This document shows positions 1 through 64,000 of a stretch of DNA of 64,000 nucleotides, piece after piece (within the stretch, counting starts at the first letter, position 1; each line of letters opens with the position of its first letter). Both the position numbers and the translations under genes were made by a program. The stretch lies in assembly GCF_014643735.1 (NCBI RefSeq), contig NZ_BMKA01000002.1, forward strand, positions 1,089,441-1,153,440, written 5' to 3'. The DNA comes from Neptunicoccus cionae (GTDB lineage Bacteria; Pseudomonadota; Alphaproteobacteria; Rhodobacterales; Rhodobacteraceae). The notes beneath the pieces are model-generated. The model was not told where the DNA came from and did no database searches. It saw nothing but the letters and a program-made list of their open reading frames with translations.

Positions 1-1194
1 TTTCCCACGGTGGGCTTTGATTTAAATCCTGAACGGATCAGCGCGCTGCGCAAAGGTGAGGATTTCACCCGAGAGGTCACACCCGATGAACTGTCACAAG
101 CGCAGCATCTGCAATTTGTCGATAATGTTAAGGATATTCGTGACTGCAATGTTTACGTGGTGACGGTGCCAACCCCTGTCGATGCCCACAAGCGTCCTGA
201 CCTAGGCCCATTGCTCGCGGCCAGCCGGTCAGTCGGCGGAGTGCTGTCGAAAGGCGATGTGGTGATCTTTGAAAGCACGGTCTATCCCGGCGCCACCGAA
301 GAAGACTGCGTGCCTGTGATCGAAGACGCCTCCGGTCTGGTGTTCAACCGCGATTTCTTTGTGGGCTACAGCCCTGAACGGATCAACCCCGGCGACATGC
401 AGCGCCGTTTGCCGAGCATTGTTAAAGTCACCTCCGGCAGCACGCCCGAAGCGGCGGATTTTGTGGACAGCCTCTATGCCGCGATCGTGCCGGTTGGCAC
501 CCATAAGGCCCCCTCTATCGCGGTGGCTGAGGCGGCAAAGGTGATCGAAAACACACAACGCGATCTGAATATTGCGCTGGTAAACGAGCTGGCGATGATT
601 TTTCACCGGCTCGGGATTGATACCGCTGACGTGTTGGAAGCTGCCGGAACGAAATGGAATTTTCTGCCCTTCAAACCGGGTCTGGTGGGCGGCCACTGCA
701 TCGGCGTTGATCCTTACTACCTGACCCACAAGGCGCAGGCGGTGGGCTACAACCCCGAAGTGATCCTTGCGGGGCGGCGGATCAACGATGCGATGGGCAA
801 AGTGGTTGCGTCTGAGTTGATCAAGGCGATGATCCGCAAAGGGGTCGCGATTGAAGGCTCAGAGATCCTTGTGATGGGGCTGACGTTTAAGGAAAACTGT
901 CCAGACCTGCGCAACACCCGCGTGGTGGATGTGATTGCAGAGCTTCAGGATTACGGGGTGACGGTGCATGTGCATGACCCTTGGGCCGATCCCGAACAGG
1001 CCCGCGCGATCTATGGAATTGATCTGGTCGCAGCGCCGGAAAATGGCCGGTATGACGCGGTTGTGCTGGCTGTCGCGCACGACGAATTTTCCAAAGACGA
1101 TCCAGCAAAAATAAGCGCGCTCTGTGCTTCCCCTAGCGTCATCTACGATCTGAAGCATATTTTGCCCAAATCAGCAGTCGATTTGCGTCTGTAA
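1..1194 (+). CDS. nucleotide-sugar dehydrogenase (UDP-HexNAc dehydrogenase, TviB/WecC type), 5' truncated
   Basis: This gene enters the window in frame at base 1; the N-terminal Rossmann beta-alpha start (GxGxxG) lies outside, and the visible part begins just before FDLNPERI. The family oxidises the C6 hydroxyl of a UDP-hexosamine to a uronic acid in two NAD-dependent steps, supplying cell-surface polysaccharide. The middle domain contains [13 protein letters not shown], and the catalytic cysteine sits in [12 protein letters not shown], which is diagnostic. The C-terminal UDP-binding domain contains [13 protein letters not shown] and ends near position 1194. About 397 residues are visible out of a usual 420-440, so only a short N-terminal piece is missing. 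The PERINPGD pattern fits the TviB/UDP-N-acetyl-galactosamine branch better than UDP-glucose dehydrogenase, but exact substrate is not decidable. Its operon partners would lie upstream of the window; the next gene is unrelated. Confidence 0.9.
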
Positions 1195-1260
1195 CCCACC
1201 GCAGTCCTTGTTTTTTTCCTGCACCACGCGTTAACTGGAGCCGAGGCCTTGGGAGAGGCC

Positions 1261-3069
1261 GTGATCAAACGGGACACCAGAATGAACGCCGACACCGCGC
1301 CGCTCTTGCAGGTTAACGACCTGTCGATCGGGTTTGGAGACCAGCCCCCGATTATTACGGATGTTAACTTTTCGATTAATCGGGGCGAAACGCTTGCTCT
1401 GGTCGGGGAAAGCGGATCCGGTAAGACAATCACGTGCCGCTCGCTGTTGCGGGTGCTGCCCCGTGCTGCGGTGATCCATTCCGGCACGGCTGTATTTGAT
1501 CCAAAGGCCTCTGCGCCGGTGGATTTGTTCAACCTCTCTGAAAAAGATTTACGCGATGTGCGCGGTGACCGGATTTCGATGATCTTTCAGGAACCGATGC
1601 ACAGCCTGTCGCCGTTGCACCGTATCGGACATCAGGTGGCAGAAGTGCTGACCCTGCATCGTGGCCATTCCCGTACCAGTGCGAAGGTCGAGGTGTTAGA
1701 GAAATTCCGCCGTGTCGGCTTTGTTGATCCGGAACGGGCCTTCGCGGCCTATCCGTTCGAGCTTTCGGGCGGTATGCGCCAGCGGGCGATGATTGCGATG
1801 GCGATGATTGCGCGGCCCGAATTGTTGATCGCGGATGAACCGACTACAGCTCTTGATGTGACCACACAGGCGCAGGTGCTGGAGCTGATCAAGGGGTTGC
1901 AGGAAGAAACCGGTATGGCGGTGATCTTCGTGACCCATGATCTGGGGGTGGTGGCAAATATCGCCGATCAGGTCTGTGTGCTGCGCAAAGGGCGCGTGAT
2001 GGAGAGCGGGCCGACCGACATCGTGATCGGCGCACCGGCCCATGGGTACACGAAAAAGCTTCTGGCGGCGGCCCCTGCCATTCCGCACAGCGCGGAACCC
2101 TCTAAGGCGCGGCCCGTCGTGGACCCGATCCTCCAGCTTGAGGGGATCAACAAAACCTTTGTGTCCCGCGCTGGCACGTTCTTTGGTAAAAACCGTGCGG
2201 TTCAGGCCGTTCAGAACGTAAGCCTGACGGTTGAGCGGGGTAAAACCTTTGCTATCGTGGGCGAAAGCGGGTCGGGCAAGTCCACCGTGGCCAACATCGC
2301 GCTGGGCGCAACGTCGGCAGATGCGGGCGGAGAAATCCGGTATTGGGCCGAGAAAGGCGCCTTGCCGGTAGATGTTGCACATCTGGATGCGTCAGAGCGG
2401 CGGTCCTTTCAGCGGGAAGCGCAGATGGTGTTTCAAGACCCGTTTAGTTCCCTGTCCCCCCGAATGCAGATCATCGATATCCTGACGGAACCGCTGCGGA
2501 TTCACGGGATCGGGACACGCAAGGAACAAAAGGAACGTGCGGCGGAACTGCTAGAGAAAGTCGGGCTGGATAAAAATATGCTGCGCCGGTTCCCCCATGC
2601 CTTTTCCGGTGGCCAGCGCCAGCGCCTGTCTATCGCGCGGGCGCTCGCGCTTAATCCCAGCTTGCTGGTCTGTGACGAACCCACCAGTGCGCTCGACCTG
2701 TCGGTTCAGATGCAAGTGCTGGAATTGCTGGAAAAAATTCGGGACGATTTCGGACTGAGCTATCTGTTTATCAGTCACGATCTGGCCGTTGTGGCGCGGA
2801 TCGCGGATGAGGTGGCCGTGATGCGGCAGGGACAGATTGTGGAGCAGGCCGCCCCCGATGTGCTGTTCACAGCGCCGCGTCATCCCTACACAAAGGCGCT
2901 TATCGCTGCCTGTCTAGAGGCCGACGTCAGCCAGAAAATTAACCTTCAAACTGTGGCGCTGGGCGCGGGTGATCCCCACACATGGCCCGAAGACTATGCG
3001 ATGCAGGGCAGCAGCCTGCCGCCCCTGATCGAAACGGAGCCGGGCCATCTGGTTCGGGTGAACCCATGA
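1261..3069 (+). CDS. yejF: peptide ABC importer, double ATP-binding protein (YejF-like)
   Basis: This is a tandem fusion of two oligopeptide/dipeptide-type ABC ATPases. The first half has Walker A GESGSGKT at about residues 49-56, signature LSGGMRQR near 168 and Walker B LLIADEPTT. The second half has Walker A GESGSGKS near 335, signature FSGGQRQR and Walker B LLVCDEPTS. Two ATPases in one chain is the YejF arrangement, unlike separate DppD and DppF. I place the start at GTG 1261 because GGAG/AGG at 1252-1258 sits directly upstream; ATG 1282 is the alternative and has no clear ribosome site. The stop overlaps the next start by ATGA, so translation is coupled to the binding-protein gene. The ATPase gene comes first here, whereas enterobacterial yejABEF ends with it. 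Substrate is probably oligopeptides or peptide-like compounds. Confidence 0.9.
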   Translation: MIKRDTRMNADTAPLLQVNDLSIGFGDQPPIITDVNFSINRGETLALVGESGSGKTITCRSLLRVLPRAAVIHSGTAVFDPKASAPVDLFNLSEKDLRDVRGDRISMIFQEPMHSLSPLHRIGHQVAEVLTLHRGHSRTSAKVEVLEKFRRVGFVDPERAFAAYPFELSGGMRQRAMIAMAMIARPELLIADEPTTALDVTTQAQVLELIKGLQEETGMAVIFVTHDLGVVANIADQVCVLRKGRVMESGPTDIVIGAPAHGYTKKLLAAAPAIPHSAEPSKARPVVDPILQLEGINKTFVSRAGTFFGKNRAVQAVQNVSLTVERGKTFAIVGESGSGKSTVANIALGATSADAGGEIRYWAEKGALPVDVAHLDASERRSFQREAQMVFQDPFSSLSPRMQIIDILTEPLRIHGIGTRKEQKERAAELLEKVGLDKNMLRRFPHAFSGGQRQRLSIARALALNPSLLVCDEPTSALDLSVQMQVLELLEKIRDDFGLSYLFISHDLAVVARIADEVAVMRQGQIVEQAAPDVLFTAPRHPYTKALIAACLEADVSQKINLQTVALGAGDPHTWPEDYAMQGSSLPPLIETEPGHLVRVNP

Positions 3070-4994
3070 TGCTGAAGCCTGTTATTCGATCCCTATGTCT
3101 TGTCGCTTCACTGATCGCAGCGCCTTTGACGGCTATGGCAGACGACATTGTTATGCAGGAAACCGGATTTTGGGAAACAGAGGTCAAATCCGGCGCGCTC
3201 GACCCGATTGGCACGCGGATGCCGCGCAATCCGGTCGTGGTGGACATGGCCGCAAAAGGGCGGGCGTTCGGCCAGCACGGCGGCAACCTGCGGACGATGA
3301 TCACGCGATCCAAAGATGTCCGTCAGATGGTCGTTTACGGCTACGGTCGGCTGGTCGGTTATGATGCGAAATATGACCTTGTGCCCGACATTCTTGAGGA
3401 TGTGAAAGTCGCTGAGGAACGGATTTTCGTTCTGAAACTTCGCGAGGGCCACCGCTGGTCTGATGGTGCGCCTTTTACCTCGGATGATTTCCGCTACTGG
3501 TGGTATGACGTTGCGAATAATCCTGAACTCTCCCCCAGCGGGCCGCCGTCTTTTCTGCGGGTGGATGGGGAATATCCGCGCGTATTGTTCCCTGATGAGA
3601 CCACCGTCATCTTTCGCTGGTCCAAACCCAACCCCGGATTTCTGCCACGTCTTGCACAGGCCAGACCGCCGTTTATCTATCGCCCCTCGGGTTACCTGAA
3701 ACAGTTCCACGAAAAATATGCCGATCCGGCAAAGCTGGCCAAAGCTGTGGCAAAGAAAAAGGTTCGCGGGTGGGCGGCGCTGCACAACAAGCGCGACAAT
3801 ATGTATAAGTTCGACAACCCCAGCCTGCCGACTTTGCAGCCGTGGATACCGGCGGACACTGGCATGGACAGCCGCCGTCTTTTCGTGCGCAATCCCTATT
3901 ACCACCGCATCGACAGTCGCGGTTTGCAACTGCCCTACATCGACACCGTCGAAATGAGCATCGTCGGTTCCGGTCTGGTGGCCGCAAAAACCAACGCCGG
4001 AGAGGTCGACCTTCAGGCACGGGGGCTCGATTTTAATGATGTGGCGGTGTTGAAGAAGGGTGAATCCGAAGGACAGGATTACACGGTGCATCTGTGGCCC
4101 AATGGCACGGCGAGCCAGATTGCGATTTACCTGAACCTCAACCACGCTGATCCGGTCTGGCGCGAAATACTGCGGGATGTACAGTTCCGTCGTGCGCTGT
4201 CCCTTGGGATTGACCGGCGGATGATCAACCGCGCGCTCTATTTCGGGCTGGCCTCGGAAGGGAATATGACAGCACTGCCCGCCAGCCCGTTTTTCAGCGA
4301 GGCAAACCTGAACAGTTATGCCCAATATGATCCGGAGCGGGCGAGCAGGCTTCTGGATGATCTGGGGTATACGAAACGCAGAGGGGACGGTATCCGCGTT
4401 CTGGAGGATGGCCGCCCCATGCGCATTCTGGTGGAAACCGCGGGCGAGCGTCAGGAAGTCGAAAACGCCCTGCAAATCATCGCTGACACATGGCGCGATA
4501 TCGGGGTGGAACTGGTGATGCGTCCGCTTGACCGCGATATTCTGCGCCAGCATGTCTATTCCGGCCAGTCTATGGCTGCGGTCTGGTTTGGCTGGGACAA
4601 TGGCATCCCCACACCCAACACCTCTCCGGGGTATCTTGCGCCGCGTGCGCAGGACTTTTTCGCTTGGCCGAAATGGGGGCAGTATTATCAGACGAACGCC
4701 GAAGCGGGGGAGCCTGTGGATATGCCCAAAGCGGCCCGCCTGATGGATTTGGCGGCGGAATGGGAAAGAACGGACAATCGCACGCGACGGGTGGCGATCT
4801 GGCAGGAGATGTTAAAAATCCACGCAGAAGAAAAATACGCTATCGGCATTCTGGCGGAAGCACCCCAACCGGTTGTCGTGTCTAACAAATTGAAGAACGT
4901 GCCGGACGCGGGGCTGTGGGCCTGGGATCCGGGGGCGCATTTCGGGATACACCGGATGGATGAGTTCTTCTTCGCGCCAGAGGTCACCAACTGA
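3066..4994 (+). CDS. yejA: peptide ABC importer, periplasmic binding protein (family 5, YejA-like)
   Basis: Extracellular solute-binding protein family 5 of 642 residues. A signal peptide covers about residues 1-24 (basic start, hydrophobic LCLVASLIAAPLTA, cleavage likely after AMA). The mature chain carries the family-5 pattern of YGRLVGYDAKYDLVPDI followed by LREGHRWSDGAPFTSDDF, and later VQFRRALSLGIDRRMIN. It is longer than the usual 530-560 residues of DppA/OppA, as is common for the YejA branch. The start ATG at 3066 overlaps the upstream TGA by four bases. It should capture peptides in the periplasm and deliver them to the two permeases that follow. The exact ligand cannot be read from the sequence. 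Confidence 0.9.
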   Translation: MMLKPVIRSLCLVASLIAAPLTAMADDIVMQETGFWETEVKSGALDPIGTRMPRNPVVVDMAAKGRAFGQHGGNLRTMITRSKDVRQMVVYGYGRLVGYDAKYDLVPDILEDVKVAEERIFVLKLREGHRWSDGAPFTSDDFRYWWYDVANNPELSPSGPPSFLRVDGEYPRVLFPDETTVIFRWSKPNPGFLPRLAQARPPFIYRPSGYLKQFHEKYADPAKLAKAVAKKKVRGWAALHNKRDNMYKFDNPSLPTLQPWIPADTGMDSRRLFVRNPYYHRIDSRGLQLPYIDTVEMSIVGSGLVAAKTNAGEVDLQARGLDFNDVAVLKKGESEGQDYTVHLWPNGTASQIAIYLNLNHADPVWREILRDVQFRRALSLGIDRRMINRALYFGLASEGNMTALPASPFFSEANLNSYAQYDPERASRLLDDLGYTKRRGDGIRVLEDGRPMRILVETAGERQEVENALQIIADTWRDIGVELVMRPLDRDILRQHVYSGQSMAAVWFGWDNGIPTPNTSPGYLAPRAQDFFAWPKWGQYYQTNAEAGEPVDMPKAARLMDLAAEWERTDNRTRRVAIWQEMLKIHAEEKYAIGILAEAPQPVVVSNKLKNVPDAGLWAWDPGAHFGIHRMDEFFFAPEVTN

Positions 4995-6022
4995 TGCTAA
5001 TACTGCGCTATTCGATCTATCGTTTCATCACGATGCTCGCGACCCTTGTGGTGGTGTCGGCTCTGGTGTTCTTCATAATGAACCTGCCGCCGGGGGATTA
5101 CCTGTCGAACCTGATTGCCGAATTGCGGGCAACAGGGCAGGCGGACGGGATTTCCAAGGTGGAGTTCTTGCGGGTGGAATACTCGCTCGATCAGCCATTG
5201 TGGAAGCAATACCTGATCTGGATGGGCTTCTGGCCTGGCCCGCACGGGTTTTCCGGCATCATCCAAGGGGATTTTGGTTGGTCATTTGAATTCGACCGCC
5301 CCGTTGCGGAAATTGTCGGCGGGGCTCTGTGGTTGACGGTTTTGGTGAACGTGGCAGCGGTGCTGTTCGTTTATCTGGTGGCCCTGCCGCTGGGCGTTCT
5401 GGCGGCGGCGAAATCGAAAACATGGGTGGATTACACGTCGGCTTTTGTGGGGTATCTGGGACTGGCCACGCCGAACTTCTTGCTGGCGCTGATCCTGTTC
5501 TATTACGGGCACAAATATCTGAACCTGCCCATCGGCGGTTTGATGGCACCGGAGTTTGAGGGCCAACCCATGTCCCCCGAGAAGATAAAATCGGTCCTGC
5601 TGCACCTGATCATCCCAACCTTTGTGATTGGTACATCGGGCGCGGCAGCGATGATGCAGCGGTTGCGGGCCAATCTGCTGGACGAGCTGTCGAAACCCTA
5701 TGTGGATACGGCAAGGGCCAAGGGGGTGCCGCCGGTGAAGGCCATTCTGAAGTATCCGTTCCGCGTTTCACTGAACCCGCTTGTTGCGGATATCGGTAAT
5801 CTGCTGCCCTCTCTTATTTCCGGCTCGGTGCTTGTTTCCGTCGTGCTCGGCTTGCAGACGATCGGTCCGGCGCTGCTGACGGCGCTGAAATCGCAGGACC
5901 AGTTCCTCGCCGGTTTTATCCTGCTGTTTGTCGCGGCGTTAACCCTTGTTGGGACAATGATTTCTGACGTGTTGCTGGTGCTTCTTGATCCGCGCATCCG
6001 GTTTGGAGGGCGCGGAAAATGA
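4994..6022 (+). CDS. yejB: peptide ABC importer permease (YejB-like)
   Basis: Inner-membrane permease of 342 residues in the DppB/OppB family. It has an N-terminal membrane helix after MLILRYSIYRF, a periplasmic segment that starts with the typical PPGDYLSNL, and five more helices. The cytoplasmic EAA coupling loop is DTARAKGVPPVKAILKYPF at about residues 237-255, where the ATPase docks. ATG at 4994 shares one base with the stop of the binding-protein gene, and the 3' end overlaps the second permease by four bases, so the four genes form one tightly coupled operon. Confidence 0.9.
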   Translation: MLILRYSIYRFITMLATLVVVSALVFFIMNLPPGDYLSNLIAELRATGQADGISKVEFLRVEYSLDQPLWKQYLIWMGFWPGPHGFSGIIQGDFGWSFEFDRPVAEIVGGALWLTVLVNVAAVLFVYLVALPLGVLAAAKSKTWVDYTSAFVGYLGLATPNFLLALILFYYGHKYLNLPIGGLMAPEFEGQPMSPEKIKSVLLHLIIPTFVIGTSGAAAMMQRLRANLLDELSKPYVDTARAKGVPPVKAILKYPFRVSLNPLVADIGNLLPSLISGSVLVSVVLGLQTIGPALLTALKSQDQFLAGFILLFVAALTLVGTMISDVLLVLLDPRIRFGGRGK

Positions 6023-7176
6023 CCAACTTGCCAAACAACCACTACGTCGATGATGCGCCTTATGATCCGAACGAGGATATTAAATCCATCGACCGCCCTG
6101 ATCTGGACGCGCCAAGCTGGCAGCTGATCTGGCGCAAATTCAAACGGCACAAGCTGGGTTTGTGGTCCGGTATTTTCCTGCTGGTGGCCTATCTTAGCCT
6201 GCCGTTCGTGGGGTTTCTCGTGCCCTACACCCCGAACGAGCGGAACGCGGATCACCTTTATGCGGCGCCCCAAATGGTGCGGCTGTTCCATGAAGGCGCG
6301 TTCATCGGGCCCTATGTCTATCCGATTACCGCCGAGGCGGATCTTGAAAACTTCCGCTGGAATTACGCACAAGACCGCGAAAATCCGGCGCGGCTGGAGT
6401 ATTTCTGCAAAGGGGATGACTATAACTTCCTTGGCTTGTTCCGCGCCGATACCCATCTGTTCTGCGCACCCGAAGGCGCGACAGTGTTCTTGTGGGGGGC
6501 GGACCGGCTGGGGCGGGATATCTTCTCTCGTATCTTTTACGGCGCACAACTTTCCCTGACGGTGGGTCTGATCGGGATCACCGTGTCATTTATCCTAGGG
6601 ATCACTATCGGGGGGCTTGCAGGGTACTTTGGTGGGCGCACAGATTGGGGCGTGCAGCGGGTGATTGAAGTTTTGCGATCCCTGCCGGAGCTGCCTTTGT
6701 GGCTGGCCCTGTCTGCGGCGGTGCCGAGCCACTGGGGGCCGGTGGCGGTGTTCTTTGTGATTTCGATCATTCTGGGGCTGCTGGACTGGCCCGGACTGGC
6801 GCGGGCGGTGCGGTCCAAATTTCTTGCCCTGCGGGAAGAGGAATTCGTGCGCGCGGCTGAAATGATGGGAGCGAAGCCGAACCGGATTATCCGAAAGCAT
6901 CTGCTGCCCAATTTCGCCAGCCATTTGATCGCCAGCGCCATGCTGTCGATTCCGGCGATGATCCTTGGTGAAACGGCATTGTCGTTTCTTGGTCTGGGGC
7001 TGCGGGCTCCGGCGGTGAGTTGGGGGGTGATGCTGAACGATGCGCAGAACCTTGCCTCGATCGAGATTTATCCCTGGACTGCAATCCCGATGCTGCCGGT
7101 TATTATCGTGGTGCTGGCGTTCAACTTTTTAGGGGACGGTTTGCGGGATTCCCTCGATCCGTACTCGGACCACTAA
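6019..7176 (+). CDS. yejE: peptide ABC importer permease (YejE-like)
   Basis: Second permease, 385 residues, DppC/OppC family. After the first helix (LGLWSGIFLLVAYLSLPFV) there is a long periplasmic insertion at about residues 70-165 with repeated aromatic residues; this insertion is a trait of the YejE branch and explains the length above the usual 290-300. The segment GADRLGRDIFSRIFYGAQLS marks the start of the conserved transmembrane domain, and the EAA loop is FVRAAEMMGAKPNRIIRKH. Start ATG 6019 overlaps the yejB stop by four bases. It is the last gene of the operon and is followed by a GC-rich hairpin. Confidence 0.9.
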   Translation: MTNLPNNHYVDDAPYDPNEDIKSIDRPDLDAPSWQLIWRKFKRHKLGLWSGIFLLVAYLSLPFVGFLVPYTPNERNADHLYAAPQMVRLFHEGAFIGPYVYPITAEADLENFRWNYAQDRENPARLEYFCKGDDYNFLGLFRADTHLFCAPEGATVFLWGADRLGRDIFSRIFYGAQLSLTVGLIGITVSFILGITIGGLAGYFGGRTDWGVQRVIEVLRSLPELPLWLALSAAVPSHWGPVAVFFVISIILGLLDWPGLARAVRSKFLALREEEFVRAAEMMGAKPNRIIRKHLLPNFASHLIASAMLSIPAMILGETALSFLGLGLRAPAVSWGVMLNDAQNLASIEIYPWTAIPMLPVIIVVLAFNFLGDGLRDSLDPYSDH

Positions 7177-7190
7177 AGACGGGGCGGTAG

Positions 7191-7209
7191 CCGGGGGCGC
7201 TGCCCCCGG
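7191..7209. terminator. GC-rich perfect hairpin between convergent genes
   Basis: CCGGGGGC (7191-7198) and GCCCCCGG (7202-7209) form an eight-base-pair stem with a three-base loop, followed by a second run CCCCCGGG at 7211-7218. It lies between the ends of the yejE-like gene and the HupE gene, so it could end both transcripts. There is no T-run, so it may instead be a member of the GC-rich palindromic repeats that are frequent between genes in Rhodobacterales; that comparison is from memory. Confidence 0.5.
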
Positions 7210-7240
7210 ACCCCCGGGATATTGTTCGCCAGAAGAAGCC

Positions 7241-8386
7241 TCAGGCGATGAGGGCTGTACGCTCCAACACCCAGTATGTGGCCATGATTGCGATCGCGGC
7301 CGAGGCGGGGACGACGATGCGGCTGTGATACCACTGTTTGTTGCGGAACCAGATGCCCACTGCAAGGAAACAGATGGCGATCACAGCGAGCTGGCCGATT
7401 TCGACACCAATGTTAAAGGCGATCAGTGCGGGGATGAATTGCGCTGTGGGCAGGCCGAAGTCGCCCAGAACAGATGCAAAGCCGAGCCCGTGCAGCAAGC
7501 CAAAGCCGAATATCAGGAAGGGCCGCCACGCGGTGAGCTTTTCGGTAAAGATGTTTTCCACCGCGACAAAGACGATAGAGGCGGCGATCAGCGGTTCGAC
7601 GATGGAGCCGGGCACATTAACCCAGCCAAGTGCGCCAAGGGCCAGCGTGATGGTATGGGCCAGCGTAAACATGGTGACTTGCATCAGCAGCGGGCGCAGG
7701 TGGGCGGAAAGCAGAAACAGGCCGATTACGAACAGGATATGGTCGAGACCTTTGGGGATGATATGATCAAAGCCTGCCACGATATAATCCCAGACGACCT
7801 CTCCGGTGGATTGGGGGGCGATGTTGTCCAGATCAACGGTCGCTGTCGCACCGCTTGCCACATAGTCTGCGATCACCGGATCGACAGTATCTGGTAGCGA
7901 CACCCGCAGGACGCTATCGCCGTAATCCGCAGGAAAATCCCATGTCAGCGTGCCGGAGGCCGAGGGCAGGGTCGCGCTGTAAGTCAGGGTGGAGACACGG
8001 GCGATGTCAGGGTCGCCGACTGGAGGAATGGTGTGATCCACATAACGCAGGTCCACCGGTGTTCCATCCAACGAGAGCCTGAGCGTTGGGTCAAAGGCAG
8101 GGCGCAAAGCGGCATATGCCTGTGCAAGTTCTTCAGGCGTGGTTTCGCGCAGGCGAAGGTATTCTTCCTCCCCTGCTTCGGCGTTCTCTGTGTTCGACTC
8201 ATCCGCAACTCCGGCGATGATGGCTTCCAGATTTGTGTTGATCGACAGGGTTACTTCACTGCCGTTCAGGGCCATGTCGATGATCGACGGCGTGGCTTCA
8301 TGGGCCCGTAAAGGACTGAGAGAGATAAAAAATGCGGCGAGCGTGGCTAAGAGGAGCAACGCACTATATGGTTTGGGAAAGGTCAT
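7241..8386 (-). CDS. HupE/UreJ family protein (probable nickel/cobalt membrane transporter)
   Basis: A 381-residue protein with an N-terminal signal-type helix (about residues 8-28, ending LRAHEA), a soluble periplasmic region to about residue 200 and a C-terminal membrane domain. The membrane domain opens with FDHIIPKGLDHILF, the histidine-containing signature of HupE/UreJ proteins, and a second conserved part reads GFGLLHGLGFASV. HupE and UreJ proteins are associated with nickel uptake for hydrogenase and urease; the large N-terminal domain here is typical of the long HupE_UreJ_2 form. Neither urease nor hydrogenase genes are visible. The gene is divergent from the DUF4198 gene with only 15 bases between start codons, so the two are likely controlled together. 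Metal specificity is inference. Confidence 0.85.
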   Translation of the reverse strand: MTFPKPYSALLLLATLAAFFISLSPLRAHEATPSIIDMALNGSEVTLSINTNLEAIIAGVADESNTENAEAGEEEYLRLRETTPEELAQAYAALRPAFDPTLRLSLDGTPVDLRYVDHTIPPVGDPDIARVSTLTYSATLPSASGTLTWDFPADYGDSVLRVSLPDTVDPVIADYVASGATATVDLDNIAPQSTGEVVWDYIVAGFDHIIPKGLDHILFVIGLFLLSAHLRPLLMQVTMFTLAHTITLALGALGWVNVPGSIVEPLIAASIVFVAVENIFTEKLTAWRPFLIFGFGLLHGLGFASVLGDFGLPTAQFIPALIAFNIGVEIGQLAVIAICFLAVGIWFRNKQWYHSRIVVPASAAIAIMATYWVLERTALIA

Positions 8387-8401
8387 GAGGGGATTTCTGT
8401 T

Positions 8402-9190
8402 ATGAATTGGTTGAAGGCTTGTGTTGTGTCTATGGTATTTGGACTGTCGGGTCCATCACTGGCACATGAGTACTGGATCGAGCCACTGGATTTTACCGTG
8501 CCAGTGGACGGGCGTATGATGGCCTTTCTCAAGGTGGGGTCCGAGTTGAAAGGGTCCACATTTCCCTATATTCCTGCGCAGTTCCAGTCCTTTACTATTA
8601 CGAATGGTAAGGGGACTTTGGATCACAAAGGGACCGTCGGGGACAGCCCAGCCTTGCAAGTTGCAGCGCCTGAGAACGGGTTGAACATCCTTGCCTATCA
8701 TTCCAACGCGAACCGTTTAACCTATCGCGATCCCGACCTTCTGGAGAAATATCTAAAGGCCGAGGGGCTGGATTTTGTGCTTGAAGAGCATCGCGCCAAT
8801 GGATGGCCCGAGATCAATATCACCGAGACCTACACGCGCAATGCAAAGGCGCTGGTGCAGGTCGGCCCTTATGACGGGGGCAGTGATCAAGTGCTCGGCT
8901 TGCCGTTTGAACTGGTGGTCGAAGGCTCTCCCTATGCACCCGATACAGATCGCGTGCGGGTGCAACTGCTTTGGCAGGGGGCGCCGGTGGCAGACTATCC
9001 GATCAATGTGTTTATGAAGGACGGCGAAGTCACCACTGGGCGGGTCCATACGGATGAGGCCGGATATGCCGAAGTAGCCGTCCCCGAGAGCGGTTTTGTC
9101 TTATTGAATTCCGTTCACATCGCGCGGCCAGACACCGGAGACGCACCGTTTTACGAAAGTTTCTGGGCTTCAATGACTTTCGGGCGCTGA
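8402..9190 (+). CDS. DUF4198 periplasmic protein (NikM/CbiK-like, possible metal-uptake accessory)
   Basis: A 262-residue exported protein: signal peptide of about 21 residues ending SLAHEYWIEP, with the first mature residues including a His as in DUF4198 proteins. The body is beta-rich with the late segment VRVQLLWQGAPVADYPINVF, and the C terminus resembles a carboxypeptidase-regulatory-like fold. DUF4198 members are annotated as periplasmic components near cobalt or nickel transport genes. Divergent pairing with HupE/UreJ supports a shared metal-related role. GAGGGG about ten bases upstream of ATG 8402 may be the ribosome site. The stop codon touches the stop codon of the next, convergent gene with no spacer, so the two transcripts must overlap at their 3' ends. 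Confidence 0.8.
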   Translation: MNWLKACVVSMVFGLSGPSLAHEYWIEPLDFTVPVDGRMMAFLKVGSELKGSTFPYIPAQFQSFTITNGKGTLDHKGTVGDSPALQVAAPENGLNILAYHSNANRLTYRDPDLLEKYLKAEGLDFVLEEHRANGWPEINITETYTRNAKALVQVGPYDGGSDQVLGLPFELVVEGSPYAPDTDRVRVQLLWQGAPVADYPINVFMKDGEVTTGRVHTDEAGYAEVAVPESGFVLLNSVHIARPDTGDAPFYESFWASMTFGR

Positions 9191-9448
9191 TCAGCTACCG
9201 CGCTTTAGAAGCTGGAGCAGGAACAACAATATCACAGCGCCAATCGTGGCGCTGATGATAGAGCCAAGCAATCCGCCGCCGACGGGCAGACCTATGGCGG
9301 GCAGCAGCAGTGTGGCGATGAAAGCGCCCAGGATACCGATCACGATGTTTCCGATCAGGCCAAAGCCGGAGCCTTTGACGATTTTTCCGGCCAGCCAGCC
9401 GGCGACCGCGCCGACGATCAAAAGAACAAAGACACTTGTGATACCCAT
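9191..9448 (-). CDS. GlsB/YeaQ/YmgE family small membrane protein
   Basis: An 85-residue protein almost wholly made of three hydrophobic, glycine-rich helices: a first helix with VGAVAGWLAGKIVKG, a second starting LIGNIVIGILGAFIA and a third ending IGAVILLFLLQLLKR. This is the transglycosylase-associated (GlsB/YeaQ) family, inner-membrane proteins induced by general stress whose biochemical role is unclear. I start it at ATG 9448 because AAGGA lies seven bases upstream; an in-frame start nine codons earlier would add a non-conserved tail. It stands alone, oriented against the DUF4198 gene. Confidence 0.88.
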   Translation of the reverse strand: MGITSVFVLLIVGAVAGWLAGKIVKGSGFGLIGNIVIGILGAFIATLLLPAIGLPVGGGLLGSIISATIGAVILLFLLQLLKRGS

Positions 9449-9539
9449 GAAGCTATCCTTTTTTGTTGCAACCACCGTGACGTGGTTTCTGCCCTAACAC
9501 AAGATATATGGCGCGGATTGCGGCCTTGGCAATTATGCT

Positions 9540-10901
9540 TCAACTCTGTCCGGTCAGAACTGCCATTGGGGCGGTAAAGCACCACAACAGACCGTCCGCC
9601 GCAAACTCGCGCTGCGTTTCACCTGATGTGGTAGTTTCCAGCAAAAGGCCTGTCACTTGCGACCCGAACCCAGATCCAGTGGGTGGCGTGACGGGGGGAC
9701 CGCCGGTTTCATGCCAACACATTTTCAGATCAGGTTTTTCACCGCTGGTGATTTCCCATGACAGCTCTACCCTGCCGCTTTCTTGCGAGAGCGCGCCGTA
9801 TTTCGCAGCATTCGTCACCAGTTCGAAAATCGCCATACCCACCGCCTGCGAGACAGATTCGTCCAGATGCACAGTTGGACCGGAGAGGCTGGTCTGGGTG
9901 TCAGCTACGTCGACAAGATGGGTAAACTGGGCCCGCGCCAGCTCTTCAAGATCTACATAAACGCTGCCGCTATTAAGTAGAATATCCTGATTGGACGCCA
10001 GACTCCGCAGCCGGTTGGAAAAGATCGGGAGAAAAGCTTCCCCGTGATAGCGCCTGCCGGTCTGGCGGGCGATCACTTCGACGATGGTCAGCAGATTTTT
10101 CGAACGGTGATTGATTTCGTGAAGCAGGGTTTGGATTTTCTTTTCGGATTCTTTGCGCACCGTGATGTCACTGTACATGGTGACAAATCCGGTATGGGTC
10201 CGGTTTTCATCCCGAATGGCAGCAAAGCTGCGTTCTACGTTAATTTTCTGGCCGTTCTTGTGCAGCCTGAAGGACTCACTGCGCAAAACTTCCCCCGCTA
10301 TGACATCTGGAATACGCGCATCAAGGGCCGGCAATTCTTCGGCTGGCAGCAAAAGCTGATTGAACCGTTGGCCCAGTACTTCTTCTCTGGTGTAGCCGAA
10401 CAAACGCTCTGCGGCGGGGTTCCAGGCGTGGATTTTAAAGTCCTTATCAGACGATACAATCGCATGGGGTGAGGATTCCACGAGACTTCTGAACTCGTCG
10501 CTGTCCCGCCTCCGGTCCACCAGTTCCCGTTCAAAGGCTTGGCGTTGCTCGTTCTTGAAGATGCAGAAGTAGGCTTCGCTCAACTCGCCGTCTGTGCGAA
10601 CTGCACGCGCATTGACATAGACGCCGAAACGGGTGCCATCCGGTCTTTCCAAATCCAGCGATATTTCCGTGAACTCGCCTTCCAGCAAAAGGAGTGGGCG
10701 CAAATGGGTTTCAAAAAAAATGCGGCTTGCCCGTGTCAGGATGTCCACGACGCGGGTTTCCCCGTCGAGCGACACCTTATCCCGTTCCAACCAGGACCGC
10801 AGGGTTGCGTTCGTTGTGGTGATCACCCCGTCGCCGTTTATTACCATAAGACCACCGGGCCAGAGGTCCAGATCGGTGGGGGGGCGGATATTGTGGATCA
10901 T
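9540..10901 (-). CDS. PAS-PAS sensor histidine kinase (HWE/HisKA_2 group), partner of an RsbQ-like hydrolase
   Basis: A soluble 453-residue sensor kinase with no membrane segment. A first PAS-like domain covers about residues 10-120 and a second, clearer PAS about 133-250 (HAWNPAAERLFGYTREEVLG, then YSDITVRKESEKK). The phospho-acceptor is His 265 in HRSKNLL, and the ATPase domain has the N-box ELVTNAAKYGAL and the W-x-E motif as CWHETGG. W-x-E is a mark of HWE kinases, but the histidine that normally precedes ELVTN is Phe here. The start overlaps the hydrolase stop by four bases (ATGA), so both products should be made together. No response regulator gene is adjacent, so its target lies elsewhere. 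HWE kinases in alphaproteobacteria often act in light, redox or general stress signalling. Confidence 0.85.
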   Translation of the reverse strand: MIHNIRPPTDLDLWPGGLMVINGDGVITTTNATLRSWLERDKVSLDGETRVVDILTRASRIFFETHLRPLLLLEGEFTEISLDLERPDGTRFGVYVNARAVRTDGELSEAYFCIFKNEQRQAFERELVDRRRDSDEFRSLVESSPHAIVSSDKDFKIHAWNPAAERLFGYTREEVLGQRFNQLLLPAEELPALDARIPDVIAGEVLRSESFRLHKNGQKINVERSFAAIRDENRTHTGFVTMYSDITVRKESEKKIQTLLHEINHRSKNLLTIVEVIARQTGRRYHGEAFLPIFSNRLRSLASNQDILLNSGSVYVDLEELARAQFTHLVDVADTQTSLSGPTVHLDESVSQAVGMAIFELVTNAAKYGALSQESGRVELSWEITSGEKPDLKMCWHETGGPPVTPPTGSGFGSQVTGLLLETTTSGETQREFAADGLLWCFTAPMAVLTGQS

Positions 10902-11704
10902 TGCGCTGCGGTTGGCTGCAAAAAGGCCGAGATTGCGCGGGTGGTTTGGGCTGGAAAGCTCATGTGGGGGCAGTGGCCTGTCGCATCCAGCAGGACCTGT
11001 TCGCCCCGTTGCAGGTTTTCCTCAAGCCATGCACGCACCGTGTCTGGCACAAGGATGTCATCGCTGCACTGAAGCACCAGTGTGGGCTGCGCGACTTGCT
11101 TCACATCCTCACGGTGATCAGTCAAGAAGGTCACTTTGGCAAAGTGTTTCGCAATGTCGGGATCGGTCTGGCAAAAGCTCTCGGTAAGTTCTGCGCCCAG
11201 ATCGGGACGATCGGGCGTACCCATGATCGCAGGGGCCATATCGCTGGCCCAACCCAAATAATTGACCTCTAGTATGTCAAGCAGCCCAAGCAGGTCGCTT
11301 TCCTCAAACCCGCCGGAATAATCGCCGTCATTCATGTAGCTCGGGGAGGGGCAGATCATGACATTCTTTGCGATCAGATCGCGGCGGCGGTTTGCAGCCA
11401 AAGCGACAGTCATCGCGCTGACCGAGTGGCCGACTGCAATCACATCGCTTAGTTCGAGTTCGTCAAGAATATCTATCAAATCGTCCGCATGACCGTCTAG
11501 CGTGGCATATCGCGCGCGGTCGTAGTGCTCAATTGCAGACTGTCCATAGCCCATCAGATCGTAGGTGATGACTTTGAAACGGGACTCAAACGTGGGGGCC
11601 ATCTTGCGCCACATGCCGCTGTCACATCCATAACCGTGAAGAAAGATGATTGCGCTCTCGCCGGTGCCGGTCACTTTAACGGCGCAACGCTCAACTTTTG
11701 ACAT
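10898..11704 (-). CDS. RsbQ/KAI2/D14-like alpha/beta hydrolase coupled to a PAS kinase
   Basis: A 268-residue alpha/beta hydrolase closely resembling Bacillus RsbQ (269 residues) in length and motif order: FLHGYGCDSGMW, YDLMGYGQS, nucleophile Ser 94 in VGHSVSA, SPSYMNDGDYSGGFEE, the acid Asp 215/216 in LQCSDDI, and catalytic His 244 in ATGHCPHMS. RsbQ is required for the PAS-bearing phosphatase RsbP to sense energy stress, and plant homologues D14 and KAI2 are hormone receptors. Here the four-base overlap with the downstream PAS kinase argues that it generates or perceives a small ligand for that kinase. Start ATG 11704 has GGGAG five to six bases upstream; an in-frame upstream extension lacks homology. 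The ligand is unknown. Confidence 0.88.
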   Translation of the reverse strand: MSKVERCAVKVTGTGESAIIFLHGYGCDSGMWRKMAPTFESRFKVITYDLMGYGQSAIEHYDRARYATLDGHADDLIDILDELELSDVIAVGHSVSAMTVALAANRRRDLIAKNVMICPSPSYMNDGDYSGGFEESDLLGLLDILEVNYLGWASDMAPAIMGTPDRPDLGAELTESFCQTDPDIAKHFAKVTFLTDHREDVKQVAQPTLVLQCSDDILVPDTVRAWLEENLQRGEQVLLDATGHCPHMSFPAQTTRAISAFLQPTAAQ

Positions 11705-11945
11705 CTCACTCTCCCTTATTGGTCGTACAATTGATAAGTGATCGCATTTGGTCCCACCAGTCCGGTTGCATCTGACGACACAGGTCCACAATTGTTAAGC
11801 CTTCCCAATGCTCATCTTCCGATTGTGGGTGGCCAAGAGCGGTTTTCCGCCCGAATCTTTACCAGATTAGAAAAAAACTGTTGTGAATTTCAAGAATTAA
11901 CCTTGGCTCACGGTTTGTTGAAACGATACGGCGCGCTTCGCGTAA

Positions 11946-12815
11946 TCACCGGTTCAGAAGTTCCCAGAATTCAAGCGCTGGCCCGCGCAAGCTGTCCGGT
12001 TCCTGTTTGATCTTGCGCAACTCCCGCTGGCTTGGTGATTGTGCGGGCACGAAGAACTCTACCCCGTCGGGTTGGTTGCGCACAGCGTCGAAAGGCAGAA
12101 TGCTGGCGCCGAAACCGCGTCTGACAAAGGACAGAATGGCGGTGGTGTTGCGTGCTTCCAGTACACTGGCCACGCGCAGCGCCTCAACCGTTGGATCGTT
12201 TACCAGATCACACAACGGGTTAGAGATTAGCGGCTCAAGTTGCAGCAAGTCCCAGCCGGAGGCCCCTTGCGTGTCGGAATGGGCCCGATGGATGGCGCCG
12301 TCTTCGGCACAAACAATCCCAAGATCATCTGATAGGATACGAACGCCCTCTAACGGATCGCCGGGCCTTGCAGAGACAATACCGATGTCGGCCTCGTCGC
12401 GGTGCAGTCGCGCGCGCACAGCGGCACTGTCCACATCGCTGATTTCAATGCGTACTTGGGGTCGCATTTTTCGAAAGGCGTCGATCACATCTGGCAGCAG
12501 CGCCACGGTGGCTGAAGGCACGGCAGCAATGCGAACGATACCCGCGGTGGACAAGGCGTGCCGCCGGATCGCATCAACACTGTTGTCAAAGGCTTCGGTG
12601 GCGCGCCGGGCCTCGTCCAGCACCAGTTGGCCAAGGGGGGTCAGACGGCTTTTGCGGTCGGTTTCAAACAGGGGGGCGCCGACCTCTTGTTCGAACTGGG
12701 CCAGCATCATGGAAATGGCTGATGGCGTGCGGCCCAGCACGGCTGAGGCACCGGATAAAGTGCCTTGCGCGGCGACAGTTGCAAACGTGCGGAGCATCTC
12801 AAGTTTTACTGACAT
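11946..12815 (-). CDS. LysR-family regulator of the adjacent catabolic cluster
   Basis: A 289-residue LysR regulator. The N-terminal winged helix-turn-helix covers about residues 3-62 (FATVAAQGTLSGASAVLGRT, then AISMMLAQFEQEVGAPLFE), and the effector-binding domain follows from about 90. It is divergent from the aldehyde dehydrogenase gene with 90 bases between starts. That gap holds two copies of TTCA-N7-TGAA, a T-N11-A LysR box; the first overlaps its own start codon, which suggests autorepression. AGGAAAATTGA before ATG 12815 supplies the ribosome site. By position it should activate the cluster at 12906-19804 in response to that pathway's substrate or an intermediate. Confidence 0.9.
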   Translation of the reverse strand: MSVKLEMLRTFATVAAQGTLSGASAVLGRTPSAISMMLAQFEQEVGAPLFETDRKSRLTPLGQLVLDEARRATEAFDNSVDAIRRHALSTAGIVRIAAVPSATVALLPDVIDAFRKMRPQVRIEISDVDSAAVRARLHRDEADIGIVSARPGDPLEGVRILSDDLGIVCAEDGAIHRAHSDTQGASGWDLLQLEPLISNPLCDLVNDPTVEALRVASVLEARNTTAILSFVRRGFGASILPFDAVRNQPDGVEFFVPAQSPSQRELRKIKQEPDSLRGPALEFWELLNR

Positions 12816-12829
12816 TCAATTTTCCTGAA
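12815..12829. promoter_or_regulatory. LysR box copy 1 (TTCA-N7-TGAA)
   Basis: TTCAATTTTCCTGAA is a dyad with four-base arms that satisfies the T-N11-A rule for LysR operators. It overlaps the lysR start codon at 12813-12815, and its centre is 30 bases from the centre of copy 2, about three helical turns, so two dimers could bind on one face. Confidence 0.6.
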
Positions 12830-12844
12830 AGCAACTTCAATTTA

Positions 12845-12859
12845 TTCATAGTGACTGAA
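12845..12859. promoter_or_regulatory. LysR box copy 2 (TTCA-N7-TGAA)
   Basis: TTCATAGTGACTGAA repeats the same dyad as copy 1 with a different spacer sequence. It lies 46 bases upstream of the aldehyde dehydrogenase start, where an activation half-site next to the promoter would be expected. Confidence 0.6.
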
Positions 12860-12905
12860 ATCCCCCTGTGGGTCTAGACCAGAGCCAAGCAAATAGGAGA
12901 TTGTC

Positions 12906-14357
12906 ATGACTGATCGTACGCAACTTTATATTGATGGTTCCTGGACCGACGGGGCGAGCGAAATAGAAAACCGCAACCCTTCTGATACATCCGATTTGAT
13001 CGGCATGTATGCACAGGCGGATGCCGGACAGTTGGACGCAGCGCTTGCTGCGGCGCGTCGTGCCCAGCCCGCATGGTGGGTCGCTGGTATCCAGAAGCGT
13101 CATGATGTGCTGATGGCAATCGGTACAGAGCTGATGGCCCGCGCCGAAGAAATCGGCCGCATGTTGTCCCGCGAAGAAGGCAAACCGCTGGCTGAAGGCA
13201 AGGGCGAGGTTTACCGCGCCGGACAGTTCTTCACCTATTACGCCGCTGAATGCCTGCGCCAACATGGTGATCTGGCCGAAAGCGTGCGTCCCGGTATCGA
13301 AATCGACGTGCGCCGCGAAGCTGTCGGCGTGGTGGCGATCATTTCACCTTGGAATTTCCCAGTGGCAACGCCCGCATGGAAAATCGCCCCTGCGCTGGCA
13401 TTCGGCAATGCGGTTGTGTGGAAACCGGCCAATGTGACACCGGCCAGTGCCATAGCCCTTACCGAAATCATCGCCCGTCAGGACATCCCCAAAGGTCTGT
13501 TCAACCTTGTGGCCGGTCCGGGCCGCGATGTGGGCCAGCGTCTGGTGGAAGGCGGGCAGGTGGATGCGATCAGCTTCACCGGTTCGGTTCCCGTGGGCCG
13601 TGGCATTGCCGCTGCTGCTGTGCAGAATATGACCAAGGTTCAGATGGAAATGGGATCGAAGAATCCGCTGATCGTGATGGATGATGCGGACCTTGATCTT
13701 GCCGTGACCCATGCTGCGGGATCGGCCTTTGGCGGGACAGGGCAGAAATGCACTGCGGCCAGCCGCCTGATCGTTCACAGCAGCCTGCACGATGCGTTCG
13801 TTGAGAAACTGGTCGCAGCCGCAAAGGCACTGAAGGTCGGTCACGCGCTGGAAGACGGCACGCAAATCGGTCCTGTCGTCAGCGAAAGCCAGTTGAACCA
13901 GAACCTCGAATATATCGAAACCGGCAAGGGCGAAGGGGCAGAATTGCTCTGTGGTGGTGAGCGTCTGGAGATGGCGACGCAGGGCTACTATCAAGCGCCT
14001 GCGGTATTTGCCAACACCCGCAACGACATGCGGATCAACCGTGAAGAAATGTTCGGTCCAATTACCGCCGTGCAAAAGGTGGACAGCTACGAAGAGGCGC
14101 TGTCGGTTGCCAATGACAGCCAGTTCGGCCTGACCGCTGGTATCATGACAACTTCACTGGCCCGTGCCAGCCACTTCCGCGCCAACATGCGGGCGGGAAC
14201 CGTGATGGTGAACCTGCCAACAGCGGGCACCGATTACCACGTCCCCTTCGGCGGTCGTGGCGCGTCGAGCTTTGGTCCGCGCGAACAAGGCACCTATGCG
14301 GCCGAGTTCTACACCACTGTGAAAACGGCCTATGTTTCGGCCGGAGAGCCAGCATGA
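12906..14357 (+). CDS. NAD(P)-dependent aldehyde dehydrogenase (ketoglutarate/succinate semialdehyde dehydrogenase-like)
   Basis: Full-length aldehyde dehydrogenase, 483 residues. The cofactor-binding region has [19 protein letters not shown] and [11 protein letters not shown]; the general base Glu is in MEMGSKNP near residue 248 and the nucleophile Cys in [12 protein letters not shown] near 282. The GQKCTAxSR pattern resembles alpha-ketoglutarate semialdehyde dehydrogenases more than betaine aldehyde dehydrogenases. AGGAG precedes ATG 12906. It is the first gene of a LysR-controlled operon with an M19 homologue, a BCCT carrier, two conserved unknowns and RidA. The likely job is oxidation of a semialdehyde to a carboxylate late in catabolism of a zwitterionic nitrogen compound; the actual substrate is not known. 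Confidence 0.88.
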
Positions 14358-15340
14358 CCTATCTGATCGACGGTCTGCAATATGCTAACTGGTCAGAGAA
14401 GATCTTTCGCGAGATGCGGGCAGGGGGCGTGGATGCTGTCCACGTCACCATCACCTATCACGAAACATTCCGCGAAACGGTTCTGGTAATAGAACAATGG
14501 AACCGCTGGTTTGAACAGTTCCCCGACCTGATCTTTCAGGGCCGCACCGCAGACGATGTGCGCCGCGCCCGTGAAACCGGCCGCACGGCAATCTTCTTCG
14601 GATCGCAAAATCCGTCCTGCATCGAAGATGACATCGGATTGGTTGAGGTGCTGCACACGCTCGGCCTGCGGTTTATGCAACTGACGTACAACAACCAATC
14701 GCTGCTGGCCTCTGGCTGTTATGAGGACGAGGACACCGGTCTGACCCGCATGGGGCGTCAGGTGGTGGCCGAGATGAACCGTGTCGGTCTGGTGGTGGAC
14801 ATGAGCCATTCGGGTGAGCGGTCGACCTTTGAGGCGATTGAACACTCGTCCCGACCCATCACCATCAGCCATGCAAATCCTGCAAGCTGGCACGCCGCCC
14901 TGCGCAACAAATCCGATGATCTGCTGCGCGCGCTGGGCGAAAGCGGCGGGTTTCTGGGGCTGTCGATCTATCCCCACCATCTGAAAGACGGTGGCCAATG
15001 TTCGCTGCAATCATGGTGCGATATGGCAGCGCTGGCGGTTGATCTGGTGGGCGCAGGGCAGGTCGGGATTGGCACGGATCTGTGTCAGGACCAGCCTGAC
15101 AGTATCGTTGAATGGATGCGGGTCGGACGCTGGACCAAGGCCATCGACTATGGCGAGGGCAGCGCGGATAACGCCGGTTTCCCGCCCATGCCTGTCTGGT
15201 TCCATGACAACCGCGATCTGGCAGGTATCCGCGCCGGTTTGCGGGCCGCAGGACTGGACGAGGCCACAACAGACGGGGTGATGGGCGACAGCTGGTACGC
15301 CTTTTTTGATACAAGCTTCGGGGTGCAATCCGTCCCTTAA
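14354..15340 (+). CDS. atypical M19 (membrane dipeptidase) family amidohydrolase
   Basis: A 328-residue member of the M19 renal dipeptidase family, lacking a signal peptide. The second-metal ligands are kept: His in VDMSHSG and His in ITISHANPAS, and the Asp in GIGTD. The first-metal site is not: where the family has DGHND near the N terminus this protein reads IDGLQYANW, and where it has the bridging Glu in IEGGH it reads GSQNPS. So the canonical two-zinc site cannot form as in the dipeptidases. It may bind one metal and hydrolyse a cyclic amide or lactam, or have another function. Its start overlaps the aldehyde dehydrogenase stop by four bases, linking it to the same pathway. Confidence 0.8.
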   Translation: MTYLIDGLQYANWSEKIFREMRAGGVDAVHVTITYHETFRETVLVIEQWNRWFEQFPDLIFQGRTADDVRRARETGRTAIFFGSQNPSCIEDDIGLVEVLHTLGLRFMQLTYNNQSLLASGCYEDEDTGLTRMGRQVVAEMNRVGLVVDMSHSGERSTFEAIEHSSRPITISHANPASWHAALRNKSDDLLRALGESGGFLGLSIYPHHLKDGGQCSLQSWCDMAALAVDLVGAGQVGIGTDLCQDQPDSIVEWMRVGRWTKAIDYGEGSADNAGFPPMPVWFHDNRDLAGIRAGLRAAGLDEATTDGVMGDSWYAFFDTSFGVQSVP

Positions 15341-15394
15341 GACAATTATTTCGCGGCCAGCAGGCCATGTGCAATCGCTTTGTGGAGGACTATG

Positions 15395-16960
15395 ATGAGC
15401 GATATAAACAGAACAACAGGCCAGCCAACCGGCCGGATAGACAAGGCGCTTTTCGCCATCACGGGAGGGTTCATCGCGCTGTTTTGCGCCTATGCTTTCT
15501 TTAATATCGACGGGCTGTCCGCGCTGGTAGACAGCAGCTTTGCCTTCTCGGCCAAGTATTTCGGGCTCTACTGGCAGATCCTTCTTCTGGCGACCTTTCT
15601 GATCGGTCTGGTGCTTTGCGTGTTGCCAGGATCAAAGACGGTCATGGGTGGTTTGACCCTGCCGGAGTTCAGCAGCTTTAGCTGGGGGTCCATGATCATG
15701 TGTACCCTGCTTGCAGGTGGCGGCGTGTTCTGGGCTGCCGGTGAGCCGATTGCCCATTTCCTGTCCACACCGCCCCTGTTTGGCGATCTGAGCGGTGACA
15801 CAGAGGCCCGCGCCAACGTAGCGCTCGCCCAGAGCTTTCTGCACTGGGGCTTTCTGGCTTGGGCGATCCTCGGGTCGCTGACCACTGTGATGCTGATGCA
15901 TTACCACTATGACAAAGGTCTGCCGCTGGCACCGCGTACCCTGCTGTACCCAGTCTTTAAAGAGCGTGCCTTGCATGGCCCAATCGGCCTGATTGCCGAT
16001 GCGTCCTGTGTGATTGCGGTTGTGGCGGGCACAGTCGGGCCGATCGGGTTTCTGGGGCTGCAACTGTCCTACGGCCTGAACGAGCTGACCGGCATTCCGG
16101 ATAATTTCGCCACCCAATCCATCGCCATTCTGTCACTGGTTGCGATCTATACGGTCTCTGCGATCACGGGGTTGGCCAAGGGCATCAGACTGTTGTCGCA
16201 GATTAACGTGATCCTTGCTGTATTCCTGTTGGCATTCATGCTGATTGCTGGCCCGACCACAGAGATTTTCGCCGGTTTCTTTGGCGGTATGCAGGTCTAT
16301 GTGACCCATTTCTTTGATCTGACCTTGTATCGCGGTGATGCCGGACTGTTCGGGGATGCGGGCTGGCTTGGCTGGTGGACTGTGTTTTTCTGGGGCTGGT
16401 TCATGGGATATGGTCCGCTGATGGCGATTTTTATTGCCCGTATCAGCCGCGGTCGCTCTATCCGTCAAATCATCCTGACCCTGTCAGTCATGGCGCCGCT
16501 GATCACGAACTTTTGGTTCACAATCATCGGCGGCTCCGGCATCTTCTTTGAGATCGCAGAACCTGGTGTCATCTCCGGCCCGTTTGAAGGCTTCAACCTG
16601 CCTGCCGGACTGTTGGCGATTACCCAAGCGATGCCAATGGGAATGATCCTGTCGGTTCTGTTTCTGGTGCTAACCATGTGTTTCGTGGCTACGACCAGCG
16701 ACTCCATGAGCTATGTGATCTCGACCACTATGTCAGACGGGGAGCCGTCCAGCGCGATGCGGGCCTTTTGGGGGCTGGCGATGGGCGTGATGGCACTGAT
16801 CCTGATCTCGACAGGGTCGGGGGGTATCGGCAAGCTGCAAAGTTTCATTGTTGTAACGGCTGTGCCTGTGTCCCTTCTGCTGCTACCGTCATTGTGGGAC
16901 GCGCTGCGGATCACGTGGATGCTGGGGCGCAAAACGAAGGCCGCCGCCGCGCAAGCTTAG
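15395..16960 (+). CDS. BCCT-family transporter for a betaine-like solute
   Basis: A 521-residue carrier with twelve predicted membrane helices in the betaine/choline/carnitine transporter family. Family features include FSWGSMIMCTLLAGGGVFWA and FIARISRGRSIRQ. The usual tryptophan-box motif with WISWAPF is replaced by GWFMGYGPL, so the substrate is probably not glycine betaine itself. I choose ATG 15395 because GGAGG at 15384-15388 is then six bases upstream, against three bases for ATG 15392. It lacks the long C-terminal tail of osmosensing members such as BetP, which fits a nutrient importer. The gene follows the M19 homologue in the same orientation after 54 bases. Confidence 0.88.
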   Translation: MSDINRTTGQPTGRIDKALFAITGGFIALFCAYAFFNIDGLSALVDSSFAFSAKYFGLYWQILLLATFLIGLVLCVLPGSKTVMGGLTLPEFSSFSWGSMIMCTLLAGGGVFWAAGEPIAHFLSTPPLFGDLSGDTEARANVALAQSFLHWGFLAWAILGSLTTVMLMHYHYDKGLPLAPRTLLYPVFKERALHGPIGLIADASCVIAVVAGTVGPIGFLGLQLSYGLNELTGIPDNFATQSIAILSLVAIYTVSAITGLAKGIRLLSQINVILAVFLLAFMLIAGPTTEIFAGFFGGMQVYVTHFFDLTLYRGDAGLFGDAGWLGWWTVFFWGWFMGYGPLMAIFIARISRGRSIRQIILTLSVMAPLITNFWFTIIGGSGIFFEIAEPGVISGPFEGFNLPAGLLAITQAMPMGMILSVLFLVLTMCFVATTSDSMSYVISTTMSDGEPSSAMRAFWGLAMGVMALILISTGSGGIGKLQSFIVVTAVPVSLLLLPSLWDALRITWMLGRKTKAAAAQA

Positions 16961-17026
16961 ACTAAATGGTATGGCGCAGGCACGCGCCATACCCTCACCG
17001 AATTTGTGACGTAGGGGGGAAACACG

Positions 17027-18703
17027 ATGTCAGTTATTACACCGATGAACACACCGGACGTGGCCCGCTTCATGCGCCCTGCCGCAGAAGTGATGCGTCT
17101 GGCGCGGATGGGATGTGGCCACCCGACACGGTTGTCTTTCCTGCGCGTGATGCTGCGTCGCCTGAAATGCGCTGACTGGCAGATCGACCGTCCGGTCTGG
17201 AATGTGGATGCCAAAGGCGTTGGCCACGGCGTTTACCGCGTCCGCAGCGCAGATCGCAGCTACAGCCTTGTGGCGTTCGCCCATGACCTGCCGCCCGAAA
17301 TGCGGTCGGACAGGGTGATCGCCACCGCTTGGGATGCAACCTTCGCCCTGTTTGACGGAGAGCCAAGCGCGGAAGATATTGCACGGCTGGCTGAAAATGT
17401 CCCCTATCAGGAAGCCGGTCGCGTCACGTCAAAAGAGCTGACGCTCGCCCGCGCCAACCGTTCCGTGCGTCTGTTTAACCATGTGGTTGAGGCACTTTCA
17501 GAAGGTCTCCAGCCCGATCCGGCGGAAATCCGATCCGTGGGCTATCTGATGCGCACAACCGCAGTCTATGGTTCTGGAAAATTCGGCGCATCTGATCGGA
17601 GTTATATCGCAGAGCGCCCCGAACTCGCAGCGCCGTTTCAGGTAGAGATGCTGACCGTTTGGCTGATCCGCGCCTTCACGGTGGATATCGTCGAACACAT
17701 TGCGGCTGCAAAAGGCGGGGCGCAGGCGGTGAAACTTGCGCAGGAAACCCGCCGTAGCCTTGGTGTGGGAAACTCCACCGGGCTTGGTATGGCCCCGTTT
17801 ATCGTGCGCCATCCCGTGCTGCTGAACAACTGGATGATGGCCCGCGAAGAAGCACTGGCGCGGGTGCGGGCGCAGGGAATTGCTGACCCGCAGGCGGTTC
17901 ACGGGCTGACCAGCGCACTGCACTGCGCAATAGAAAATGCCAAAATATGGCAGTCCGAACACCCCGTGCAAAAGGGCAAACTGGAAGAATTGCGCCGCGA
18001 TCTGGGCGTGCTGGAAGACGGTCTCGGGACTTGGGACTGGTCGGTAGAACTGCCTTGGAATGCACTCTGGTTGTGGGGGGCTGCGACGCTCGGCCTTGAA
18101 GGGCAAGAGGCACTTTTGTCTTTGATGCTCGAACCCCATGGCGCATTGATCGACGATCTGGCGAACCACATGGGTGCGGATGAAGCGGCAAGTTTTCATA
18201 TCAACGGCGCCATGTCGGTAGCCAAGCTGCGCGATATTATCGAAACCGATTACGGCTGGGCGCTCAAGATCGACTTTACCACCCCTGAAAACGTGGCGCG
18301 GTTCTGGTATGTCTCCGAAGAAAAACTTGAACCCCGACTGGGCGAACGCGCCACTGAAGAAGGCGCAACACTGGAACAACCGTTGTGTATCGCCCGATTG
18401 ATTTCCGAACTTTATGACACGGTCAAAAATTACGACGCAGCCAAACCGGTGGCAGCTTTGTTGTTGTCCCATCCGGACCATCGCTATGCCGTCCGGCGCG
18501 CCCAGATTGCGCTATCCCATCCTTATGCAGAGGTGCAGGACAACCTGATCGCAGCCGATATGCTGCCAATTGACCTGCTGCGCTGCAAGCTGGCGTTTTT
18601 CGGGGCGAGCCAGTTCGATCCCCGGTCTGACAGATGGGTGCGGATCAACCTGTTTGCGGGCGCCCCTTTCCCCGACGAAATCAAAGAGGAGGCCAGCGCA
18701 TGA
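17027..18703 (+). CDS. conserved protein of unknown function (558 aa) in the BCCT/RidA cluster
   Basis: I do not recognise a characterised family. The protein has no signal peptide and no membrane helix. It is rich in Ala, Arg and Trp, with a helix-dominated C-terminal half. Conserved-looking patches include CGHPTRLSFLRVML near residue 30, YRVRSADRSYSLVAF near 70, YGSGKFGASDRSYI near 185 and a His/Asn-rich IVRHPVLLNNWMM near 265. AGGGGGGAAACACG gives a strong ribosome site for ATG 17027. Its stop overlaps the DUF3726 start by four bases, so the two are probably subunits or consecutive enzymes. Placement between a betaine-type carrier and RidA suggests an enzyme acting on the imported compound; that is inference. 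Confidence 0.8.
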   Translation: MSVITPMNTPDVARFMRPAAEVMRLARMGCGHPTRLSFLRVMLRRLKCADWQIDRPVWNVDAKGVGHGVYRVRSADRSYSLVAFAHDLPPEMRSDRVIATAWDATFALFDGEPSAEDIARLAENVPYQEAGRVTSKELTLARANRSVRLFNHVVEALSEGLQPDPAEIRSVGYLMRTTAVYGSGKFGASDRSYIAERPELAAPFQVEMLTVWLIRAFTVDIVEHIAAAKGGAQAVKLAQETRRSLGVGNSTGLGMAPFIVRHPVLLNNWMMAREEALARVRAQGIADPQAVHGLTSALHCAIENAKIWQSEHPVQKGKLEELRRDLGVLEDGLGTWDWSVELPWNALWLWGAATLGLEGQEALLSLMLEPHGALIDDLANHMGADEAASFHINGAMSVAKLRDIIETDYGWALKIDFTTPENVARFWYVSEEKLEPRLGERATEEGATLEQPLCIARLISELYDTVKNYDAAKPVAALLLSHPDHRYAVRRAQIALSHPYAEVQDNLIAADMLPIDLLRCKLAFFGASQFDPRSDRWVRINLFAGAPFPDEIKEEASA

Positions 18704-19425
18704 GTGTCGATCCCCACGACCAGACCCGCGGCGAAACCGCCCCGCAGTTCGCAGACAGCGAACATGCGCCCCTGTCTTGCAACGAGGCCGCCGCGCTGTG
18801 CACAAAAGCCGCCCGAGGCGTCGGAATGAGCTGGGGCATGGCCGAAGAAGCAGGTTTCGCTGCCTCGTGGTTGGTGTCCCACGGTATCGACGGCCCGACC
18901 CAGTTGCGCAGCCATCTGGAGCAGGCTGACGGGTTGGAGTGGGAAGACCTCTGCCCCGCAGTTACGCCCGGTGCATGGCAGAATGCGAAAGGGCAGGCGG
19001 CCTGCCCGATCATTCTTGGCGCGACGCTGTGTGACTATGCGGATCTGCCGGAAGGGCCAGCGCCGGACTGCGAGATTTCTCTGGGTACGGTTAATTCTCC
19101 GATCCTTCTGGTGCCGTTCCTGTCCGAGCTTGGCCGTAAAAACGACCTGTCGTTTATGCTATGCTGGGACGGAGGGCAATTGCGCATCGACGGAACGGAA
19201 ACATGGCTCAGCGCGGCGGAAAAATCCTTAAGCGTTGCGAAACTTGCGCTGACTCTCGCCGTGGATAGCACGCCCTGTCACCAACCGTGCCCAAACGAAA
19301 CGCCCAACGCCCAAACCACCGCTGCAACCGTTGCAGCACTGGCGAATTTTGCCATGCGCACCACTGTGCCAGCCACAGAAGAGTCGCGCGCTGGCGCCGG
19401 ATCAACCCTCAGTGACAATGATTAA
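18700..19425 (+). CDS. DUF3726 family protein
   Basis: A 241-residue protein whose N-terminal part (LSCNEAAALCTKAARGVGMSWGMAEEAGFAASWL, about residues 24-58) matches my recollection of DUF3726 proteins. The middle contains NSPILLVPFLSELGR, and the C-terminal 40 residues are low complexity (Thr/Ala-rich). The start ATG 18700 overlaps the upstream stop (ATGA) and AGAGGAGG lies just before it. Coupling to the 558-residue unknown and co-occurrence with RidA argue that it is a part of the same enzyme system. No biochemical function is known to me. Confidence 0.72.
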   Translation: MSVDPHDQTRGETAPQFADSEHAPLSCNEAAALCTKAARGVGMSWGMAEEAGFAASWLVSHGIDGPTQLRSHLEQADGLEWEDLCPAVTPGAWQNAKGQAACPIILGATLCDYADLPEGPAPDCEISLGTVNSPILLVPFLSELGRKNDLSFMLCWDGGQLRIDGTETWLSAAEKSLSVAKLALTLAVDSTPCHQPCPNETPNAQTTAATVAALANFAMRTTVPATEESRAGAGSTLSDND

Positions 19426-19438
19426 TAAAGGACCTGTC

Positions 19439-19804
19439 ATGACACTCTCCCGCCTCAACCCCGGCCCCCGTATGAGCCAAGCCGTCACCATCGGAAACAT
19501 CGCGTTTCTGGCTGGGCAGGTGCCCGACGATCTGACCGCGGACATTACAACCCAAACCCGTCAAGTGCTGGCGAAACTGGATAAAGTTGTAGCCGATCTT
19601 GGCGCATCAAAGGCCGATATCGCATCCGTGCAAGTCTGGTTGGCCAATATGGAAGACTTTCAGGGCATGAATGCTGTCTGGGACGAATGGGTTTCAGCCG
19701 AAGCCCCGCCTGCACGGGCCACAGGCGGCACATCCCTCGCCCGCCCCGGCATGCGCGTCGAAATGATCGCCGTCGTAGCCCTGCCAGACGCTATGGCAGC
19801 CTAA
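19439..19804 (+). CDS. ridA: RidA family enamine/imine deaminase
   Basis: A 121-residue RidA/YjgF-type protein. Family marks are GNIAFLAGQVPDD, the middle VWLANMEDFQGMNAVWDEW and the catalytic arginine in PPARATGG, followed by VEMIAVVALP. RidA proteins hydrolyse reactive enamine/imine intermediates to ketones and ammonia. AAAGGA precedes ATG 19439, 13 bases after the DUF3726 stop, and a strong terminator follows, so this is the last gene of the operon. Its presence implies that the pathway makes an unstable enamine or imine, for example from an amine oxidation or dehydration step. It is probably pathway-specific instead of the housekeeping copy. Confidence 0.9.
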   Translation: MTLSRLNPGPRMSQAVTIGNIAFLAGQVPDDLTADITTQTRQVLAKLDKVVADLGASKADIASVQVWLANMEDFQGMNAVWDEWVSAEAPPARATGGTSLARPGMRVEMIAVVALPDAMAA

Positions 19805-19812
19805 ATAAAAAG

Positions 19813-19851
19813 AAAAAGCCGGAGCAGCAAAATCCGCTGCTCCGGCTTTTT
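19813..19851 (+). terminator. strong intrinsic terminator after ridA
   Basis: AAAAAGCCGGAGCAGC (19813-19828) pairs perfectly with GCTGCTCCGGCTTTTT (19836-19851) around a seven-base loop. The 3' arm ends in five T. Its last base coincides with the complement of the encoded CCA end of the tRNA on the other strand, so one hairpin ends the operon right at the tRNA 3' terminus. Confidence 0.92.
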
Positions 19852-19927
19852 GGTGACCCCGGCAGGATTCGAACCTGCAACCTGCCCCTTAGGAGGGGGC
19901 TGCTCTATCCAGTTGAGCCACGGGGCC
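19851..19927 (-). tRNA. tRNA-Arg (anticodon CCU), CCA encoded
   Basis: Read on the minus strand, the acceptor stem GGCCCCG pairs with CGGGGTC, the D arm is GCTC...GAGC, the anticodon stem GCCCC/GGGGC encloses the loop CTCCTAA with anticodon CCT, and the T arm is GCAGG-TTCGAAT-CCTGC. The discriminator A is followed by a genomic CCA. This reads AGG codons. The gene is complete and 77 bases long including CCA. Confidence 0.96.
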
Positions 19928-20380
19928 AGTGGTCGCTTGAAGCCATATTTGGGCGGCGGGGGCAAGTTGCAAGCGGTTTTTTGGGTGAGAATTTGCCGTG
20001 AAGAGGACTGGAATCATCTTTCAAGCCTATCGCTCACAACTTTCGAATTGGGGCTATAATGTGTCACGAACGTAGCTGAGTGTTTCCAAATAATCCGACA
20101 AATGCGCTGCACTTTTAGACAGGCGACCTATACCGCGTGTTTTTGAAAAACTTATTAAGTTAATAGAATCCGCGCCTTGCGACCTGTTGGATGAGACCAA
20201 GAGCCTGCGCGAATTACGAAGAATTGTTTGTATTCCTGCCTCTATTGTTTCCGAAACGGCGCTTATCCGCCGTAATTTCGCCCTGCATCTCAGGCATATT
20301 GATCAAGCTTAAATAGTATTCACGGCCTCGGGTGATTCCCCTGGTCCGTTCTGAGCGTGTATCAGAGAAAGGGGTGTCAC
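19928..20380. other. 453-base gap between tRNA-Arg and the Tad-like genes
   Basis: No confident gene lies here. The stretch is more AT-rich than its neighbours. It holds the perfect dyad AACTTATTAAGTT at 20149-20161 beside TTGAAA (20143-20148), a possible promoter with operator. A minus-strand frame is open from 20302 to a stop at 20054-20056 (82 codons) with protein-like ending AAHLSDYLETLSYVRDTL but no ATG; it could be a gene remnant. GAAAGGGG before 20381 is the ribosome site of the next gene. Confidence 0.5.
20149..20161. promoter_or_regulatory. perfect dyad AACTTATTAAGTT upstream of tadG-like gene
   Basis: The six-base arms are perfect around one central base. The core ACTTATTAAGT is identical to the core of the dyad in the exbB promoter (43867-43879) and partly shared with the site before hemP (35527-35541). 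It sits about 220 bases before the tadG-like start. Operator function is inference. Confidence 0.4.
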
Positions 20381-22042
20381 ATGTTGGCGTCATTGAAAAA
20401 GAAACTGGTTAAACACGAGTATAAAGATGATGAGAAAGGTTCCATCATCGTATTTGTACTCGTCGTATTCTCGGCAATGTTCCTTGTTGGCGGCACGGCT
20501 GTCGATCTCGCCCGCCATGAAAACCTGCGCTCTTCGATCCAGTACAACTTGGATCGTGCGGTTCTTGCAGCGGCTTCGCTAAAGCAGACACAGGACCCTG
20601 ATACTGTGGTGCAGGACTATATGTCTAAAGTGGTCACGATCGATGCCTTCACAGTGAATGTGGAATCAATCGTCGCCACCAACGCACGTACGGTTTCAGC
20701 GACAGCCACCGCCAATCTGGATACGTGGTTTCTTTCGATGGCTGGTATCGACGAGATGCCAATCACTGCAAGCAGCGCCGCTTCCGAGCGTATCCCAAAC
20801 CTTGAAATTTCCCTAGTGCTTGACGTGTCCGGATCAATGGCCGGCAGTAAACTGAGCAATCTGAAAACGGCTGCGAAGGAATTCGTGACGACCATGTTGA
20901 CCGGTGTGGACCCTGACACTGTCTCGATTTCGGTCGTTCCGTTCAATCACAATGTCACCCCGCCGGATTCGATCTTTAGCCGCCTGAATGTCGCGGTCAC
21001 GCACACTCTTTCAAATTGTCTGGATTTTTCCGATGCCAGCTTCAGTGAAGTTGCCGTCGATCCTTTGGATAATCTGGGGCAAGGAGTATTCACCGCGCTT
21101 TATGGTGGCTTTCAGGATTTCAACGAAAGTTATGAAACCTGCATGGGCGATGCAAAATATGAAATTATGCCCTACGAAAGCAATGAAGCCGATCTACACA
21201 GCAAGATCGACGGTCTTACTACCAGCGGTTGGACCGCGGCGCATCTGGGGATGAAGTGGGGACTGGCTCTGCTTGATCCGTCCTTCCGCACGATCGCTGA
21301 TGGCCTTATTGCTGACGGTGATATCAGCCCTGGCTTGTCCGGTATTCCGGCGGATTACACCGATAACGAAACCCTGAAAGTTGTTATCTTGATGGGGGAT
21401 GGTGCGAACACATACGAATTCCGCTTTAAGGATGAGTATCGGACCGGATTTTCGGACCTGTGGGAAGTCGTAGAAGAAGAGCCAGGTGATTTTACCCACC
21501 TGACCTACTACGGCAAAACCTACACTGGTAGCGGTTACGAAAAATACTGCGGTCAATATGGCATCACTTGCTATTATGGTGATCCGGTTGAGGTAACAAA
21601 TTTCTACCTGCGCAAACCCTCTACCGGCAGTCTGTTTGACATCTCGGACAACTCTTGGATTTCATCCACGGTGTTCAACCTTATCAAAGTTGCGCTGGGC
21701 ACAGTATCTTATCGTCAACTGCCGTGGGACGAGGCTTGGGGCAAGATGCCTGCCGATTATTACGACGACGTCACCAATCAAAACGCTTTCAACGATCTGG
21801 TAAATGTTTCCAGCCGGAACATGAGCGAGGCCGACACGGTGATGTCATCGGCCTGTACCGCAGCTGAAAACGCCGGGATCGTTGTTTATACCATCGGCTA
21901 TGAGACCAACAACACGACCTCGGGCAAGTTGAAGGATTGTGCCAGCACCGAAAGCCATTTCTATCCGGCTGCCGGTACAGACATTACCACCGTGTTCGCC
22001 TCTATCGCGGCGTCCATCCAAAAACTGAAGCTGACACAATAA
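20381..22042 (+). CDS. TadG-like pilus assembly protein with von Willebrand A domain
   Basis: A 553-residue envelope protein. A short basic N terminus is followed by DEKGSIIVFVLVVFSAMFLVG, a single pilin-like membrane anchor at about residues 22-45 as in Flp pilus TadG proteins. A von Willebrand A domain begins near residue 145 with the metal-ion site DVSGSM and runs to the C terminus, with a late second metal-site part around MGDGANTY. Several Cys pairs in the periplasmic part suggest disulfides. The start ATG 20381 has AAAGGGG upstream, so an earlier GTG is unlikely. It heads a three-gene set with two TadE-like proteins. No tadABC or flp genes are in the window, so it serves a pilus machine encoded elsewhere. 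Confidence 0.85.
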   Translation: MLASLKKKLVKHEYKDDEKGSIIVFVLVVFSAMFLVGGTAVDLARHENLRSSIQYNLDRAVLAAASLKQTQDPDTVVQDYMSKVVTIDAFTVNVESIVATNARTVSATATANLDTWFLSMAGIDEMPITASSAASERIPNLEISLVLDVSGSMAGSKLSNLKTAAKEFVTTMLTGVDPDTVSISVVPFNHNVTPPDSIFSRLNVAVTHTLSNCLDFSDASFSEVAVDPLDNLGQGVFTALYGGFQDFNESYETCMGDAKYEIMPYESNEADLHSKIDGLTTSGWTAAHLGMKWGLALLDPSFRTIADGLIADGDISPGLSGIPADYTDNETLKVVILMGDGANTYEFRFKDEYRTGFSDLWEVVEEEPGDFTHLTYYGKTYTGSGYEKYCGQYGITCYYGDPVEVTNFYLRKPSTGSLFDISDNSWISSTVFNLIKVALGTVSYRQLPWDEAWGKMPADYYDDVTNQNAFNDLVNVSSRNMSEADTVMSSACTAAENAGIVVYTIGYETNNTTSGKLKDCASTESHFYPAAGTDITTVFASIAASIQKLKLTQ

Positions 22043-22066
22043 TCAAAAGCAAAAAGCGAGCAGGTC

Positions 22067-22588
22067 ATGTTTAAGTTCTTAAACAAAATCAGGGGGTTCC
22101 GCGAAGACGAGCGCGGATCCTCCACAGCAGAATTTGTAATCGTGGCGACGACGTTTCTCACCGGTTTTTTCTGGGTGTTTGAAACCGGACTCATCATGAC
22201 AAAGCAGATGATGCTGGAGCGGGCGCTTGACATCACGGTGCGCGAGTTGCGCCTTTATGCCAGCCCGCTTTACACCCACGATTATATCAAGGAAGAAATC
22301 TGCGATAAGGCGCTGGTGTTCAACGACTGCTCCGATATGCTCTTCCTTGAGATGGATGAGTTCGATCCGTCTGTTGGCTATGCCAAGAACTATAAATGCT
22401 ATGACAAGGAAAACGAAATAGCACCGGTGACGACATGGTCCCCGGGTTCCCGCAACGAGATCGTTTATATCCGTGCCTGCATTATCATCGACCCGCTGAT
22501 GCCCAATGGCATAGCCCTGTTTCCGGGCACTTCTGAAACCGGTGTTCCCCTTGTTGCGGACACTGCCTTTGTGAACGAGCCTGACTGA
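22067..22588 (+). CDS. TadE-like pilus assembly protein (minor pseudopilin)
   Basis: A 173-residue protein with the TadE pattern: a short basic leader (FREDERG), then SSTAEFVIVATTFLTGFFWVF, where the Glu five residues after Gly mimics type IV prepilin processing sites. The periplasmic part carries four Cys, likely disulfide-bonded. It follows the TadG-like gene after 24 bases and its stop shares one base with the start of the next TadE-like gene. TadE/F/G proteins are needed for Flp pilus assembly, surface attachment and rosette formation in relatives. Confidence 0.85.
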   Translation: MFKFLNKIRGFREDERGSSTAEFVIVATTFLTGFFWVFETGLIMTKQMMLERALDITVRELRLYASPLYTHDYIKEEICDKALVFNDCSDMLFLEMDEFDPSVGYAKNYKCYDKENEIAPVTTWSPGSRNEIVYIRACIIIDPLMPNGIALFPGTSETGVPLVADTAFVNEPD

Positions 22589-23157
22589 TGCGACTGCTGA
22601 AACAGATAACAAACCGCCTGAATGCCCTGAAACGGGACGAATCCGGTGCGACAATGGTCGAATTCATGTTCGTTCTGCCGCTGATCGCCTTCTGGTTTGC
22701 AGGTACGTTCACTTTCTTTGATGCCTACAGCACTTGGACCCGTTCAGTGAAGGCAACCTATACAGTGGCGGATATTCTGTCCCGCCAAACTGAAGTGGAT
22801 GACGAGTATATCTCGGATATGAACACGCTGTTTGCTTCTATTATGGGAACGGACAGCAGCGAGACTTACATGCGGATCTCTAACATTAATCGCACTGAGG
22901 ACGGGCTGGAAATTGACTGGAGCGTTGGCACAGGCACTTATCCCGAACTCACGCGGAATCAGGACATCCCAGATGAGATTTTTCCGAACCTTCAAATCGG
23001 CGAAAGCACAATTCTGATCGAAAGTCACATCCCGTTCGTTCCCTTTCAGGAATATATCGGGATCGAAGCGCGGTTGCTGGTTAAAAAGTTGGTCATGAAC
23101 CCACGGTTCACATCAAAGCTGGCGAATTCGGATCATCCGTCAGGCGAATCCTCGTAA
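22588..23157 (+). CDS. second TadE-like pilus assembly protein
   Basis: A 189-residue protein with the same plan: leader with KRDESG, then ATMVEFMFVLPLIAFWFAG as the pilin-like segment with Glu at the fifth position after Gly. The remaining 150 residues are a soluble periplasmic domain without Cys. ATG 22588 overlaps the stop of the first TadE-like gene by one base. A hairpin terminator follows at 23177, closing the three-gene operon. Confidence 0.85.
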   Translation: MRLLKQITNRLNALKRDESGATMVEFMFVLPLIAFWFAGTFTFFDAYSTWTRSVKATYTVADILSRQTEVDDEYISDMNTLFASIMGTDSSETYMRISNINRTEDGLEIDWSVGTGTYPELTRNQDIPDEIFPNLQIGESTILIESHIPFVPFQEYIGIEARLLVKKLVMNPRFTSKLANSDHPSGESS

Positions 23158-23176
23158 ATCGCGACGTGAAAGATAT

Positions 23177-23208
23177 AAAATGGCGCTAGCGTAGGCTGGC
23201 GCCATTTT
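23177..23208 (+). terminator. intrinsic terminator after the Tad-like operon
   Basis: AAAATGGCGC (23177-23186) pairs with GCGCCATTTT (23199-23208), and the stem can extend inward through AGC/GCT. The 3' arm ends TTTTCCTTTT, consistent with rho-independent termination on the plus strand. Confidence 0.8.
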
Positions 23209-23391
23209 CCTTTTGAAAAGCATGCGTTTGTGCAAATCCGCAAAGTCTCTTCATACATGCTCTTCGAAAAGTCGGGCGAAACTCGTTTTCAAAAGCGTGA
23301 TTTGCGTCACCTCTTCGCCTGTTATTTTTATTGCTTTCCCGCGGTTTCGTGGAATGGTTGAGCCATTCAATTCATTGCGGAGATTTTTACT

Positions 23392-24003
23392 ATGGAAATA
23401 TCAATTATCCTGAAAGAGAAGAAACTGCCATTGCACGGGCCGGAGGTAAGCAACAACCTTCCCAAGGGCTTTGGCGTAAATTACAACGTGAACCTGCTGG
23501 ATGAGATTAAATCGGCTATGGTGGCGGCCACCAAGGCGAAGGCGATAGCAAATGCGTTGCAATCGGCGGAGTGGAAGTCAGAGACATCTTCAATTAAGAA
23601 CGGTCTAAAGTCTGAACCGGCTAACGGAGTGGTCGGGAAACACACGATCAAGTTCAAGGTGGACGGAACGGCCCTGTCTCTTAAGCCCCGCTGCCTGATT
23701 GCCGCGCCGAGTTCTGACAAGCTGGAACCGCCGACCAAGACGAACAGTGCCGCCGTGTCCAAAGCCTTGAAAGAACTAAAGGCGCTAGAGGCGAAATATG
23801 GTAGTATCATCACCACCAAAAAAGGTGATGGCCAGCATAAAACGAATACGATCTATTCAATGCAGCTTGGGGACAAGAAGATCATCCACTCCATCCCCAG
23901 TGCAGCGGATACCCATATTAAGGAAGGCAGCAAGAAAGCGGCCCTCGTGGATTGGGCGAAGGCGAAAAAGCAATTGTCGGCTTACTTGAAATCGCAAAAG
24001 TAA
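23392..24003 (+). CDS. lysine-rich protein of unknown function (203 aa)
   Basis: I do not recognise this protein. It has no signal peptide or membrane helix, a single Cys and an unusual number of Lys (about one residue in seven), so it is strongly basic. A long amphipathic helix is likely at about residues 36-60 and another at 120-137. The segment KKGDGQHKTNTIYSMQLGDKKIIHSIPSA is the most structured-looking part. GGAG nine bases before ATG 23392 supports the start. The 234-base leader is AT-rich and the gene stands alone between pilus and purine genes, which fits an accessory gene, possibly acquired. It could be nucleic-acid binding; that is a guess from charge only. Confidence 0.6.
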   Translation: MEISIILKEKKLPLHGPEVSNNLPKGFGVNYNVNLLDEIKSAMVAATKAKAIANALQSAEWKSETSSIKNGLKSEPANGVVGKHTIKFKVDGTALSLKPRCLIAAPSSDKLEPPTKTNSAAVSKALKELKALEAKYGSIITTKKGDGQHKTNTIYSMQLGDKKIIHSIPSAADTHIKEGSKKAALVDWAKAKKQLSAYLKSQK

Positions 24004-24046
24004 CTGGATCTCCGGCGGCGGTGCTGCCGCCGGAGGATTTCTTGCA

Positions 24047-25465
24047 TTATGGGAGTATGTCGCTCAGCCGGAGAAGGGCGATCCGTTCTACCTGCTTGCA
24101 AGCCGTTGCCAGTTCTGTGTCGCGGTCGTTGTGGATACGGGTTTTAAAGGCTGTCAGGATATCGTCCTTGGTCAGCCCCTTCACCGCAATGATGAACGGA
24201 AAGCCGAATTTTCCGGTGTATTCCTTGTTAAGCGCCTGAAAGGTTTCCCGTTCCTCATCCGTCAGCGCGTCCAACCCTGCCGAAGCCTGCTCTGATGTGC
24301 TCTCTGCGGTCAGTTGTTTGGCAGCGGCCAGCTTGCCCGCCAGATCGGGGTGCGCTTGCAAGACGCCAAGGCGCAGTTCGTCACTGGCACTGCGGAACAC
24401 ACGGCAGAGGGCAGAATGCAAGCCAATGGCGGTGTTGTGGGCGGGGCCAAGTTCCAGCCCGTGCGCGCCTTCAGCGATCCAGGGGGAGTGTTCAAAGATG
24501 CTGCCGTAGTGGGACACGAATGTGTCTTTGTCCATTTCGGTGGGGACTGTTTCGGCGTGGACAGGGGGGTGGTTTTCTTGCCAGTGTCGCGCGATGTCGA
24601 TGCGCCTTGCGTACCAGACGTCCTGCTTGGCTTTGACATACTCCACAAAGCGTTTGAGGGACTGGATGCGACCGGGCCGTCCAATCAGCCGACAATGCAG
24701 GCCGATGCTCATCATCTTCGGCGCGCCCGCTTCGCCTTCGGCATAAAGCGCGTCGAAACTGTCTTTGAGATAGGTGAAGAACTGGTCGCCCGAATTGAAC
24801 CCCTGCGCAGAAGCAAATCGCATGTCGTTGGCATCAAGCGTGTAGGGAATGATCAGTTGGTCACGCCCCTGATGTTCGCGCCAGTAAGGCAGATCGTCAT
24901 CATAGGTATCCGAACAATACTCAAACCCGCCTTCTTCGGACACGATATCCACGGTATTTGCCGAACAGCGCCCCGTATACCAGCCGCGGGGACGTTCGCC
25001 GGTGACTTCGGTGTGAAGGCGGACGGCCTCTTCCAGATCGGCCCGTTCCGACTCCTTTTCGTAATCCTTGTATTCGATCCATTTCAATCCGTGGGAGGCG
25101 ATCTCCCAGTCTGCGGATTGCATGGCTGCAACTTGATGCGGGGAACGCGCCAATGCGGTGGCGACGCCGTAGATGGTGACTGGAATATCCGCTCCGGTGA
25201 ACAAGCGGTGCAGCCGCCAGAAACCGGCGCGGGCGCCATATTCATACATGCTTTCCATGTTCCAGTGGCGCTGTCCCGGCCACGGTTGCGCGCCGACCAC
25301 TTCGGACAGGAAGGCCTCGGAGGCCGCATCACCGTGCAGCAGGCAGTTTTCGCCGCCTTCTTCATAGTTCATCACGAATTGAACCGCGATTTTGGCGTTG
25401 TTCGGCCAGTTTGCGGCAGGCGGATTAGGGCCGTAGCCCTGCATATTGCGTGGATATCGGTTCAT
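24047..25465 (-). CDS. puuE: bifunctional allantoinase (PuuE) - OHCU decarboxylase (UraD)
   Basis: A 472-residue fusion of two ureide enzymes. Residues about 1-305 are the polysaccharide-deacetylase-type allantoinase PuuE (FVMNYEEGGENCLLHGD, then SADWEIASHGLKW and GLHCRLIGRPGR). Residues about 315-472 are 2-oxo-4-hydroxy-4-carboxy-5-ureidoimidazoline decarboxylase, with LGVLQAHPDLAGKLA and the active-site FGFPFIIAVKG. The second domain completes uric acid conversion to S-allantoin and the first opens allantoin to allantoate. Hydroxyisourate hydrolase, the enzyme acting just before the decarboxylase, is divergent next door. No urate oxidase gene is visible in the window. Confidence 0.92.
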   Translation of the reverse strand: MNRYPRNMQGYGPNPPAANWPNNAKIAVQFVMNYEEGGENCLLHGDAASEAFLSEVVGAQPWPGQRHWNMESMYEYGARAGFWRLHRLFTGADIPVTIYGVATALARSPHQVAAMQSADWEIASHGLKWIEYKDYEKESERADLEEAVRLHTEVTGERPRGWYTGRCSANTVDIVSEEGGFEYCSDTYDDDLPYWREHQGRDQLIIPYTLDANDMRFASAQGFNSGDQFFTYLKDSFDALYAEGEAGAPKMMSIGLHCRLIGRPGRIQSLKRFVEYVKAKQDVWYARRIDIARHWQENHPPVHAETVPTEMDKDTFVSHYGSIFEHSPWIAEGAHGLELGPAHNTAIGLHSALCRVFRSASDELRLGVLQAHPDLAGKLAAAKQLTAESTSEQASAGLDALTDEERETFQALNKEYTGKFGFPFIIAVKGLTKDDILTAFKTRIHNDRDTELATACKQVERIALLRLSDILP

Positions 25466-25638
25466 GATCAGACTTCTTTTTGATGTTCATTTCCCAAACT
25501 ATACGAAAGTGTTGTCGAGTTTTATCAAAAAAAGATTGAAACTGCTGTTCTGTTTGCTGGCAGAAATGCCTTTGCGCCATCGCCCGCGAGGTGGTTGAAT
25601 GGGCCGTAGGGTTTGAGATTTTCAAGGAAGGAACCGGC

Positions 25639-25995
25639 ATGGCTGGATGGCTATCGACACATGTTTTGGACACGGCACGCGGGGTTCCCGCCGAGGGCAT
25701 CAAGATCGTGCTGTATCGTTTGTCCGGCGACGCCCGCGAACAGGTGGTTGAGATGGCCACCAATGATGACGGCCGTACTGACGCGCCGATCCTGCCCGCC
25801 GAGAGCTTTCAGACCGGAACATATGAACTGGTGTTTTATGCGGGTGACTACCTGCGGGCTTGCGGCGTTGCAGGGGGCGATGTTCTTTTTCTGGACGAGA
25901 TTCCGATCCGCTTTGGCATGGATGACGCAGAGGCCCATTATCATGTGCCGCTGTTGCTAAGCCCGTTCGGCTATTCCACCTATCGCGGCAGCTAG
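25639..25995 (+). CDS. uraH: 5-hydroxyisourate hydrolase
   Basis: A 118-residue transthyretin-like protein. It has the N-terminal LSTHVLDTARG with the catalytic His, Arg in IPIRFG, YHVPLLLSPFGYSTY and the C-terminal tetrapeptide YRGS that defines HIU hydrolases against true transthyretins. It hydrolyses 5-hydroxyisourate to OHCU, the substrate of the neighbouring fused decarboxylase. ATG 25639 follows AAGGAAGGAA; an in-frame start 16 codons earlier would add a non-family tail. The 173-base divergent region with puuE probably carries both promoters. Confidence 0.93.
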   Translation: MAGWLSTHVLDTARGVPAEGIKIVLYRLSGDAREQVVEMATNDDGRTDAPILPAESFQTGTYELVFYAGDYLRACGVAGGDVLFLDEIPIRFGMDDAEAHYHVPLLLSPFGYSTYRGS

Positions 25996-26080
25996 GCGCG
26001 CGGGACAAGGGAATGCTGGTCAAGACGGGTAAACCTGCGTAAGCCTTCGCGGAAATGTTCTGTTTTTCAACGGTTGCCCG

Positions 26081-27127
26081 ATGTCCTTGCCCATCCCCCA
26101 AAACGCAGAAGAGATCACGCCGGACTGGTTGTCAGTCGCGATGGGCCGGACTGTCACCGGCTGCACAGCGCAACGGATCGGGCGAGACGAAAGTTTTACC
26201 GGCGGCAGTCTGATCCGGTTGGGTCTGGACTATTCCGAGACGAAGGGTCCTGAGTCGATTATCGCGAAACTCTCTGCCAAACGTCCCGCATTCCGCAAGG
26301 CTCTGGCAGAGGCCAACAGGCGGGAAGTGGGGTTTTATTCTAGGAAGGCTGACCGCCGAAACCTTCCCGTCCCCCGATGCTGTTATGCCGACTTCGACGA
26401 AAACTCCGGAGACAGCATCGTGCTGGTGGAAGATTTTGCACAGGCGCGTTCTGGAGATTTTGTTAAAGGGTGTTCGCTGAAAGATGCGCAGGCGGTGATC
26501 GCTGCGATGGCAAAGGTTCACGCCAGTTATTGGGAGGAGGGACCGGCCGAAAACAGCTGGTTGCCGGAGTTTGATTTCGCACAGTGTTGGACCGATTACC
26601 CCGCACGGCTTTCACAGATTTTACCGGACCAGCACCTGCCGGCCGGGTTTCGTAGGCTTGGCGACCATCTGGCAGATAACCCGCATTTGTATGCGCAGTT
26701 GTTGGGGCAGGGGCCGCAGACCTGCATTCATCGGGATTTGCAGGTGGATAATGTTCTGTTCACGCCCAAAGGCGCTGTCGTGCTGGACTGGCAGTTCACT
26801 GGATATGGTAACGGGACGAGCGATCTGGGGTATTTCCTGATCAGTTCGCTGTCGCCGGAACAGCGGCGCGGTGCGGAGCGGGGATTGGTCCGAGCCTATC
26901 ACAAAGCGCTGTTAGGGCAGGGTTTGACCGGTTTTGCATTGCCGGACTGTCAACGCGGGTATGTTTTGTCCGTTTTGGGAAAGCTGTTTTTGACGGTGGT
27001 TGCAACCGTGCTGTTCGATAACTCGAGCGCCCATAAGAGAGAGTGGCGTCGTGCAGATCTGCAGCGGTTGCTGTCATTTTGCGATGATCACGAGATTGCG
27101 CCTGAACTGTGGACGGAACAGTGCTGA
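26081..27127 (+). CDS. phosphotransferase of the APH/ecdysteroid-kinase-like superfamily
   Basis: A 348-residue soluble kinase. The catalytic loop is CIHRDLQVDNVLF near residue 215 (Brenner-type HxDxxxxN) and the metal-binding VVLDWQFTGYG follows near 235; a nucleotide-binding lysine is likely in ESIIAKLSAKR near residue 65. The order matches aminoglycoside phosphotransferase and EcKinase-like families, which phosphorylate hydroxyls of small molecules. There is no sign of an antibiotic-resistance role. It lies just after uraH in the same direction but with an 85-base gap and a weak ribosome site. Substrate unknown. Confidence 0.8.
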   Translation: MSLPIPQNAEEITPDWLSVAMGRTVTGCTAQRIGRDESFTGGSLIRLGLDYSETKGPESIIAKLSAKRPAFRKALAEANRREVGFYSRKADRRNLPVPRCCYADFDENSGDSIVLVEDFAQARSGDFVKGCSLKDAQAVIAAMAKVHASYWEEGPAENSWLPEFDFAQCWTDYPARLSQILPDQHLPAGFRRLGDHLADNPHLYAQLLGQGPQTCIHRDLQVDNVLFTPKGAVVLDWQFTGYGNGTSDLGYFLISSLSPEQRRGAERGLVRAYHKALLGQGLTGFALPDCQRGYVLSVLGKLFLTVVATVLFDNSSAHKREWRRADLQRLLSFCDDHEIAPELWTEQC

Positions 27128-27129
27128 AC

Positions 27130-27191
27130 ACCCTGCAAATATGAAGCTTCATTTTAGACGCCTCTTGTATGACGCTTCATATTTGCAGGGT
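27130..27191. repeat. long inverted repeat (18-bp perfect arms, extended to 23)
   Basis: ACCCTGCAAATATGAAGC (27130-27147) is mirrored exactly by its complement at 27174-27191. The arms extend by TCAT (27149-27152) and ATGA (27169-27172) after one mismatch, leaving a 16-base loop. It begins three bases after the kinase stop codon. There is no T-run after it, so it may be an RNA-stabilising hairpin, a rho-assisted terminator or a small mobile-repeat unit. Confidence 0.75.
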
Positions 27192-27253
27192 CTTAATCAT
27201 GTTTACTCCGTAATATCAGTGTCTTAAAATTTCGCTTCAAAGCCTCACTAACG

Positions 27254-27281
27254 AAAAAGGGCGCCGATATCGACGCCCCTT
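27254..27281 (-). terminator. intrinsic terminator of the malonate operon
   Basis: On the minus strand GGGCG, a central self-complementary CGATATCG and CGCCC form a hairpin followed by TTTTT. It lies about 20 bases past the matB stop codon. Confidence 0.75.
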
Positions 27282-27301
27282 TGTTACTCTTTTTACCGAG
27301 A

Positions 27302-28819
27302 TTACTCACCGGTAAACAAACCCCCGTATTCCTCGCGCAGCGCCTTTTTCTGCACCTTACCCATCGTGTTACGCGGCAATTCCGGCAGCACGATCAGCCG
27401 TTGCGGCTGTTTGAACCGGGCCAGCGAAGTGCCGACACTGGCTTTGATTGCTTCGAGGTCCAGATCCTTCCCTGCCTGCGGTACCAAAACCGCCACAACT
27501 GTTTCGCCAAAGTCTGGATGGGGCACGCCGATCACAGCGCTTTCCAGTACGCCGGGCTCTTCATCCAGCAGCAACTCGATCTCTTTGGGGTAAATGTTGT
27601 ACCCGCCGGAAATGATCAAGTCTTTGTTGCGCCCAACAATCTGAATGTACCCGTCCGCATCGAACTGCCCCAGATCGCCCGTGATGAAAAACCCGTCCTC
27701 GCGCAGTTCCTCGGCGGTTTTTTCCGGCATCTGCCAGTAACCTTTGAACACGTTCGGTCCGCGCACTTCGATTTGGCCGATCTCGCCTTGGGGCAGGGTT
27801 TCGCCAGTGTCTGCATTGGTGATCTTCACCTCAACACCCGGCAGGGCAAAGCCAACAGTCCCTGCACGGCGTTCCCCGTCGTAGGGGTTCGACGTGTTCA
27901 TATTTGTTTCGGTCATGCCATAGCGTTCCAGAATCCGGTGGCCGGTGCGCTCTTCAAAGGACACATGGGTTTCCGCCAGCAAGGGCGCGGACCCTGACAC
28001 AAACAGCCGCATATGTTGGGCGAGGTCTTTGGTAAACCGCGCATCATCCAACAGACGCGTGTAGAACGTGGGAACGCCCATCATAGTCGTTGCAGCTGGC
28101 AAGTTAGCCACAATCTGGTCGAGATCGAACTTGGGCATAAAGATCATCTGCCCGCCCGCGAACAGGGTGATATTGGTCGCCACAAACAGCCCGTGGGTGT
28201 GAAAGATCGGCAGCGCGTGCAGCAGCACATCCTGATCGGTGAAGCGCCATTCTTCGGCCAGCGTTTTCGCATTAGACAGTAGGTTCGCCTGCGTCAGCAT
28301 CGCACCCTTGGAGCGACCTGTCGTGCCAGAAGTATAGAGGAAAGCTGCCAGATCGTCCGCCTCCCGCGCCACGGTTTCGAAAGCCACTGGATAATCCACA
28401 GCTTTGGTTGTGAAAGACCCGCTGCCATCCCCGTTCAGGGTTTCCAGTGTTGCACCGGCACTTTTGGCGACGGGGGCCAGATCGGAGGCGTGGCCTTCAT
28501 CGCATAACACGACGCGTGCGCCACTGTTTTCGACGAAATAGGCCACTTCATCGGCGGTATAGGCGGTGTTAAGGGGCAGGAAGATAATACCCGCCTGAAC
28601 ACAGGCGCAATAGACTGCCAGTGATTGCGGGGATTTGGCGATTTGCACTGCGATCCTGTCGCCTGCAGTCACGCCCAGAGCATTAAGTAGATGGGCGTAT
28701 TGTGCGGCTGTTTGCAGGAAACCGTCATGGGTGATCACTGTGCCATCAATAAGGCGCAGGAACGGCGTGGTCTTTCCCTGATGTTTGCCGAATAGCGTGT
28801 CATAGAGCGGGTTTGTCAT
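27302..28819 (-). CDS. matB: malonyl-CoA synthetase (malonate--CoA ligase)
   Basis: A 505-residue adenylate-forming ligase. It has the P-loop LYTSGTTGRSKGAML, the core motif ERYGMTETNMNTSNPYDGERR, GYWQMPEKT and the hinge GRNKDLIISGGYNIYPKEIE, with the C-terminal catalytic Lys in NTMGKVQKKALRE. The NMNTSNP and GERRAG pieces are typical of MatB. It joins malonate to CoA at the expense of ATP in the cytoplasm. The start overlaps the matA stop by four bases. It is the last gene of matPQMAB. Confidence 0.93.
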   Translation of the reverse strand: MTNPLYDTLFGKHQGKTTPFLRLIDGTVITHDGFLQTAAQYAHLLNALGVTAGDRIAVQIAKSPQSLAVYCACVQAGIIFLPLNTAYTADEVAYFVENSGARVVLCDEGHASDLAPVAKSAGATLETLNGDGSGSFTTKAVDYPVAFETVAREADDLAAFLYTSGTTGRSKGAMLTQANLLSNAKTLAEEWRFTDQDVLLHALPIFHTHGLFVATNITLFAGGQMIFMPKFDLDQIVANLPAATTMMGVPTFYTRLLDDARFTKDLAQHMRLFVSGSAPLLAETHVSFEERTGHRILERYGMTETNMNTSNPYDGERRAGTVGFALPGVEVKITNADTGETLPQGEIGQIEVRGPNVFKGYWQMPEKTAEELREDGFFITGDLGQFDADGYIQIVGRNKDLIISGGYNIYPKEIELLLDEEPGVLESAVIGVPHPDFGETVVAVLVPQAGKDLDLEAIKASVGTSLARFKQPQRLIVLPELPRNTMGKVQKKALREEYGGLFTGE

Positions 28820-30072
28820 GATGGGTCTCCTGTCTTTATCGCGGCTCCGGAGGCGGCCAACTGGCGCACCTCGCCCGAGGCGACAACAGTTTTTTGTCCT
28901 ACGAATTGCTCGTGGTTTTGCGAAATTTTCTGAATATCGTAAAGGTAATTCACCATGGTTCCGCCCGATTGCTTTAACCCGTTATCCGAAGTATCCGCAC
29001 CTGCGTGAACCTTATGCACCAATGCGCCATTTCCAAGATGGAACCGTGCGACTGGATCGTATGGCATTCCGTCCGCCCGTTTGGCGTCAAGCAGGTAATG
29101 GGCAGCGGTGGCTGCCGGATTTTCTTTCGCAAAGATTATATCCGCTTCCTGTTTCTCAAGCCATTTGTTCAACGTCGGTATGGGCGAAAGCGTCACAAAA
29201 TTCGACAGCCCCGGCAGTTCCTGTGACAGATCCGAGACCACCTGTTTGATCAGGGAGTTGCCAAAGGAAATCCCTGCAAGGCCCGATTGGCAGTTGGAAA
29301 TCGAATAGAAAACAGCCGTGTCTGCGTCCTCAGCTTCGATCGTTTCACGCCCGTCTGCCAATAGATCCTGAATGGAATCCGGCACACCGCGGGTCAGGGC
29401 GACCTCAACGAAAATCAACGGCTCTTCGGCCATTGCCGGATGGAAAAATCCGAAACAACGCCGGTCTGTGGGCTTCAGGCGGCGGCGCAGATCGTCCCAA
29501 CTGTCGATGGCATGGACCGCTTCATAGGCGATGATTTTCTCCAGAATATCGGCGGGGCTGCTCCAGCTTATTGGGCGCAGCACCAGAAAACCGCGATTGA
29601 ACCATGACGAAAACAGGTGTTTGAAATCCACGTCTACGGGTTCAAGCGCGGGGTGTTTGCGCATCAGTTTCAGCAAGTCGTTTCGCATGGCCACCAGCTG
29701 CGCCGTCGCACCGGGTACTTGATTCATTCGCCGTGCGAGTTCTTGACGGCGGGGTTCACAAGCTGTGGCGAAGTCCCGATAGCTTTGCTTGGAAGGTGCG
29801 GTTTTGTAAGCTTCCAGAGTGGTAACAACGGCATCAGCCTCTATTTCCAGACCTTCGGCCATAAAGGTGAAGAAGTCGTGTTTCTCATCCGTCGACAGGC
29901 GGGTGTATCGATCCAGAATGCTCCGCGCGAGTGTGGCGCCTGACACCTCGCCCTGACTGCTCAGCAACGCTTCGGATAGGTCCTGCATGGATCGCCCGTC
30001 CGCATCTTTCAAAAGGCCGCGTTTGTAGCGCCTTTCAAATACGGTCGATACCATTTCAGAGAAAAAACTCAT
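28816..30072 (-). CDS. matA: malonyl-CoA decarboxylase
   Basis: A 418-residue malonyl-CoA decarboxylase. Family marks include LVAMRNDLLKLM in the helical N-terminal domain, WFNRGFLVLRPISWSSPA, HPAMAEEPLIFVEVALT with the catalytic-domain Glu, and SNCQSGLAGISFGN followed by FVTLSPIPTLNKWL. It converts malonyl-CoA to acetyl-CoA and CO2, so malonate can enter central metabolism. The start ATG 30072 has GGGAG seven bases upstream and overlaps the TRAP permease stop by ATGA. Confidence 0.93.
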   Translation of the reverse strand: MSFFSEMVSTVFERRYKRGLLKDADGRSMQDLSEALLSSQGEVSGATLARSILDRYTRLSTDEKHDFFTFMAEGLEIEADAVVTTLEAYKTAPSKQSYRDFATACEPRRQELARRMNQVPGATAQLVAMRNDLLKLMRKHPALEPVDVDFKHLFSSWFNRGFLVLRPISWSSPADILEKIIAYEAVHAIDSWDDLRRRLKPTDRRCFGFFHPAMAEEPLIFVEVALTRGVPDSIQDLLADGRETIEAEDADTAVFYSISNCQSGLAGISFGNSLIKQVVSDLSQELPGLSNFVTLSPIPTLNKWLEKQEADIIFAKENPAATAAHYLLDAKRADGMPYDPVARFHLGNGALVHKVHAGADTSDNGLKQSGGTMVNYLYDIQKISQNHEQFVGQKTVVASGEVRQLAASGAAIKTGDPS

Positions 30073-31385
30073 CGTGCAACTCCCATTACAGCGTCGGGCA
30101 GCCATGTGGCAATTCCGGGAAACAGGCACAGCAGAATAATCGCCAGAACCATACAGCCCACATAAGGAAGCGAGCCCATAAGGATGGTTTTTAGCGAAAT
30201 TTCAGGCGCGATGCCGTTGATAACATAAAGGTTCAGACCCACCGGCGGGGAAATCAGGCCGATCTCCATATTGATGGTCAGCACTACCGCGAACCAGATC
30301 GGATCAAACCCGGCGGCGGTGATAATCGGCAACAGAATCGGTGCGGCCATCAGGATCACTGCAACAGGGGGCAGGAAAAAACCGGCGATCAGCAGGAAAA
30401 CATTTACCGCGGCCATCAAAACCCAGCGGTTCACATCGAGGGTGCCGATCCATTCGGCAATGGACTGGGTGATGAACAGGCTCGACAGCATGTAGGAAAA
30501 GACGCCAGCTGCGGCGATGATAAACAGGATCATCACGCTTTCACGTGTACTGTCCCGCAACACGACCCACAGGTCTTTCGGGTTCCACAGTTTGTAGATC
30601 ACCATCGCAATGACCAGACACATAAGCGCGCCCACTGCGGCAGTTTCCGATGGCGTAGCGACGCCGCCGTACATGGCGTAGAGCACACCCAGAATGATCA
30701 GCAGAAATGGCACAACGCGGGGCAGAATTTCGAACTTTTCTTTCCACGAATAACTACGCGTGCTGAGCAGGGACTTATTGCCAGAGGCCCATGTGGAATA
30801 GAGCGACCAGATCATAAATAGCAGAACCAGCATGAATCCCGGGATCACCCCCGCCAGAAACAACCGCCCGATAGAGGATTCTGTGGCGATGCCGTAAACG
30901 ATCATTGTGACAGAAGGTGGGATCAGGATGCCAAGGGTGCCCCCAGCTGCGATGGAACCGGCGGCCACGCCGTCAGGATAGCCCCGTTTGCGCATCTCTG
31001 GGATACCCATTTTGCCAATAGCGGCACAGGTGGCAGGACTGGAGCCAGACATGGCGGCAAACAGCGCACAGGCCCCGAGGTTGGAGATCACCAGACCGCC
31101 CGGCAACCGTGTCAGCCAGCGTTCGAGCGCTTCATAAAGATCAGCACCCGCGCGGGTGGAGGCGATAGAAGAGCCCATGATGATAAACATAGGGATGGAA
31201 AGCAGTGCAAAGTTATCGAGCTTTCCAAACAGGATTTCCGGCAACAATTCAAGCGAGCGAACGCCGTCAAAAATCAGCAGGAACAGGGTGGATACCAGCA
31301 GTAGACCGATGGCGACTGACACACCGGAGAACAGGATCAGGATTGTCGAGATGGCGACGATAGCGCCGAGGATTAACGGGTCCAT
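30069..31385 (-). CDS. matM: malonate TRAP transporter large permease (DctM type)
   Basis: A 438-residue DctM/TRAP-T large subunit with about twelve membrane helices. Family parts are IPMFIIMGSSIASTRAGADLYE, ALFAAMSGSSPATCAAIG, GTLGILIPPSVTMIVYG and PPVGLNLYVINGIA. GGAGG lies just before ATG 31385, which also shares its first base with the small-subunit stop codon. Substrate assignment to malonate rests on the downstream matA and matB genes. Confidence 0.92.
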   Translation of the reverse strand: MDPLILGAIVAISTILILFSGVSVAIGLLLVSTLFLLIFDGVRSLELLPEILFGKLDNFALLSIPMFIIMGSSIASTRAGADLYEALERWLTRLPGGLVISNLGACALFAAMSGSSPATCAAIGKMGIPEMRKRGYPDGVAAGSIAAGGTLGILIPPSVTMIVYGIATESSIGRLFLAGVIPGFMLVLLFMIWSLYSTWASGNKSLLSTRSYSWKEKFEILPRVVPFLLIILGVLYAMYGGVATPSETAAVGALMCLVIAMVIYKLWNPKDLWVVLRDSTRESVMILFIIAAAGVFSYMLSSLFITQSIAEWIGTLDVNRWVLMAAVNVFLLIAGFFLPPVAVILMAAPILLPIITAAGFDPIWFAVVLTINMEIGLISPPVGLNLYVINGIAPEISLKTILMGSLPYVGCMVLAIILLCLFPGIATWLPDAVMGVAR

Positions 31386-31936
31386 TAGTTGTCCTCCAGT
31401 CCGAAAGGTTGGTCGATTTTTAGGATGACAGCCACGAGATCGGCAATCAGTTGGAGCAGGAACAGCGCAAAGCCCACCGGCAGTGCAAGGTAGGGAATCC
31501 ACAGTCGCACACCCCAGATCGTGTCGGATTTCCAGTTGCGTTCAAACGCCAGATGCCAGAACTCGAACCCGTACCACAGCATGACGCAGACCATCGCAAT
31601 GGTCAGGCTGAGCGTACAGATACACAGGACAAACCGCGCCTTTTTCGGTAGCGCCAGCGGGACCAGATCCACATTCACATGGCCGCGCAGCCTTTGAACA
31701 TAGGGCAGGCCGATCAGGGTTGCGGAAATGGCGAGATAGATCACCGCCTCTGTTTGCCAGACGGTTGAACCGTTCAGCACAAAACGCACGACGATCATCT
31801 GGCAGGTGATCACAACAGCCGCAACGATCATCGCGGCAGAGCACCAACCTGACAGGGTGGAAAGGGCGGCGACAACGCGCAGGAAGGCATTGTTGCCCAC
31901 ATGGGAAGTCGCAGCAGAGGGGGTATGGCCAGCCAT
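31385..31936 (-). CDS. matQ: malonate TRAP transporter small permease (DctQ type)
   Basis: A 183-residue four-helix DctQ protein. It has the typical VVRFVLNGSTVWQTEAVIYL and the second-half motif LRGHVNVDLVP, and ends with GFALFLLQLIADL. It bridges the binding protein and the large permease in the inner membrane. Its stop and the matM start share one base. Confidence 0.9.
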   Translation of the reverse strand: MAGHTPSAATSHVGNNAFLRVVAALSTLSGWCSAAMIVAAVVITCQMIVVRFVLNGSTVWQTEAVIYLAISATLIGLPYVQRLRGHVNVDLVPLALPKKARFVLCICTLSLTIAMVCVMLWYGFEFWHLAFERNWKSDTIWGVRLWIPYLALPVGFALFLLQLIADLVAVILKIDQPFGLEDN

Positions 31937-31981
31937 AGAAAGAGCGTCCTCGGGTTAATTGGGGAAATGCTTGGGATGGTG

Positions 31982-32010
31982 TTCCGGCAGCAGCGGGGCC
32001 GCTGCCGGAA
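31982..32010 (-). other. intercistronic stem-loop between matP and matQ
   Basis: TTCCGGCAGC (31982-31991) and GCTGCCGGAA (32001-32010) pair perfectly around nine bases. There is no T-run on the minus strand. It lies nine bases past the matP stop, where a hairpin commonly protects the binding-protein message or limits read-through into the permease genes. Confidence 0.7.
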
Positions 32011-32018
32011 GCCGTGGA

Positions 32019-33005
32019 CTACTCTACAGCGAGAGCCATATCCAAAAGAGCCTGGCCATCAGGCACTTCGGTCACGAACTTCTTGTAGGACGTTTCCTGT
32101 GCAATAGCGCGCCATGCCTCGAAATCCTCCGGCGACATTTCGGCAATTTCCACACCGGCATCAGCGAAGACCTTCACAGAAGCAGCGTCCTGTTTCTTTG
32201 CCTCTTCCAGATAGTAAGCTTCGGCTTTGGCGGATGCGTCGAGCAGGGCTTTCTGCTGCGCTTCGTTCAGGTCTTCGAAAGTGGATTTGTTCATCAGCAG
32301 CGGCTGGTACATGAACCACAGCGCTACGTCACCCGCGGGGGTATAGCATTTCACCTGTTCGTAAATTCGATAAGACACAAATGAAGACGAAGATGTATTA
32401 GCTGCATTCAAAACACCGGTTTGCATGGCGTTGTAAATCTCGGACGACGCCATAGATGCGATGGATGCACCAGCACCGGCCAGCATCTGTTCAAAGGCCT
32501 TACCGGCCGCGCGGGTTTGAAGCCCTTTCACGTCTTCGGGTTTGGTGATGCATTTGTCTTTGCCGACAAACCCACCGGCCAGATAGCCGTGCACCAGAAC
32601 CATCACGTCATCTTCGGCCATCTTTTCTTCCAACGCGTCCATAAAGGGAGAGTCGGACAGGCGCGCGGCATGATCGTGATTTTTCACCAGACCGGGCATC
32701 AGTGTCAGGTTAAAGGCCGGTTGCTGGCCACCGGCATAACTTAGCGGAAGCACAGTCATATCAAGCTGGCCACGGCTGAGCGGACGGTACTGCTCGCGCG
32801 GTTTGAACAGCGACTTGGAGCCGAAAATCTTGATGTCCAGATCCACATCAGCTGCGGCGACTTCATTGGCAACAATCTCCGCCACCTTGTGGCGCACGTC
32901 TTTGTTAGACCATTGATGAGACAACCGCAGCTCTTTGGCTTGTGCTGCTCCGCCCAGACAAAGTGCTGCCAGCGCAGCGGCGGTCGTTAAAAAATTCGCT
33001 TTCAT
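32019..33005 (-). CDS. matP: malonate TRAP transporter binding protein (DctP type)
   Basis: A 328-residue periplasmic TRAP receptor. Signal peptide about residues 1-22 (LTTAAALAALCLGGAAQA). The mature part starts KELRLSHQWSNKDVRHK, and the TRAP-family ligand Arg is in LQTRAAGKAFEQM near residue 165. ATG 33005 is preceded by GGGAGG. The first gene of matPQMAB, divergent from the GntR regulator. It should bind malonate in the periplasm. Confidence 0.92.
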   Translation of the reverse strand: MKANFLTTAAALAALCLGGAAQAKELRLSHQWSNKDVRHKVAEIVANEVAAADVDLDIKIFGSKSLFKPREQYRPLSRGQLDMTVLPLSYAGGQQPAFNLTLMPGLVKNHDHAARLSDSPFMDALEEKMAEDDVMVLVHGYLAGGFVGKDKCITKPEDVKGLQTRAAGKAFEQMLAGAGASIASMASSEIYNAMQTGVLNAANTSSSSFVSYRIYEQVKCYTPAGDVALWFMYQPLLMNKSTFEDLNEAQQKALLDASAKAEAYYLEEAKKQDAASVKVFADAGVEIAEMSPEDFEAWRAIAQETSYKKFVTEVPDGQALLDMALAVE

Positions 33006-33117
33006 CGTATTCCTCCCGTTAGATGTGCAGGTCTCCGGTATCCACCGGAGATCCGTTGCAGACGGTTGCCCGTTGCTTTTGGTATTAGCCACACTATTGC
33101 ATTCAGGGTCAACATTT

Positions 33118-33127
33118 TTGTATACAA
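33118..33127. promoter_or_regulatory. probable MatR operator TTGTATACAA
   Basis: A perfect ten-base palindrome in the 162-base region between matP and matR. It fits the TNGTNNACNA form bound by FadR/FCD-type GntR regulators. It lies 113 bases from matP and about 40 from the matR start. Confidence 0.6.
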
Positions 33128-33167
33128 GAACTATAATCTGGCACTCAATCTTAGGGGCGACGCTACA

Positions 33168-33821
33168 TTGGACACTGAACTGACCCGCGCCGAAAAGATC
33201 GCGGACACTCTGGAGCAGCTTGTTTTCAGCGGAGAGTATAAAGACGGTGATCGGCTGGACGAGATCAAGCTGGCCGAGAGCTTTGCGGTTTCGCGCACTC
33301 CGATCCGTGAAGCCCTACAGCGGTTGGTGTTGTCGGGATTTGCAGAACAGATCCCCAGGCGAGGTGTTTTCGTGCGCTTGCCCGGACCGGTGGATTTGAT
33401 GGAGATGTTTGAAACCATGGCCGAGATCGAAGCTGCTTGCGGGCGATTGGCGGCCTCTCGGATCAGTGACGACGGGCTGGCATTGCTTAGGTCCACAAAT
33501 ACCAGGTGCCAGGAAGCTATCGCCGCGCTGGATGTTGAAGCCTACTATGGTGAAAACGAATTATTCCACCAGACGATCTATCGCGGGTCGGCAAACAGCT
33601 TTTTGGAGAAAGAGGCGCGGCGGTTGCAAAATCGTCTGAAACCCTACCGCCGGACCCAATTGCGATTTCGCGGGCGGATGCCGCAATCCATGGCGGAGCA
33701 TGAATTGATCGTCGCGGCGTTGCAAAACGGAGACGGAGACGCTGCCGCCCGTGCGTTGCGGGATCATGTGGCGGTGCAGGGTGAAAAGTTCCAGCAATTG
33801 ATCGCCAGTTTGAATGCCTGA
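33168..33821 (+). CDS. matR: GntR (FCD) regulator of the malonate operon
   Basis: A GntR regulator of about 217 residues. The winged helix-turn-helix reads LDEIKLAESFAVSRTPIREALQRL and the FCD ligand domain occupies the rest, with metal-type His in NELFHQTIYR and AEHELIVAAL. No ATG exists near the expected N terminus; I use TTG 33168, with AGGGGCG about ten bases before it, because the homology begins at TRAEKIADTL. The start is uncertain. Malonate or malonyl-CoA is the expected effector by context. Confidence 0.85.
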   Translation: MDTELTRAEKIADTLEQLVFSGEYKDGDRLDEIKLAESFAVSRTPIREALQRLVLSGFAEQIPRRGVFVRLPGPVDLMEMFETMAEIEAACGRLAASRISDDGLALLRSTNTRCQEAIAALDVEAYYGENELFHQTIYRGSANSFLEKEARRLQNRLKPYRRTQLRFRGRMPQSMAEHELIVAALQNGDGDAAARALRDHVAVQGEKFQQLIASLNA

Positions 33822-33919
33822 GGTGTGCTATTCCAAGCGTGCGGCACTTCTGTAGGTTGCAGTTTTTTAATTTCTGATTATTTTACTCAGAGATTTGACG
33901 AGCAAGACGTGACCTTCCG

Positions 33920-34357
33920 ATGATTCCAAACCGAACCCGTGTCGATACACCTGCGATCAAACATGCGCAGCTCCATCGTAGCCGTGAGCAAACGTGCCGT
34001 CTGAACCGCTTACGCCTATCGGCCATGCGCTGCCGTGCCAGTGCCCGTGTCGATGTCTCTGAAGCTTGTAATCTGCTTTGCGTGGATGAAACCCAGAGCG
34101 AACACCGCTTTGAAGAGGCGCTCCTGCGCAGCCTCCATCAGGGGGTGGGCCGCAAGCCAAGATTCTTTGCGGTTGGCGCAGCAGAAGAAAGCTTTGACGA
34201 ACGTTGGTTGTTGCAGGTGCTTACTGTGGCACAGCAGGGGGATATGGCCTCGGTGGAGTTTCTGGTGCGTAGTCGTGTTAACAAGACTATGCAGCGCTCT
34301 ATCCGGTTTCTTATTCGCGGTGCAGTAGGGCGGTTTGGCGGTCGCTTCACGCTTTAG
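33920..34357 (+). CDS. small conserved-type protein of unknown function (145 aa)
   Basis: The N-terminal 60 residues are Arg-rich and look unstructured. The C-terminal half is a compact-looking FDERWLLQVLTVAQQGDMASVEFLVRSRVN followed by RSIRFLIRGAVGRF. I have a weak memory of similar small proteins in Rhodobacterales but no function for them. There is no clear ribosome site at ATG 33920, and the real start could be ATG 34025. It ends 16 bases before the Irr-type box of dps. Confidence 0.55.
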   Translation: MIPNRTRVDTPAIKHAQLHRSREQTCRLNRLRLSAMRCRASARVDVSEACNLLCVDETQSEHRFEEALLRSLHQGVGRKPRFFAVGAAEESFDERWLLQVLTVAQQGDMASVEFLVRSRVNKTMQRSIRFLIRGAVGRFGGRFTL

Positions 34358-34373
34358 TGTAGTGTTGGTTCAT

Positions 34374-34390
34374 TTTAGAATGATTCTAAA
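34374..34390. promoter_or_regulatory. Irr-type iron control element upstream of dps
   Basis: TTTAGAATGATTCTAAA is a perfect dyad with seven-base arms and a three-base spacer. It matches the iron control element recognised by Irr in alphaproteobacteria (TTTAGAA-N3-TTCTAAA, from memory). It lies 110 bases before the dps start. Confidence 0.75.
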
Positions 34391-34500
34391 CCATTGCAGT
34401 CCACTCGGATTTGTGCTTTATCTTCCTTCAGGGACGCCAGCCTGATGCCAGCCACCCGTTTGCTCTCCCGTATCCCCGCTTGTTGCATGAAGAAGGATAA

Positions 34501-34974
34501 ATGATGACACAGACCGCTACAGACCTGACCCCCTCCGCCAGAGAAGCCATCGCCGATGCGCTGAACCAAAGCGTTGCGGAAACTGCCGTGACCACGATGC
34601 TGGCGCAAAACTTTCACTGGAATGTGACAGGTATGGCCTTTGGCCCGCTGCACGATCTGTTTCAGAAAATCTATGAAGATCACTTTATTGCGCAGGATGA
34701 TCTGGCAGAGCGTGTGAAAGCCCTGAACGCCCACGCTGAAGGCACTTTGTCCGGAATGATAAAACGGTCCAAAGTGTCCGAATACGAAGGCAAAGCGACC
34801 GATAAGGAGATGATCGCAGCGCTGCTGGAAGCACAAGAAACACTGGCCGCGACTTTGGCGGGATGTGGCGCATTGGCTGCCGAAGCGGGTGATACGCTGA
34901 CAGAAGATCTGTGCATCGCGCGTGGCCAGACCCACGAAAAATTCGCGTGGTTCCTGCGCTCACACCTCGCCTGA
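34501..34974 (+). CDS. dps: Dps ferritin-like DNA-protection protein
   Basis: A 157-residue Dps protein. Ferroxidase ligands are in FHWNVTG (His) and in HDLFQKIYEDHFIAQDDLAERVKAL (Asp and Glu), as in other Dps proteins. Dodecameric Dps oxidises and stores Fe(II) and shields DNA from peroxide. ATGATG at 34501 leaves two possible starts one codon apart. The Irr-type box upstream predicts iron-dependent control. Its 3' end overlaps the convergent DUF1289 gene by 15 bases. Confidence 0.93.
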   Translation: MMTQTATDLTPSAREAIADALNQSVAETAVTTMLAQNFHWNVTGMAFGPLHDLFQKIYEDHFIAQDDLAERVKALNAHAEGTLSGMIKRSKVSEYEGKATDKEMIAALLEAQETLAATLAGCGALAAEAGDTLTEDLCIARGQTHEKFAWFLRSHLA

Positions 34975-35223
34975 GGTCAATGCTTCCAAAGGATTGGGCG
35001 CGCCCTTTTTGCGGCACTTGGCGCGATAGGCATCGGACCAGTGTCCGAATTTGCCAAGGTGCGCCTGTTGGGACACCAGCATGTCAATAAAGGCGTGCTG
35101 GTGTTTTTCTTTTTTCAGCGATTTGAACATGGATTTCTGCTCTTTGGTCATGGAACAGCCGATACAATGGCCCCCGCGTTTGAACTTGCAGACATCAATA
35201 CAGGGGGAAGGGGTCTTTGGCAT
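34960..35223 (-). CDS. DUF1289 small cysteine-motif protein
   Basis: An 87-residue protein with the DUF1289 signature SPCIDVCKF...CIGCSMT near the N terminus: four Cys arranged C-x3-C-x7-C-x2-C that could bind iron or zinc. The C-terminal half is basic. ATG 35223 gives MPKTPSPC, the usual short N terminus; GTG 35232 is possible. No function is established. The gene is convergent with dps, with overlapping ends. Confidence 0.85.
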   Translation of the reverse strand: MPKTPSPCIDVCKFKRGGHCIGCSMTKEQKSMFKSLKKEKHQHAFIDMLVSQQAHLGKFGHWSDAYRAKCRKKGAPNPLEALTSGEV

Positions 35224-35273
35224 TTCGGTCACTCTGGCTGGGGCTTGACTGCTGCGAGCGTCGGCGGTCTGGC

Positions 35274-35450
35274 TTACTTGGTGAGGATGAGCTTTCCTTG
35301 ACGGGTCAATCGCAGGATGTAGGTCTGGTCGTCCAGTTGGATGCGCGCGGTCGTGTTACCCGCAAGCATTTTGTGTGCATCATAGACTGGAAGGCCGTCG
35401 TCCGGCAGGCTATTGGGCGCCGGCTCGCGCCTGGTGGGTGGCGTGGTCAT
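35274..35450 (-). CDS. hemP: haemin uptake protein HemP
   Basis: A 58-residue protein. After a Pro-rich leader comes YDAHKMLAGNTTARIQL, then YILRLTRQGKLILTK at the C terminus, the HemP/HmuP signature. HemP proteins are small cytoplasmic factors that help express haem receptor genes. It is transcribed in the same direction as hmuV but from 97 bases downstream of its stop, so it is the last gene of the haem block instead of its usual leading position. The leader contains a site sharing TATTAAGTCGG with the exbB promoter, which suggests its own iron-regulated promoter. Confidence 0.88.
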   Translation of the reverse strand: MTTPPTRREPAPNSLPDDGLPVYDAHKMLAGNTTARIQLDDQTYILRLTRQGKLILTK

Positions 35451-35526
35451 GGAAGAATACGTCCAAGGTTAGTGGTTTTTTACGATTGCTGTCATTACTT
35501 ACTAAAACGCTCAACAATGTCAATTC

Positions 35527-35541
35527 CGACTTAATAGGTTG
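35527..35541. promoter_or_regulatory. imperfect dyad upstream of hemP shared with exbB promoter
   Basis: CCGACTTAATAGGTT carries the same eleven bases CCGACTTAATA found at 43865-43875 in front of exbB. The dyad arms are GACTTA and TAGGTT here, so two positions are degenerate. It lies about 80 bases from the hemP start. I infer a common iron-responsive regulator; the Rhodobacterales IscR or 'Iron-Rhodo' type is one candidate. Confidence 0.45.
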
Positions 35542-35547
35542 GTTTAT

Positions 35548-36333
35548 TCAGGCGGCATTGTGGTAATCTGGTAAGATCATCAGGGGGCTTTCGCCTGTTT
35601 TTTGGACAGAAATGGGTGTGGCATAGACCTCTGACAGGGTTTGTGCGGTGAAAACCTCTCCTACCTTGCCGGAGCTTGCCACCCTCCCGTTTCGCATAAG
35701 ACAGATCGAATCGGCAAAGGCGGCGGCGAGGTTCAGATCATGCAGCACCACCAGCACGCCAGCCCCGCTGCGCGCCATAGTGCGCGCGGTCTTCATCACC
35801 TCGATCTGGTGAAGAATATCAAGGCTTGCGGTGGGCTCGTCCAGAAACAGATACCCTGGTCCAAACAGGTTGCGATTGGCTGTCAGCTGCGCCAGAACAC
35901 GCGCGAGATGGGCGCGGTGCCTCTGTCCGCCGGACAGGTTTGGTACCGGAGTATCCGCAAAAAGCTCCAGTCCCAGTAGCGCAATGACCTTTGCGACAAG
36001 AACCTGCGTGTCTGTGGGGGGGTATTCGATCGGGATCGACAGGCGGACCACTTCGGCAACGCTGAATGCTGCCGAAAGGGTCGGGGATTGTTCCAGCACA
36101 GCGCGGTGGCGGGACAGGTCTGCTGCATCCATGTGGCGCAGTTCTGTGTTGCCGTAGTGGATTTCTCCCCGCGCTGTCGGTACATCCCCGACCAGCGCCG
36201 ATAGCAACGTTGATTTTCCCGCTCCGTTAGGCCCGCATAGCGCGACCAGTTTGCCAAAAGGTACGTCCACATCCACACCGCGCAGGATGGTCTTTGGCCC
36301 GAAGGCCACGTCGATATTGCGTCCTGTGATCAT
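35548..36333 (-). CDS. hmuV: haem ABC importer ATP-binding protein
   Basis: A 261-residue ABC ATPase of the HmuV/BhuV type. Walker A is GPNGAGKST near residue 34, the signature NLSGGQRHRAHLARVLAQL near 135 and Walker B YLFLDEPTASLD. The QRHRAHLARVL piece resembles haem ATPases more than siderophore FecE-type ones. It powers haem passage through HmuU. Its start overlaps the hmuU stop by four bases. Confidence 0.92.
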   Translation of the reverse strand: MITGRNIDVAFGPKTILRGVDVDVPFGKLVALCGPNGAGKSTLLSALVGDVPTARGEIHYGNTELRHMDAADLSRHRAVLEQSPTLSAAFSVAEVVRLSIPIEYPPTDTQVLVAKVIALLGLELFADTPVPNLSGGQRHRAHLARVLAQLTANRNLFGPGYLFLDEPTASLDILHQIEVMKTARTMARSGAGVLVVLHDLNLAAAFADSICLMRNGRVASSGKVGEVFTAQTLSEVYATPISVQKTGESPLMILPDYHNAA

Positions 36334-37379
36334 AATTTACCTGTCCGCAGCAGAAGGTACAAAAAGAACGGCCCGCCGATCAGCGATGTGGCCAATCCGA
36401 TGGGCAGTTCCTGTGGTGGCGCAACGTTGCGCACGATCAGGTCGGCCCCCAGTAACAATACCGCCCCTGTTAAGGCTGAGGCTGGCAGCAACGCGCGGTG
36501 GGCGCCCCCGACCAACATGCGGGCGATATGGGGTGCGACCAGCCCGATAAAACCGATTGGTCCGGCAATCGACACACCGGCCCCAACGGCCAGCGCACAA
36601 ATTCCGCAGGCGGTAAATTTAATCCGCATCACATCAAGACCGGAATGAAAGGCCGCCCGCTCGCCCAGTTGAAACAAGTCCAGCGCTCGGGTGAAGCGCA
36701 GCAGGGCAAGGCTACTGACCGCCATAATCGCAACGCTGATCAGCACAGCCAACCAACCGGATTTGGCAAGGCTGCCCATTGACCAGAACGTCAGGTCCCG
36801 CAGTTGGGTATCGGTGGAAATATAGGTCAGGAACCCGATGCCAGCCCCGGCAATGGAATTGATCGCAACCCCCACAAGGATCAGCCGCCCGACAGACATC
36901 TCGCCGTTTTTCTTGGAAAGGCCAAGGATCAGCGCTGTGACCAGCAGCGCACCGAAGAAGGCAGCAACCGGCAGAAGGTAGGGGCGCAAGGCGGCGGGAA
37001 GTTCGCCGATAAACAAATCACCAAGCACGATAACGATCACAACCGCCGCAGAGGCACCGCCAGAGATCCCGATCAGACCGGGATCTGCCAGCGGATTGCG
37101 CAAAAGCCCTTGCAGCACCGCGCCACACATCGCCAGCGACAAGCCGACCCCCAGTCCCAGCACCATACGCGGCGCGCGAATTTGGGTGACAATCGCAGTT
37201 GGCATCGGGTCGGCTTGGCCTGTCACGGTGTCGATCATCTCAGACAGCGACAGGGGCACCGGCCCGATTGCGATTTCTGCCAACGCGATGACAATCACCG
37301 CGCAGACCAGTCCGACAAAAACGGTTTGTTGCCGGCTCAGGGTCCGGACCTTGCGGGGGGATGTCTCGGCGAGGGTCAC
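36330..37379 (-). CDS. hmuU: haem ABC importer permease (FecCD family)
   Basis: A 349-residue permease with about ten membrane helices in the FecCD/BtuC family. Family parts are LRNPLADPGLIGISGGASAA, FWSMGSLA and GFIGLVAPHIARMLVG, the last forming the ATPase-coupling region. It is two to four bases from its neighbours on both sides, so hmuTUV is translated as a unit. Confidence 0.92.
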   Translation of the reverse strand: MTLAETSPRKVRTLSRQQTVFVGLVCAVIVIALAEIAIGPVPLSLSEMIDTVTGQADPMPTAIVTQIRAPRMVLGLGVGLSLAMCGAVLQGLLRNPLADPGLIGISGGASAAVVIVIVLGDLFIGELPAALRPYLLPVAAFFGALLVTALILGLSKKNGEMSVGRLILVGVAINSIAGAGIGFLTYISTDTQLRDLTFWSMGSLAKSGWLAVLISVAIMAVSSLALLRFTRALDLFQLGERAAFHSGLDVMRIKFTACGICALAVGAGVSIAGPIGFIGLVAPHIARMLVGGAHRALLPASALTGAVLLLGADLIVRNVAPPQELPIGLATSLIGGPFFLYLLLRTGKL

Positions 37380-37382
37380 GGC

Positions 37383-38231
37383 TTACTTCCCGATTGGATG
37401 CAGGTGGTTCATCAATTCTGCAACCGCTTCCGCAGTGCGCGGCCCGAAGCCGAGCAGCTTCATGCCGTCCATCTTAACCAGATTGCCCGCTTTGCCCGCC
37501 GTCGTCTGCTGTACATCGGGACGGTTCATGACCTTGTCGTCCCCTCCGATGTTGTCCGCATGAACGCCCGACATCAGAATGAAATCCGGATTGGCAGCGA
37601 TCAGGGCCTCTGCGTTCATGGGTTTCCAACCCGCAAAGGCTGCGGCTGCGTTTGTGCCGCCTGCCAGTTCAATGATGTCACTGGCAGAGGTTTCCTGCCC
37701 GCCCACCAATGGGGCCCCATCCCTGAGCGAAAGAATAAAAAGCACTTTGGGGCGATGCTCCAGCGCATCGACGCGGGCCTTCAGCTTTGCCATGTCCGCT
37801 GTGTATTGCGTGATCAGCGCATCGGCCTGATCACGCAGTCCCAAAGTTTCGCCAACAAAGCGCATCTTTGCAGGCACCCGATCTGCCCCCTGCCCAAGCG
37901 GGGCGAGCGCCACAGCTAGGCCCGCAGATTTCAGCGTGTCGATCACATTGGGGGGACCGGCATCATCCGCACCGATCAGAAGGTCCGGCGACAGGGAAAG
38001 GACACCCTCGGCGGAGAGCGCACGGACATAGCCGATCTGCGCTTTGGTCTTTGTATTCGCTGGAAAGCCCGAAGTGCTGTCGACTGCGACGATCCGGTCT
38101 CCTGCACCAAGGGCGTAGATGATTTCAGTTATGTCGCCACCGGCAACGGCGATCCGTTCGTAGTTTTGCGACAGTGCCGCCGTGGTGGTCGTCAGACATA
38201 AGGCAGCGGCAAGCGTGAGGGATTTCAGCAT
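37383..38231 (-). CDS. hmuT: periplasmic haem-binding protein
   Basis: A 282-residue periplasmic binding protein. Signal peptide about residues 1-20 (LTLAAALCLTTTTAALS). The start of the mature protein is ERIAVAGGDITEIIYALGAGDRIVAVDSTSG, the type III binding fold typical of haem carriers, with Tyr in QIGYVRALSAEG as the likely haem ligand. ATG 38231 lies one base after the hmuS stop; longer in-frame extensions would include no signal peptide. Confidence 0.92.
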   Translation of the reverse strand: MLKSLTLAAALCLTTTTAALSQNYERIAVAGGDITEIIYALGAGDRIVAVDSTSGFPANTKTKAQIGYVRALSAEGVLSLSPDLLIGADDAGPPNVIDTLKSAGLAVALAPLGQGADRVPAKMRFVGETLGLRDQADALITQYTADMAKLKARVDALEHRPKVLFILSLRDGAPLVGGQETSASDIIELAGGTNAAAAFAGWKPMNAEALIAANPDFILMSGVHADNIGGDDKVMNRPDVQQTTAGKAGNLVKMDGMKLLGFGPRTAEAVAELMNHLHPIGK

Positions 38232-38232
38232 G

Positions 38233-39288
38233 TTACGCGCGTCCCAGACCGTTAAGAATGCTCCGCCATCCTTCAAGTTCCGCGTTACCTTCGCCCCGTT
38301 CGCCGAACATGAGAAAAAAGCTCTGGCCGTTTTTATCAAAGGCTTCAAGTGAGGTGACGATCCCGTCCTTAGAGGGTTTGCGCACGATCCATGCGTGGGC
38401 CACATGGTCCTGTCGCAGGTGCATGTGGAACTTTTTGTCTAGCACGTTAATCCAAGGCCCCATCGCCTTAATGTTCTCGATCTCGCCGGTGTGAATCTGG
38501 ATGCACCCAGAGTTTCCGATAAACACCATTACCGGCAGTTTTGCTTCGGCGGCGCGCTCCAGCGCCCAAGTTACGGCCTCATTTGGAACGCGGTAAGCCA
38601 TATCCTCGCCCACCAAACGCAGGGCTTGCATTCGGCCCACTTTGTGTTTTTTCAGCATGCCAAAGAACTGGTGCACATCGGTCATGGCGTCCCAGTCTGC
38701 GCGCAAGGCGGCTGTGTCCACATCACTGTCTGCCCCGTCAACAGGGGCGGGATCAGCGATTTGCGTTTTGATCTTGGCGGGCGTATCGTCGATCCAACCC
38801 TCCACCAGCGCGTCGAATTTGGCGCGGTCGGTGTTCTCGGTCGGATAGATTTTGTGAACCGCACGACCGGATTTATCAAAGAACTGTAAGGAAACTCGCA
38901 GGCCGGAGCTGACTTCTTCTTCGATCACATATCCAAAGGCCCAGCGGTTCATGAAAATCCGCAGGTCGATGGTGCGGTTTAAGACCAGCCCCATCACCTT
39001 ACCGATTTTCACATTGTCGAATTCCCCATAGCGTTCATGCACGGCGTGTTCATTGCGGGTCAGACACATGACTTCGCCAAGGCCCACCATGCCTTCAAGC
39101 AGTGCGGCAAACCCGCGGGTGTCGTCGCGGCGCAAGCGTTTTGCTGCGCCGCTGACCTGTTTGGCCTCTACCAATTCCGCTTCGCTGATGCCCAGTTCCC
39201 GTGCCGCATCAACAGCGCGCATCGCGCCCTTTTCTTGCGTCAGGCTCTGAAAGCTTTGGAACGTTTCGGTTACAGTTTGGTCCAGCAT
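38233..39288 (-). CDS. hmuS: haem-handling / haem-degrading factor HmuS
   Basis: A 351-residue HmuS/ChuS-type protein with two related halves: residues about 20-170 and 195-345. Matching pieces are EVMCLTRNEHAVHERYGEF in the first half and VMVFIGNSGCIQIHTGEIENI in the second. Relatives bind haem in the cytoplasm and release iron, by oxidative or reductive opening of the ring. GGAGA precedes ATG 39288. It lies between the receptor and hmuT in the same operon. Confidence 0.92.
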   Translation of the reverse strand: MLDQTVTETFQSFQSLTQEKGAMRAVDAARELGISEAELVEAKQVSGAAKRLRRDDTRGFAALLEGMVGLGEVMCLTRNEHAVHERYGEFDNVKIGKVMGLVLNRTIDLRIFMNRWAFGYVIEEEVSSGLRVSLQFFDKSGRAVHKIYPTENTDRAKFDALVEGWIDDTPAKIKTQIADPAPVDGADSDVDTAALRADWDAMTDVHQFFGMLKKHKVGRMQALRLVGEDMAYRVPNEAVTWALERAAEAKLPVMVFIGNSGCIQIHTGEIENIKAMGPWINVLDKKFHMHLRQDHVAHAWIVRKPSKDGIVTSLEAFDKNGQSFFLMFGERGEGNAELEGWRSILNGLGRA

Positions 39289-39301
39289 AGCGGTCTCCGG
39301 T

Positions 39302-41311
39302 TTAAAAGGTTTTGGCGAGGGAAAGTTTGAAGTTTCGCCCTTTGGCGGATTGCGACAGATAGGTCGCGGGCTGGTAGGTCGCATTCGCGATGTTATCGAC
39401 GCCAAGGCGCACCTCCAGCCCTTCGAGGGCGCCATGATCAGGGATGTAGGTGGCGTAGATATTGTGGACGGTATAGCCGTCGTATTCGCCACGGGACTGA
39501 CTGCGATCTGCCGCAAAGACACTGTTAATGCCGATCTTTAGCTCTGGCATAAGCTGATAGCCAAAACCGAGTGTCAGCGTGTTATTGGCAATCGTATCCA
39601 GTTTGGCCCCGTCCGGCCCTTCACCGTCCAGCACCGACAGCCCCGCAGAGGCCGAGAAACGACCCGCAACATAACGCCCTTCGGCTTCGATGCCTTTGAT
39701 GATCGCGGAGTCGATGTTGTCAAAGCCGATCACACCAGCACCGCCTCCGGTGCGGATGATCTTGTCTTCGATGTCATTGTAAAAGGCGGTCAGTTTGAAA
39801 TCGACTGCATCATCGGCGCGAAACAGACCTTGGCCGCTGTAAGACACACCGATTTCATAGTTCATGCCTTTTTCGGCTTTCAGGCCCAGATTAGGCAGAC
39901 CGCCGCTGAAGGCATCGTAGATTTCGTCGTCTGTGGGCAGGCGGTTTACGCGGGACAGCGACCCAAAGACGTTCCAGTTATCATTCAACCGGTAAAGCGC
40001 GGCAATCTGCGGTTCGATGGCCGTCGCAGTTGTCGTTTCCGTCGCAGCGGTAAATGTGGACTTCGGGGAAATTTTCTGGTGATCAATGCGCAAACCGGTG
40101 TTGATGGTCAGGCGGTCGTTCAGGGTCAGCTCGCTCTGCGCGTAAAGCTCATAGGTGTCAGTGATCGCTTCTGCATGGGACGTGGACGCCGGATCAGCCG
40201 AACGGTCCTTGCGGGACGCTGCAACACCGAAAGTCAGGTAGTGATCGAACCGTTCTGTGGACAGATCGGCCATGTTTTCGACCTTCAGTTTCCACAACTC
40301 GTATGATCGTTCGCCAAGCAAGGTGGCGCTGATCGGTTCTTGCGCGACGCTGCCTTGCTCTACCAGTTTGGAGGAGTTGGTGTAGGATAGCGTGGCTGTC
40401 AGATCCCAGAAAGGTTTGTCCTCGGGGGCGAAGCCGTATTCCAGACGTGCCACTTGGGCTTCTGTGGTGATGTCGCCAACACCCCAACCTGTAAATCCGG
40501 GGAAACGCCCGATTTGCGGTCCGTCCAACTGGTTAAAGTCCTGATCTTCCCCGTCACTGTAAAGATGCTGGTAAGAGGCGCCAAACCTGTGCGCGCCCTC
40601 GCTGTAGTTTGCCTTGCCCAAGAAGTTGGCGATGTTGGCATTGGTGCGGATCAGAGTATTGCCGTCTCCGTCCTCGCTTTGGCCGATGTCAGAATACGTC
40701 AGTGCCAATAAGGCGTCGAATTTGTTGTCCGGTTTAAAGGACATGATTGTAGAGGACTGGAATTTATCCTCGTTGGATTCAAAGGTCAGCTTTTGGCGTA
40801 CTGAAAATGTGTCGTCCCCTTCCAGAAAGTCGGTGGCATCTTTGGTTTCCATCAGGATGACGCCGCCCATCGCACCGGAGCCATAAAGCGTGGATGATCC
40901 CGGACCGCGCAGCACTTCGACCCGTTTCAGCAGTTCGGGTTCTACAAACAGCGATCCCTGACGGTAGCTTTCATAGTAAAGCTCCTCGCCGTCGACGAGT
41001 GTCAGGATCGAGGATTCCGCGGCGTTCAGACCGGCCCCAACGCCGCGAATGTTAAAGGACTGGCCAAGCGGGCTGCTGGACCCAACGCCAGAAACGCCGG
41101 GCACCTGGGCGAGAATATCGCCAATGGTGGCAGCTTGGGTTTCATCGAGCCGTTCCTGATTGACCACCGTCACGGACTGCGGCACGTCGGAGGCCACTTT
41201 GTCCTGACCGGCATTGATGACAATCGGATCCACTTCGGTGGACTGTTGGGCATGGGCGCCCTGCGCTGTAATTGCGGCAACAACCGCCAGCATAAATCTG
41301 TTGGATTTCAT
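39302..41311 (-). CDS. hmuR: TonB-dependent haem receptor
   Basis: A 669-residue outer-membrane receptor. Signal peptide about residues 1-22 (ending AQGAHAQQ). A TonB-box-like DPIVINAGQ follows, then the plug with LAQVPGVSGVGSS and VEVLRGPGSSTLYGSGAMGG. The beta-barrel runs to the C-terminal Phe in FKLSLAKTF. The closeness to hmuSTUV and the HmuR/HemR-like plug support haem as the ligand. ATG 41311 was preferred over an in-frame start eleven codons earlier because the signal peptide begins there. A TTGACA at 41402-41407 (minus strand) may be its -35 element. Confidence 0.92.
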   Translation of the reverse strand: MKSNRFMLAVVAAITAQGAHAQQSTEVDPIVINAGQDKVASDVPQSVTVVNQERLDETQAATIGDILAQVPGVSGVGSSSPLGQSFNIRGVGAGLNAAESSILTLVDGEELYYESYRQGSLFVEPELLKRVEVLRGPGSSTLYGSGAMGGVILMETKDATDFLEGDDTFSVRQKLTFESNEDKFQSSTIMSFKPDNKFDALLALTYSDIGQSEDGDGNTLIRTNANIANFLGKANYSEGAHRFGASYQHLYSDGEDQDFNQLDGPQIGRFPGFTGWGVGDITTEAQVARLEYGFAPEDKPFWDLTATLSYTNSSKLVEQGSVAQEPISATLLGERSYELWKLKVENMADLSTERFDHYLTFGVAASRKDRSADPASTSHAEAITDTYELYAQSELTLNDRLTINTGLRIDHQKISPKSTFTAATETTTATAIEPQIAALYRLNDNWNVFGSLSRVNRLPTDDEIYDAFSGGLPNLGLKAEKGMNYEIGVSYSGQGLFRADDAVDFKLTAFYNDIEDKIIRTGGGAGVIGFDNIDSAIIKGIEAEGRYVAGRFSASAGLSVLDGEGPDGAKLDTIANNTLTLGFGYQLMPELKIGINSVFAADRSQSRGEYDGYTVHNIYATYIPDHGALEGLEVRLGVDNIANATYQPATYLSQSAKGRNFKLSLAKTF

Positions 41312-41419
41312 GATCCATTCCCTCTCGCGTTTTTTGTTGTTCACTTCCTAACGCGAGTCGGGTGGCTACTTTGGACTGTGTATTTAGATTCTTAGTGTTT
41401 TTGTCAACTAATGAATTTT

Positions 41420-42322
41420 CTAAGGATTGAAGATGATCGGAATGCGGAAACTGTGTTTCGAAACGGACACACCTCGTACCGCGCGGGGGGCCCGCACGCC
41501 GTTCACAGCGCGCAATGCCGCCTTATCCGCCTTGCCGTTGCCCGAAGATTTCACGATCCGATAGCTGAGCACCTGACCGTTCGCAGCAACCGTGACCTGC
41601 AACACCAGAGAGGCGCGGCGGCTTAGCCCGCGCACAGGGCGTTTGCGCCGCTCAATGGCGCGGCGCACCTGCGCGCCCCAAACATCCAGTGCCCGTGCTG
41701 CGGATTTTGCTGTGCCGGATTTGACTTTGGCCTTGCCGCCGGTCCCTGTTGTGCGGGTTTTGCCTGCTCCGGCTGCTTTTTGTTGCTGCTGACCGGCTTG
41801 GGCCTTTTGCGCCTTTGGTGCTGCTTTGCGGGCCGGTTTCGGGGCGGCATTCGTGGTTGGCTTCTTAGGCTTCGGTTTAACCTTTTCCGCCCGCTTTGGG
41901 GCGGGGCGGGGTTTGGGCCGCACCTTTGGTGGTGGGTCAACTCTCGGGGGGGGCGGGCTGCTGTGCGTATTGATTGCCGGCGCTTTCAGCGTCGGAGCAT
42001 TTGCCTGCGTGCGGTGCGGTGCTTGCAGTTGCACCGGCGCAAACGGGGATGGGGCAAGACCCGGGGCAGGGCTAGCCTGCGCAGTTTCTAGCGGCCGCGA
42101 CAATTGCGGCGCCGGTGCTGGCAGATCCGTCTGAACCTCCGGCGGGCGTGTCCACTGCTCTACCATCGCTTCGATTTGCGGGGTGACACCGTGAAGCGAC
42201 ATCATCATCTCCCCCTGCTGGCCACCGCCATCTTCGCCCGTTTCCGGTGCGGCGAGAAAACCCGCCGCGTGAACAGACACGGCGATGGCCCCGAAAAACA
42301 GTATCTCGGCATAGGCTTTCAT
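41420..42322 (-). CDS. tonB: TonB energy transducer
   Basis: A 300-residue TonB-family protein. An N-terminal anchor lies at about residues 5-22, a periplasm-spanning Pro/Lys/Ala-rich region at about 60-200, and the C-terminal TonB domain reads RRASLVLQVTVAANGQVLSY...KHSFRIPIIFNP. The rich PKP/KPK repeats form the stiff rod across the periplasm. It is co-transcribed with exbB and exbD and is 108 bases upstream of the receptor gene on the same strand. Confidence 0.9.
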   Translation of the reverse strand: MKAYAEILFFGAIAVSVHAAGFLAAPETGEDGGGQQGEMMMSLHGVTPQIEAMVEQWTRPPEVQTDLPAPAPQLSRPLETAQASPAPGLAPSPFAPVQLQAPHRTQANAPTLKAPAINTHSSPPPPRVDPPPKVRPKPRPAPKRAEKVKPKPKKPTTNAAPKPARKAAPKAQKAQAGQQQQKAAGAGKTRTTGTGGKAKVKSGTAKSAARALDVWGAQVRRAIERRKRPVRGLSRRASLVLQVTVAANGQVLSYRIVKSSGNGKADKAALRAVNGVRAPRAVRGVSVSKHSFRIPIIFNP

Positions 42323-42702
42323 TTCTGCACCGCGACTATTTCAACCGAAGCGGCACCAAGCGGAGTGAGCCGCTGTAGAAGTTTGGCCAACTCCGGTGCG
42401 GGCAACGCCGCATCAATCCGCAGTTTCAGTATAGAGTTTGCATCTATCTGCCCGCCAAGACGCGCCCATGCCGTATCCCCTTGGAAGTCATCAAACCGGA
42501 TTGTGGCCTCTTTGGAGACATGAAGGGTCAATTCAGACTCCGGCACGCTTAGTCTGTCAGCGGTGGGCAGGGAAATTTCAAAAGGTTCCGGCGCTTTAAT
42601 TTCTGAGGTCATCAGAAAGAAGATCAGCAGCAGAAACACCACGTTGATCATTGGAACGATGGACTCGCCGGTTTTACGTTGGGGGGGCGGTGCGAAATCC
42701 AT
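42319..42702 (-). CDS. exbD: ExbD/TolR-family protein (second copy)
   Basis: A 127-residue ExbD-type protein. The single membrane helix is IVPMINVVFLLLIFFLM, but the usual proton-relay Asp in P-M-I-D-V is Asn here (MINVV). The other copy keeps Asp. The periplasmic domain follows. The stop overlaps the tonB start by four bases. The start ATG 42702 lies four bases past the end of the first exbD. Confidence 0.88.
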   Translation of the reverse strand: MDFAPPPQRKTGESIVPMINVVFLLLIFFLMTSEIKAPEPFEISLPTADRLSVPESELTLHVSKEATIRFDDFQGDTAWARLGGQIDANSILKLRIDAALPAPELAKLLQRLTPLGAASVEIVAVQK

Positions 42703-42706
42703 CCGA

Positions 42707-43093
42707 TTAGTCCACCAACACGACAGCCGTAAAACCGGCACTTTGCAGATGGCCAAGCACGTCGAGAATCCGTTGCGTTGTGGCGGTGCCCTGTCCTCGC
42801 AAAATAACCGGATCGTTCAAAGAGTCAGTCAGGCTGTGCAGGGCATCGGGTAATTCATCAAGTAGCGTTTCAATCCCGTTCAGGCGCAGCCCTTCGGGCG
42901 CGATCGACACCAGCCTTGGCGGGCCGGAATAGTTCTTCGCGCCGTCTCCAGCAGCGGCAAGGGGGAGGCGGATGACCTGATCTAGCCCGAACTGGGACGC
43001 CAGCATAAAAAACACCAACAACAAAAACACCACGTCGATCATTGGTGTCAGGCTTGGCTTGCGCCGTGGCTGTAGGGGGGGCGTGAAGTGCAT
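42707..43093 (-). CDS. exbD: ExbD/TolR-family protein (first copy)
   Basis: A 128-residue ExbD protein with the intact proton-relay helix LTPMIDVVFLLLVFFMLASQF (Asp in MIDVV). It should form the ion-conducting complex with ExbB and pass energy to TonB. It shares one base with the exbB stop. Together with the Asn-bearing second copy it makes a two-ExbD system. Confidence 0.9.
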   Translation of the reverse strand: MHFTPPLQPRRKPSLTPMIDVVFLLLVFFMLASQFGLDQVIRLPLAAAGDGAKNYSGPPRLVSIAPEGLRLNGIETLLDELPDALHSLTDSLNDPVILRGQGTATTQRILDVLGHLQSAGFTAVVLVD

Positions 43094-43794
43094 TACTCTG
43101 CCGCCAGTCGAGAGTTGTCCGGGCGCGATGCGATGGAAGGTTCGAATTCCTGTTGGATCACAAAGACCTGCGTCGCAATATCCTCCAGATCGCGGCGTAG
43201 GCTGTCCACGACGCTTTCAAACCATGTCAGCGCGAAAGAGGCGGGGATTGCTACGGCCATACCGGCGGCGGTGGTCAACAATGCCTCCCAGATGCCACCA
43301 GCGAGGATCGCCGGATCAGCGCGGCTGCCGCTTTCTTGCAGGGCTTGAAACGCGGCGATCATGCCAAGAACTGTGCCAAGCAGGCCCAGCAAGGGCGCGA
43401 TAGTTGATACCAGTTCCAGCAAGCGCAGCCCGGATGCGGCGCTGGCGAGGTGGCGTTTGGCGATCCGCGCGGTTTCGTCTTTTGCGTCTTTCACAGGAAG
43501 GATGCGGCGGGCTTCTATGGCGTCAAACAGAAACCGTCCCCGCACCCCACGCAATCGCCCCGTCAGGGACAAGGCTGCTTTGGTATTGCCGTTGCGCAGT
43601 TCTAACATTGCGCCCGATATGCCCCGACGGCTCCACGCGCCAATTAGGATAAATCGCCATGTTTTCCAAAGTGCAAGCGTCAGACCCAGCACTGAAAGCG
43701 CGAAAATCGCCCAGATTGACGGGCCGCCATCCAGCAGAAAACGCGCAGCAGCCGAGAATGTTTGTGTATAGGTGGCTTGAAGGGTCGCCAGCAT
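43093..43794 (-). CDS. exbB: ExbB/MotA/TolQ-type proton channel protein
   Basis: A protein of about 233 residues with three membrane helices: one near residue 25 (SIWAIFALSVLGLTLALW), then LVSTIAPLLGLLGTVLGMIAAF and ALLTTAAGMAVAIPASFAL. These last two are the conserved MotA/TolQ/ExbB pore helices. The start could be ATG 43794 or GTG 43803; neither has a strong ribosome site. It is the first gene of exbB-exbD-exbD-tonB, and a promoter with a perfect dyad lies upstream at 43850-43881. Confidence 0.9.
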   Translation of the reverse strand: MLATLQATYTQTFSAAARFLLDGGPSIWAIFALSVLGLTLALWKTWRFILIGAWSRRGISGAMLELRNGNTKAALSLTGRLRGVRGRFLFDAIEARRILPVKDAKDETARIAKRHLASAASGLRLLELVSTIAPLLGLLGTVLGMIAAFQALQESGSRADPAILAGGIWEALLTTAAGMAVAIPASFALTWFESVVDSLRRDLEDIATQVFVIQQEFEPSIASRPDNSRLAAE

Positions 43795-43852
43795 CGCAAT
43801 CACCAAATTTTGTGCAAATGGTCGCTGGCAGGTCGCTGGCTGTCGGGCACCC

Positions 43853-43881
43853 GTATAATATTACCCGACTTAATAAGTCAA
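43853..43881 (-). promoter_or_regulatory. exbB promoter with overlapping dyad GACTTATTAAGTC
   Basis: On the minus strand TTGACT (43876-43881) and TTATAC (43853-43858) have the sigma-70 spacing of 17. The perfect dyad GACTTATTAAGTC (43867-43879) covers the -35 element and part of the spacer, as expected for a repressor site. Its core also occurs before the tadG-like gene and, partly, before hemP. Confidence 0.55.
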
Positions 43882-43909
43882 CAAATCAATATAAACGGAG
43901 CTAAATGTA

Positions 43910-43940
43910 ACACAGGCGCAGAGATACTCTGCGCCTGTGT
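43910..43940 (-). terminator. hairpin between the AGCS symporter and exbB promoter
   Basis: ACACAGGCGCAGA (43910-43922) pairs perfectly with TCTGCGCCTGTGT (43928-43940) around a five-base loop. It lies 19 bases after the symporter stop codon. No T-run follows, but the very stable stem and position support termination. Confidence 0.7.
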
Positions 43941-43958
43941 CATAGGTTTAGGTCTCAA

Positions 43959-45512
43959 TCAGTCAGAGAACTTGCGAATCTCGCCTGATTGCAAGCGGCT
44001 GGCATAGGAGTGCAGTTCGCTTTTTACCAGCTTCATCAGGAAGTAGAGCGCGAAGATGTTCACCACCGCCATAGAGAAGATCGCCGCATCGGAGAAGTCG
44101 ATGACCGGACCGAGCGATGCTGCTGCACCGATCACGATGAACACGCAGAAGATCACTTTGAACACCAGTTCTGAAGTCTGTCCTTCGCCAAACAGGTAGG
44201 TCCATGCCTTCAGCCCGTAATAGGACCATGAAATCATGGTGGAGAAAGCAAACAGGATCACCGCAATCGCCAACACGTATGGAAACCAGCTAAGCCCCGC
44301 TGCAAAAGCGGCAGAGGTCAGGGCAACGCCCGAAACATCGTTCACAGTGGCAACGGCTGTCCCTGCTTCATTCAGCACATAGTTTCCGGTGGCCGGATCC
44401 ATGATCATCTGCTGTGAAATGGTAATCACCAGCGCGGTCATGGTGCAGATCACAACCGTATCAATCAGCGGCTCCAGCAGGGATACGAACCCTTCGGTGA
44501 TCGGCTCTTTCGTGCGCACCGCAGAGTGGGCAATCGCTGCGGACCCCACACCGGCCTCGTTCGAAAACGCCGCCCGCTTGAAGCCTTGGATCAACGCACC
44601 GACCATGCCGCCAGCCACGCCAAGCCCAGTGAATGCGCCGCCGAAGATCTGGCCGAACGCCCAGCCGATTTTGTCATAGTTGATAAGCAGGATAATCAGC
44701 GCTGCGCCCACATAAAGGATGCCCATGAAGGGCACGACTTTTTCGGTTACATTGGCGATGGACTTAATCCCGCCGACGATGACTGCAAAAACCACACCGG
44801 CAAAGATGATCCCCGTGATCCAGCCGGGGTAATCCCCGACGATCCCAGAAATCTGCGCATGGGCCTGATTGGCCTGAAACATGTTCCCGCCGCCGAGTGC
44901 GCCAAGGATACAGAACACCGAAAACAGCACCGCAAGGATTTTACCCCCCGGCAGACCCAGTTCATCAAAGCCCTTGGAGATGTAGTACATCGGACCACCG
45001 GAAACGGTGCCATCAGGATATTCGTTCCTGTATTTCACCCCAAGCGTACATTCCGTGAATTTGGAGGCCATGCCCAGAAGCCCCGCAAGGATCATCCAGA
45101 AGGTCGCCCCCGGACCGCCAATGCCAACGGCCACAGCAACACCGGCGATATTGCCGAGCCCTACAGTGCCAGACAGCGCCGTCGCAAGCGCCTGAAAATG
45201 GCTGACCTCGCCGGCGTCATTGGGGTCAGAGTAATCCCCCTTCACCAGTTGAATCGCATGTTTGAAGAAGCGGAACTGAACGAACCCGAAGTAGAGGGTA
45301 AAGAACGTTGCAGCGACGACCAGCCACATAACGATCCACGGAAAGGATGTTCCGGGGAACGGGGCAAAGATCAGGCTGACAAAGGGGCCGGTGAAGGCTG
45401 CAAAGGTCTGGTTTACCTTTTCATCGAGACTGACTGCCTCTTGCGCCAGTGCGGAATTAGCTCCGAACGCCGTCATTGCAGCGCCGAGCCAGAGTGTTGA
45501 TGCTTGTTTCAT
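43959..45512 (-). CDS. sodium:alanine/glycine symporter (AGCS family)
   Basis: A 517-residue carrier with about eleven membrane helices. AGCS features include HFQALATALSGTVGLGNIAGVAVA and FKRAAFSNEAGVGSAAIAHSA with PGATFWMILAGLLGMASKF. Relatives import alanine or glycine with sodium. The first 23 residues look like a cleavable or re-entrant hydrophobic leader. The gene is ten bases downstream of a universal stress protein gene, so the two are co-transcribed. Confidence 0.9.
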   Translation of the reverse strand: MKQASTLWLGAAMTAFGANSALAQEAVSLDEKVNQTFAAFTGPFVSLIFAPFPGTSFPWIVMWLVVAATFFTLYFGFVQFRFFKHAIQLVKGDYSDPNDAGEVSHFQALATALSGTVGLGNIAGVAVAVGIGGPGATFWMILAGLLGMASKFTECTLGVKYRNEYPDGTVSGGPMYYISKGFDELGLPGGKILAVLFSVFCILGALGGGNMFQANQAHAQISGIVGDYPGWITGIIFAGVVFAVIVGGIKSIANVTEKVVPFMGILYVGAALIILLINYDKIGWAFGQIFGGAFTGLGVAGGMVGALIQGFKRAAFSNEAGVGSAAIAHSAVRTKEPITEGFVSLLEPLIDTVVICTMTALVITISQQMIMDPATGNYVLNEAGTAVATVNDVSGVALTSAAFAAGLSWFPYVLAIAVILFAFSTMISWSYYGLKAWTYLFGEGQTSELVFKVIFCVFIVIGAAASLGPVIDFSDAAIFSMAVVNIFALYFLMKLVKSELHSYASRLQSGEIRKFSD

Positions 45513-45522
45513 AATGTCCCTC

Positions 45523-45960
45523 TTATCCCACGACCGTTACAGGCATGCTGGCATGCATGACGAGATTGCCGGTTGAACTGCCAAACAGGCGCTGGCTGAA
45601 CCCACCCTCAGAGCTGCGCCCGACAACAATCTGTTCCGCGCCACAACTCACCGCTATTTTGTTCAGCGTTTCAGCAACGTCGCCGTGCTTTACAACACCG
45701 CTGGCAACGTAGCCTTCGTCCACAAGCTGCTTAACTGCAGGATCAACCACCCGGCTGTGGGCAAGGTTCAATTCTTCCTCGCGGCGTTGATGGCGTTTGG
45801 CGTTTTCTTCTGCCGTCTGAAATGAAAACGGAGACCATTCGATTACATAGGCGACGACGATTTCGCACTCTCCGATGAGTCCGGCCAATCGTTTCGCGTG
45901 GGTGAGTGCCCGGTCGCCCGAGCCTTCCCCGTCCAAACCAATCAATAGTTTTGTCGGCAT
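45523..45960 (-). CDS. universal stress protein (UspA family)
   Basis: A 145-residue UspA protein. It begins KLLIGLDGEGSGDRALTHA and ends with the ATP-binding pattern VVGRSSEGGFSQRLFGSSTGNLVMHASMPVTVV (G-x2-G-x9-G-S/T). Such proteins bind ATP and modulate stress responses or transporters. Placed directly before a sodium:amino-acid symporter, it may regulate that carrier, as UspA-type proteins do for other transporters. Confidence 0.9.
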   Translation of the reverse strand: MPTKLLIGLDGEGSGDRALTHAKRLAGLIGECEIVVAYVIEWSPFSFQTAEENAKRHQRREEELNLAHSRVVDPAVKQLVDEGYVASGVVKHGDVAETLNKIAVSCGAEQIVVGRSSEGGFSQRLFGSSTGNLVMHASMPVTVVG

Positions 45961-46252
45961 TTCGTTCTCCTGTTGTCCCGAAGCACATGCCTAAAAAAGA
46001 GGCTGCCAGAAAAGAATCCGAGGGGTGTTATGGGTACTTCAGGTTGTTATTTGAGACCCTCACAGCCGAGTTTAGGAGGAGTTTTGGCTAAATTGCTAAT
46101 AATTTCTCAAGTAAAATAGAGAAAATTTATAACACCGCAGTGTGGATTTTGCATTTTGCAACAGTGCGCCTGATAAGCCTGCACGCGCGAAAGCTGTCCC
46201 TGTCGGGCCTGCTTCGCGCGTGTTTTAAAGGCTTAATAGAGCGTTCGTAGAC
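45961..46252. other. 292-base gap upstream of uspA
   Basis: AT-rich stretch with no gene. It should hold the promoter of the uspA/symporter pair. Near its right side a perfect ten-base stem, CACGCGCGAA (46182-46191) with TTCGCGCGTG (46213-46222), follows the rhodanese gene on the minus strand and may end that transcript, although the T-run (TTTT) is on the plus-strand side. Confidence 0.5.
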
Positions 46253-46642
46253 TTAGGATTGTACCGGCAAATCCTCTTTCTTCCATTTCGCCAGTCCGCC
46301 CTCAATCACCGTGGTATTATACCCCATCTGGTCCAGACAATCCGCCGCGAGCGTGGCCCGCGCACCAGAGGCACAGAGCACATGAACCTTGCTGTCTGCT
46401 TCGCGATGCTTGAGCAACTGGTCATTGCCTTTCCCTGTTTCAGGATCGGCATTCGCCTCCAAAAGGCCGCGCGGAATATGCACGGCACCCTCGATCCGCC
46501 CGTCGTTTTGCAACTCTTCGGCTTCGCGGACATCAAGGATCAGATCACCGCTATCCTTGCTGGCGCTAAGGGCTGCTCCGGGGCTGACAGTGGTCACGCG
46601 CCCTTTTGCATCGGCGACAAAGTCTTTCATTGATTTTGGCAT
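46253..46642 (-). CDS. rhodanese-domain sulfurtransferase
   Basis: A 129-residue single-domain rhodanese. It has LILDVREAEELQNDGRIEGAVHIPRG, the catalytic Cys in VLCASGARA and the end VIEGGLAKWKKEDLP. Rhodaneses move sulfane sulfur between thiols or to cyanide. The gene is 12 bases after the persulfide dioxygenase-like gene, so the two are one operon for persulfide handling. Confidence 0.9.
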   Translation of the reverse strand: MPKSMKDFVADAKGRVTTVSPGAALSASKDSGDLILDVREAEELQNDGRIEGAVHIPRGLLEANADPETGKGNDQLLKHREADSKVHVLCASGARATLAADCLDQMGYNTTVIEGGLAKWKKEDLPVQS

Positions 46643-46654
46643 ATCGGGTCTCCT

Positions 46655-47575
46655 TTAGAATTTGTTTACAGGTAGTTTGAGATAATGATGCCCATCAGAT
46701 TCGGCATCGGGTAGTTGTCCCGCCCGCAGGTTTAGCTGCAGCGCGGCCAGCATTCTGTCGGGCAGGTCCAGTGTCTCGTCTTTTTCGTTTCGAAGGTTGA
46801 TATATTCTTCCTTCGTCGTGCCGTTCTTAAGGTGGATGTTCTCGGCTTTGTGGGTGCCCACCGTGGCCTCCCATTGCGGCGTATTGCGATCGTCCGAACC
46901 GTAGTCGTGGCCGATAAACAATCGCGTTTTGTCCGGCAAGTCGAGGATGGATTGAAGCGCGTTCCAAAGCTCCTTGGTACTGCCGCCGGGAAAATCCGCC
47001 CGCGCTGTACCGCTGTCGGGCTGCATAAACGTGTCGTTCACAAAGGCCGCATCGCCGCAGACATAGGTAATCGACCCCATGGTGTGACCGGTGGTCAGCA
47101 TGACGCGCATTTCCAGATTGCCAATCTGGAAGGTGTCCCCGTCTTTAAACAGGTCATCGAAATCCCGCTCGGCATCAAACGCATCGGGTAGATTGTAAAA
47201 ATCCCGCCAAAGTCCGGCGATATCCTTAACCTTCTCCCCGATACCATTGCGCGCGCCGGTCCGCTGTTTCAGCAAGGCCGAGGCCATCACGTGATCGGCA
47301 TGAGGGTGGGTGTCGAGCACGCGGTCCACCGTCAGCCCCTGTTCGTTCACAAAGTCAAGTAAGTGATCCATCGCCTTCGTTGAAAGCTTGAAGCTTTTGG
47401 GGTCAAAATCCTGCACCACATCGATCAATGCGGCCTTTTTGGTTTCAGGGTCTGCGCAAATGTATTGGATAGACCCAGTGTCCGGTTCATAAATGCCCCA
47501 AACATCCGGACTGCCCGAGCCGGTAGAGGCGGAGTGCCGTGTAATGCGTTTTTCAAATTCCGATTGATCTGCCAT
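46655..47575 (-). CDS. persulfide dioxygenase-like metallo-beta-lactamase-fold protein
   Basis: A 306-residue MBL-fold protein. The metal motif is DTHPHADHVMAS, with further ligands in TTGHTMGSITYV, AFVNDTFMQPDSGTARADFPGGS and LFIGHDYG. The PDSGTARADFPGG stretch is typical of ETHE1/Blh persulfide dioxygenases, which use iron and oxygen to turn glutathione persulfide into sulfite. Co-operonic with a rhodanese, it fits sulfide detoxification. Confidence 0.88.
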   Translation of the reverse strand: MADQSEFEKRITRHSASTGSGSPDVWGIYEPDTGSIQYICADPETKKAALIDVVQDFDPKSFKLSTKAMDHLLDFVNEQGLTVDRVLDTHPHADHVMASALLKQRTGARNGIGEKVKDIAGLWRDFYNLPDAFDAERDFDDLFKDGDTFQIGNLEMRVMLTTGHTMGSITYVCGDAAFVNDTFMQPDSGTARADFPGGSTKELWNALQSILDLPDKTRLFIGHDYGSDDRNTPQWEATVGTHKAENIHLKNGTTKEEYINLRNEKDETLDLPDRMLAALQLNLRAGQLPDAESDGHHYLKLPVNKF

Positions 47576-47777
47576 CTCAAGATCCTTTCATCCGCTGGAG
47601 TTTTTAACAACATTCGCGGGGTCAACGTCTGGGACGGGGGTTTGGTTCAATCCAACTGCGCGTTCACCGCCATCCTTTTCGATGCGAAAACGCTGGAAAT
47701 GGTGTCAGGATTGTAAGGTATTGCTTTGGATCGATTTGCTGGCAGCTCCGAAAAAATCGGGGTGCCGATTGGGGCAA

Positions 47778-47793
47778 TGTTTTACATGAAACA
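47778..47793. promoter_or_regulatory. parS-like 16-mer TGTTTTACATGAAACA
   Basis: This differs at two of sixteen positions from the ParB site TGTTTCACGTGAAACA known in alphaproteobacteria. It is embedded in AATGTTT-N6-AAACATT, with perfect seven-base arms. It lies in the 268-base gap between the gcdH end and the persulfide-dioxygenase start, about 200 bases from the latter. It might instead be an operator for that operon. Confidence 0.4.
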
Positions 47794-47810
47794 TTAAGAG
47801 TTGTGCGGGT

Positions 47811-47834
47811 CCGCGCCCCCGAATGAGGGCGCGG
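47811..47834 (-). terminator. hairpin after gcdH
   Basis: CCGCGCCC (47811-47818) pairs with GGGCGCGG (47827-47834) around eight bases, ten bases past the acyl-CoA dehydrogenase stop on the minus strand. No T-run follows. Confidence 0.55.
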
Positions 47835-47843
47835 GATCAGTCC

Positions 47844-49052
47844 CTAATAGAACGCCTGTAGGCCGGTAATCGCCCGCCCGAGGATCAACGCATGCACATC
47901 ATGGGTGCCCTCGTAGGTATTGACCGTTTCAAGGTTCACCATATGGCGCATGATCTGGAACTCTTCCGAAATGCCATTGCCGCCGTGCATATCCCGTGCG
48001 ATGCGCGCAATTTCCAGTGCCTTACCGCAATTGTTGCGCTTGATGACAGAGATCATTTCCGGCGCGGCTTCCGCTTCGTCCAGCAAACGCCCCACCCGCA
48101 AACTGGCCTGCAAGCCAAGGCTGATGTCGGTCAGCATATTGGCAAGTTTCAACTGGTGAAGTTGCGTCTGGGCAAGCGGTTTCCCAAATTGTTGGCGGTC
48201 CAGACCATACTGACGGGCCGCGTTCATACAGAATTCCGCCGCGCCAAGCACACCCCAACTGATGCCATAACGGGCGCGGTTGAGACAGCCAAACGGCCCT
48301 TTCAACCCTTCCACATTCGGCAACAGCGCGTCGTCGCCGACCTCCACATTATCCATTACAATCTCGCCAGTGATGCTGGCCCGAAGAGATAGTTTGCCCG
48401 CGATTTTGGGGGCGGACAGACCTTCCATACCTTTTTCCAAGACAAAGCCGCGAATTTTGCCGCCGTGGGCTTCGGACTTGGCCCAGACCACGAAAACGTC
48501 AGCGATCGGGCTGTTTGAAATCCACATTTTCGCACCGGAAATCCTGTACCCGTTGGCGGTTTTCTTCGCCACGGTTTTCATGCCCGAAGGATCACTGCCT
48601 ACATCCGGTTCTGTCAGGCCGAAACACCCGATCCATTCCCCGCTGGCAAGTTTTGGCAAATATTTTTTGCGCTGCTCTTCAGATCCGTAGGCGTAAATCG
48701 GATACATCACGAGAGAGCTTTGCACCGACATCATCGAACGATAACCCGAATCCACCCGCTCGACCTCTCGCGCGACCAGCCCATAGGCAACGTAAGACGC
48801 GCCAAGCCCGCCGTATTCTTCAGGTATCGTTACGCCCAATAGGCCCATTTGGCCCATTTCACGAAAGATTTCGGGATCAGTCTTTTCCTCGCGGTAGGCT
48901 TCGATCACGCGGGGTTGCAATTTATCTTGCGCATAGGCTTTGGCCGCGTCACGCAACATGCGTTCTTCTTCATTTAACTGGGTTTCCAGCGCGAAAGGGT
49001 CTTCCCAGTTGAACCGGTTCAAATCGGGGGCGTCTTTGGCTTTCAGGGTCAT
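47844..49052 (-). CDS. gcdH: glutaryl-CoA dehydrogenase
   Basis: A 402-residue acyl-CoA dehydrogenase. Family parts are [40 protein letters not shown] and [16 protein letters not shown]. The catalytic Glu is in [18 protein letters not shown]. Phe-Gly-Leu-Thr-Glu-Pro-Asp and the short WISNSP motif fit glutaryl-CoA dehydrogenase, which oxidatively decarboxylates glutaryl-CoA to crotonyl-CoA in lysine and tryptophan breakdown. AAGGA precedes ATG 49052; a longer in-frame start has no homology. A divergent LysR gene is the likely regulator. Confidence 0.92.
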
Positions 49053-49143
49053 GCAGTGTTCCTTTTCTTTGCACCTGACTAGCAAAGGGGCCGTCGGTTT
49101 GATAACGATAGAAAATCCACAGTTGATGAGTTTTAGTAATATT

Positions 49144-50043
49144 ATGGTGCTACGTCCCAATTACACGCCGAGCATTCCCGAACTGCGTGCGTTGGTGTTT
49201 TGCGGTGATCTCGGATCGGTGTCCCGTGCGGCTGAAGCGCTGAACCTGACGCAAAGTGCAGTCAGCCGGTCGGTCCGGTCCTTGGAAGAGCGGCTAGGTG
49301 TGCAGCTGTTTCATAGGGTGCGCAAGCGGTTGCATCTGTCGGATGCAGGACGCGCTATGGTGCATGAGTCGCGGGAAATCCTCGCCGCGCTGGACCGGTC
49401 CGCGCGGATGACGATGGCGTTTGGAGAAGGCGGTGATGTCCTGCGTCTGGCGGTTCTGCCAACGCTGGCTTCGACATGGTTAATACCGCGACTGCCTGAA
49501 TTTTTGGCGTCCCACCCCGATGTATCAATCGACCTTACCTCGGCATTACATCCGGTAGATTTTGACGAGAGTCCGTTCGATGCGGCGCTGCAAAGGGCGG
49601 TAATGGCACGCAAAGGAGCGGAAGTAGGTCATCTGCTGGATGAGACCCTGATCATAGTGGCCGCGCCGAGGCTGGTTGATGGAATGGCTGAACTGTCAGC
49701 CGAACAGCTGGCAGGGTACCCGCTGATACAGTTGGCCACACGGCCAGAGCTTTGGAATGATTGGTTTTCTCGCCTTGGAACCCCACCGCCTGATCGCCTT
49801 AGAGGGCCGCGTGTTCAACATTTTGATATGGTGATTTCTGCCGCCGCAGCGGGGTTGGGCGTGGCGCTGTTGCCGGACATTTTCGTACAATCTGCGCTGG
49901 CGACCGGAAGTCTGCGCCAAATCCACTCGCAGAGGCTGGAGGGACCAACACCTTACGCGCTGATCCGCCCCGCCGGCCGCCAGCCAAGTACCACGATGCA
50001 AAGCTTTACCAACTGGTTGCACAATACGGCGGCAAAAGACTAA
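49144..50043 (+). CDS. LysR-family regulator next to glutaryl-CoA dehydrogenase
   Basis: A LysR regulator of about 299 residues. The helix-turn-helix reads [20 protein letters not shown], then [18 protein letters not shown], and the ligand domain follows. I chose ATG 49144; ATG 49126 is six codons earlier. It is divergent from gcdH with about 90 bases between starts, the common arrangement for the GcdR-type regulator. Its 3' end overlaps the convergent aldehyde dehydrogenase by four bases. Confidence 0.88.
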
Positions 50044-51557
50044 GGGCGGGGCTTTATGTTCATCCAAGTGGTTTTAAGTTCAACATATTTATCCAGTGCG
50101 TGCAGCGACTTATCCCGACCGATCCCAGACTCTTTGAAGCCGCCAAAGGGTGTCGTCATATCGTCGCAATCATAGCAATTTACGTAAACCAGACCGGCAC
50201 GGATGCTTTTGGAGACCTGATGCGCAGTAGCGAGATCATCAGTCCAAACCGCAGAAGCCAGACCGTAACAACTGTCATTTGCCGTGCGAATCGCCTCTTC
50301 AAGGCTATCTACGGGGATCACCGTTAACATGGGGCCGAAGATCTCTTCTTGGGCTATGCGCATGTTGTTCGTTGCGTTGTTGAAGATCGTTGGCTCGACA
50401 TAACTTCCGCCGCTGTCGGGGCGCGCTCGTTTGCCTCCAGTGATCACATCTGCGCCATCGGCTATGGCGTGGTCTGTGAACTCCAGCACTCGGCGGGCGT
50501 GGCTGTCGTTTACCAAAGCGCCCATGCTGGTTGAAGGGTCCAATGGGTCGCCGGGGGTATAGGACTGGCTGACCTTTAAAAGAGTTTCGACCACTTCATC
50601 CTGAATGGAGCGCTCGACAATCAGGCGACTGGGGCAGGTACACATTTCGCCCTGATTGAAAAAGGCGGAATGGGCCGAGGTGCTAGCAGCGTGTTCGGTG
50701 TCGCGGTAACTGGACAGGATGATGTTGGGGCTTTTGCCGCCCAATTCCAGCCCCAGACGCTTCAGGTTCGACTGTGCGGAATACTCCATAAAATACTTAC
50801 CAACTTGCGTTGATCCGGTGAAAAATAACCCGTCCACATCCATATGCAAGCCAAGTGCGCGCCCGACTTCGGGACCGTCCCCGGTCACAACATTAAGGAC
50901 GCCCTCGGGGATGCCGGCCTCTAACGCGAGTTGGGCAAGTCGAATGGCGGACAGCGGAGATTGCTCGGCTGGTTTTAGGATCACCGAATTTCCGGTCGCC
51001 AGGGCCGGGGCGAGCTTCCACGCGGCCATCAACATGGGGAAATTCCACGGCACGACCGCAGCCACCACGCCGAGAGGTTCCTTTGTAACCATCGCAACGG
51101 CATTGGCAGCAGTTGGGGCGATTTCGTCATAAACTTTGTCGATTGCTTCGCCGTACCAGTCAAAGCAGTTGGAAACCGCCCGCACGTCGATAGAGGTACT
51201 GTCCGCAATGGGTTTGCCCATGTCGAGCGTTTCAAGCAGCGCAAGTTCGTCCCGATGGGCGCGGATCAGGTCAGCAAATCTGCGCAGAACAAGCTTGCGT
51301 TCAGCGGGCGGGCGGGTTGCCCAGCGACCGTCTTGGAAAGCAGCACGGGCGGCTTTAACTGCGCGGTTGACGTCTTGCTCTGCGCCGCAAGCCACCTGCG
51401 CAAGTGGTGTTCCATCTATGGGGCTGATGGAAGTGAATGTTTTGCCTGATGCTGCATCAATGCTTTGACCATCTATCAGCAGTTGTGCGCCAGTTTGCAA
51501 TGCGCTGCGAAGGTTTTTAGCTTTGGCATGCCAGTCGATATTTGGATTTTCAGTCAT
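50040..51557 (-). CDS. puuC: gamma-glutamyl-gamma-aminobutyraldehyde dehydrogenase (PuuC-like)
   Basis: A 505-residue aldehyde dehydrogenase. It has VVPWNFPMLMAAWKLAPAL, FTGSTQVGKYF, the base Glu in LELGGKSPNIIL and the catalytic Cys in NQGEMCTCPSR. The opening WHAKAKNLRS and DMGKPIAD match PuuC/AldH-type enzymes, which oxidise gamma-glutamyl-aminobutyraldehyde in putrescine breakdown. It lies next to the puu regulator and carries a copy of the TGTGATAyC motif in its leader at 51593-51604. Confidence 0.9.
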   Translation of the reverse strand: MTENPNIDWHAKAKNLRSALQTGAQLLIDGQSIDAASGKTFTSISPIDGTPLAQVACGAEQDVNRAVKAARAAFQDGRWATRPPAERKLVLRRFADLIRAHRDELALLETLDMGKPIADSTSIDVRAVSNCFDWYGEAIDKVYDEIAPTAANAVAMVTKEPLGVVAAVVPWNFPMLMAAWKLAPALATGNSVILKPAEQSPLSAIRLAQLALEAGIPEGVLNVVTGDGPEVGRALGLHMDVDGLFFTGSTQVGKYFMEYSAQSNLKRLGLELGGKSPNIILSSYRDTEHAASTSAHSAFFNQGEMCTCPSRLIVERSIQDEVVETLLKVSQSYTPGDPLDPSTSMGALVNDSHARRVLEFTDHAIADGADVITGGKRARPDSGGSYVEPTIFNNATNNMRIAQEEIFGPMLTVIPVDSLEEAIRTANDSCYGLASAVWTDDLATAHQVSKSIRAGLVYVNCYDCDDMTTPFGGFKESGIGRDKSLHALDKYVELKTTWMNIKPRP

Positions 51558-51592
51558 GGATTTCCAACTATTGAGATACTTTTATTTAAAAA

Positions 51593-51604
51593 GGTATCAC
51601 AAAA
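51593..51604. promoter_or_regulatory. TGTGATAyC motif copy upstream of puuC
   Basis: GGTATCACAAAA, on the minus strand TTTTGTGATACC, lies 36 bases before the puuC start. The same eleven bases recur at 52484-52494 before puuA, and a close variant at 52463-52472. I infer the operator of the GntR regulator encoded between them. Confidence 0.55.
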
Positions 51605-51675
51605 TAAGGGGCGTAAACAAGGCGATTTAACGCGCCTGTTCGTTCAGGTCAGTGGTTGTGGCGTTGGTTTAGGTG

Positions 51676-52356
51676 TCAGGTCGTCGGCAGGTTTTCTGTC
51701 AGAACGCGCCGTCCACTGCGGCTGCTGCCTTCACGAATGTCGCTTTCAGTCGCGTTCATCAGGGCGGCCACATCGCGGGCGCGCAGGGCTGTCAGGATTT
51801 CCTTGTGGCGGTCGATCTTGTAAAATTCCTTGACCCGTTTCACCACCTGTCGTTGGAATGGACCAAGCTGGAGCCAGACGCTTTCGATGGCGGGTACTGA
51901 GACCTGATTCGGATTGACGGAATAGAGCATCCGGTGGAATTTCAAATTCAGGATCGTCAACTTGTCGAGGTTCTCTTCGCTGAGTGCTATGTCCATCTCA
52001 TCATCAAGCTGTTGAAGTTTTTCGATAACATGATCAGATAAATAGGGAAGGGATCGTTCGGCGGCGTGTACTTCCAAAGTGATGCGGAGCGCCACCAGTT
52101 CTTCAAACCGGCCGAGCGTCATTTCCGGTATCGCCATGCGCCGGTTGGGTAGGATTTCAATCGCATTTTCAGAGCTTAACCGTCTGACAGCCTCTCTAAC
52201 CGGGGTCGGGCTTAGGCCCATCGCGTCCGCGAGGCCGCGCATGGTCAGATTGGTCCCCGGTTCAATCGTGCCAACCATAATCGCATGGCGCAGACGGGCA
52301 TAGACGGATTCCTGATCTGTGGTGTCTGCGTCAACGGGAAGTTCTGGAATGTTCAC
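51676..52356 (-). CDS. GntR (FCD) regulator of the polyamine genes
   Basis: A 226-residue GntR regulator. The winged helix-turn-helix spans about residues 15-80 (MRGLADAMGLSPTPVREAVRRL) and the FCD ligand domain fills the rest. It lies between puuC and puuA, and three copies of the motif TGTGATAyC flank it. It is not the PuuR (XRE/cupin) protein of enterobacteria, so the pathway uses a different regulator here. A polyamine or gamma-glutamyl intermediate is the likely signal. Confidence 0.88.
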   Translation of the reverse strand: MNIPELPVDADTTDQESVYARLRHAIMVGTIEPGTNLTMRGLADAMGLSPTPVREAVRRLSSENAIEILPNRRMAIPEMTLGRFEELVALRITLEVHAAERSLPYLSDHVIEKLQQLDDEMDIALSEENLDKLTILNLKFHRMLYSVNPNQVSVPAIESVWLQLGPFQRQVVKRVKEFYKIDRHKEILTALRARDVAALMNATESDIREGSSRSGRRVLTENLPTT

Positions 52357-52462
52357 AATGGTGTATCCGGCGTTTCTGGGGTGGCTGCGCTTTGGGGCGG
52401 TGTCTTGGCTTACAGTATGAAACTCTCTGGCTGATGTAAAAAGAAAATACCAAGTTCACAAA

Positions 52463-52494
52463 TGATATCACATATGCTAGATCGGTATCACAAA
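52463..52494. promoter_or_regulatory. paired TGTGATAyC motifs in the puuA leader
   Basis: TGATATCACA (52463-52472) and GGTATCACAAA (52484-52494) are two copies of the motif about 20 bases apart, ending just before the AAAGGAG ribosome site of puuA. A dimer bound here would block the promoter or translation start region. Confidence 0.55.
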
Positions 52495-52503
52495 GGAGAA
52501 TCC

Positions 52504-53853
52504 ATGCCCGTTCGAGATGTTAAAAATTGGTTGGAAAGCCACCCCGACATAGAGTCGGTCTTCGCTTGTGTTTGTGATTTGAATGGAACCCTGCGGGGAA
52601 AGCGGGTTCCAGTGGATCAGGCCGACAAGGTAATTGAGGGTGGCATCCGGATGCCACTTTCTGTGGTGAGCGTGGATATCTGGGGGGAGGATATCGAAAA
52701 CAGTGCGCTGGTGTTTGAGACTGGCGATTCCGATGGGTTGTGCGAATTCACAGGGCGCGACCTGTTGCCGATCACCTGGACGGACCGTCCTTCTGCGATG
52801 GCGATGCTCTGGATGCGTAAAGAGGACGGAACGCCCTTCAATTCCGATCCACGTCGTGCATTAAATGCAGTGGTCGAGCGTTACGCGGAGCGCGGTCTGA
52901 CTCCTGTAGTGGCGACGGAGCTGGAATTTTATCTGTGCGATCCGTCAGGGGACCAGCCTCGCGCGCCTCATTCTCCGGTGACAGGCAAGCGGCTTGATTC
53001 CGATGGGGTTCTGTCGCTTGACGAATTGCAACACTTTGATGCTTTTCTGAATGACGTATACGAAGCCTGCGCCGATCAGGGCATCCCAGCAGATGCCGCA
53101 ATCTCCGAGAACGGGGCAGGGCAGTTCGAAATTAACCTTCTGCATGTGAACGACCCGTTGAAGGCTGCGGATGACGCGGTGCTGTTCAAACGGCTGGTGC
53201 GCGGTGTCGCCCGCAAGCACGGGTTCGCGGCGACGTTCATGGCGAAACCCTATGGCGCACGGGCGGGCAGCGGGTTTCACGTTCATTTTTCCTTGCTCGA
53301 TGAAGCGGGAAACAATGTGTTTGATAACGGTGGAGAAGAAGGTTCGGCCGTGATGCTGAATGCGGTGGCCGGACTGCTGGCGACCATGCAAGAAAACAGC
53401 CTAACCTTTGCACCTCATGAAAATTCCTATCGGCGTTTAATGCCGGGCGCGCATGCGCCAACGGGTGTGGCTTGGGGGTATGAAAACCGCACTGCGGCAA
53501 TCCGGATTCCGGGCGGAAATCACAAGGCGCGACGGATCGAGCATCGCGTGGCCGGAGCGGATGCCAACCCTTATCTGGTGTTAACCAGCATCCTTGGGGG
53601 CGCGTTGCTCGGGATTGAGCAGGACATGCAGCCTGCCGCGCCGATCACGGGGGATGCGTATCGTCAGAAGCTTACGCATTTGCCGCTCGACTGGGCCAGC
53701 GCGATAGAAGCTTTCGGCGAAGGGCGGCACGTTCAGGACATCTTCTCGGCACAGCTGCAAACGCTGTTGGTCGAATGTAAGGCGCAGGAGCTGCAACGTT
53801 TTGCGCGGCATGTGACGGACTTTGAATATCATTCCTATCTGGAGATTGTGTGA
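52504..53853 (+). CDS. puuA: gamma-glutamylputrescine synthetase (PuuA-like)
   Basis: A 449-residue protein of the glutamine synthetase superfamily. It has ELEFYLCDPSG, GQFEINLLHVNDPLKAADDAVLFKRLVRGVARKHG, the ATP-site GSGFHVHFSLLDEAG and ENRTAAIRIPGG. PuuA condenses glutamate with putrescine at ATP cost. ATG 52504 follows AAAGGAG; ATG 52462 upstream would overlap the operator motifs and lacks a ribosome site. It overlaps puuB by one base. Confidence 0.9.
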   Translation: MPVRDVKNWLESHPDIESVFACVCDLNGTLRGKRVPVDQADKVIEGGIRMPLSVVSVDIWGEDIENSALVFETGDSDGLCEFTGRDLLPITWTDRPSAMAMLWMRKEDGTPFNSDPRRALNAVVERYAERGLTPVVATELEFYLCDPSGDQPRAPHSPVTGKRLDSDGVLSLDELQHFDAFLNDVYEACADQGIPADAAISENGAGQFEINLLHVNDPLKAADDAVLFKRLVRGVARKHGFAATFMAKPYGARAGSGFHVHFSLLDEAGNNVFDNGGEEGSAVMLNAVAGLLATMQENSLTFAPHENSYRRLMPGAHAPTGVAWGYENRTAAIRIPGGNHKARRIEHRVAGADANPYLVLTSILGGALLGIEQDMQPAAPITGDAYRQKLTHLPLDWASAIEAFGEGRHVQDIFSAQLQTLLVECKAQELQRFARHVTDFEYHSYLEIV

Positions 53854-55163
53854 TGGGGGCCAATCAAAAACACTATGCTGGCGACGGAAGCCACACTGGC
53901 AGTTATTACGCAGCATCGGCAAATCCTGCACCGGAACGACCGCCACTGGTGGGGGCGCATGAAGTGGACGTTTGTGTCGTGGGGGCTGGGTATTCCGGTC
54001 TGTCCACTGCGCTGCATCTGGCAGAAAAAGGATATAACGTAGCCATCGTAGAAGGAGCGCGTGTGGGCTGGGGCGCTTCGGGGCGCAATGGCGGGCAGAT
54101 CGTGAACGGTTTGAATGCCAGCCTCCAGACCATCAAGAAGCGCTACGGGCAAGACACAGCGACCTTTGTGGCCGGACTGGTGCAAGAGGGCGGCGAGATT
54201 ATCCGCGAGCGGATCAACACCTATAACATCAAGTGTGATCTGAAAGAGAAGAACATCTTCACCGGCTTGACTAAGGCCCACATGAAAGAGCTGGAAGAGC
54301 GTAAGACGCTTTGGGAAAGCTACGGCATCAACAATCAGGAGATGCTCGATAAAGAGCAAATCCGCGAGCACATCAATTCCGACCTTTATGAAGGCGGGTT
54401 AATCGACCATTCCGGCGGCCACATGCACCCGCTGAACCTCGCGCTTGGGGAGGCTGCGGCGTTTGAGATGCTGGGCGGCACCATCTACGAGATGTCTATG
54501 GTGACAGCGGTGGATACCGATGCGTCGCGCCCTGTTGTGACCACCACTCAAGGGTCGTTGACCTGCAAGACGCTGGTGCTTTGTGGCAATGCCTATCTGG
54601 GCCATGTGGTGCCGACACTGACATCCCGCGTCATGCCGGTGTCCACGCAAGTGATGGCAACCGAGCCGCTGGGCGAAGAGCTGGCCCATTCGCTACTGCC
54701 GCAAGATGCCTGCGTTGAGGATATCCGCTACATTCTGGATTATTACCGTCTGTCCGGCGACAAGCGCATGCTGTTTGGCGGCGGCACCGTTTACGGCGGC
54801 GCTGACCCGCGCGACATCGAAGCAAAGCTGCGTGGCAACATGGAAAAAGTGTTCCCACAACTGAAGAAGGTAAAGGTGGATTACGCTTGGAGCGGTAATT
54901 TCGCCCTATCTTTCAGCCGCGTGCCCCAGATGGGTCGCATCGGTAAAAACACCTATTTCGCCCATGGCTATTCCGGTCATGGCGTCACCGGTTCGCACAC
55001 GTTCGGGCGTATTCTGTCCGAAGCGATCGACGGGGACGTGTCCCGCTTTGACGTGTTCGAAAACGTGCCTTGGTATCCATTTCCGGGCGGTCGTCTGTTC
55101 CGTGTGCCATACTCTGTCATGGGGTCTTGGTGGTACGGGCTGCGGGACCGGCTCGGGGTTTGA
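53853..55163 (+). CDS. puuB: gamma-glutamylputrescine oxidase (PuuB-like FAD enzyme)
   Basis: A 436-residue DAO-type FAD oxidoreductase. The FAD-binding dinucleotide fold starts VCVVGAGYSGLSTALHLAEKG near residue 40, followed by WGASGRNGGQIVNG, and the C-terminal part has YFAHGYSGHGVTGSHTFGR. PuuB oxidises gamma-glutamylputrescine to the aldehyde that PuuC uses. ATG 53853 was chosen over GTG 53850 with GGAGA eight bases upstream. Confidence 0.9.
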   Translation: MGANQKHYAGDGSHTGSYYAASANPAPERPPLVGAHEVDVCVVGAGYSGLSTALHLAEKGYNVAIVEGARVGWGASGRNGGQIVNGLNASLQTIKKRYGQDTATFVAGLVQEGGEIIRERINTYNIKCDLKEKNIFTGLTKAHMKELEERKTLWESYGINNQEMLDKEQIREHINSDLYEGGLIDHSGGHMHPLNLALGEAAAFEMLGGTIYEMSMVTAVDTDASRPVVTTTQGSLTCKTLVLCGNAYLGHVVPTLTSRVMPVSTQVMATEPLGEELAHSLLPQDACVEDIRYILDYYRLSGDKRMLFGGGTVYGGADPRDIEAKLRGNMEKVFPQLKKVKVDYAWSGNFALSFSRVPQMGRIGKNTYFAHGYSGHGVTGSHTFGRILSEAIDGDVSRFDVFENVPWYPFPGGRLFRVPYSVMGSWWYGLRDRLGV

Positions 55164-55197
55164 ATACACTCACTTCACAAATTTCAGGGAGAAAAAG

Positions 55198-56280
55198 ATG
55201 AAGAAAATTATGATGACATGTGCCGCAGTTACGCTGGGCGCGGGTGGTGCGCTGGCAGAGGGCGAACTGAACGTCTACAACTGGTCGGATTACATTGCCG
55301 AAGACACCATCGCGAATTTTGAGGCCGAGACTGGCATCAAAGTGAATTACGACGTGTTTGACAGCAACGAGGTTCTGGAAGCCAAAATGCTGACCGGCTC
55401 CAGCGGTTATGATGTGGTGGTTCCCTCTATCGAATTCATGGCCCGTCAGGCGCAGGCCGGTGTGTTTGCCGAAATCAACAAGGACGCCCTGTCGAACTAT
55501 GGCAACCTCGACCCGCAGATCCTTGAAATTCTGGCGGTAAACGATCCGGACAACACCCACGGCGTTCCTTATATGATGTTCACCACCGGACTGGGGTATA
55601 ACGTCCAAGCTGTATCAGAGCGCATCGACGCGGATAAGATTGGCAGCTGGGACATGATCTTTGATCCTGAAACCGCCGCGAAGCTGGCGGATTGCGGGAT
55701 AGCTGTTCTGGACAGCCCGTCCGAAATCATGGCGCCTGCGCTGAACTATCTCGGGATTGACCCGAACTCCGAAGACAAAGCGGACCTTGAGAAAGCCACC
55801 GACCTTCTGCTGTCTGTGCGCCCGCATATCCGTTACTTCCATTCCTCCCAGTACATTAACGATCTGGCCAACGGCGATATCTGCGTGTCCGTTGGGTATT
55901 CCGGCGACGTGCTGCAAGCCCGTGACCGTGCGGCCGAGGCCAATCAGGGCGTTGAAGTGGCCTATGCCATCCCCAAAGAGGGCGGACAGGTCGGGTTTGA
56001 CATGCTGGCCATCCCTGATGATGCGCCAAACGCTGAAAACGCACTGAAGTTCATTGACTATATCCTCAAGCCCGAAGTCGCGGCGGCTGTGACCAACTAC
56101 GTCTATTATGCCAACCCGAACACAGCCGCGACAGAGTTCGTGGATGAAGAGGTGCGTAACGATCCGGGCATTTATCCATCGAAGGATGTTCAGGCGAACC
56201 TGTTCTCTTTGCGGCCCCATACCCCGCGTTATGACCGGTCCCTGACCCGCGCGTGGACCACAATCAAGACCGGACAATAA
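55198..56280 (+). CDS. potF: periplasmic polyamine-binding protein (PotF/SpuD type)
   Basis: A 360-residue type II binding protein. Signal peptide about residues 1-20 (ending GGALAEGE). The start of the mature protein is LNVYNWSDYIAEDTIANFEAETGIKVNYDVFDSNEVLEAK, which is the PotF/PotD signature, with ligand-site Trp/Asp residues in YNWSDY and YSGDVLQA. It binds putrescine or spermidine. AGGGAGA precedes ATG 55198. A short hairpin follows at 56287. Confidence 0.92.
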   Translation: MKKIMMTCAAVTLGAGGALAEGELNVYNWSDYIAEDTIANFEAETGIKVNYDVFDSNEVLEAKMLTGSSGYDVVVPSIEFMARQAQAGVFAEINKDALSNYGNLDPQILEILAVNDPDNTHGVPYMMFTTGLGYNVQAVSERIDADKIGSWDMIFDPETAAKLADCGIAVLDSPSEIMAPALNYLGIDPNSEDKADLEKATDLLLSVRPHIRYFHSSQYINDLANGDICVSVGYSGDVLQARDRAAEANQGVEVAYAIPKEGGQVGFDMLAIPDDAPNAENALKFIDYILKPEVAAAVTNYVYYANPNTAATEFVDEEVRNDPGIYPSKDVQANLFSLRPHTPRYDRSLTRAWTTIKTGQ

Positions 56281-56286
56281 CATGCA

Positions 56287-56322
56287 GGCCGGACGTTGCG
56301 CTGAATGGTGTGATGTCCGGCC
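56287..56322 (+). other. intercistronic stem-loop between potF and potG
   Basis: GGCCGGAC (56287-56294) pairs with GTCCGGCC (56315-56322) around a 20-base loop, just after the potF stop. With no T-run, it looks like a message-stabilising or attenuating element that favours binding-protein synthesis, like the one after matP. Confidence 0.6.
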
Positions 56323-56344
56323 CGATCTTTAAAGGGACAGCTCT

Positions 56345-57484
56345 ATGACCATCAGTCAACCATCGACCTCTGCCAAGCCGTGGGATACGCCGGATGCCGT
56401 ACCCTTTATGCAGATCAAGAACATCACGAAGAAATTCGGTTCTGTATCGGCGGTCGAGAATGTTTCGCTCGATGTTTATAAGGGCGAGATTTTCTGCCTG
56501 CTCGGTGGTTCAGGGTGCGGCAAGTCTACTTTGTTGCGGATGCTTTCGGGGTTTGAGGTTCCCACGTCAGGTCAGATCATTATTGACGGAGAAGATCAGG
56601 CTGGCGTGGCCCCTTATGATCGCCAGACCAACATGATGTTTCAGTCCTATGCGCTGTTCCCGCATATGACAGTTGAAAAGAATATCGCCTACGGGCTCAA
56701 GCGGGACGGTCTGCCAAGGCGAGAGATCGCGACCCGCGTGACGGAAATGCTGTCGTTGGTGCAGATGGACGGTTTTGCCACGCGCAAACCCCATCAGCTT
56801 TCAGGCGGGCAACGCCAGCGGGTCGCGCTGGCCCGTTCATTGGTAAAAAAACCCAAACTTCTGATGCTGGATGAACCTCTGGGCGCGCTCGACAAGAAGC
56901 TGCGCGAGGAAACCCAGTTCGAGCTGATCAAGATTCAAGAAAGTCTTGGTGTGACTTTTGTTGTGGTGACACACGATCAGGAAGAGGCAATGACCCTGTC
57001 CAGCCGCATCGGCGTGATGAACCGCGGCGAGATTGTGCAGGTTGGCACCCCCCATGAAATCTATGAATTTCCGCGCAACCGTTTTGTGGCGGATTTCATC
57101 GGCTCGGTGAACCTGTTTGAGGGCCGTATTAAAGAAGACGGCGAAAACCATGTGGTGATCGCCTCGCCGGAAGCGGGCACCGACATTTATGTGCCTTATG
57201 CGGTCAGTGGTGTAGAAGGCCAGCAGATCGCCATTGCCGTGCGCCCTGAAAAGATGGAGATCAGCAAGGCGCCTCTGGATGATATGCGCAATACTGTCAG
57301 CGGTACTGTCGATGAAATCGCCTATATGGGGAATGTGTCCGTTTATCACGTGTTGCTGGACAGTGGCAAACGTGTCCGCGTCAGCCAGTCGAACCGGACC
57401 CGTTCCAACGAGGATGCGCCGACCTATGGCGACAGGGTCAATCTGGGCTGGGCGGGCCGCGCCGGTGTTGTGGTGACGGCATGA
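56345..57484 (+). CDS. potG: polyamine ABC importer ATP-binding protein
   Basis: A 379-residue ABC ATPase of the PotA/PotG type. Walker A is GGSGCGKST near residue 58, signature LSGGQRQRVALARSL near 155, Walker B LLMLDEPLGALD. A C-terminal TOBE domain of about 110 residues begins near 265. AAAGGGACAG precedes ATG 56345. Its stop overlaps potH by four bases. Confidence 0.93.
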   Translation: MTISQPSTSAKPWDTPDAVPFMQIKNITKKFGSVSAVENVSLDVYKGEIFCLLGGSGCGKSTLLRMLSGFEVPTSGQIIIDGEDQAGVAPYDRQTNMMFQSYALFPHMTVEKNIAYGLKRDGLPRREIATRVTEMLSLVQMDGFATRKPHQLSGGQRQRVALARSLVKKPKLLMLDEPLGALDKKLREETQFELIKIQESLGVTFVVVTHDQEEAMTLSSRIGVMNRGEIVQVGTPHEIYEFPRNRFVADFIGSVNLFEGRIKEDGENHVVIASPEAGTDIYVPYAVSGVEGQQIAIAVRPEKMEISKAPLDDMRNTVSGTVDEIAYMGNVSVYHVLLDSGKRVRVSQSNRTRSNEDAPTYGDRVNLGWAGRAGVVVTA

Positions 57485-58431
57485 GCCAGCAGGAAACCCA
57501 TCAAGGAAAACTGCCAGGTGCTGCCCTTTTGGGGCGGGCGCTGCACCGGATCGGAATGCGTGGCCGTGGTCTGGTGATTGCCATTCCGGTGCTGTGGCTG
57601 TTCCTGTTCTTTCTTGTACCGTTTCTGGTGGTGGCGAAGATTTCCCTGTCCGAAGCCGCCATTGCCCGTCCGCCCTATCTGCCGCTGTGGAACTGGGACG
57701 ACGGTTTTCTCAACATCACGCTGAACTTTGGCAACTACCTGTTCCTGTTTGATGATCCGCTGTACCTGTCCGCCTATGTTGAATCGGTAAAGATTGCGGC
57801 GGTTTCTACGGTGATCACCCTGCTGGTCGGCTATCCGATGGCCTATCTGATTGCCCGCTCTGCACCTGACACCAGAAACATCCTGCTGATGCTGGTGATC
57901 CTGCCGTTCTGGACCTCTTTCCTGCTGCGCGTTTATGCGTGGATCGGCTTTTTGAAGGGTAACGGGATTATCAATAACATCCTGATGAAGATCGGCCTGA
58001 TCGACGAGCCTCTGGTCATGCTGCAAACCGATTTCGCGGTCTATATCGGCATCGTTTACACCTATCTGCCTTTCATGATCCTGCCGCTGTTTGCCAATCT
58101 GGTAAAGCTGGACCAGTCCTATCTGGAGGCTTCTGCCGATCTGGGTGCCCGTCCGATCACGACATTCTTTACCGTGACCCTGCCGCTGTCTGCGAGCGGG
58201 ATCATCGCTGGATGTATGTTGGTCTTTATTCCCGCCGTCGGAGAGTTCGTCATCCCGGCCCTTCTGGGCGGACCGGATACGCTGATGATTGGCCGTGTTT
58301 TGTGGAACGAGTTCTTTTCCAACCGTGACTGGCCGATTGCCTCGGCTGTGGCGATTGTCATGCTGGTGGTGCTGGTCATTCCGATCATGCTGTTGCGCAA
58401 GGCGCAGGCCGCAGAAGCGGGAGCGAAATGA
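57481..58431 (+). CDS. potH: polyamine ABC importer permease (PotH type)
   Basis: A 316-residue permease with six membrane helices. The first is LVIAIPVLWLFLFFLVPFLVV and the EAA loop is SYLEASADLGARPITTFFTVTLP. The early segment VAKISLSEAAIARPPY is typical of PotH/PotB. It pairs with PotI. The start and stop overlap its neighbours by four bases each. Confidence 0.92.
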   Translation: MSQQETHQGKLPGAALLGRALHRIGMRGRGLVIAIPVLWLFLFFLVPFLVVAKISLSEAAIARPPYLPLWNWDDGFLNITLNFGNYLFLFDDPLYLSAYVESVKIAAVSTVITLLVGYPMAYLIARSAPDTRNILLMLVILPFWTSFLLRVYAWIGFLKGNGIINNILMKIGLIDEPLVMLQTDFAVYIGIVYTYLPFMILPLFANLVKLDQSYLEASADLGARPITTFFTVTLPLSASGIIAGCMLVFIPAVGEFVIPALLGGPDTLMIGRVLWNEFFSNRDWPIASAVAIVMLVVLVIPIMLLRKAQAAEAGAK

Positions 58432-59243
58432 TGGGTCAGCAATCCAGATTTCTAAAGATTGTCGCGCTGCTCGGCTTTGTTTTTCTTTATGCACCAATCG
58501 TGTCGCTGGTGATCTTCAGCTTTAACGAAAGCAAGCTGGTGACGGTTTGGGGCGGGTTTTCAACCAAATGGTATGCAGAACTGTTCCGCGATCCCCAAAT
58601 CCTTGAGGCCGCGTGGGTCAGCATCAAAATCGCCCTGATCAGTGCCACAATCGCCGTAGTGATAGGCACTGTCGGTTCCTTCGTGCTGATCCGGTTCAAG
58701 AAGTTTCGCTCCAAAGGCTTGCTGAGCATGATGATCACCGCGCCGCTGGTAATGCCCGAAGTGATCATCGGCCTGTCGCTGCTGTTGCTGTTCGTGGCGA
58801 TGCAGGGGGTGATCGGTTGGCCGGGCGGACGCGGGATGATGACGATCATTATCGCCCATTCCACTTTCGGTGCGGCCTATGCCGCCGTGGTGATCCAGTC
58901 CCGACTGGTGGATATGGACCTGTCGATAGAAGAGGCGGCGCAGGATCTGGGGGCGAAACCCGTGCGGGTGTTCTTTGACGTGACGCTGCCGGTGATCGCG
59001 CCTGCCTTGCTGTCGGGCTGGCTGCTGGTGTTCACGCTTAGTCTGGATGATCTAGTGATTGCCAGCTTTGTCTCTGGTCCCGGCGCCTCGACCTTGCCCA
59101 TGGTCGTCTTTTCCAAAGTGCGTCTGGGGGTCAGCCCCGATGTGAACGCACTGGCCACTATTATTATCGGCATCGTGTCCTTGGGGATCATTGCTGCCGC
59201 CCTTCAAATCAGCAGGAGTAAGAAACATGGCGCAGAACGGTGA
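58428..59243 (+). CDS. potI: polyamine ABC importer permease (PotI type)
   Basis: A 271-residue permease with six helices. It begins LGFVFLYAPIVSLVIFSFNESK, the PotI/PotC pattern, and its EAA loop is SIEEAAQDLGAKPVRVFFDVTLP. Its 3' end overlaps the agmatinase-family gene by 17 bases. Two starts three bases apart exist (58428 and 58431). Confidence 0.92.
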   Translation: MMGQQSRFLKIVALLGFVFLYAPIVSLVIFSFNESKLVTVWGGFSTKWYAELFRDPQILEAAWVSIKIALISATIAVVIGTVGSFVLIRFKKFRSKGLLSMMITAPLVMPEVIIGLSLLLLFVAMQGVIGWPGGRGMMTIIIAHSTFGAAYAAVVIQSRLVDMDLSIEEAAQDLGAKPVRVFFDVTLPVIAPALLSGWLLVFTLSLDDLVIASFVSGPGASTLPMVVFSKVRLGVSPDVNALATIIIGIVSLGIIAAALQISRSKKHGAER

Positions 59244-60198
59244 TCAGGCATTTTTGCGGAGCGACACCACAAAAGGGCGCTGGGAAGAAATGACCTATGG
59301 CGGCGCGCTCAGCTTTTTGCGCCGCAACTATTCCCGCAACCTTGATGGTGTGGATGTAGCTGTCACGGGGGTGCCGTTTGACAATGCGGTGACGTTTCGT
59401 CCGGGCTGTCGGCTTGGCCCGCAGGCGATCCGTGCGGCCTCGGTCCAACTGGCAGAGCTGAAAGCCTTTCCTTTCGGGTTTGACCCGTTTGAAACCCTGT
59501 CTGTTGTGGATTACGGCGATGTGCATCTGGACCCGCACCACCCCGAAACCGTGCGCCCCGCAATTGAGGCCCATGCCGCGCGTATTATAGAGAGTGGCGC
59601 CAAGCTGCTGACGCTGGGCGGGGATCATTCCATCGCCTATCCGCTGCTGAAGGCGCATGCTGCAAAACACGGCCCCATAGCGCTGATCCAGTTTGATGCC
59701 CATTGTGATACATGGGACGATGACGGCGCGCGGATGGATCATGGAACGATGTTCCTGCGAGCGGCCCGTGAGGGGATCATTGATGTGTCCAAATCCACCC
59801 AAGTGGGCTTGCGCACCTATAATGACGACGATTTTGGTTTTGAAATCCTGACAAGCCCCTGGATTCACCGCAACGGCATTGCTGCGGCTATTGACGTGGC
59901 GCGGGAACGGGCAGGGGACGCGCCTGTCTATATCTCCTTTGATGTGGACGGGATGGACCCTGCCTTTGCGCCGGGAACCGGCACGCCGGTTGCTGGGGGG
60001 CTTGCATCCTGGCAGGCGTTGGAGTTCATTCGCGGCATGGAAGGGCTGGACCTGATTGGCATGGACGTGGTCGAAGTCTCTCCGCCTTATGATGTGTCCG
60101 AAATCACCGCAATCGCGGCGGCAACCGTAGCCCATAACTGGCTGTGTCTTCTGGCCAAGGCCAAGGGTGCGCAGGGTGTCGAAATTGGAAGAGTTTGA
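59227..60198 (+). CDS. speB: agmatinase / ureohydrolase family enzyme
   Basis: A 323-residue arginase/agmatinase-family enzyme. All metal-site motifs are present: LTLGGDHSIAYP, FDAHCDTWDD and SFDVDGMDPAFAPGTGTP. The family splits urea from agmatine (giving putrescine) or from guanidinobutyrate (giving GABA); both products feed this operon, so context does not choose. AGGAG lies before ATG 59227, inside the potI coding end. Confidence 0.9.
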   Translation: MAQNGDQAFLRSDTTKGRWEEMTYGGALSFLRRNYSRNLDGVDVAVTGVPFDNAVTFRPGCRLGPQAIRAASVQLAELKAFPFGFDPFETLSVVDYGDVHLDPHHPETVRPAIEAHAARIIESGAKLLTLGGDHSIAYPLLKAHAAKHGPIALIQFDAHCDTWDDDGARMDHGTMFLRAAREGIIDVSKSTQVGLRTYNDDDFGFEILTSPWIHRNGIAAAIDVARERAGDAPVYISFDVDGMDPAFAPGTGTPVAGGLASWQALEFIRGMEGLDLIGMDVVEVSPPYDVSEITAIAAATVAHNWLCLLAKAKGAQGVEIGRV

Positions 60199-60208
60199 AG
60201 GTGGCGCT

Positions 60209-60895
60209 ATGAAGATCGGAATACTACAAACCGGCCATACCCCCGAAGAGATGCGGGAGAAACACGGCGATTACGACGACCTGTTCAAGCGTTTGCTGGC
60301 TGGGAGAGGGCTGCACTTTGAGACCTATCCGGTTTTGGACGGTATCCTGCCTGATACTATTATGGATGCGGACGGCTGGCTGATCACCGGATCAAAATTT
60401 GGCGTCTATGAAGATCATGACTGGATTCCACCGCTCGAAGATTTCCTGCGGCGGGCCTATGCCGCTGCGATCCCGATTGTCGGGGTCTGTTTCGGCCATC
60501 AGATTCTTGCACAGGCGCTGGGCGGCAAGGTTGAGAAATTCAGCGGCGGCTGGCAGGTTGGTCCCGTGGACTATGCCCGCACGGACGGGCGCAACGACCG
60601 GATCATGGCGTGGCATCAGGATCAGATCACGCAGGTGCCTGAAGGGGCCGCGATTACCGGCACCACCGACTTTTGTGCCAACGCGATGCTGGTCTATGGC
60701 GATCGTGCGCTTACGGTGCAGCCCCATCCCGAATTTACACCGGAATTTATGGGTGATCTGCTGGCAGCCCGTGGCGACATCTTACCAGACGCTATATTAA
60801 CAAAGGCGCGCGCCGGTTTGCAGGCCCACCTGGATTCACCCGACTATGCGCAAATGTTTGAGGACTTTTTCCGGCGGAATGCCAAGCCAACGTAA
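60209..60895 (+). CDS. class-I glutamine amidotransferase-type protein (candidate gamma-glutamyl-GABA hydrolase)
   Basis: A 228-residue GATase class-I domain protein. The nucleophile Cys is in GVCFGHQILAQALGG near residue 97, and the His-x-Glu pair is in VQPHPEFTPEF near 175. It looks like the stand-alone GMP-synthase-like GATase family, not like the peptidase C26 form of PuuD, which has a longer chain. Still, no other PuuD candidate exists in the window, and the operon needs a step that frees GABA from gamma-glutamyl-GABA. That role is inference. GAAGGTGG precedes ATG 60209. Confidence 0.82.
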   Translation: MKIGILQTGHTPEEMREKHGDYDDLFKRLLAGRGLHFETYPVLDGILPDTIMDADGWLITGSKFGVYEDHDWIPPLEDFLRRAYAAAIPIVGVCFGHQILAQALGGKVEKFSGGWQVGPVDYARTDGRNDRIMAWHQDQITQVPEGAAITGTTDFCANAMLVYGDRALTVQPHPEFTPEFMGDLLAARGDILPDAILTKARAGLQAHLDSPDYAQMFEDFFRRNAKPT

Positions 60896-61007
60896 TCAGG
60901 GGGCGACATCACTGCCAGACCTGATAAAGGCACGTTCAATATCGCCACATATCCTGCCCGTTTAAGGGCCATCCCACGTTACAGCCAAATACAGAAGGTT
61001 AATACGA

Positions 61008-62285
61008 ATGAACAATGCAGACGTAAATTCCCGCCGCGAAGCCGCTATCTCGCGCGGTGTTGGTATGATGACCCAAGTCTATGCCGAGCGCGCGCTCAAC
61101 GCCGAGATCTGGGACATCGAAGGCAACCGCTATATCGACTTCGCCGCAGGGATAGCCGTGGTGAACACTGGCCATTGCCACCCCAAGGTTATCGCAGCGG
61201 CGGAAAAGCAGCTGCACGCCTTCACCCACACCTGCCATCAGGTCGTCCCGTACGAAAGCTATGTGCGTCTGGCAGAGCGCCTGAACGAAAAGGTTCCGGG
61301 CGACTTTGACAAGAAAACCGTTTTTGTCACCACCGGCGCCGAAGCAGTTGAGAATGCGATCAAGGTTGCACGGATTGCCACCAACCGCCCCGCCGTCATC
61401 GCCTTTGGCGGCGGCTTTCATGGCCGGACCTTCATGGGGATGAGCCTGACTGGGAAAGTGGAGCCGTATAAAAAGGGCTTTGGTGCAATGATGCCGGACG
61501 TGTATCACGTCCCTTTCCCGATCGACCTGCACAATGTGCCAACGGAACAGTCGCTCGGTGCGATTACCAAACTGTTCAAGGCGGACCTTGATCCGGCCCG
61601 TGTTGCGGCAATCATTATCGAACCCGTACAGGGCGAGGGCGGTTTCTATGAGGCCCCCGCAGACCTAATGCGCGGCTTGCGTGAACTTTGCGACGAACAT
61701 GGCATCGTTATGATCGCGGACGAAGTGCAGACCGGTTTTGCGCGCACCGGCAACCTGTTCGCAATGGACGGCTATGATGTTAGCGCCGACATCACTACCA
61801 TGGCCAAAGGTCTCGCCGGTGGCTTTCCATTGGCAGCGGTTACAGGTCGTGCCGATCTGATGGATGCCGCCAATCCGGGCGGCCTTGGCGGTACCTATGG
61901 CGGCAGCCCGATGGGTGTTGCGGCAGCGAACGCTGTGCTTGATGTGATTGAAGAAGAAGACCTGTGCAACCGCGCCAATGAACTTGGTTCCCGCCTGAAG
62001 CAACGGCTGGAACAAATCCGCCAGACTACGCCCCAGATGGTAGATGTGCGCGGGCCGGGCTTCATGGTCGCGGCAGAGTTCAACACAGCAGATGGCAGCG
62101 CACCGGATGCGGATTTCGCCAACCGCGTTCGCGCCGAAGGCATGAAGCGGAACCTGATCCTGCTGACGTGTGGCACCTACGGCAATGTGGTGCGTTTCCT
62201 TGCGCCGATCACCATTCCCGACGATGTGTTTGCTGAAGGGCTCGACCTGCTGGAGCAATCCATCGAAGCTGCGAAGAAGGGTTGA
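61008..62285 (+). CDS. gabT: 4-aminobutyrate aminotransferase
   Basis: A 425-residue class-III PLP aminotransferase. It has FAAGIAVVNTGHCHPKV, the cofactor-binding TTGAEAVENAIKVAR, the Asp-containing IVMIADEVQTGFARTG and the PLP lysine in TTMAKGLAGGFPLAA, about residue 268. GabT transfers the amino group of GABA to 2-oxoglutarate, giving succinate semialdehyde. AGAAGG precedes ATG 61008. A gap of 112 bases separates it from the amidotransferase gene, which may include a second promoter. Confidence 0.93.
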   Translation: MNNADVNSRREAAISRGVGMMTQVYAERALNAEIWDIEGNRYIDFAAGIAVVNTGHCHPKVIAAAEKQLHAFTHTCHQVVPYESYVRLAERLNEKVPGDFDKKTVFVTTGAEAVENAIKVARIATNRPAVIAFGGGFHGRTFMGMSLTGKVEPYKKGFGAMMPDVYHVPFPIDLHNVPTEQSLGAITKLFKADLDPARVAAIIIEPVQGEGGFYEAPADLMRGLRELCDEHGIVMIADEVQTGFARTGNLFAMDGYDVSADITTMAKGLAGGFPLAAVTGRADLMDAANPGGLGGTYGGSPMGVAAANAVLDVIEEEDLCNRANELGSRLKQRLEQIRQTTPQMVDVRGPGFMVAAEFNTADGSAPDADFANRVRAEGMKRNLILLTCGTYGNVVRFLAPITIPDDVFAEGLDLLEQSIEAAKKG

Positions 62286-62288
62286 AGC

Positions 62289-63743
62289 GTGCTTGATCTA
62301 AACGACCCGAGCCTGCTGGAGCCGCGGGCCTATATTAACGGGGAATGGATAAGCAACGGCGCAACCTTCGCTGTGACCAATCCGGCCACCGGCACGAAGA
62401 TCGCGGATGTGACCGATGTCAGCGTCGCTGAAACCGCGGCTGCCATCGACCATGCCCATAAAGCCCAAAAGGACTGGGCTGCGTGGACCGGTAAGGAGCG
62501 TGGCGCAGTTCTGCGGCGCTGGTATGACCTGATTGTTGAGAATGCCGATGATCTGGCTGCGATCCTGACCGCAGAGATGGGCAAACCCCTTCCCGAAGCC
62601 AAAGGGGAGATCCTTTACGGGGCCTCCTTTATCGAATGGTTCGCAGAAGAGGCCAAACGCATCTACGGCGATGTGATTCCGGGCCACCAACGGGACAAAC
62701 GCATCGTTGTGATCAAACAGCCTGTTGGTGTTGTCGGCTCTATCACGCCGTGGAACTTCCCCAATGCGATGATCGCCCGCAAGGTCGCGCCTGCGCTGGC
62801 CGTAGGGTGCAGCTTTGTGGCCCGCCCTGCTGAACTCACCCCCCTGTCCGCGACGGCTATGGCCGTTCTGGGGGAACGGGCCGGAATCCCCGCTGGTGTG
62901 CTCAACATCATCCCGAGCTCGCGTTCTGCCGAAATCGGGCAGGAACTCTGCGCCAACCCGAAGGTCGCGAAGATTACCTTCACCGGCTCGACCCGTGTGG
63001 GCAAAATCCTGATGCAGCAATGTTCCGACACGATTAAGAAGATGTCGCTCGAGCTTGGCGGCAACGCACCCTTTATCGTCTTTGACGATGCTGATCTGGA
63101 TGCTGCGGTGGACGGGGCGATGATCTCCAAGTTCCGCAACAACGGCCAGACCTGCGTCTGCGCCAACCGGATCTACGTGCAGTCCGGCGTTTATGATGCC
63201 TTCGCCGAAAAGCTTCAGGCCGCAATTGGCAAGCTGGCTCTCGGGGATGGCACAGAGGACGGCGTTACCACGGGACCTCTTATAAATGATGCAGCGGTGC
63301 GCAAAGTGGAAGACCATATCGCGGATGCCACAAGCAAGGGCGCAACAGTAGCGCTTGGCGGGCAGCGTAGCGAACTGGGCGGAACCTTCTTTGAACCGAC
63401 TGTTCTGACAGATGTGACCACAGATATGGCTGTTGCACGGGAAGAAACCTTCGGACCGCTCGCGCCGCTGTTCCGGTTCGAAACCGAAGCAGACGTGATC
63501 GCGATGGCCAACGATACGGAATTCGGACTGGCAGGATACTTCTATTCCACCAAAATGAACCGGATCTGGCGTGTGGCCGAAGCGCTTGAGACCGGAATCG
63601 TCGGAATCAACACTGGACTGATCTCAACCGAGGTGGCCCCCTTTGGTGGGGTGAAACAATCCGGTCTCGGTCGTGAAGGCTCTAAGTACGGCGTCGAGGA
63701 TTTCTTGGAGCTGAAATACATGTGCTTTGGTGAAGTCTCCTGA
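62289..63743 (+). CDS. gabD: succinate-semialdehyde dehydrogenase
   Basis: A 484-residue aldehyde dehydrogenase. It has SITPWNFPNAMIARKVAPALAVG, FTGSTRVGKILM, the base Glu in LELGGNAPFIVFDDADLDAA and catalytic Cys in NNGQTCVCANR, where the second Cys two residues later is typical of GabD. It starts at GTG 62289, three bases after the gabT stop, with AAGGG before it. It oxidises succinate semialdehyde to succinate, completing the pathway. A terminator follows. Confidence 0.93.
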   Translation: MLDLNDPSLLEPRAYINGEWISNGATFAVTNPATGTKIADVTDVSVAETAAAIDHAHKAQKDWAAWTGKERGAVLRRWYDLIVENADDLAAILTAEMGKPLPEAKGEILYGASFIEWFAEEAKRIYGDVIPGHQRDKRIVVIKQPVGVVGSITPWNFPNAMIARKVAPALAVGCSFVARPAELTPLSATAMAVLGERAGIPAGVLNIIPSSRSAEIGQELCANPKVAKITFTGSTRVGKILMQQCSDTIKKMSLELGGNAPFIVFDDADLDAAVDGAMISKFRNNGQTCVCANRIYVQSGVYDAFAEKLQAAIGKLALGDGTEDGVTTGPLINDAAVRKVEDHIADATSKGATVALGGQRSELGGTFFEPTVLTDVTTDMAVAREETFGPLAPLFRFETEADVIAMANDTEFGLAGYFYSTKMNRIWRVAEALETGIVGINTGLISTEVAPFGGVKQSGLGREGSKYGVEDFLELKYMCFGEVS

Positions 63744-63794
63744 CGGAGGGCTGTTGAAACGAAAACGGCCCCGTGCCGAAGACTGCACTTATAT

Positions 63795-63829
63795 AAAGAC
63801 CCGCTACAGACAATCTGTGGCGGGTCTTT
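63795..63829 (+). terminator. intrinsic terminator after gabD
   Basis: AAAGACCCGCTACAGA (63795-63810) pairs with TCTGTGGCGGGTCTTT (63814-63829), with one T-G pair, around a three-base loop, and TTTT ends the 3' arm. It closes the polyamine/GABA operon. Confidence 0.88.
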
Positions 63830-63837
63830 TCGTTTCC

Positions 63838-63891
63838 GACTCAGATTCGCCCGTGATTCCCGATTCTGGAGGTTTCGAGTCGGGGTGACTC
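63838..63891. promoter_or_regulatory. cluster of six GANTC sites
   Basis: GANTC occurs at 63838, 63844, 63855, 63862, 63877 and 63887 (GACTC, three GATTC, GAGTC, GACTC). GANTC is the CcrM methylation site in alphaproteobacteria. Chance would give about one per 256 bases. The inner GAGTC and GACTC also form CGAGTC...GACTCG. It sits directly before a G/T tract. Role not known. Confidence 0.55.
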
Positions 63892-63985
63892 GGGTGATTT
63901 TGGGGTGATTTGGGTGTGTTGGGTGTGTGATGCGGGTTTTGGGGTGTTTGTGGTTGGTTTTGGTTGGTTGGGTTTTGGTGTTTTG
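63892..63985 (+). repeat. G/T-only low-complexity tract
   Basis: Between 63901 and 63980 there are only two A and one C in 80 bases; the rest is G and T, with degenerate units such as GGGTGATTT, GGGTGTG and GGTTGGTTTT. No frame or hairpin explains it. It runs up to TTTAACGCCC near the end of the window. Confidence 0.85.
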
Positions 63986-64000
63986 AAGTGTTTAACGCCC

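Follow-up and report, generated by a model that had tools for sequence, protein, structure and literature searches.

Positions 11946 to 19804 of the window (the whole 64,000-nucleotide stretch of Neptunicoccus cionae DNA analysed here) appear to hold a substrate-induced operon by which a cyclic N-methylated zwitterion is imported and degraded; the compound is most likely homarine (N-methylpicolinate) or one closely similar to it. The operon would be one of two forms of a family: here the last gene encodes a RidA-family protein, and in the other form, which we believe to be the homarine operon already published, it encodes an Ldh_2-family enzyme. We give this reading about even chances; the match to the published operon is judged by fit. 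If it is true, the operon family would be a marker for homarine turnover, and the last gene would predict how nitrogen leaves the pathway, as N-methylglutamate and glutamate with Ldh_2 and as free methylamine with RidA.

Layout of the gene cluster

The cluster begins with a gene for a LysR-type regulator on the reverse strand (11946–12815; Pfam HTH_1 and LysR_substrate), divergent from the operon and set apart from it by 90 nt (12816–12905) that, from the layout, presumably contain the promoter and operator. Six genes follow on the forward strand, encoding an aldehyde dehydrogenase (ALDH, 12906–14357; Pfam Aldedh), an M19-like metallohydrolase of the 2i5g type (14354–15340; Pfam Peptidase_M19, E = 2.3e-67), a BCCT transporter with an altered aromatic box (15395–16960; Pfam BCCT), a 558-residue protein designated U558 (17027–18703), a DUF3726 protein whose predicted fold is Ldh_2-like (18700–19425; Pfam DUF3726) and a RidA-family protein of the enamine/imine deaminase type (19439–19804; Pfam Ribonuc_L-PSP, E = 4.1e-25). 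All seven reading frames, from LysR through RidA, start with ATG and end with an in-frame stop codon. The ALDH and M19 genes overlap by 4 nt, as do those of U558 and DUF3726, and the remaining gaps measure 54 nt (M19–BCCT), 66 nt (BCCT–U558) and 13 nt (DUF3726–RidA). Reading frames and Pfam matches agree with an earlier note on this DNA, which had described a divergent LysR gene and six genes in one direction with overlaps at two junctions.

Beyond RidA lies a hairpin (19813–19851), a putative terminator that has U tracts on each strand and a folding energy of −29.9 kcal/mol on the forward strand (z = −6.4) and −31.5 kcal/mol on the reverse strand (z = −6.2). The operon lies on one side of the hairpin and a convergent tRNA-Arg(CCT) gene (19851–19927, reverse strand) on the other, so that the hairpin probably terminates both; the single strong terminator of the earlier note is present as a strong hairpin, but is probably common to the operon and the tRNA gene. 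We infer control by the divergent LysR protein from the layout, because a scan for consensus promoters, which gave 4 sites against 4.5 in shuffled sequences, gave none in the LysR–ALDH gap.

The operon family and its two forms

Judged from the sequences, the grouping of these genes is beyond chance, because the same genes recur together in relatives. A search of a species-genome collection with U558 gave 426 pattern matches, 403 of which are relatives. Among the loci of the best 80 of these 403, some of which end at contig edges, M19 was found in 65, ALDH and DUF3726 in 61 each, LysR in 55, and BCCT and RidA in 42 each. The closest copy among the best 80 is that of Neptunicoccus sediminis, with identities of 97% for ALDH, 95% for M19 and 85% for U558. 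A set of 147 distinct loci with sufficiently wide flanks on both sides, from which near-duplicates had been removed, has M19 near U558 in 138 cases, DUF3726 in 109, ALDH in 97 and BCCT in 57; this set is non-random, and its counts are lower limits set by sequence thresholds. Part of the relatives' loci were picked by hand from the match lists and are not random draws. These counts point to an operon family with the core ALDH–M19–U558–DUF3726, kept together and in that order, and the scattering of the genes in relatives that the earlier note had named as a refutation of its reading is not what these loci display.

When whole genomes were searched with a U558 profile, matches were obtained in 46 of 100 genomes in the family of N. 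sediminis, 53 of 385 in the class of a Hoeflea, 16 of 369 in the class of a Granulosicoccus, and 19 of 52 in the small phylum of Deltaproteobacteria bacterium UBA6967, which we guess to be possibly SAR324. In the genus of Ruegeria sediminis, 52 of 54 genomes contain U558. Plasmid relatives came from 168 records, nine regions around U558 were viewed, and the U558 place on S. meliloti pSymB carries no annotation in the collection. Distant relatives adjoin an M24/creatinase-family gene, GMP reductase and, in two loci, PhyH, and DMSP-demethylation genes lie beside some relatives; such M24/creatinase or DMSP-demethylation neighbours could point to other substrates.

The layout of the Ldh form is a LysR gene followed by ALDH–M19–(BCCT)–U558–DUF3726–Ldh_2. 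Among the 147 loci, 49 carry Ldh_2 only, 37 RidA only, 2 both and 59 neither; the corresponding numbers for 89 loci with ALDH, M19 and DUF3726 are 35, 37, 2 and 15. The mutual exclusion of Ldh_2 and RidA has a p value of 1.4e-6 by plain counts but loses significance when kinship is allowed for (sign test on 13 independent pairs, median p = 0.25). All 20 of 20 hand-picked loci from the R. sediminis genus read ALDH–M19–U558–DUF3726–Ldh; six further hand-picked loci of that genus comprise one of the Ldh type (L249), two of the RidA type (L247 and L248) and three divergent second copies with no partners detected (L250–L252). On a quick tree of U558 with 156 rows and many weak forks, the label changes between Ldh and RidA at least 11 times, and the smallest starred group around the window holds four RidA rows and one with neither. 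The rows of this tree were thinned at 85% identity within each label, and loci cut by a contig end with neither enzyme visible, sequences with stops and near-identical sequences were dropped. Among solved structures, delta1-piperideine-2-carboxylate reductase (1wtj; E = 4.8e-53, next 2.2e-38) is nearest to the Ldh_2 protein of Ruegeria sp. TM1040. As 1wtj is an imine reductase, intermediates of one type could serve both Ldh_2 and RidA, and by family both would carry out imine chemistry. The comparison with relatives suggests that bacteria have replaced the last enzyme of the pathway by a different one.

Alternatively, the RidA form might degrade another cyclic N-methyl betaine, of the pyridinium or pyrrolidinium type, and the Ldh form homarine. 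The plasmid record pPGA1_262 of Phaeobacter inhibens DSM 17395 contains a RidA-type cluster together with a second U558 place, which would suggest different jobs for the two. Several Ldh-type loci have either no orthologous BCCT or one only 28–30% identical to that of the window, and the window itself differs from Ldh-type loci, its ALDH being 72–76% identical to those of the 20 R. sediminis-genus loci and its U558 54–56% identical to those of TM1040, Aliiroseovarius crassostreae and P. inhibens P88. The mixing of labels on the U558 tree, however, is more in keeping with a swap inside a single pathway than with two ancient specificities, and where the BCCT is orthologous its box is identical in Ldh-type TM1040 and P88 and in RidA-type W027 and the window. 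We consider different substrates for the two forms unlikely. Since Ldh-type loci are often without an orthologous BCCT, our confidence in the homarine reading as a whole is slightly lowered.

Proposed route and the proteins that would carry it

In the homarine reading, the LysR protein would sense the compound and the BCCT protein, a transporter by family, would import it. U558 and DUF3726 would then add water to the ring and open it, the M19-like hydrolase, with its reduced metal site, would cleave a C–N bond of the opened product, and the ALDH-family enzyme would oxidise a semialdehyde to the acid, leaving a 2-imino (enamine) acid. The imine reductase of Ldh-type relatives would convert this acid to N-methylglutamate, from which N-methylglutamate dehydrogenase (Mgd) would form glutamate; in the window RidA would hydrolyse the imino acid to a 2-oxo acid and free methylamine. 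Balanced by hand and without O2, homarine + 3 H2O gives N-methylglutamate + CH2O, and homarine + 4 H2O gives 2-oxoglutarate + methylamine + CH2O + 2 H. These balances allow one ALDH step with or without the Ldh step; the fate assigned to ring carbon 6 is a guess, and formate as a product would require an additional oxidation. A six-carbon route, in which the ring is hydrolysed to 2-(methylamino)muconate semialdehyde and ALDH and RidA act next, agrees with RidA but not with N-methylglutamate.

The best NCBIfam models for the ALDH are those of alpha-ketoglutaric semialdehyde dehydrogenase and 2,5-dioxovalerate dehydrogenase, but the match reaches the cut-off of neither. The RidA protein retains the Arg of the PAR motif (within PARAT, aligned to 9bk1), presumably the catalytic Arg, and this residue and the family match place it in the RidA family. 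Its nearest solved structures are 9bk1 (PSPTO_0102) and 3k12, relative to which it is far from 2-aminomuconate deaminase (6izh; E = 7.7e-8).

U558 belongs to a family with no Pfam or NCBIfam name: it had zero matches to either collection at an E-value of 0.001, and a fold comparison found no matching fold. The predicted model of DUF3726, in contrast, resembles a cut-down Ldh_2 enzyme in a structure comparison (241 amino acids versus 313–361, with an identity of 8–14%) and would have its fold in common with the group that comprises type II malate/lactate dehydrogenase and delta1-piperideine-2-carboxylate reductase. This kinship is visible by structure comparison alone; DUF3726 against Ldh_2 by sequence profile gave an hhalign probability of 0.3%, which is not significant, and U558 against DUF3726 by sequence profile gave nothing. 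U558 and DUF3726 are fused in a Mesorhizobium and at two further loci (L022 and L051), and they therefore probably act together, in an action that we infer. The term DUF3726 occurred in no paper in the literature searched. DUF3726 also gains a structural idea, and U558, an unnamed family in almost half of the sampled genomes of its taxonomic family, a testable role. More speculatively, the pair may be a new hydration enzyme, free of O2 and redox cofactors, that opens N-methylpyridinium betaines and in which DUF3726 is a re-used Ldh_2 scaffold, bacteria having repeatedly swapped reduction by Ldh_2 to N-methylglutamate, as the last step, for hydrolysis by RidA with release of free methylamine. 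RidA-type strains would then be an unrecognised source of methylamine formed from marine pyridinium betaines; we think this combined proposal unlikely to be right.

Of the solved structures, 2i5g (E = 8.9e-59; next 7.5e-23) is much the closest to the M19-like protein; we take 2i5g to be PA5396 of P. aeruginosa, from a pepD–hypothetical–dgcAB cluster. The dinuclear zinc of M19 dipeptidases is bound by the ligands HxD, Glu, His, His and Asp. In 41 of 41 aligned members of the family, the window's included, the HxD place reads L-Q-Y (this place was set by motif, as the Pfam match begins only at profile position 34) and the position of the Glu in the GAEG motif of 3id7 is occupied by Gln; both later His residues and the Asp are retained in all 41. 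With the HxD and bridging Glu sites of the alignment assumed to have metal-binding roles, the protein would possess a reduced metal site and not the full set of dinuclear zinc ligands. An ordinary dipeptidase, with the operon using a peptide-like betaine, would agree with the strong match to Peptidase_M19, but it has to contend with these two replacements throughout the family, and we regard it as highly improbable.

The similarity to 2i5g also speaks for breakdown of glycine betaine or dimethylglycine, with the M19 and unknown proteins as the counterpart of the pepD–hypothetical pair before dgcAB. In Vibrio natriegens a predicted dipeptidase gene and a hypothetical gene precede dgcAB_fixAB and are clustered with a BCCT gene, according to PMC12093977. 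Pfam and NCBIfam, however, assign none of the cluster's proteins to a demethylase, Rieske oxygenase or DgcAB family, and the transporter argues in the same direction. The aromatic box of the glycine-betaine BCCT, as given in PMC12093977, consists of Trp, Trp and Tyr in TM4 and Trp, Trp and Trp in TM8. The corresponding segments in the window, placed by alignment, are HWGFLAWAIL and FWGWFMGYGP; the Tyr is replaced by Leu and the second and third Trp of TM8 by Phe and Tyr, and all 36 of the aligned BCCTs have the same residues at the three changed positions. The protein thus seems to depart from the glycine-betaine box at three of six residues and would not class as a glycine-betaine BCCT. We hold breakdown of glycine betaine or dimethylglycine by this cluster to be very improbable. 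In some loci the BCCT is replaced by an ABC transporter of the ProXWV/choline (glycine-betaine/choline) type. Because the carriers are of one or the other kind, a betaine-like zwitterion, as had been proposed from this DNA before, fits the family.

Trigonelline, an aromatic betaine on which R. pomeroyi grows better than on homarine (PMC8269262), had been suggested as well. Its known ring opening is by TgnA/TgnB, according to PMC8269262, whereas Pfam and NCBIfam matched no known oxygenase family to any of the eight proteins encoded between 10898 and 19804. Trigonelline has thus become less likely, and we hold its breakdown by this cluster to be very improbable, even though U558 may belong to a novel class of oxygenase. 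Homarine is consumed readily by R. pomeroyi, which needed no more than 10 h to bring it down to 2% or less (PMC12817926).

Homarine gains support from the gene neighbours of some Ldh-type relatives. In Ruegeria sp. TM1040 and A. crassostreae S202, four genes with annotations as sarcosine oxidase subunits lie next to the Ldh form, together with a gene for an AraC/GlxA-type (TmaR-like) regulator. Genes for the alpha and gamma subunits and the regulator lie beside the Ldh form of P. inhibens P88 within the stretch viewed, the alpha subunit and regulator do so by similarity at two further loci (L033 and L075), and in two genomes (G083 and G591) the alpha subunit is found by coordinates on the U558 contig within ~8 kb. 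An alpha-subunit relative in Aminobacter (56.6% identity) lies beside type III glutamine-synthetase-like and glutamate-synthase-like genes. One in Paracoccus yeei (65.5%) has genes for dimethylamine monooxygenase and a GlxA-type regulator as neighbours, which resembles the R. pomeroyi layout of dmm, tmaR and mgdABCD (PMC13390433). Because of these neighbours, the sarcosine-oxidase-annotated operons are most likely N-methylglutamate dehydrogenases, and Mgd takes part in homarine catabolism according to 2026 work cited in PMC13390433. What the earlier note had offered as a guess, homarine, is strengthened by both points.

No Mgd-like gene lies within the 64-kb window. Among loci with a wide upstream flank (n = 146), an alpha subunit of at least 60% identity is near in 4 of 48 of the Ldh type and 0 of 39 of the RidA type. 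Should N-methylglutamate arise in the Ldh form only, Ldh-type genomes would be expected to need Mgd. Four samples together gave an alpha subunit of at least 52% identity, a line chosen after the spread of values was seen, in 43 of 53 Ldh-type versus 29 of 47 RidA-type genomes (p = 0.044). These counts leave out four genomes with both enzymes, three with none, and L007, and include five partial matches counted by identity alone (G835, G710, G004, G1012 and G1004). Without the Ruegeria loci L227–L248, the numbers are 24 of 34 versus 27 of 45 (p = 0.35). The first sample had given 25 of 25 versus 12 of 25, but 19 of those 25 were of the R. sediminis genus. In N. sediminis, the closest relative of the window, no alpha subunit reaches 52% (best 47%). 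The expected confinement of an Mgd requirement to Ldh-type genomes thus faded as the samples were enlarged and is weak genome-wide; it is some neighbourhoods, and not the distribution across genomes, that suggest a link between the Ldh form and Mgd.

Comparison with known systems

The trigonelline tgn cluster differs in its ring-opening oxygenase, TgnA/TgnB, which has no counterpart among the eight window proteins scanned. The pepD–hypothetical–dgcAB–fixAB cluster of Pseudomonas and Vibrio likewise has a predicted dipeptidase and a protein of unknown function, with a BCCT near, and the M19 protein of the window is of the 2i5g type; in contrast to that cluster, the window has no dgcAB family, and U558 is without a Pfam match.

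A further system is the homarine catabolism operon, reportedly described in Nat Microbiol 2026, 11:1531 under the name homABCDER, and said to lead to N-methylglutamate and then glutamate. As the homarine pathway was published in 2026, the description of the cluster as uncharacterised may be out of date. In the literature searched, no text on the gene content of that operon was found. The five structural genes and LysR of the Ldh form match homABCDER in number, which is suggestive only, and the Ldh-type relatives fit in having one gene order and, in some cases, an adjoining Mgd-like operon. The window differs from these Ldh-type relatives in having RidA in place of Ldh_2, the BCCT inside the operon and no Mgd-like gene nearby, and has in common with them ALDH, M19, U558, DUF3726 and the LysR regulator.

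Deeper and very distant branches of U558

A deeper branch of U558, the 558-aa protein of the cluster, is represented by six loci in other genomes (L154, L156, L158, L159, L165 and L208), and possibly constitutes a third form of the cluster beside the RidA and Ldh forms. Five of these six loci contain an M19 gene, and the branch has a short follower gene of 172–214 aa. A close ALDH gene and a transporter gene are absent from most of the six.

In the small phylum that holds Deltaproteobacteria bacterium UBA6967, four loci (L178, L180, L181 and L193) display the gene order M19-U558-DUF3726, followed by genes for a phosphoribosyltransferase, a GMP reductase and a member of the M24/creatinase family. 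Two of them, L178 and L180, have a PhyH gene upstream, and some of the four also contain genes for ABC transporters.

Relatives of U558 at great distance were found at four further loci (L205, L206, L207 and L220), the last of which lies on pSymB of the well-known strain S. meliloti 1021 (388183–407820). Sequence comparison of the S. meliloti protein with U558 gave an identity of about 31%. An M19-family gene occurs at three of the four loci, and ABC transporter genes at two.

A plasmid-borne copy

The cluster is also carried by plasmid pMPC6-328K of Pseudomonas sp. MPC6 (L223), which was typed as conjugative. Here, RidA, BCCT, M19 and ALDH follow each other in this order on one strand, with U558-DUF3726 on the other.

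Other gene groups of the window

The LysR gene of the cluster is adjoined by overlapping genes for a PAS/HWE histidine kinase and an alpha/beta hydrolase (9540–11704), which look like a sensor-hydrolase pair. As read from translations, the region 35548–42322 encodes ABC permease/ATPase, binding and haem-utilisation proteins; it also includes a TonB receptor gene, and the group reads as haem uptake. Translations of the region 52462–63743 likewise read as an FAD oxidoreductase, a polyamine-type ABC transporter, a class III aminotransferase and an ALDH; glutamine-synthetase-like and arginase-family genes lie within it, and this group reads as polyamine use. Finally, a single ORF (24047–25465) joins a polysaccharide-deacetylase-type domain to an OHCU decarboxylase domain, the same kind of domain joining as in purine breakdown.
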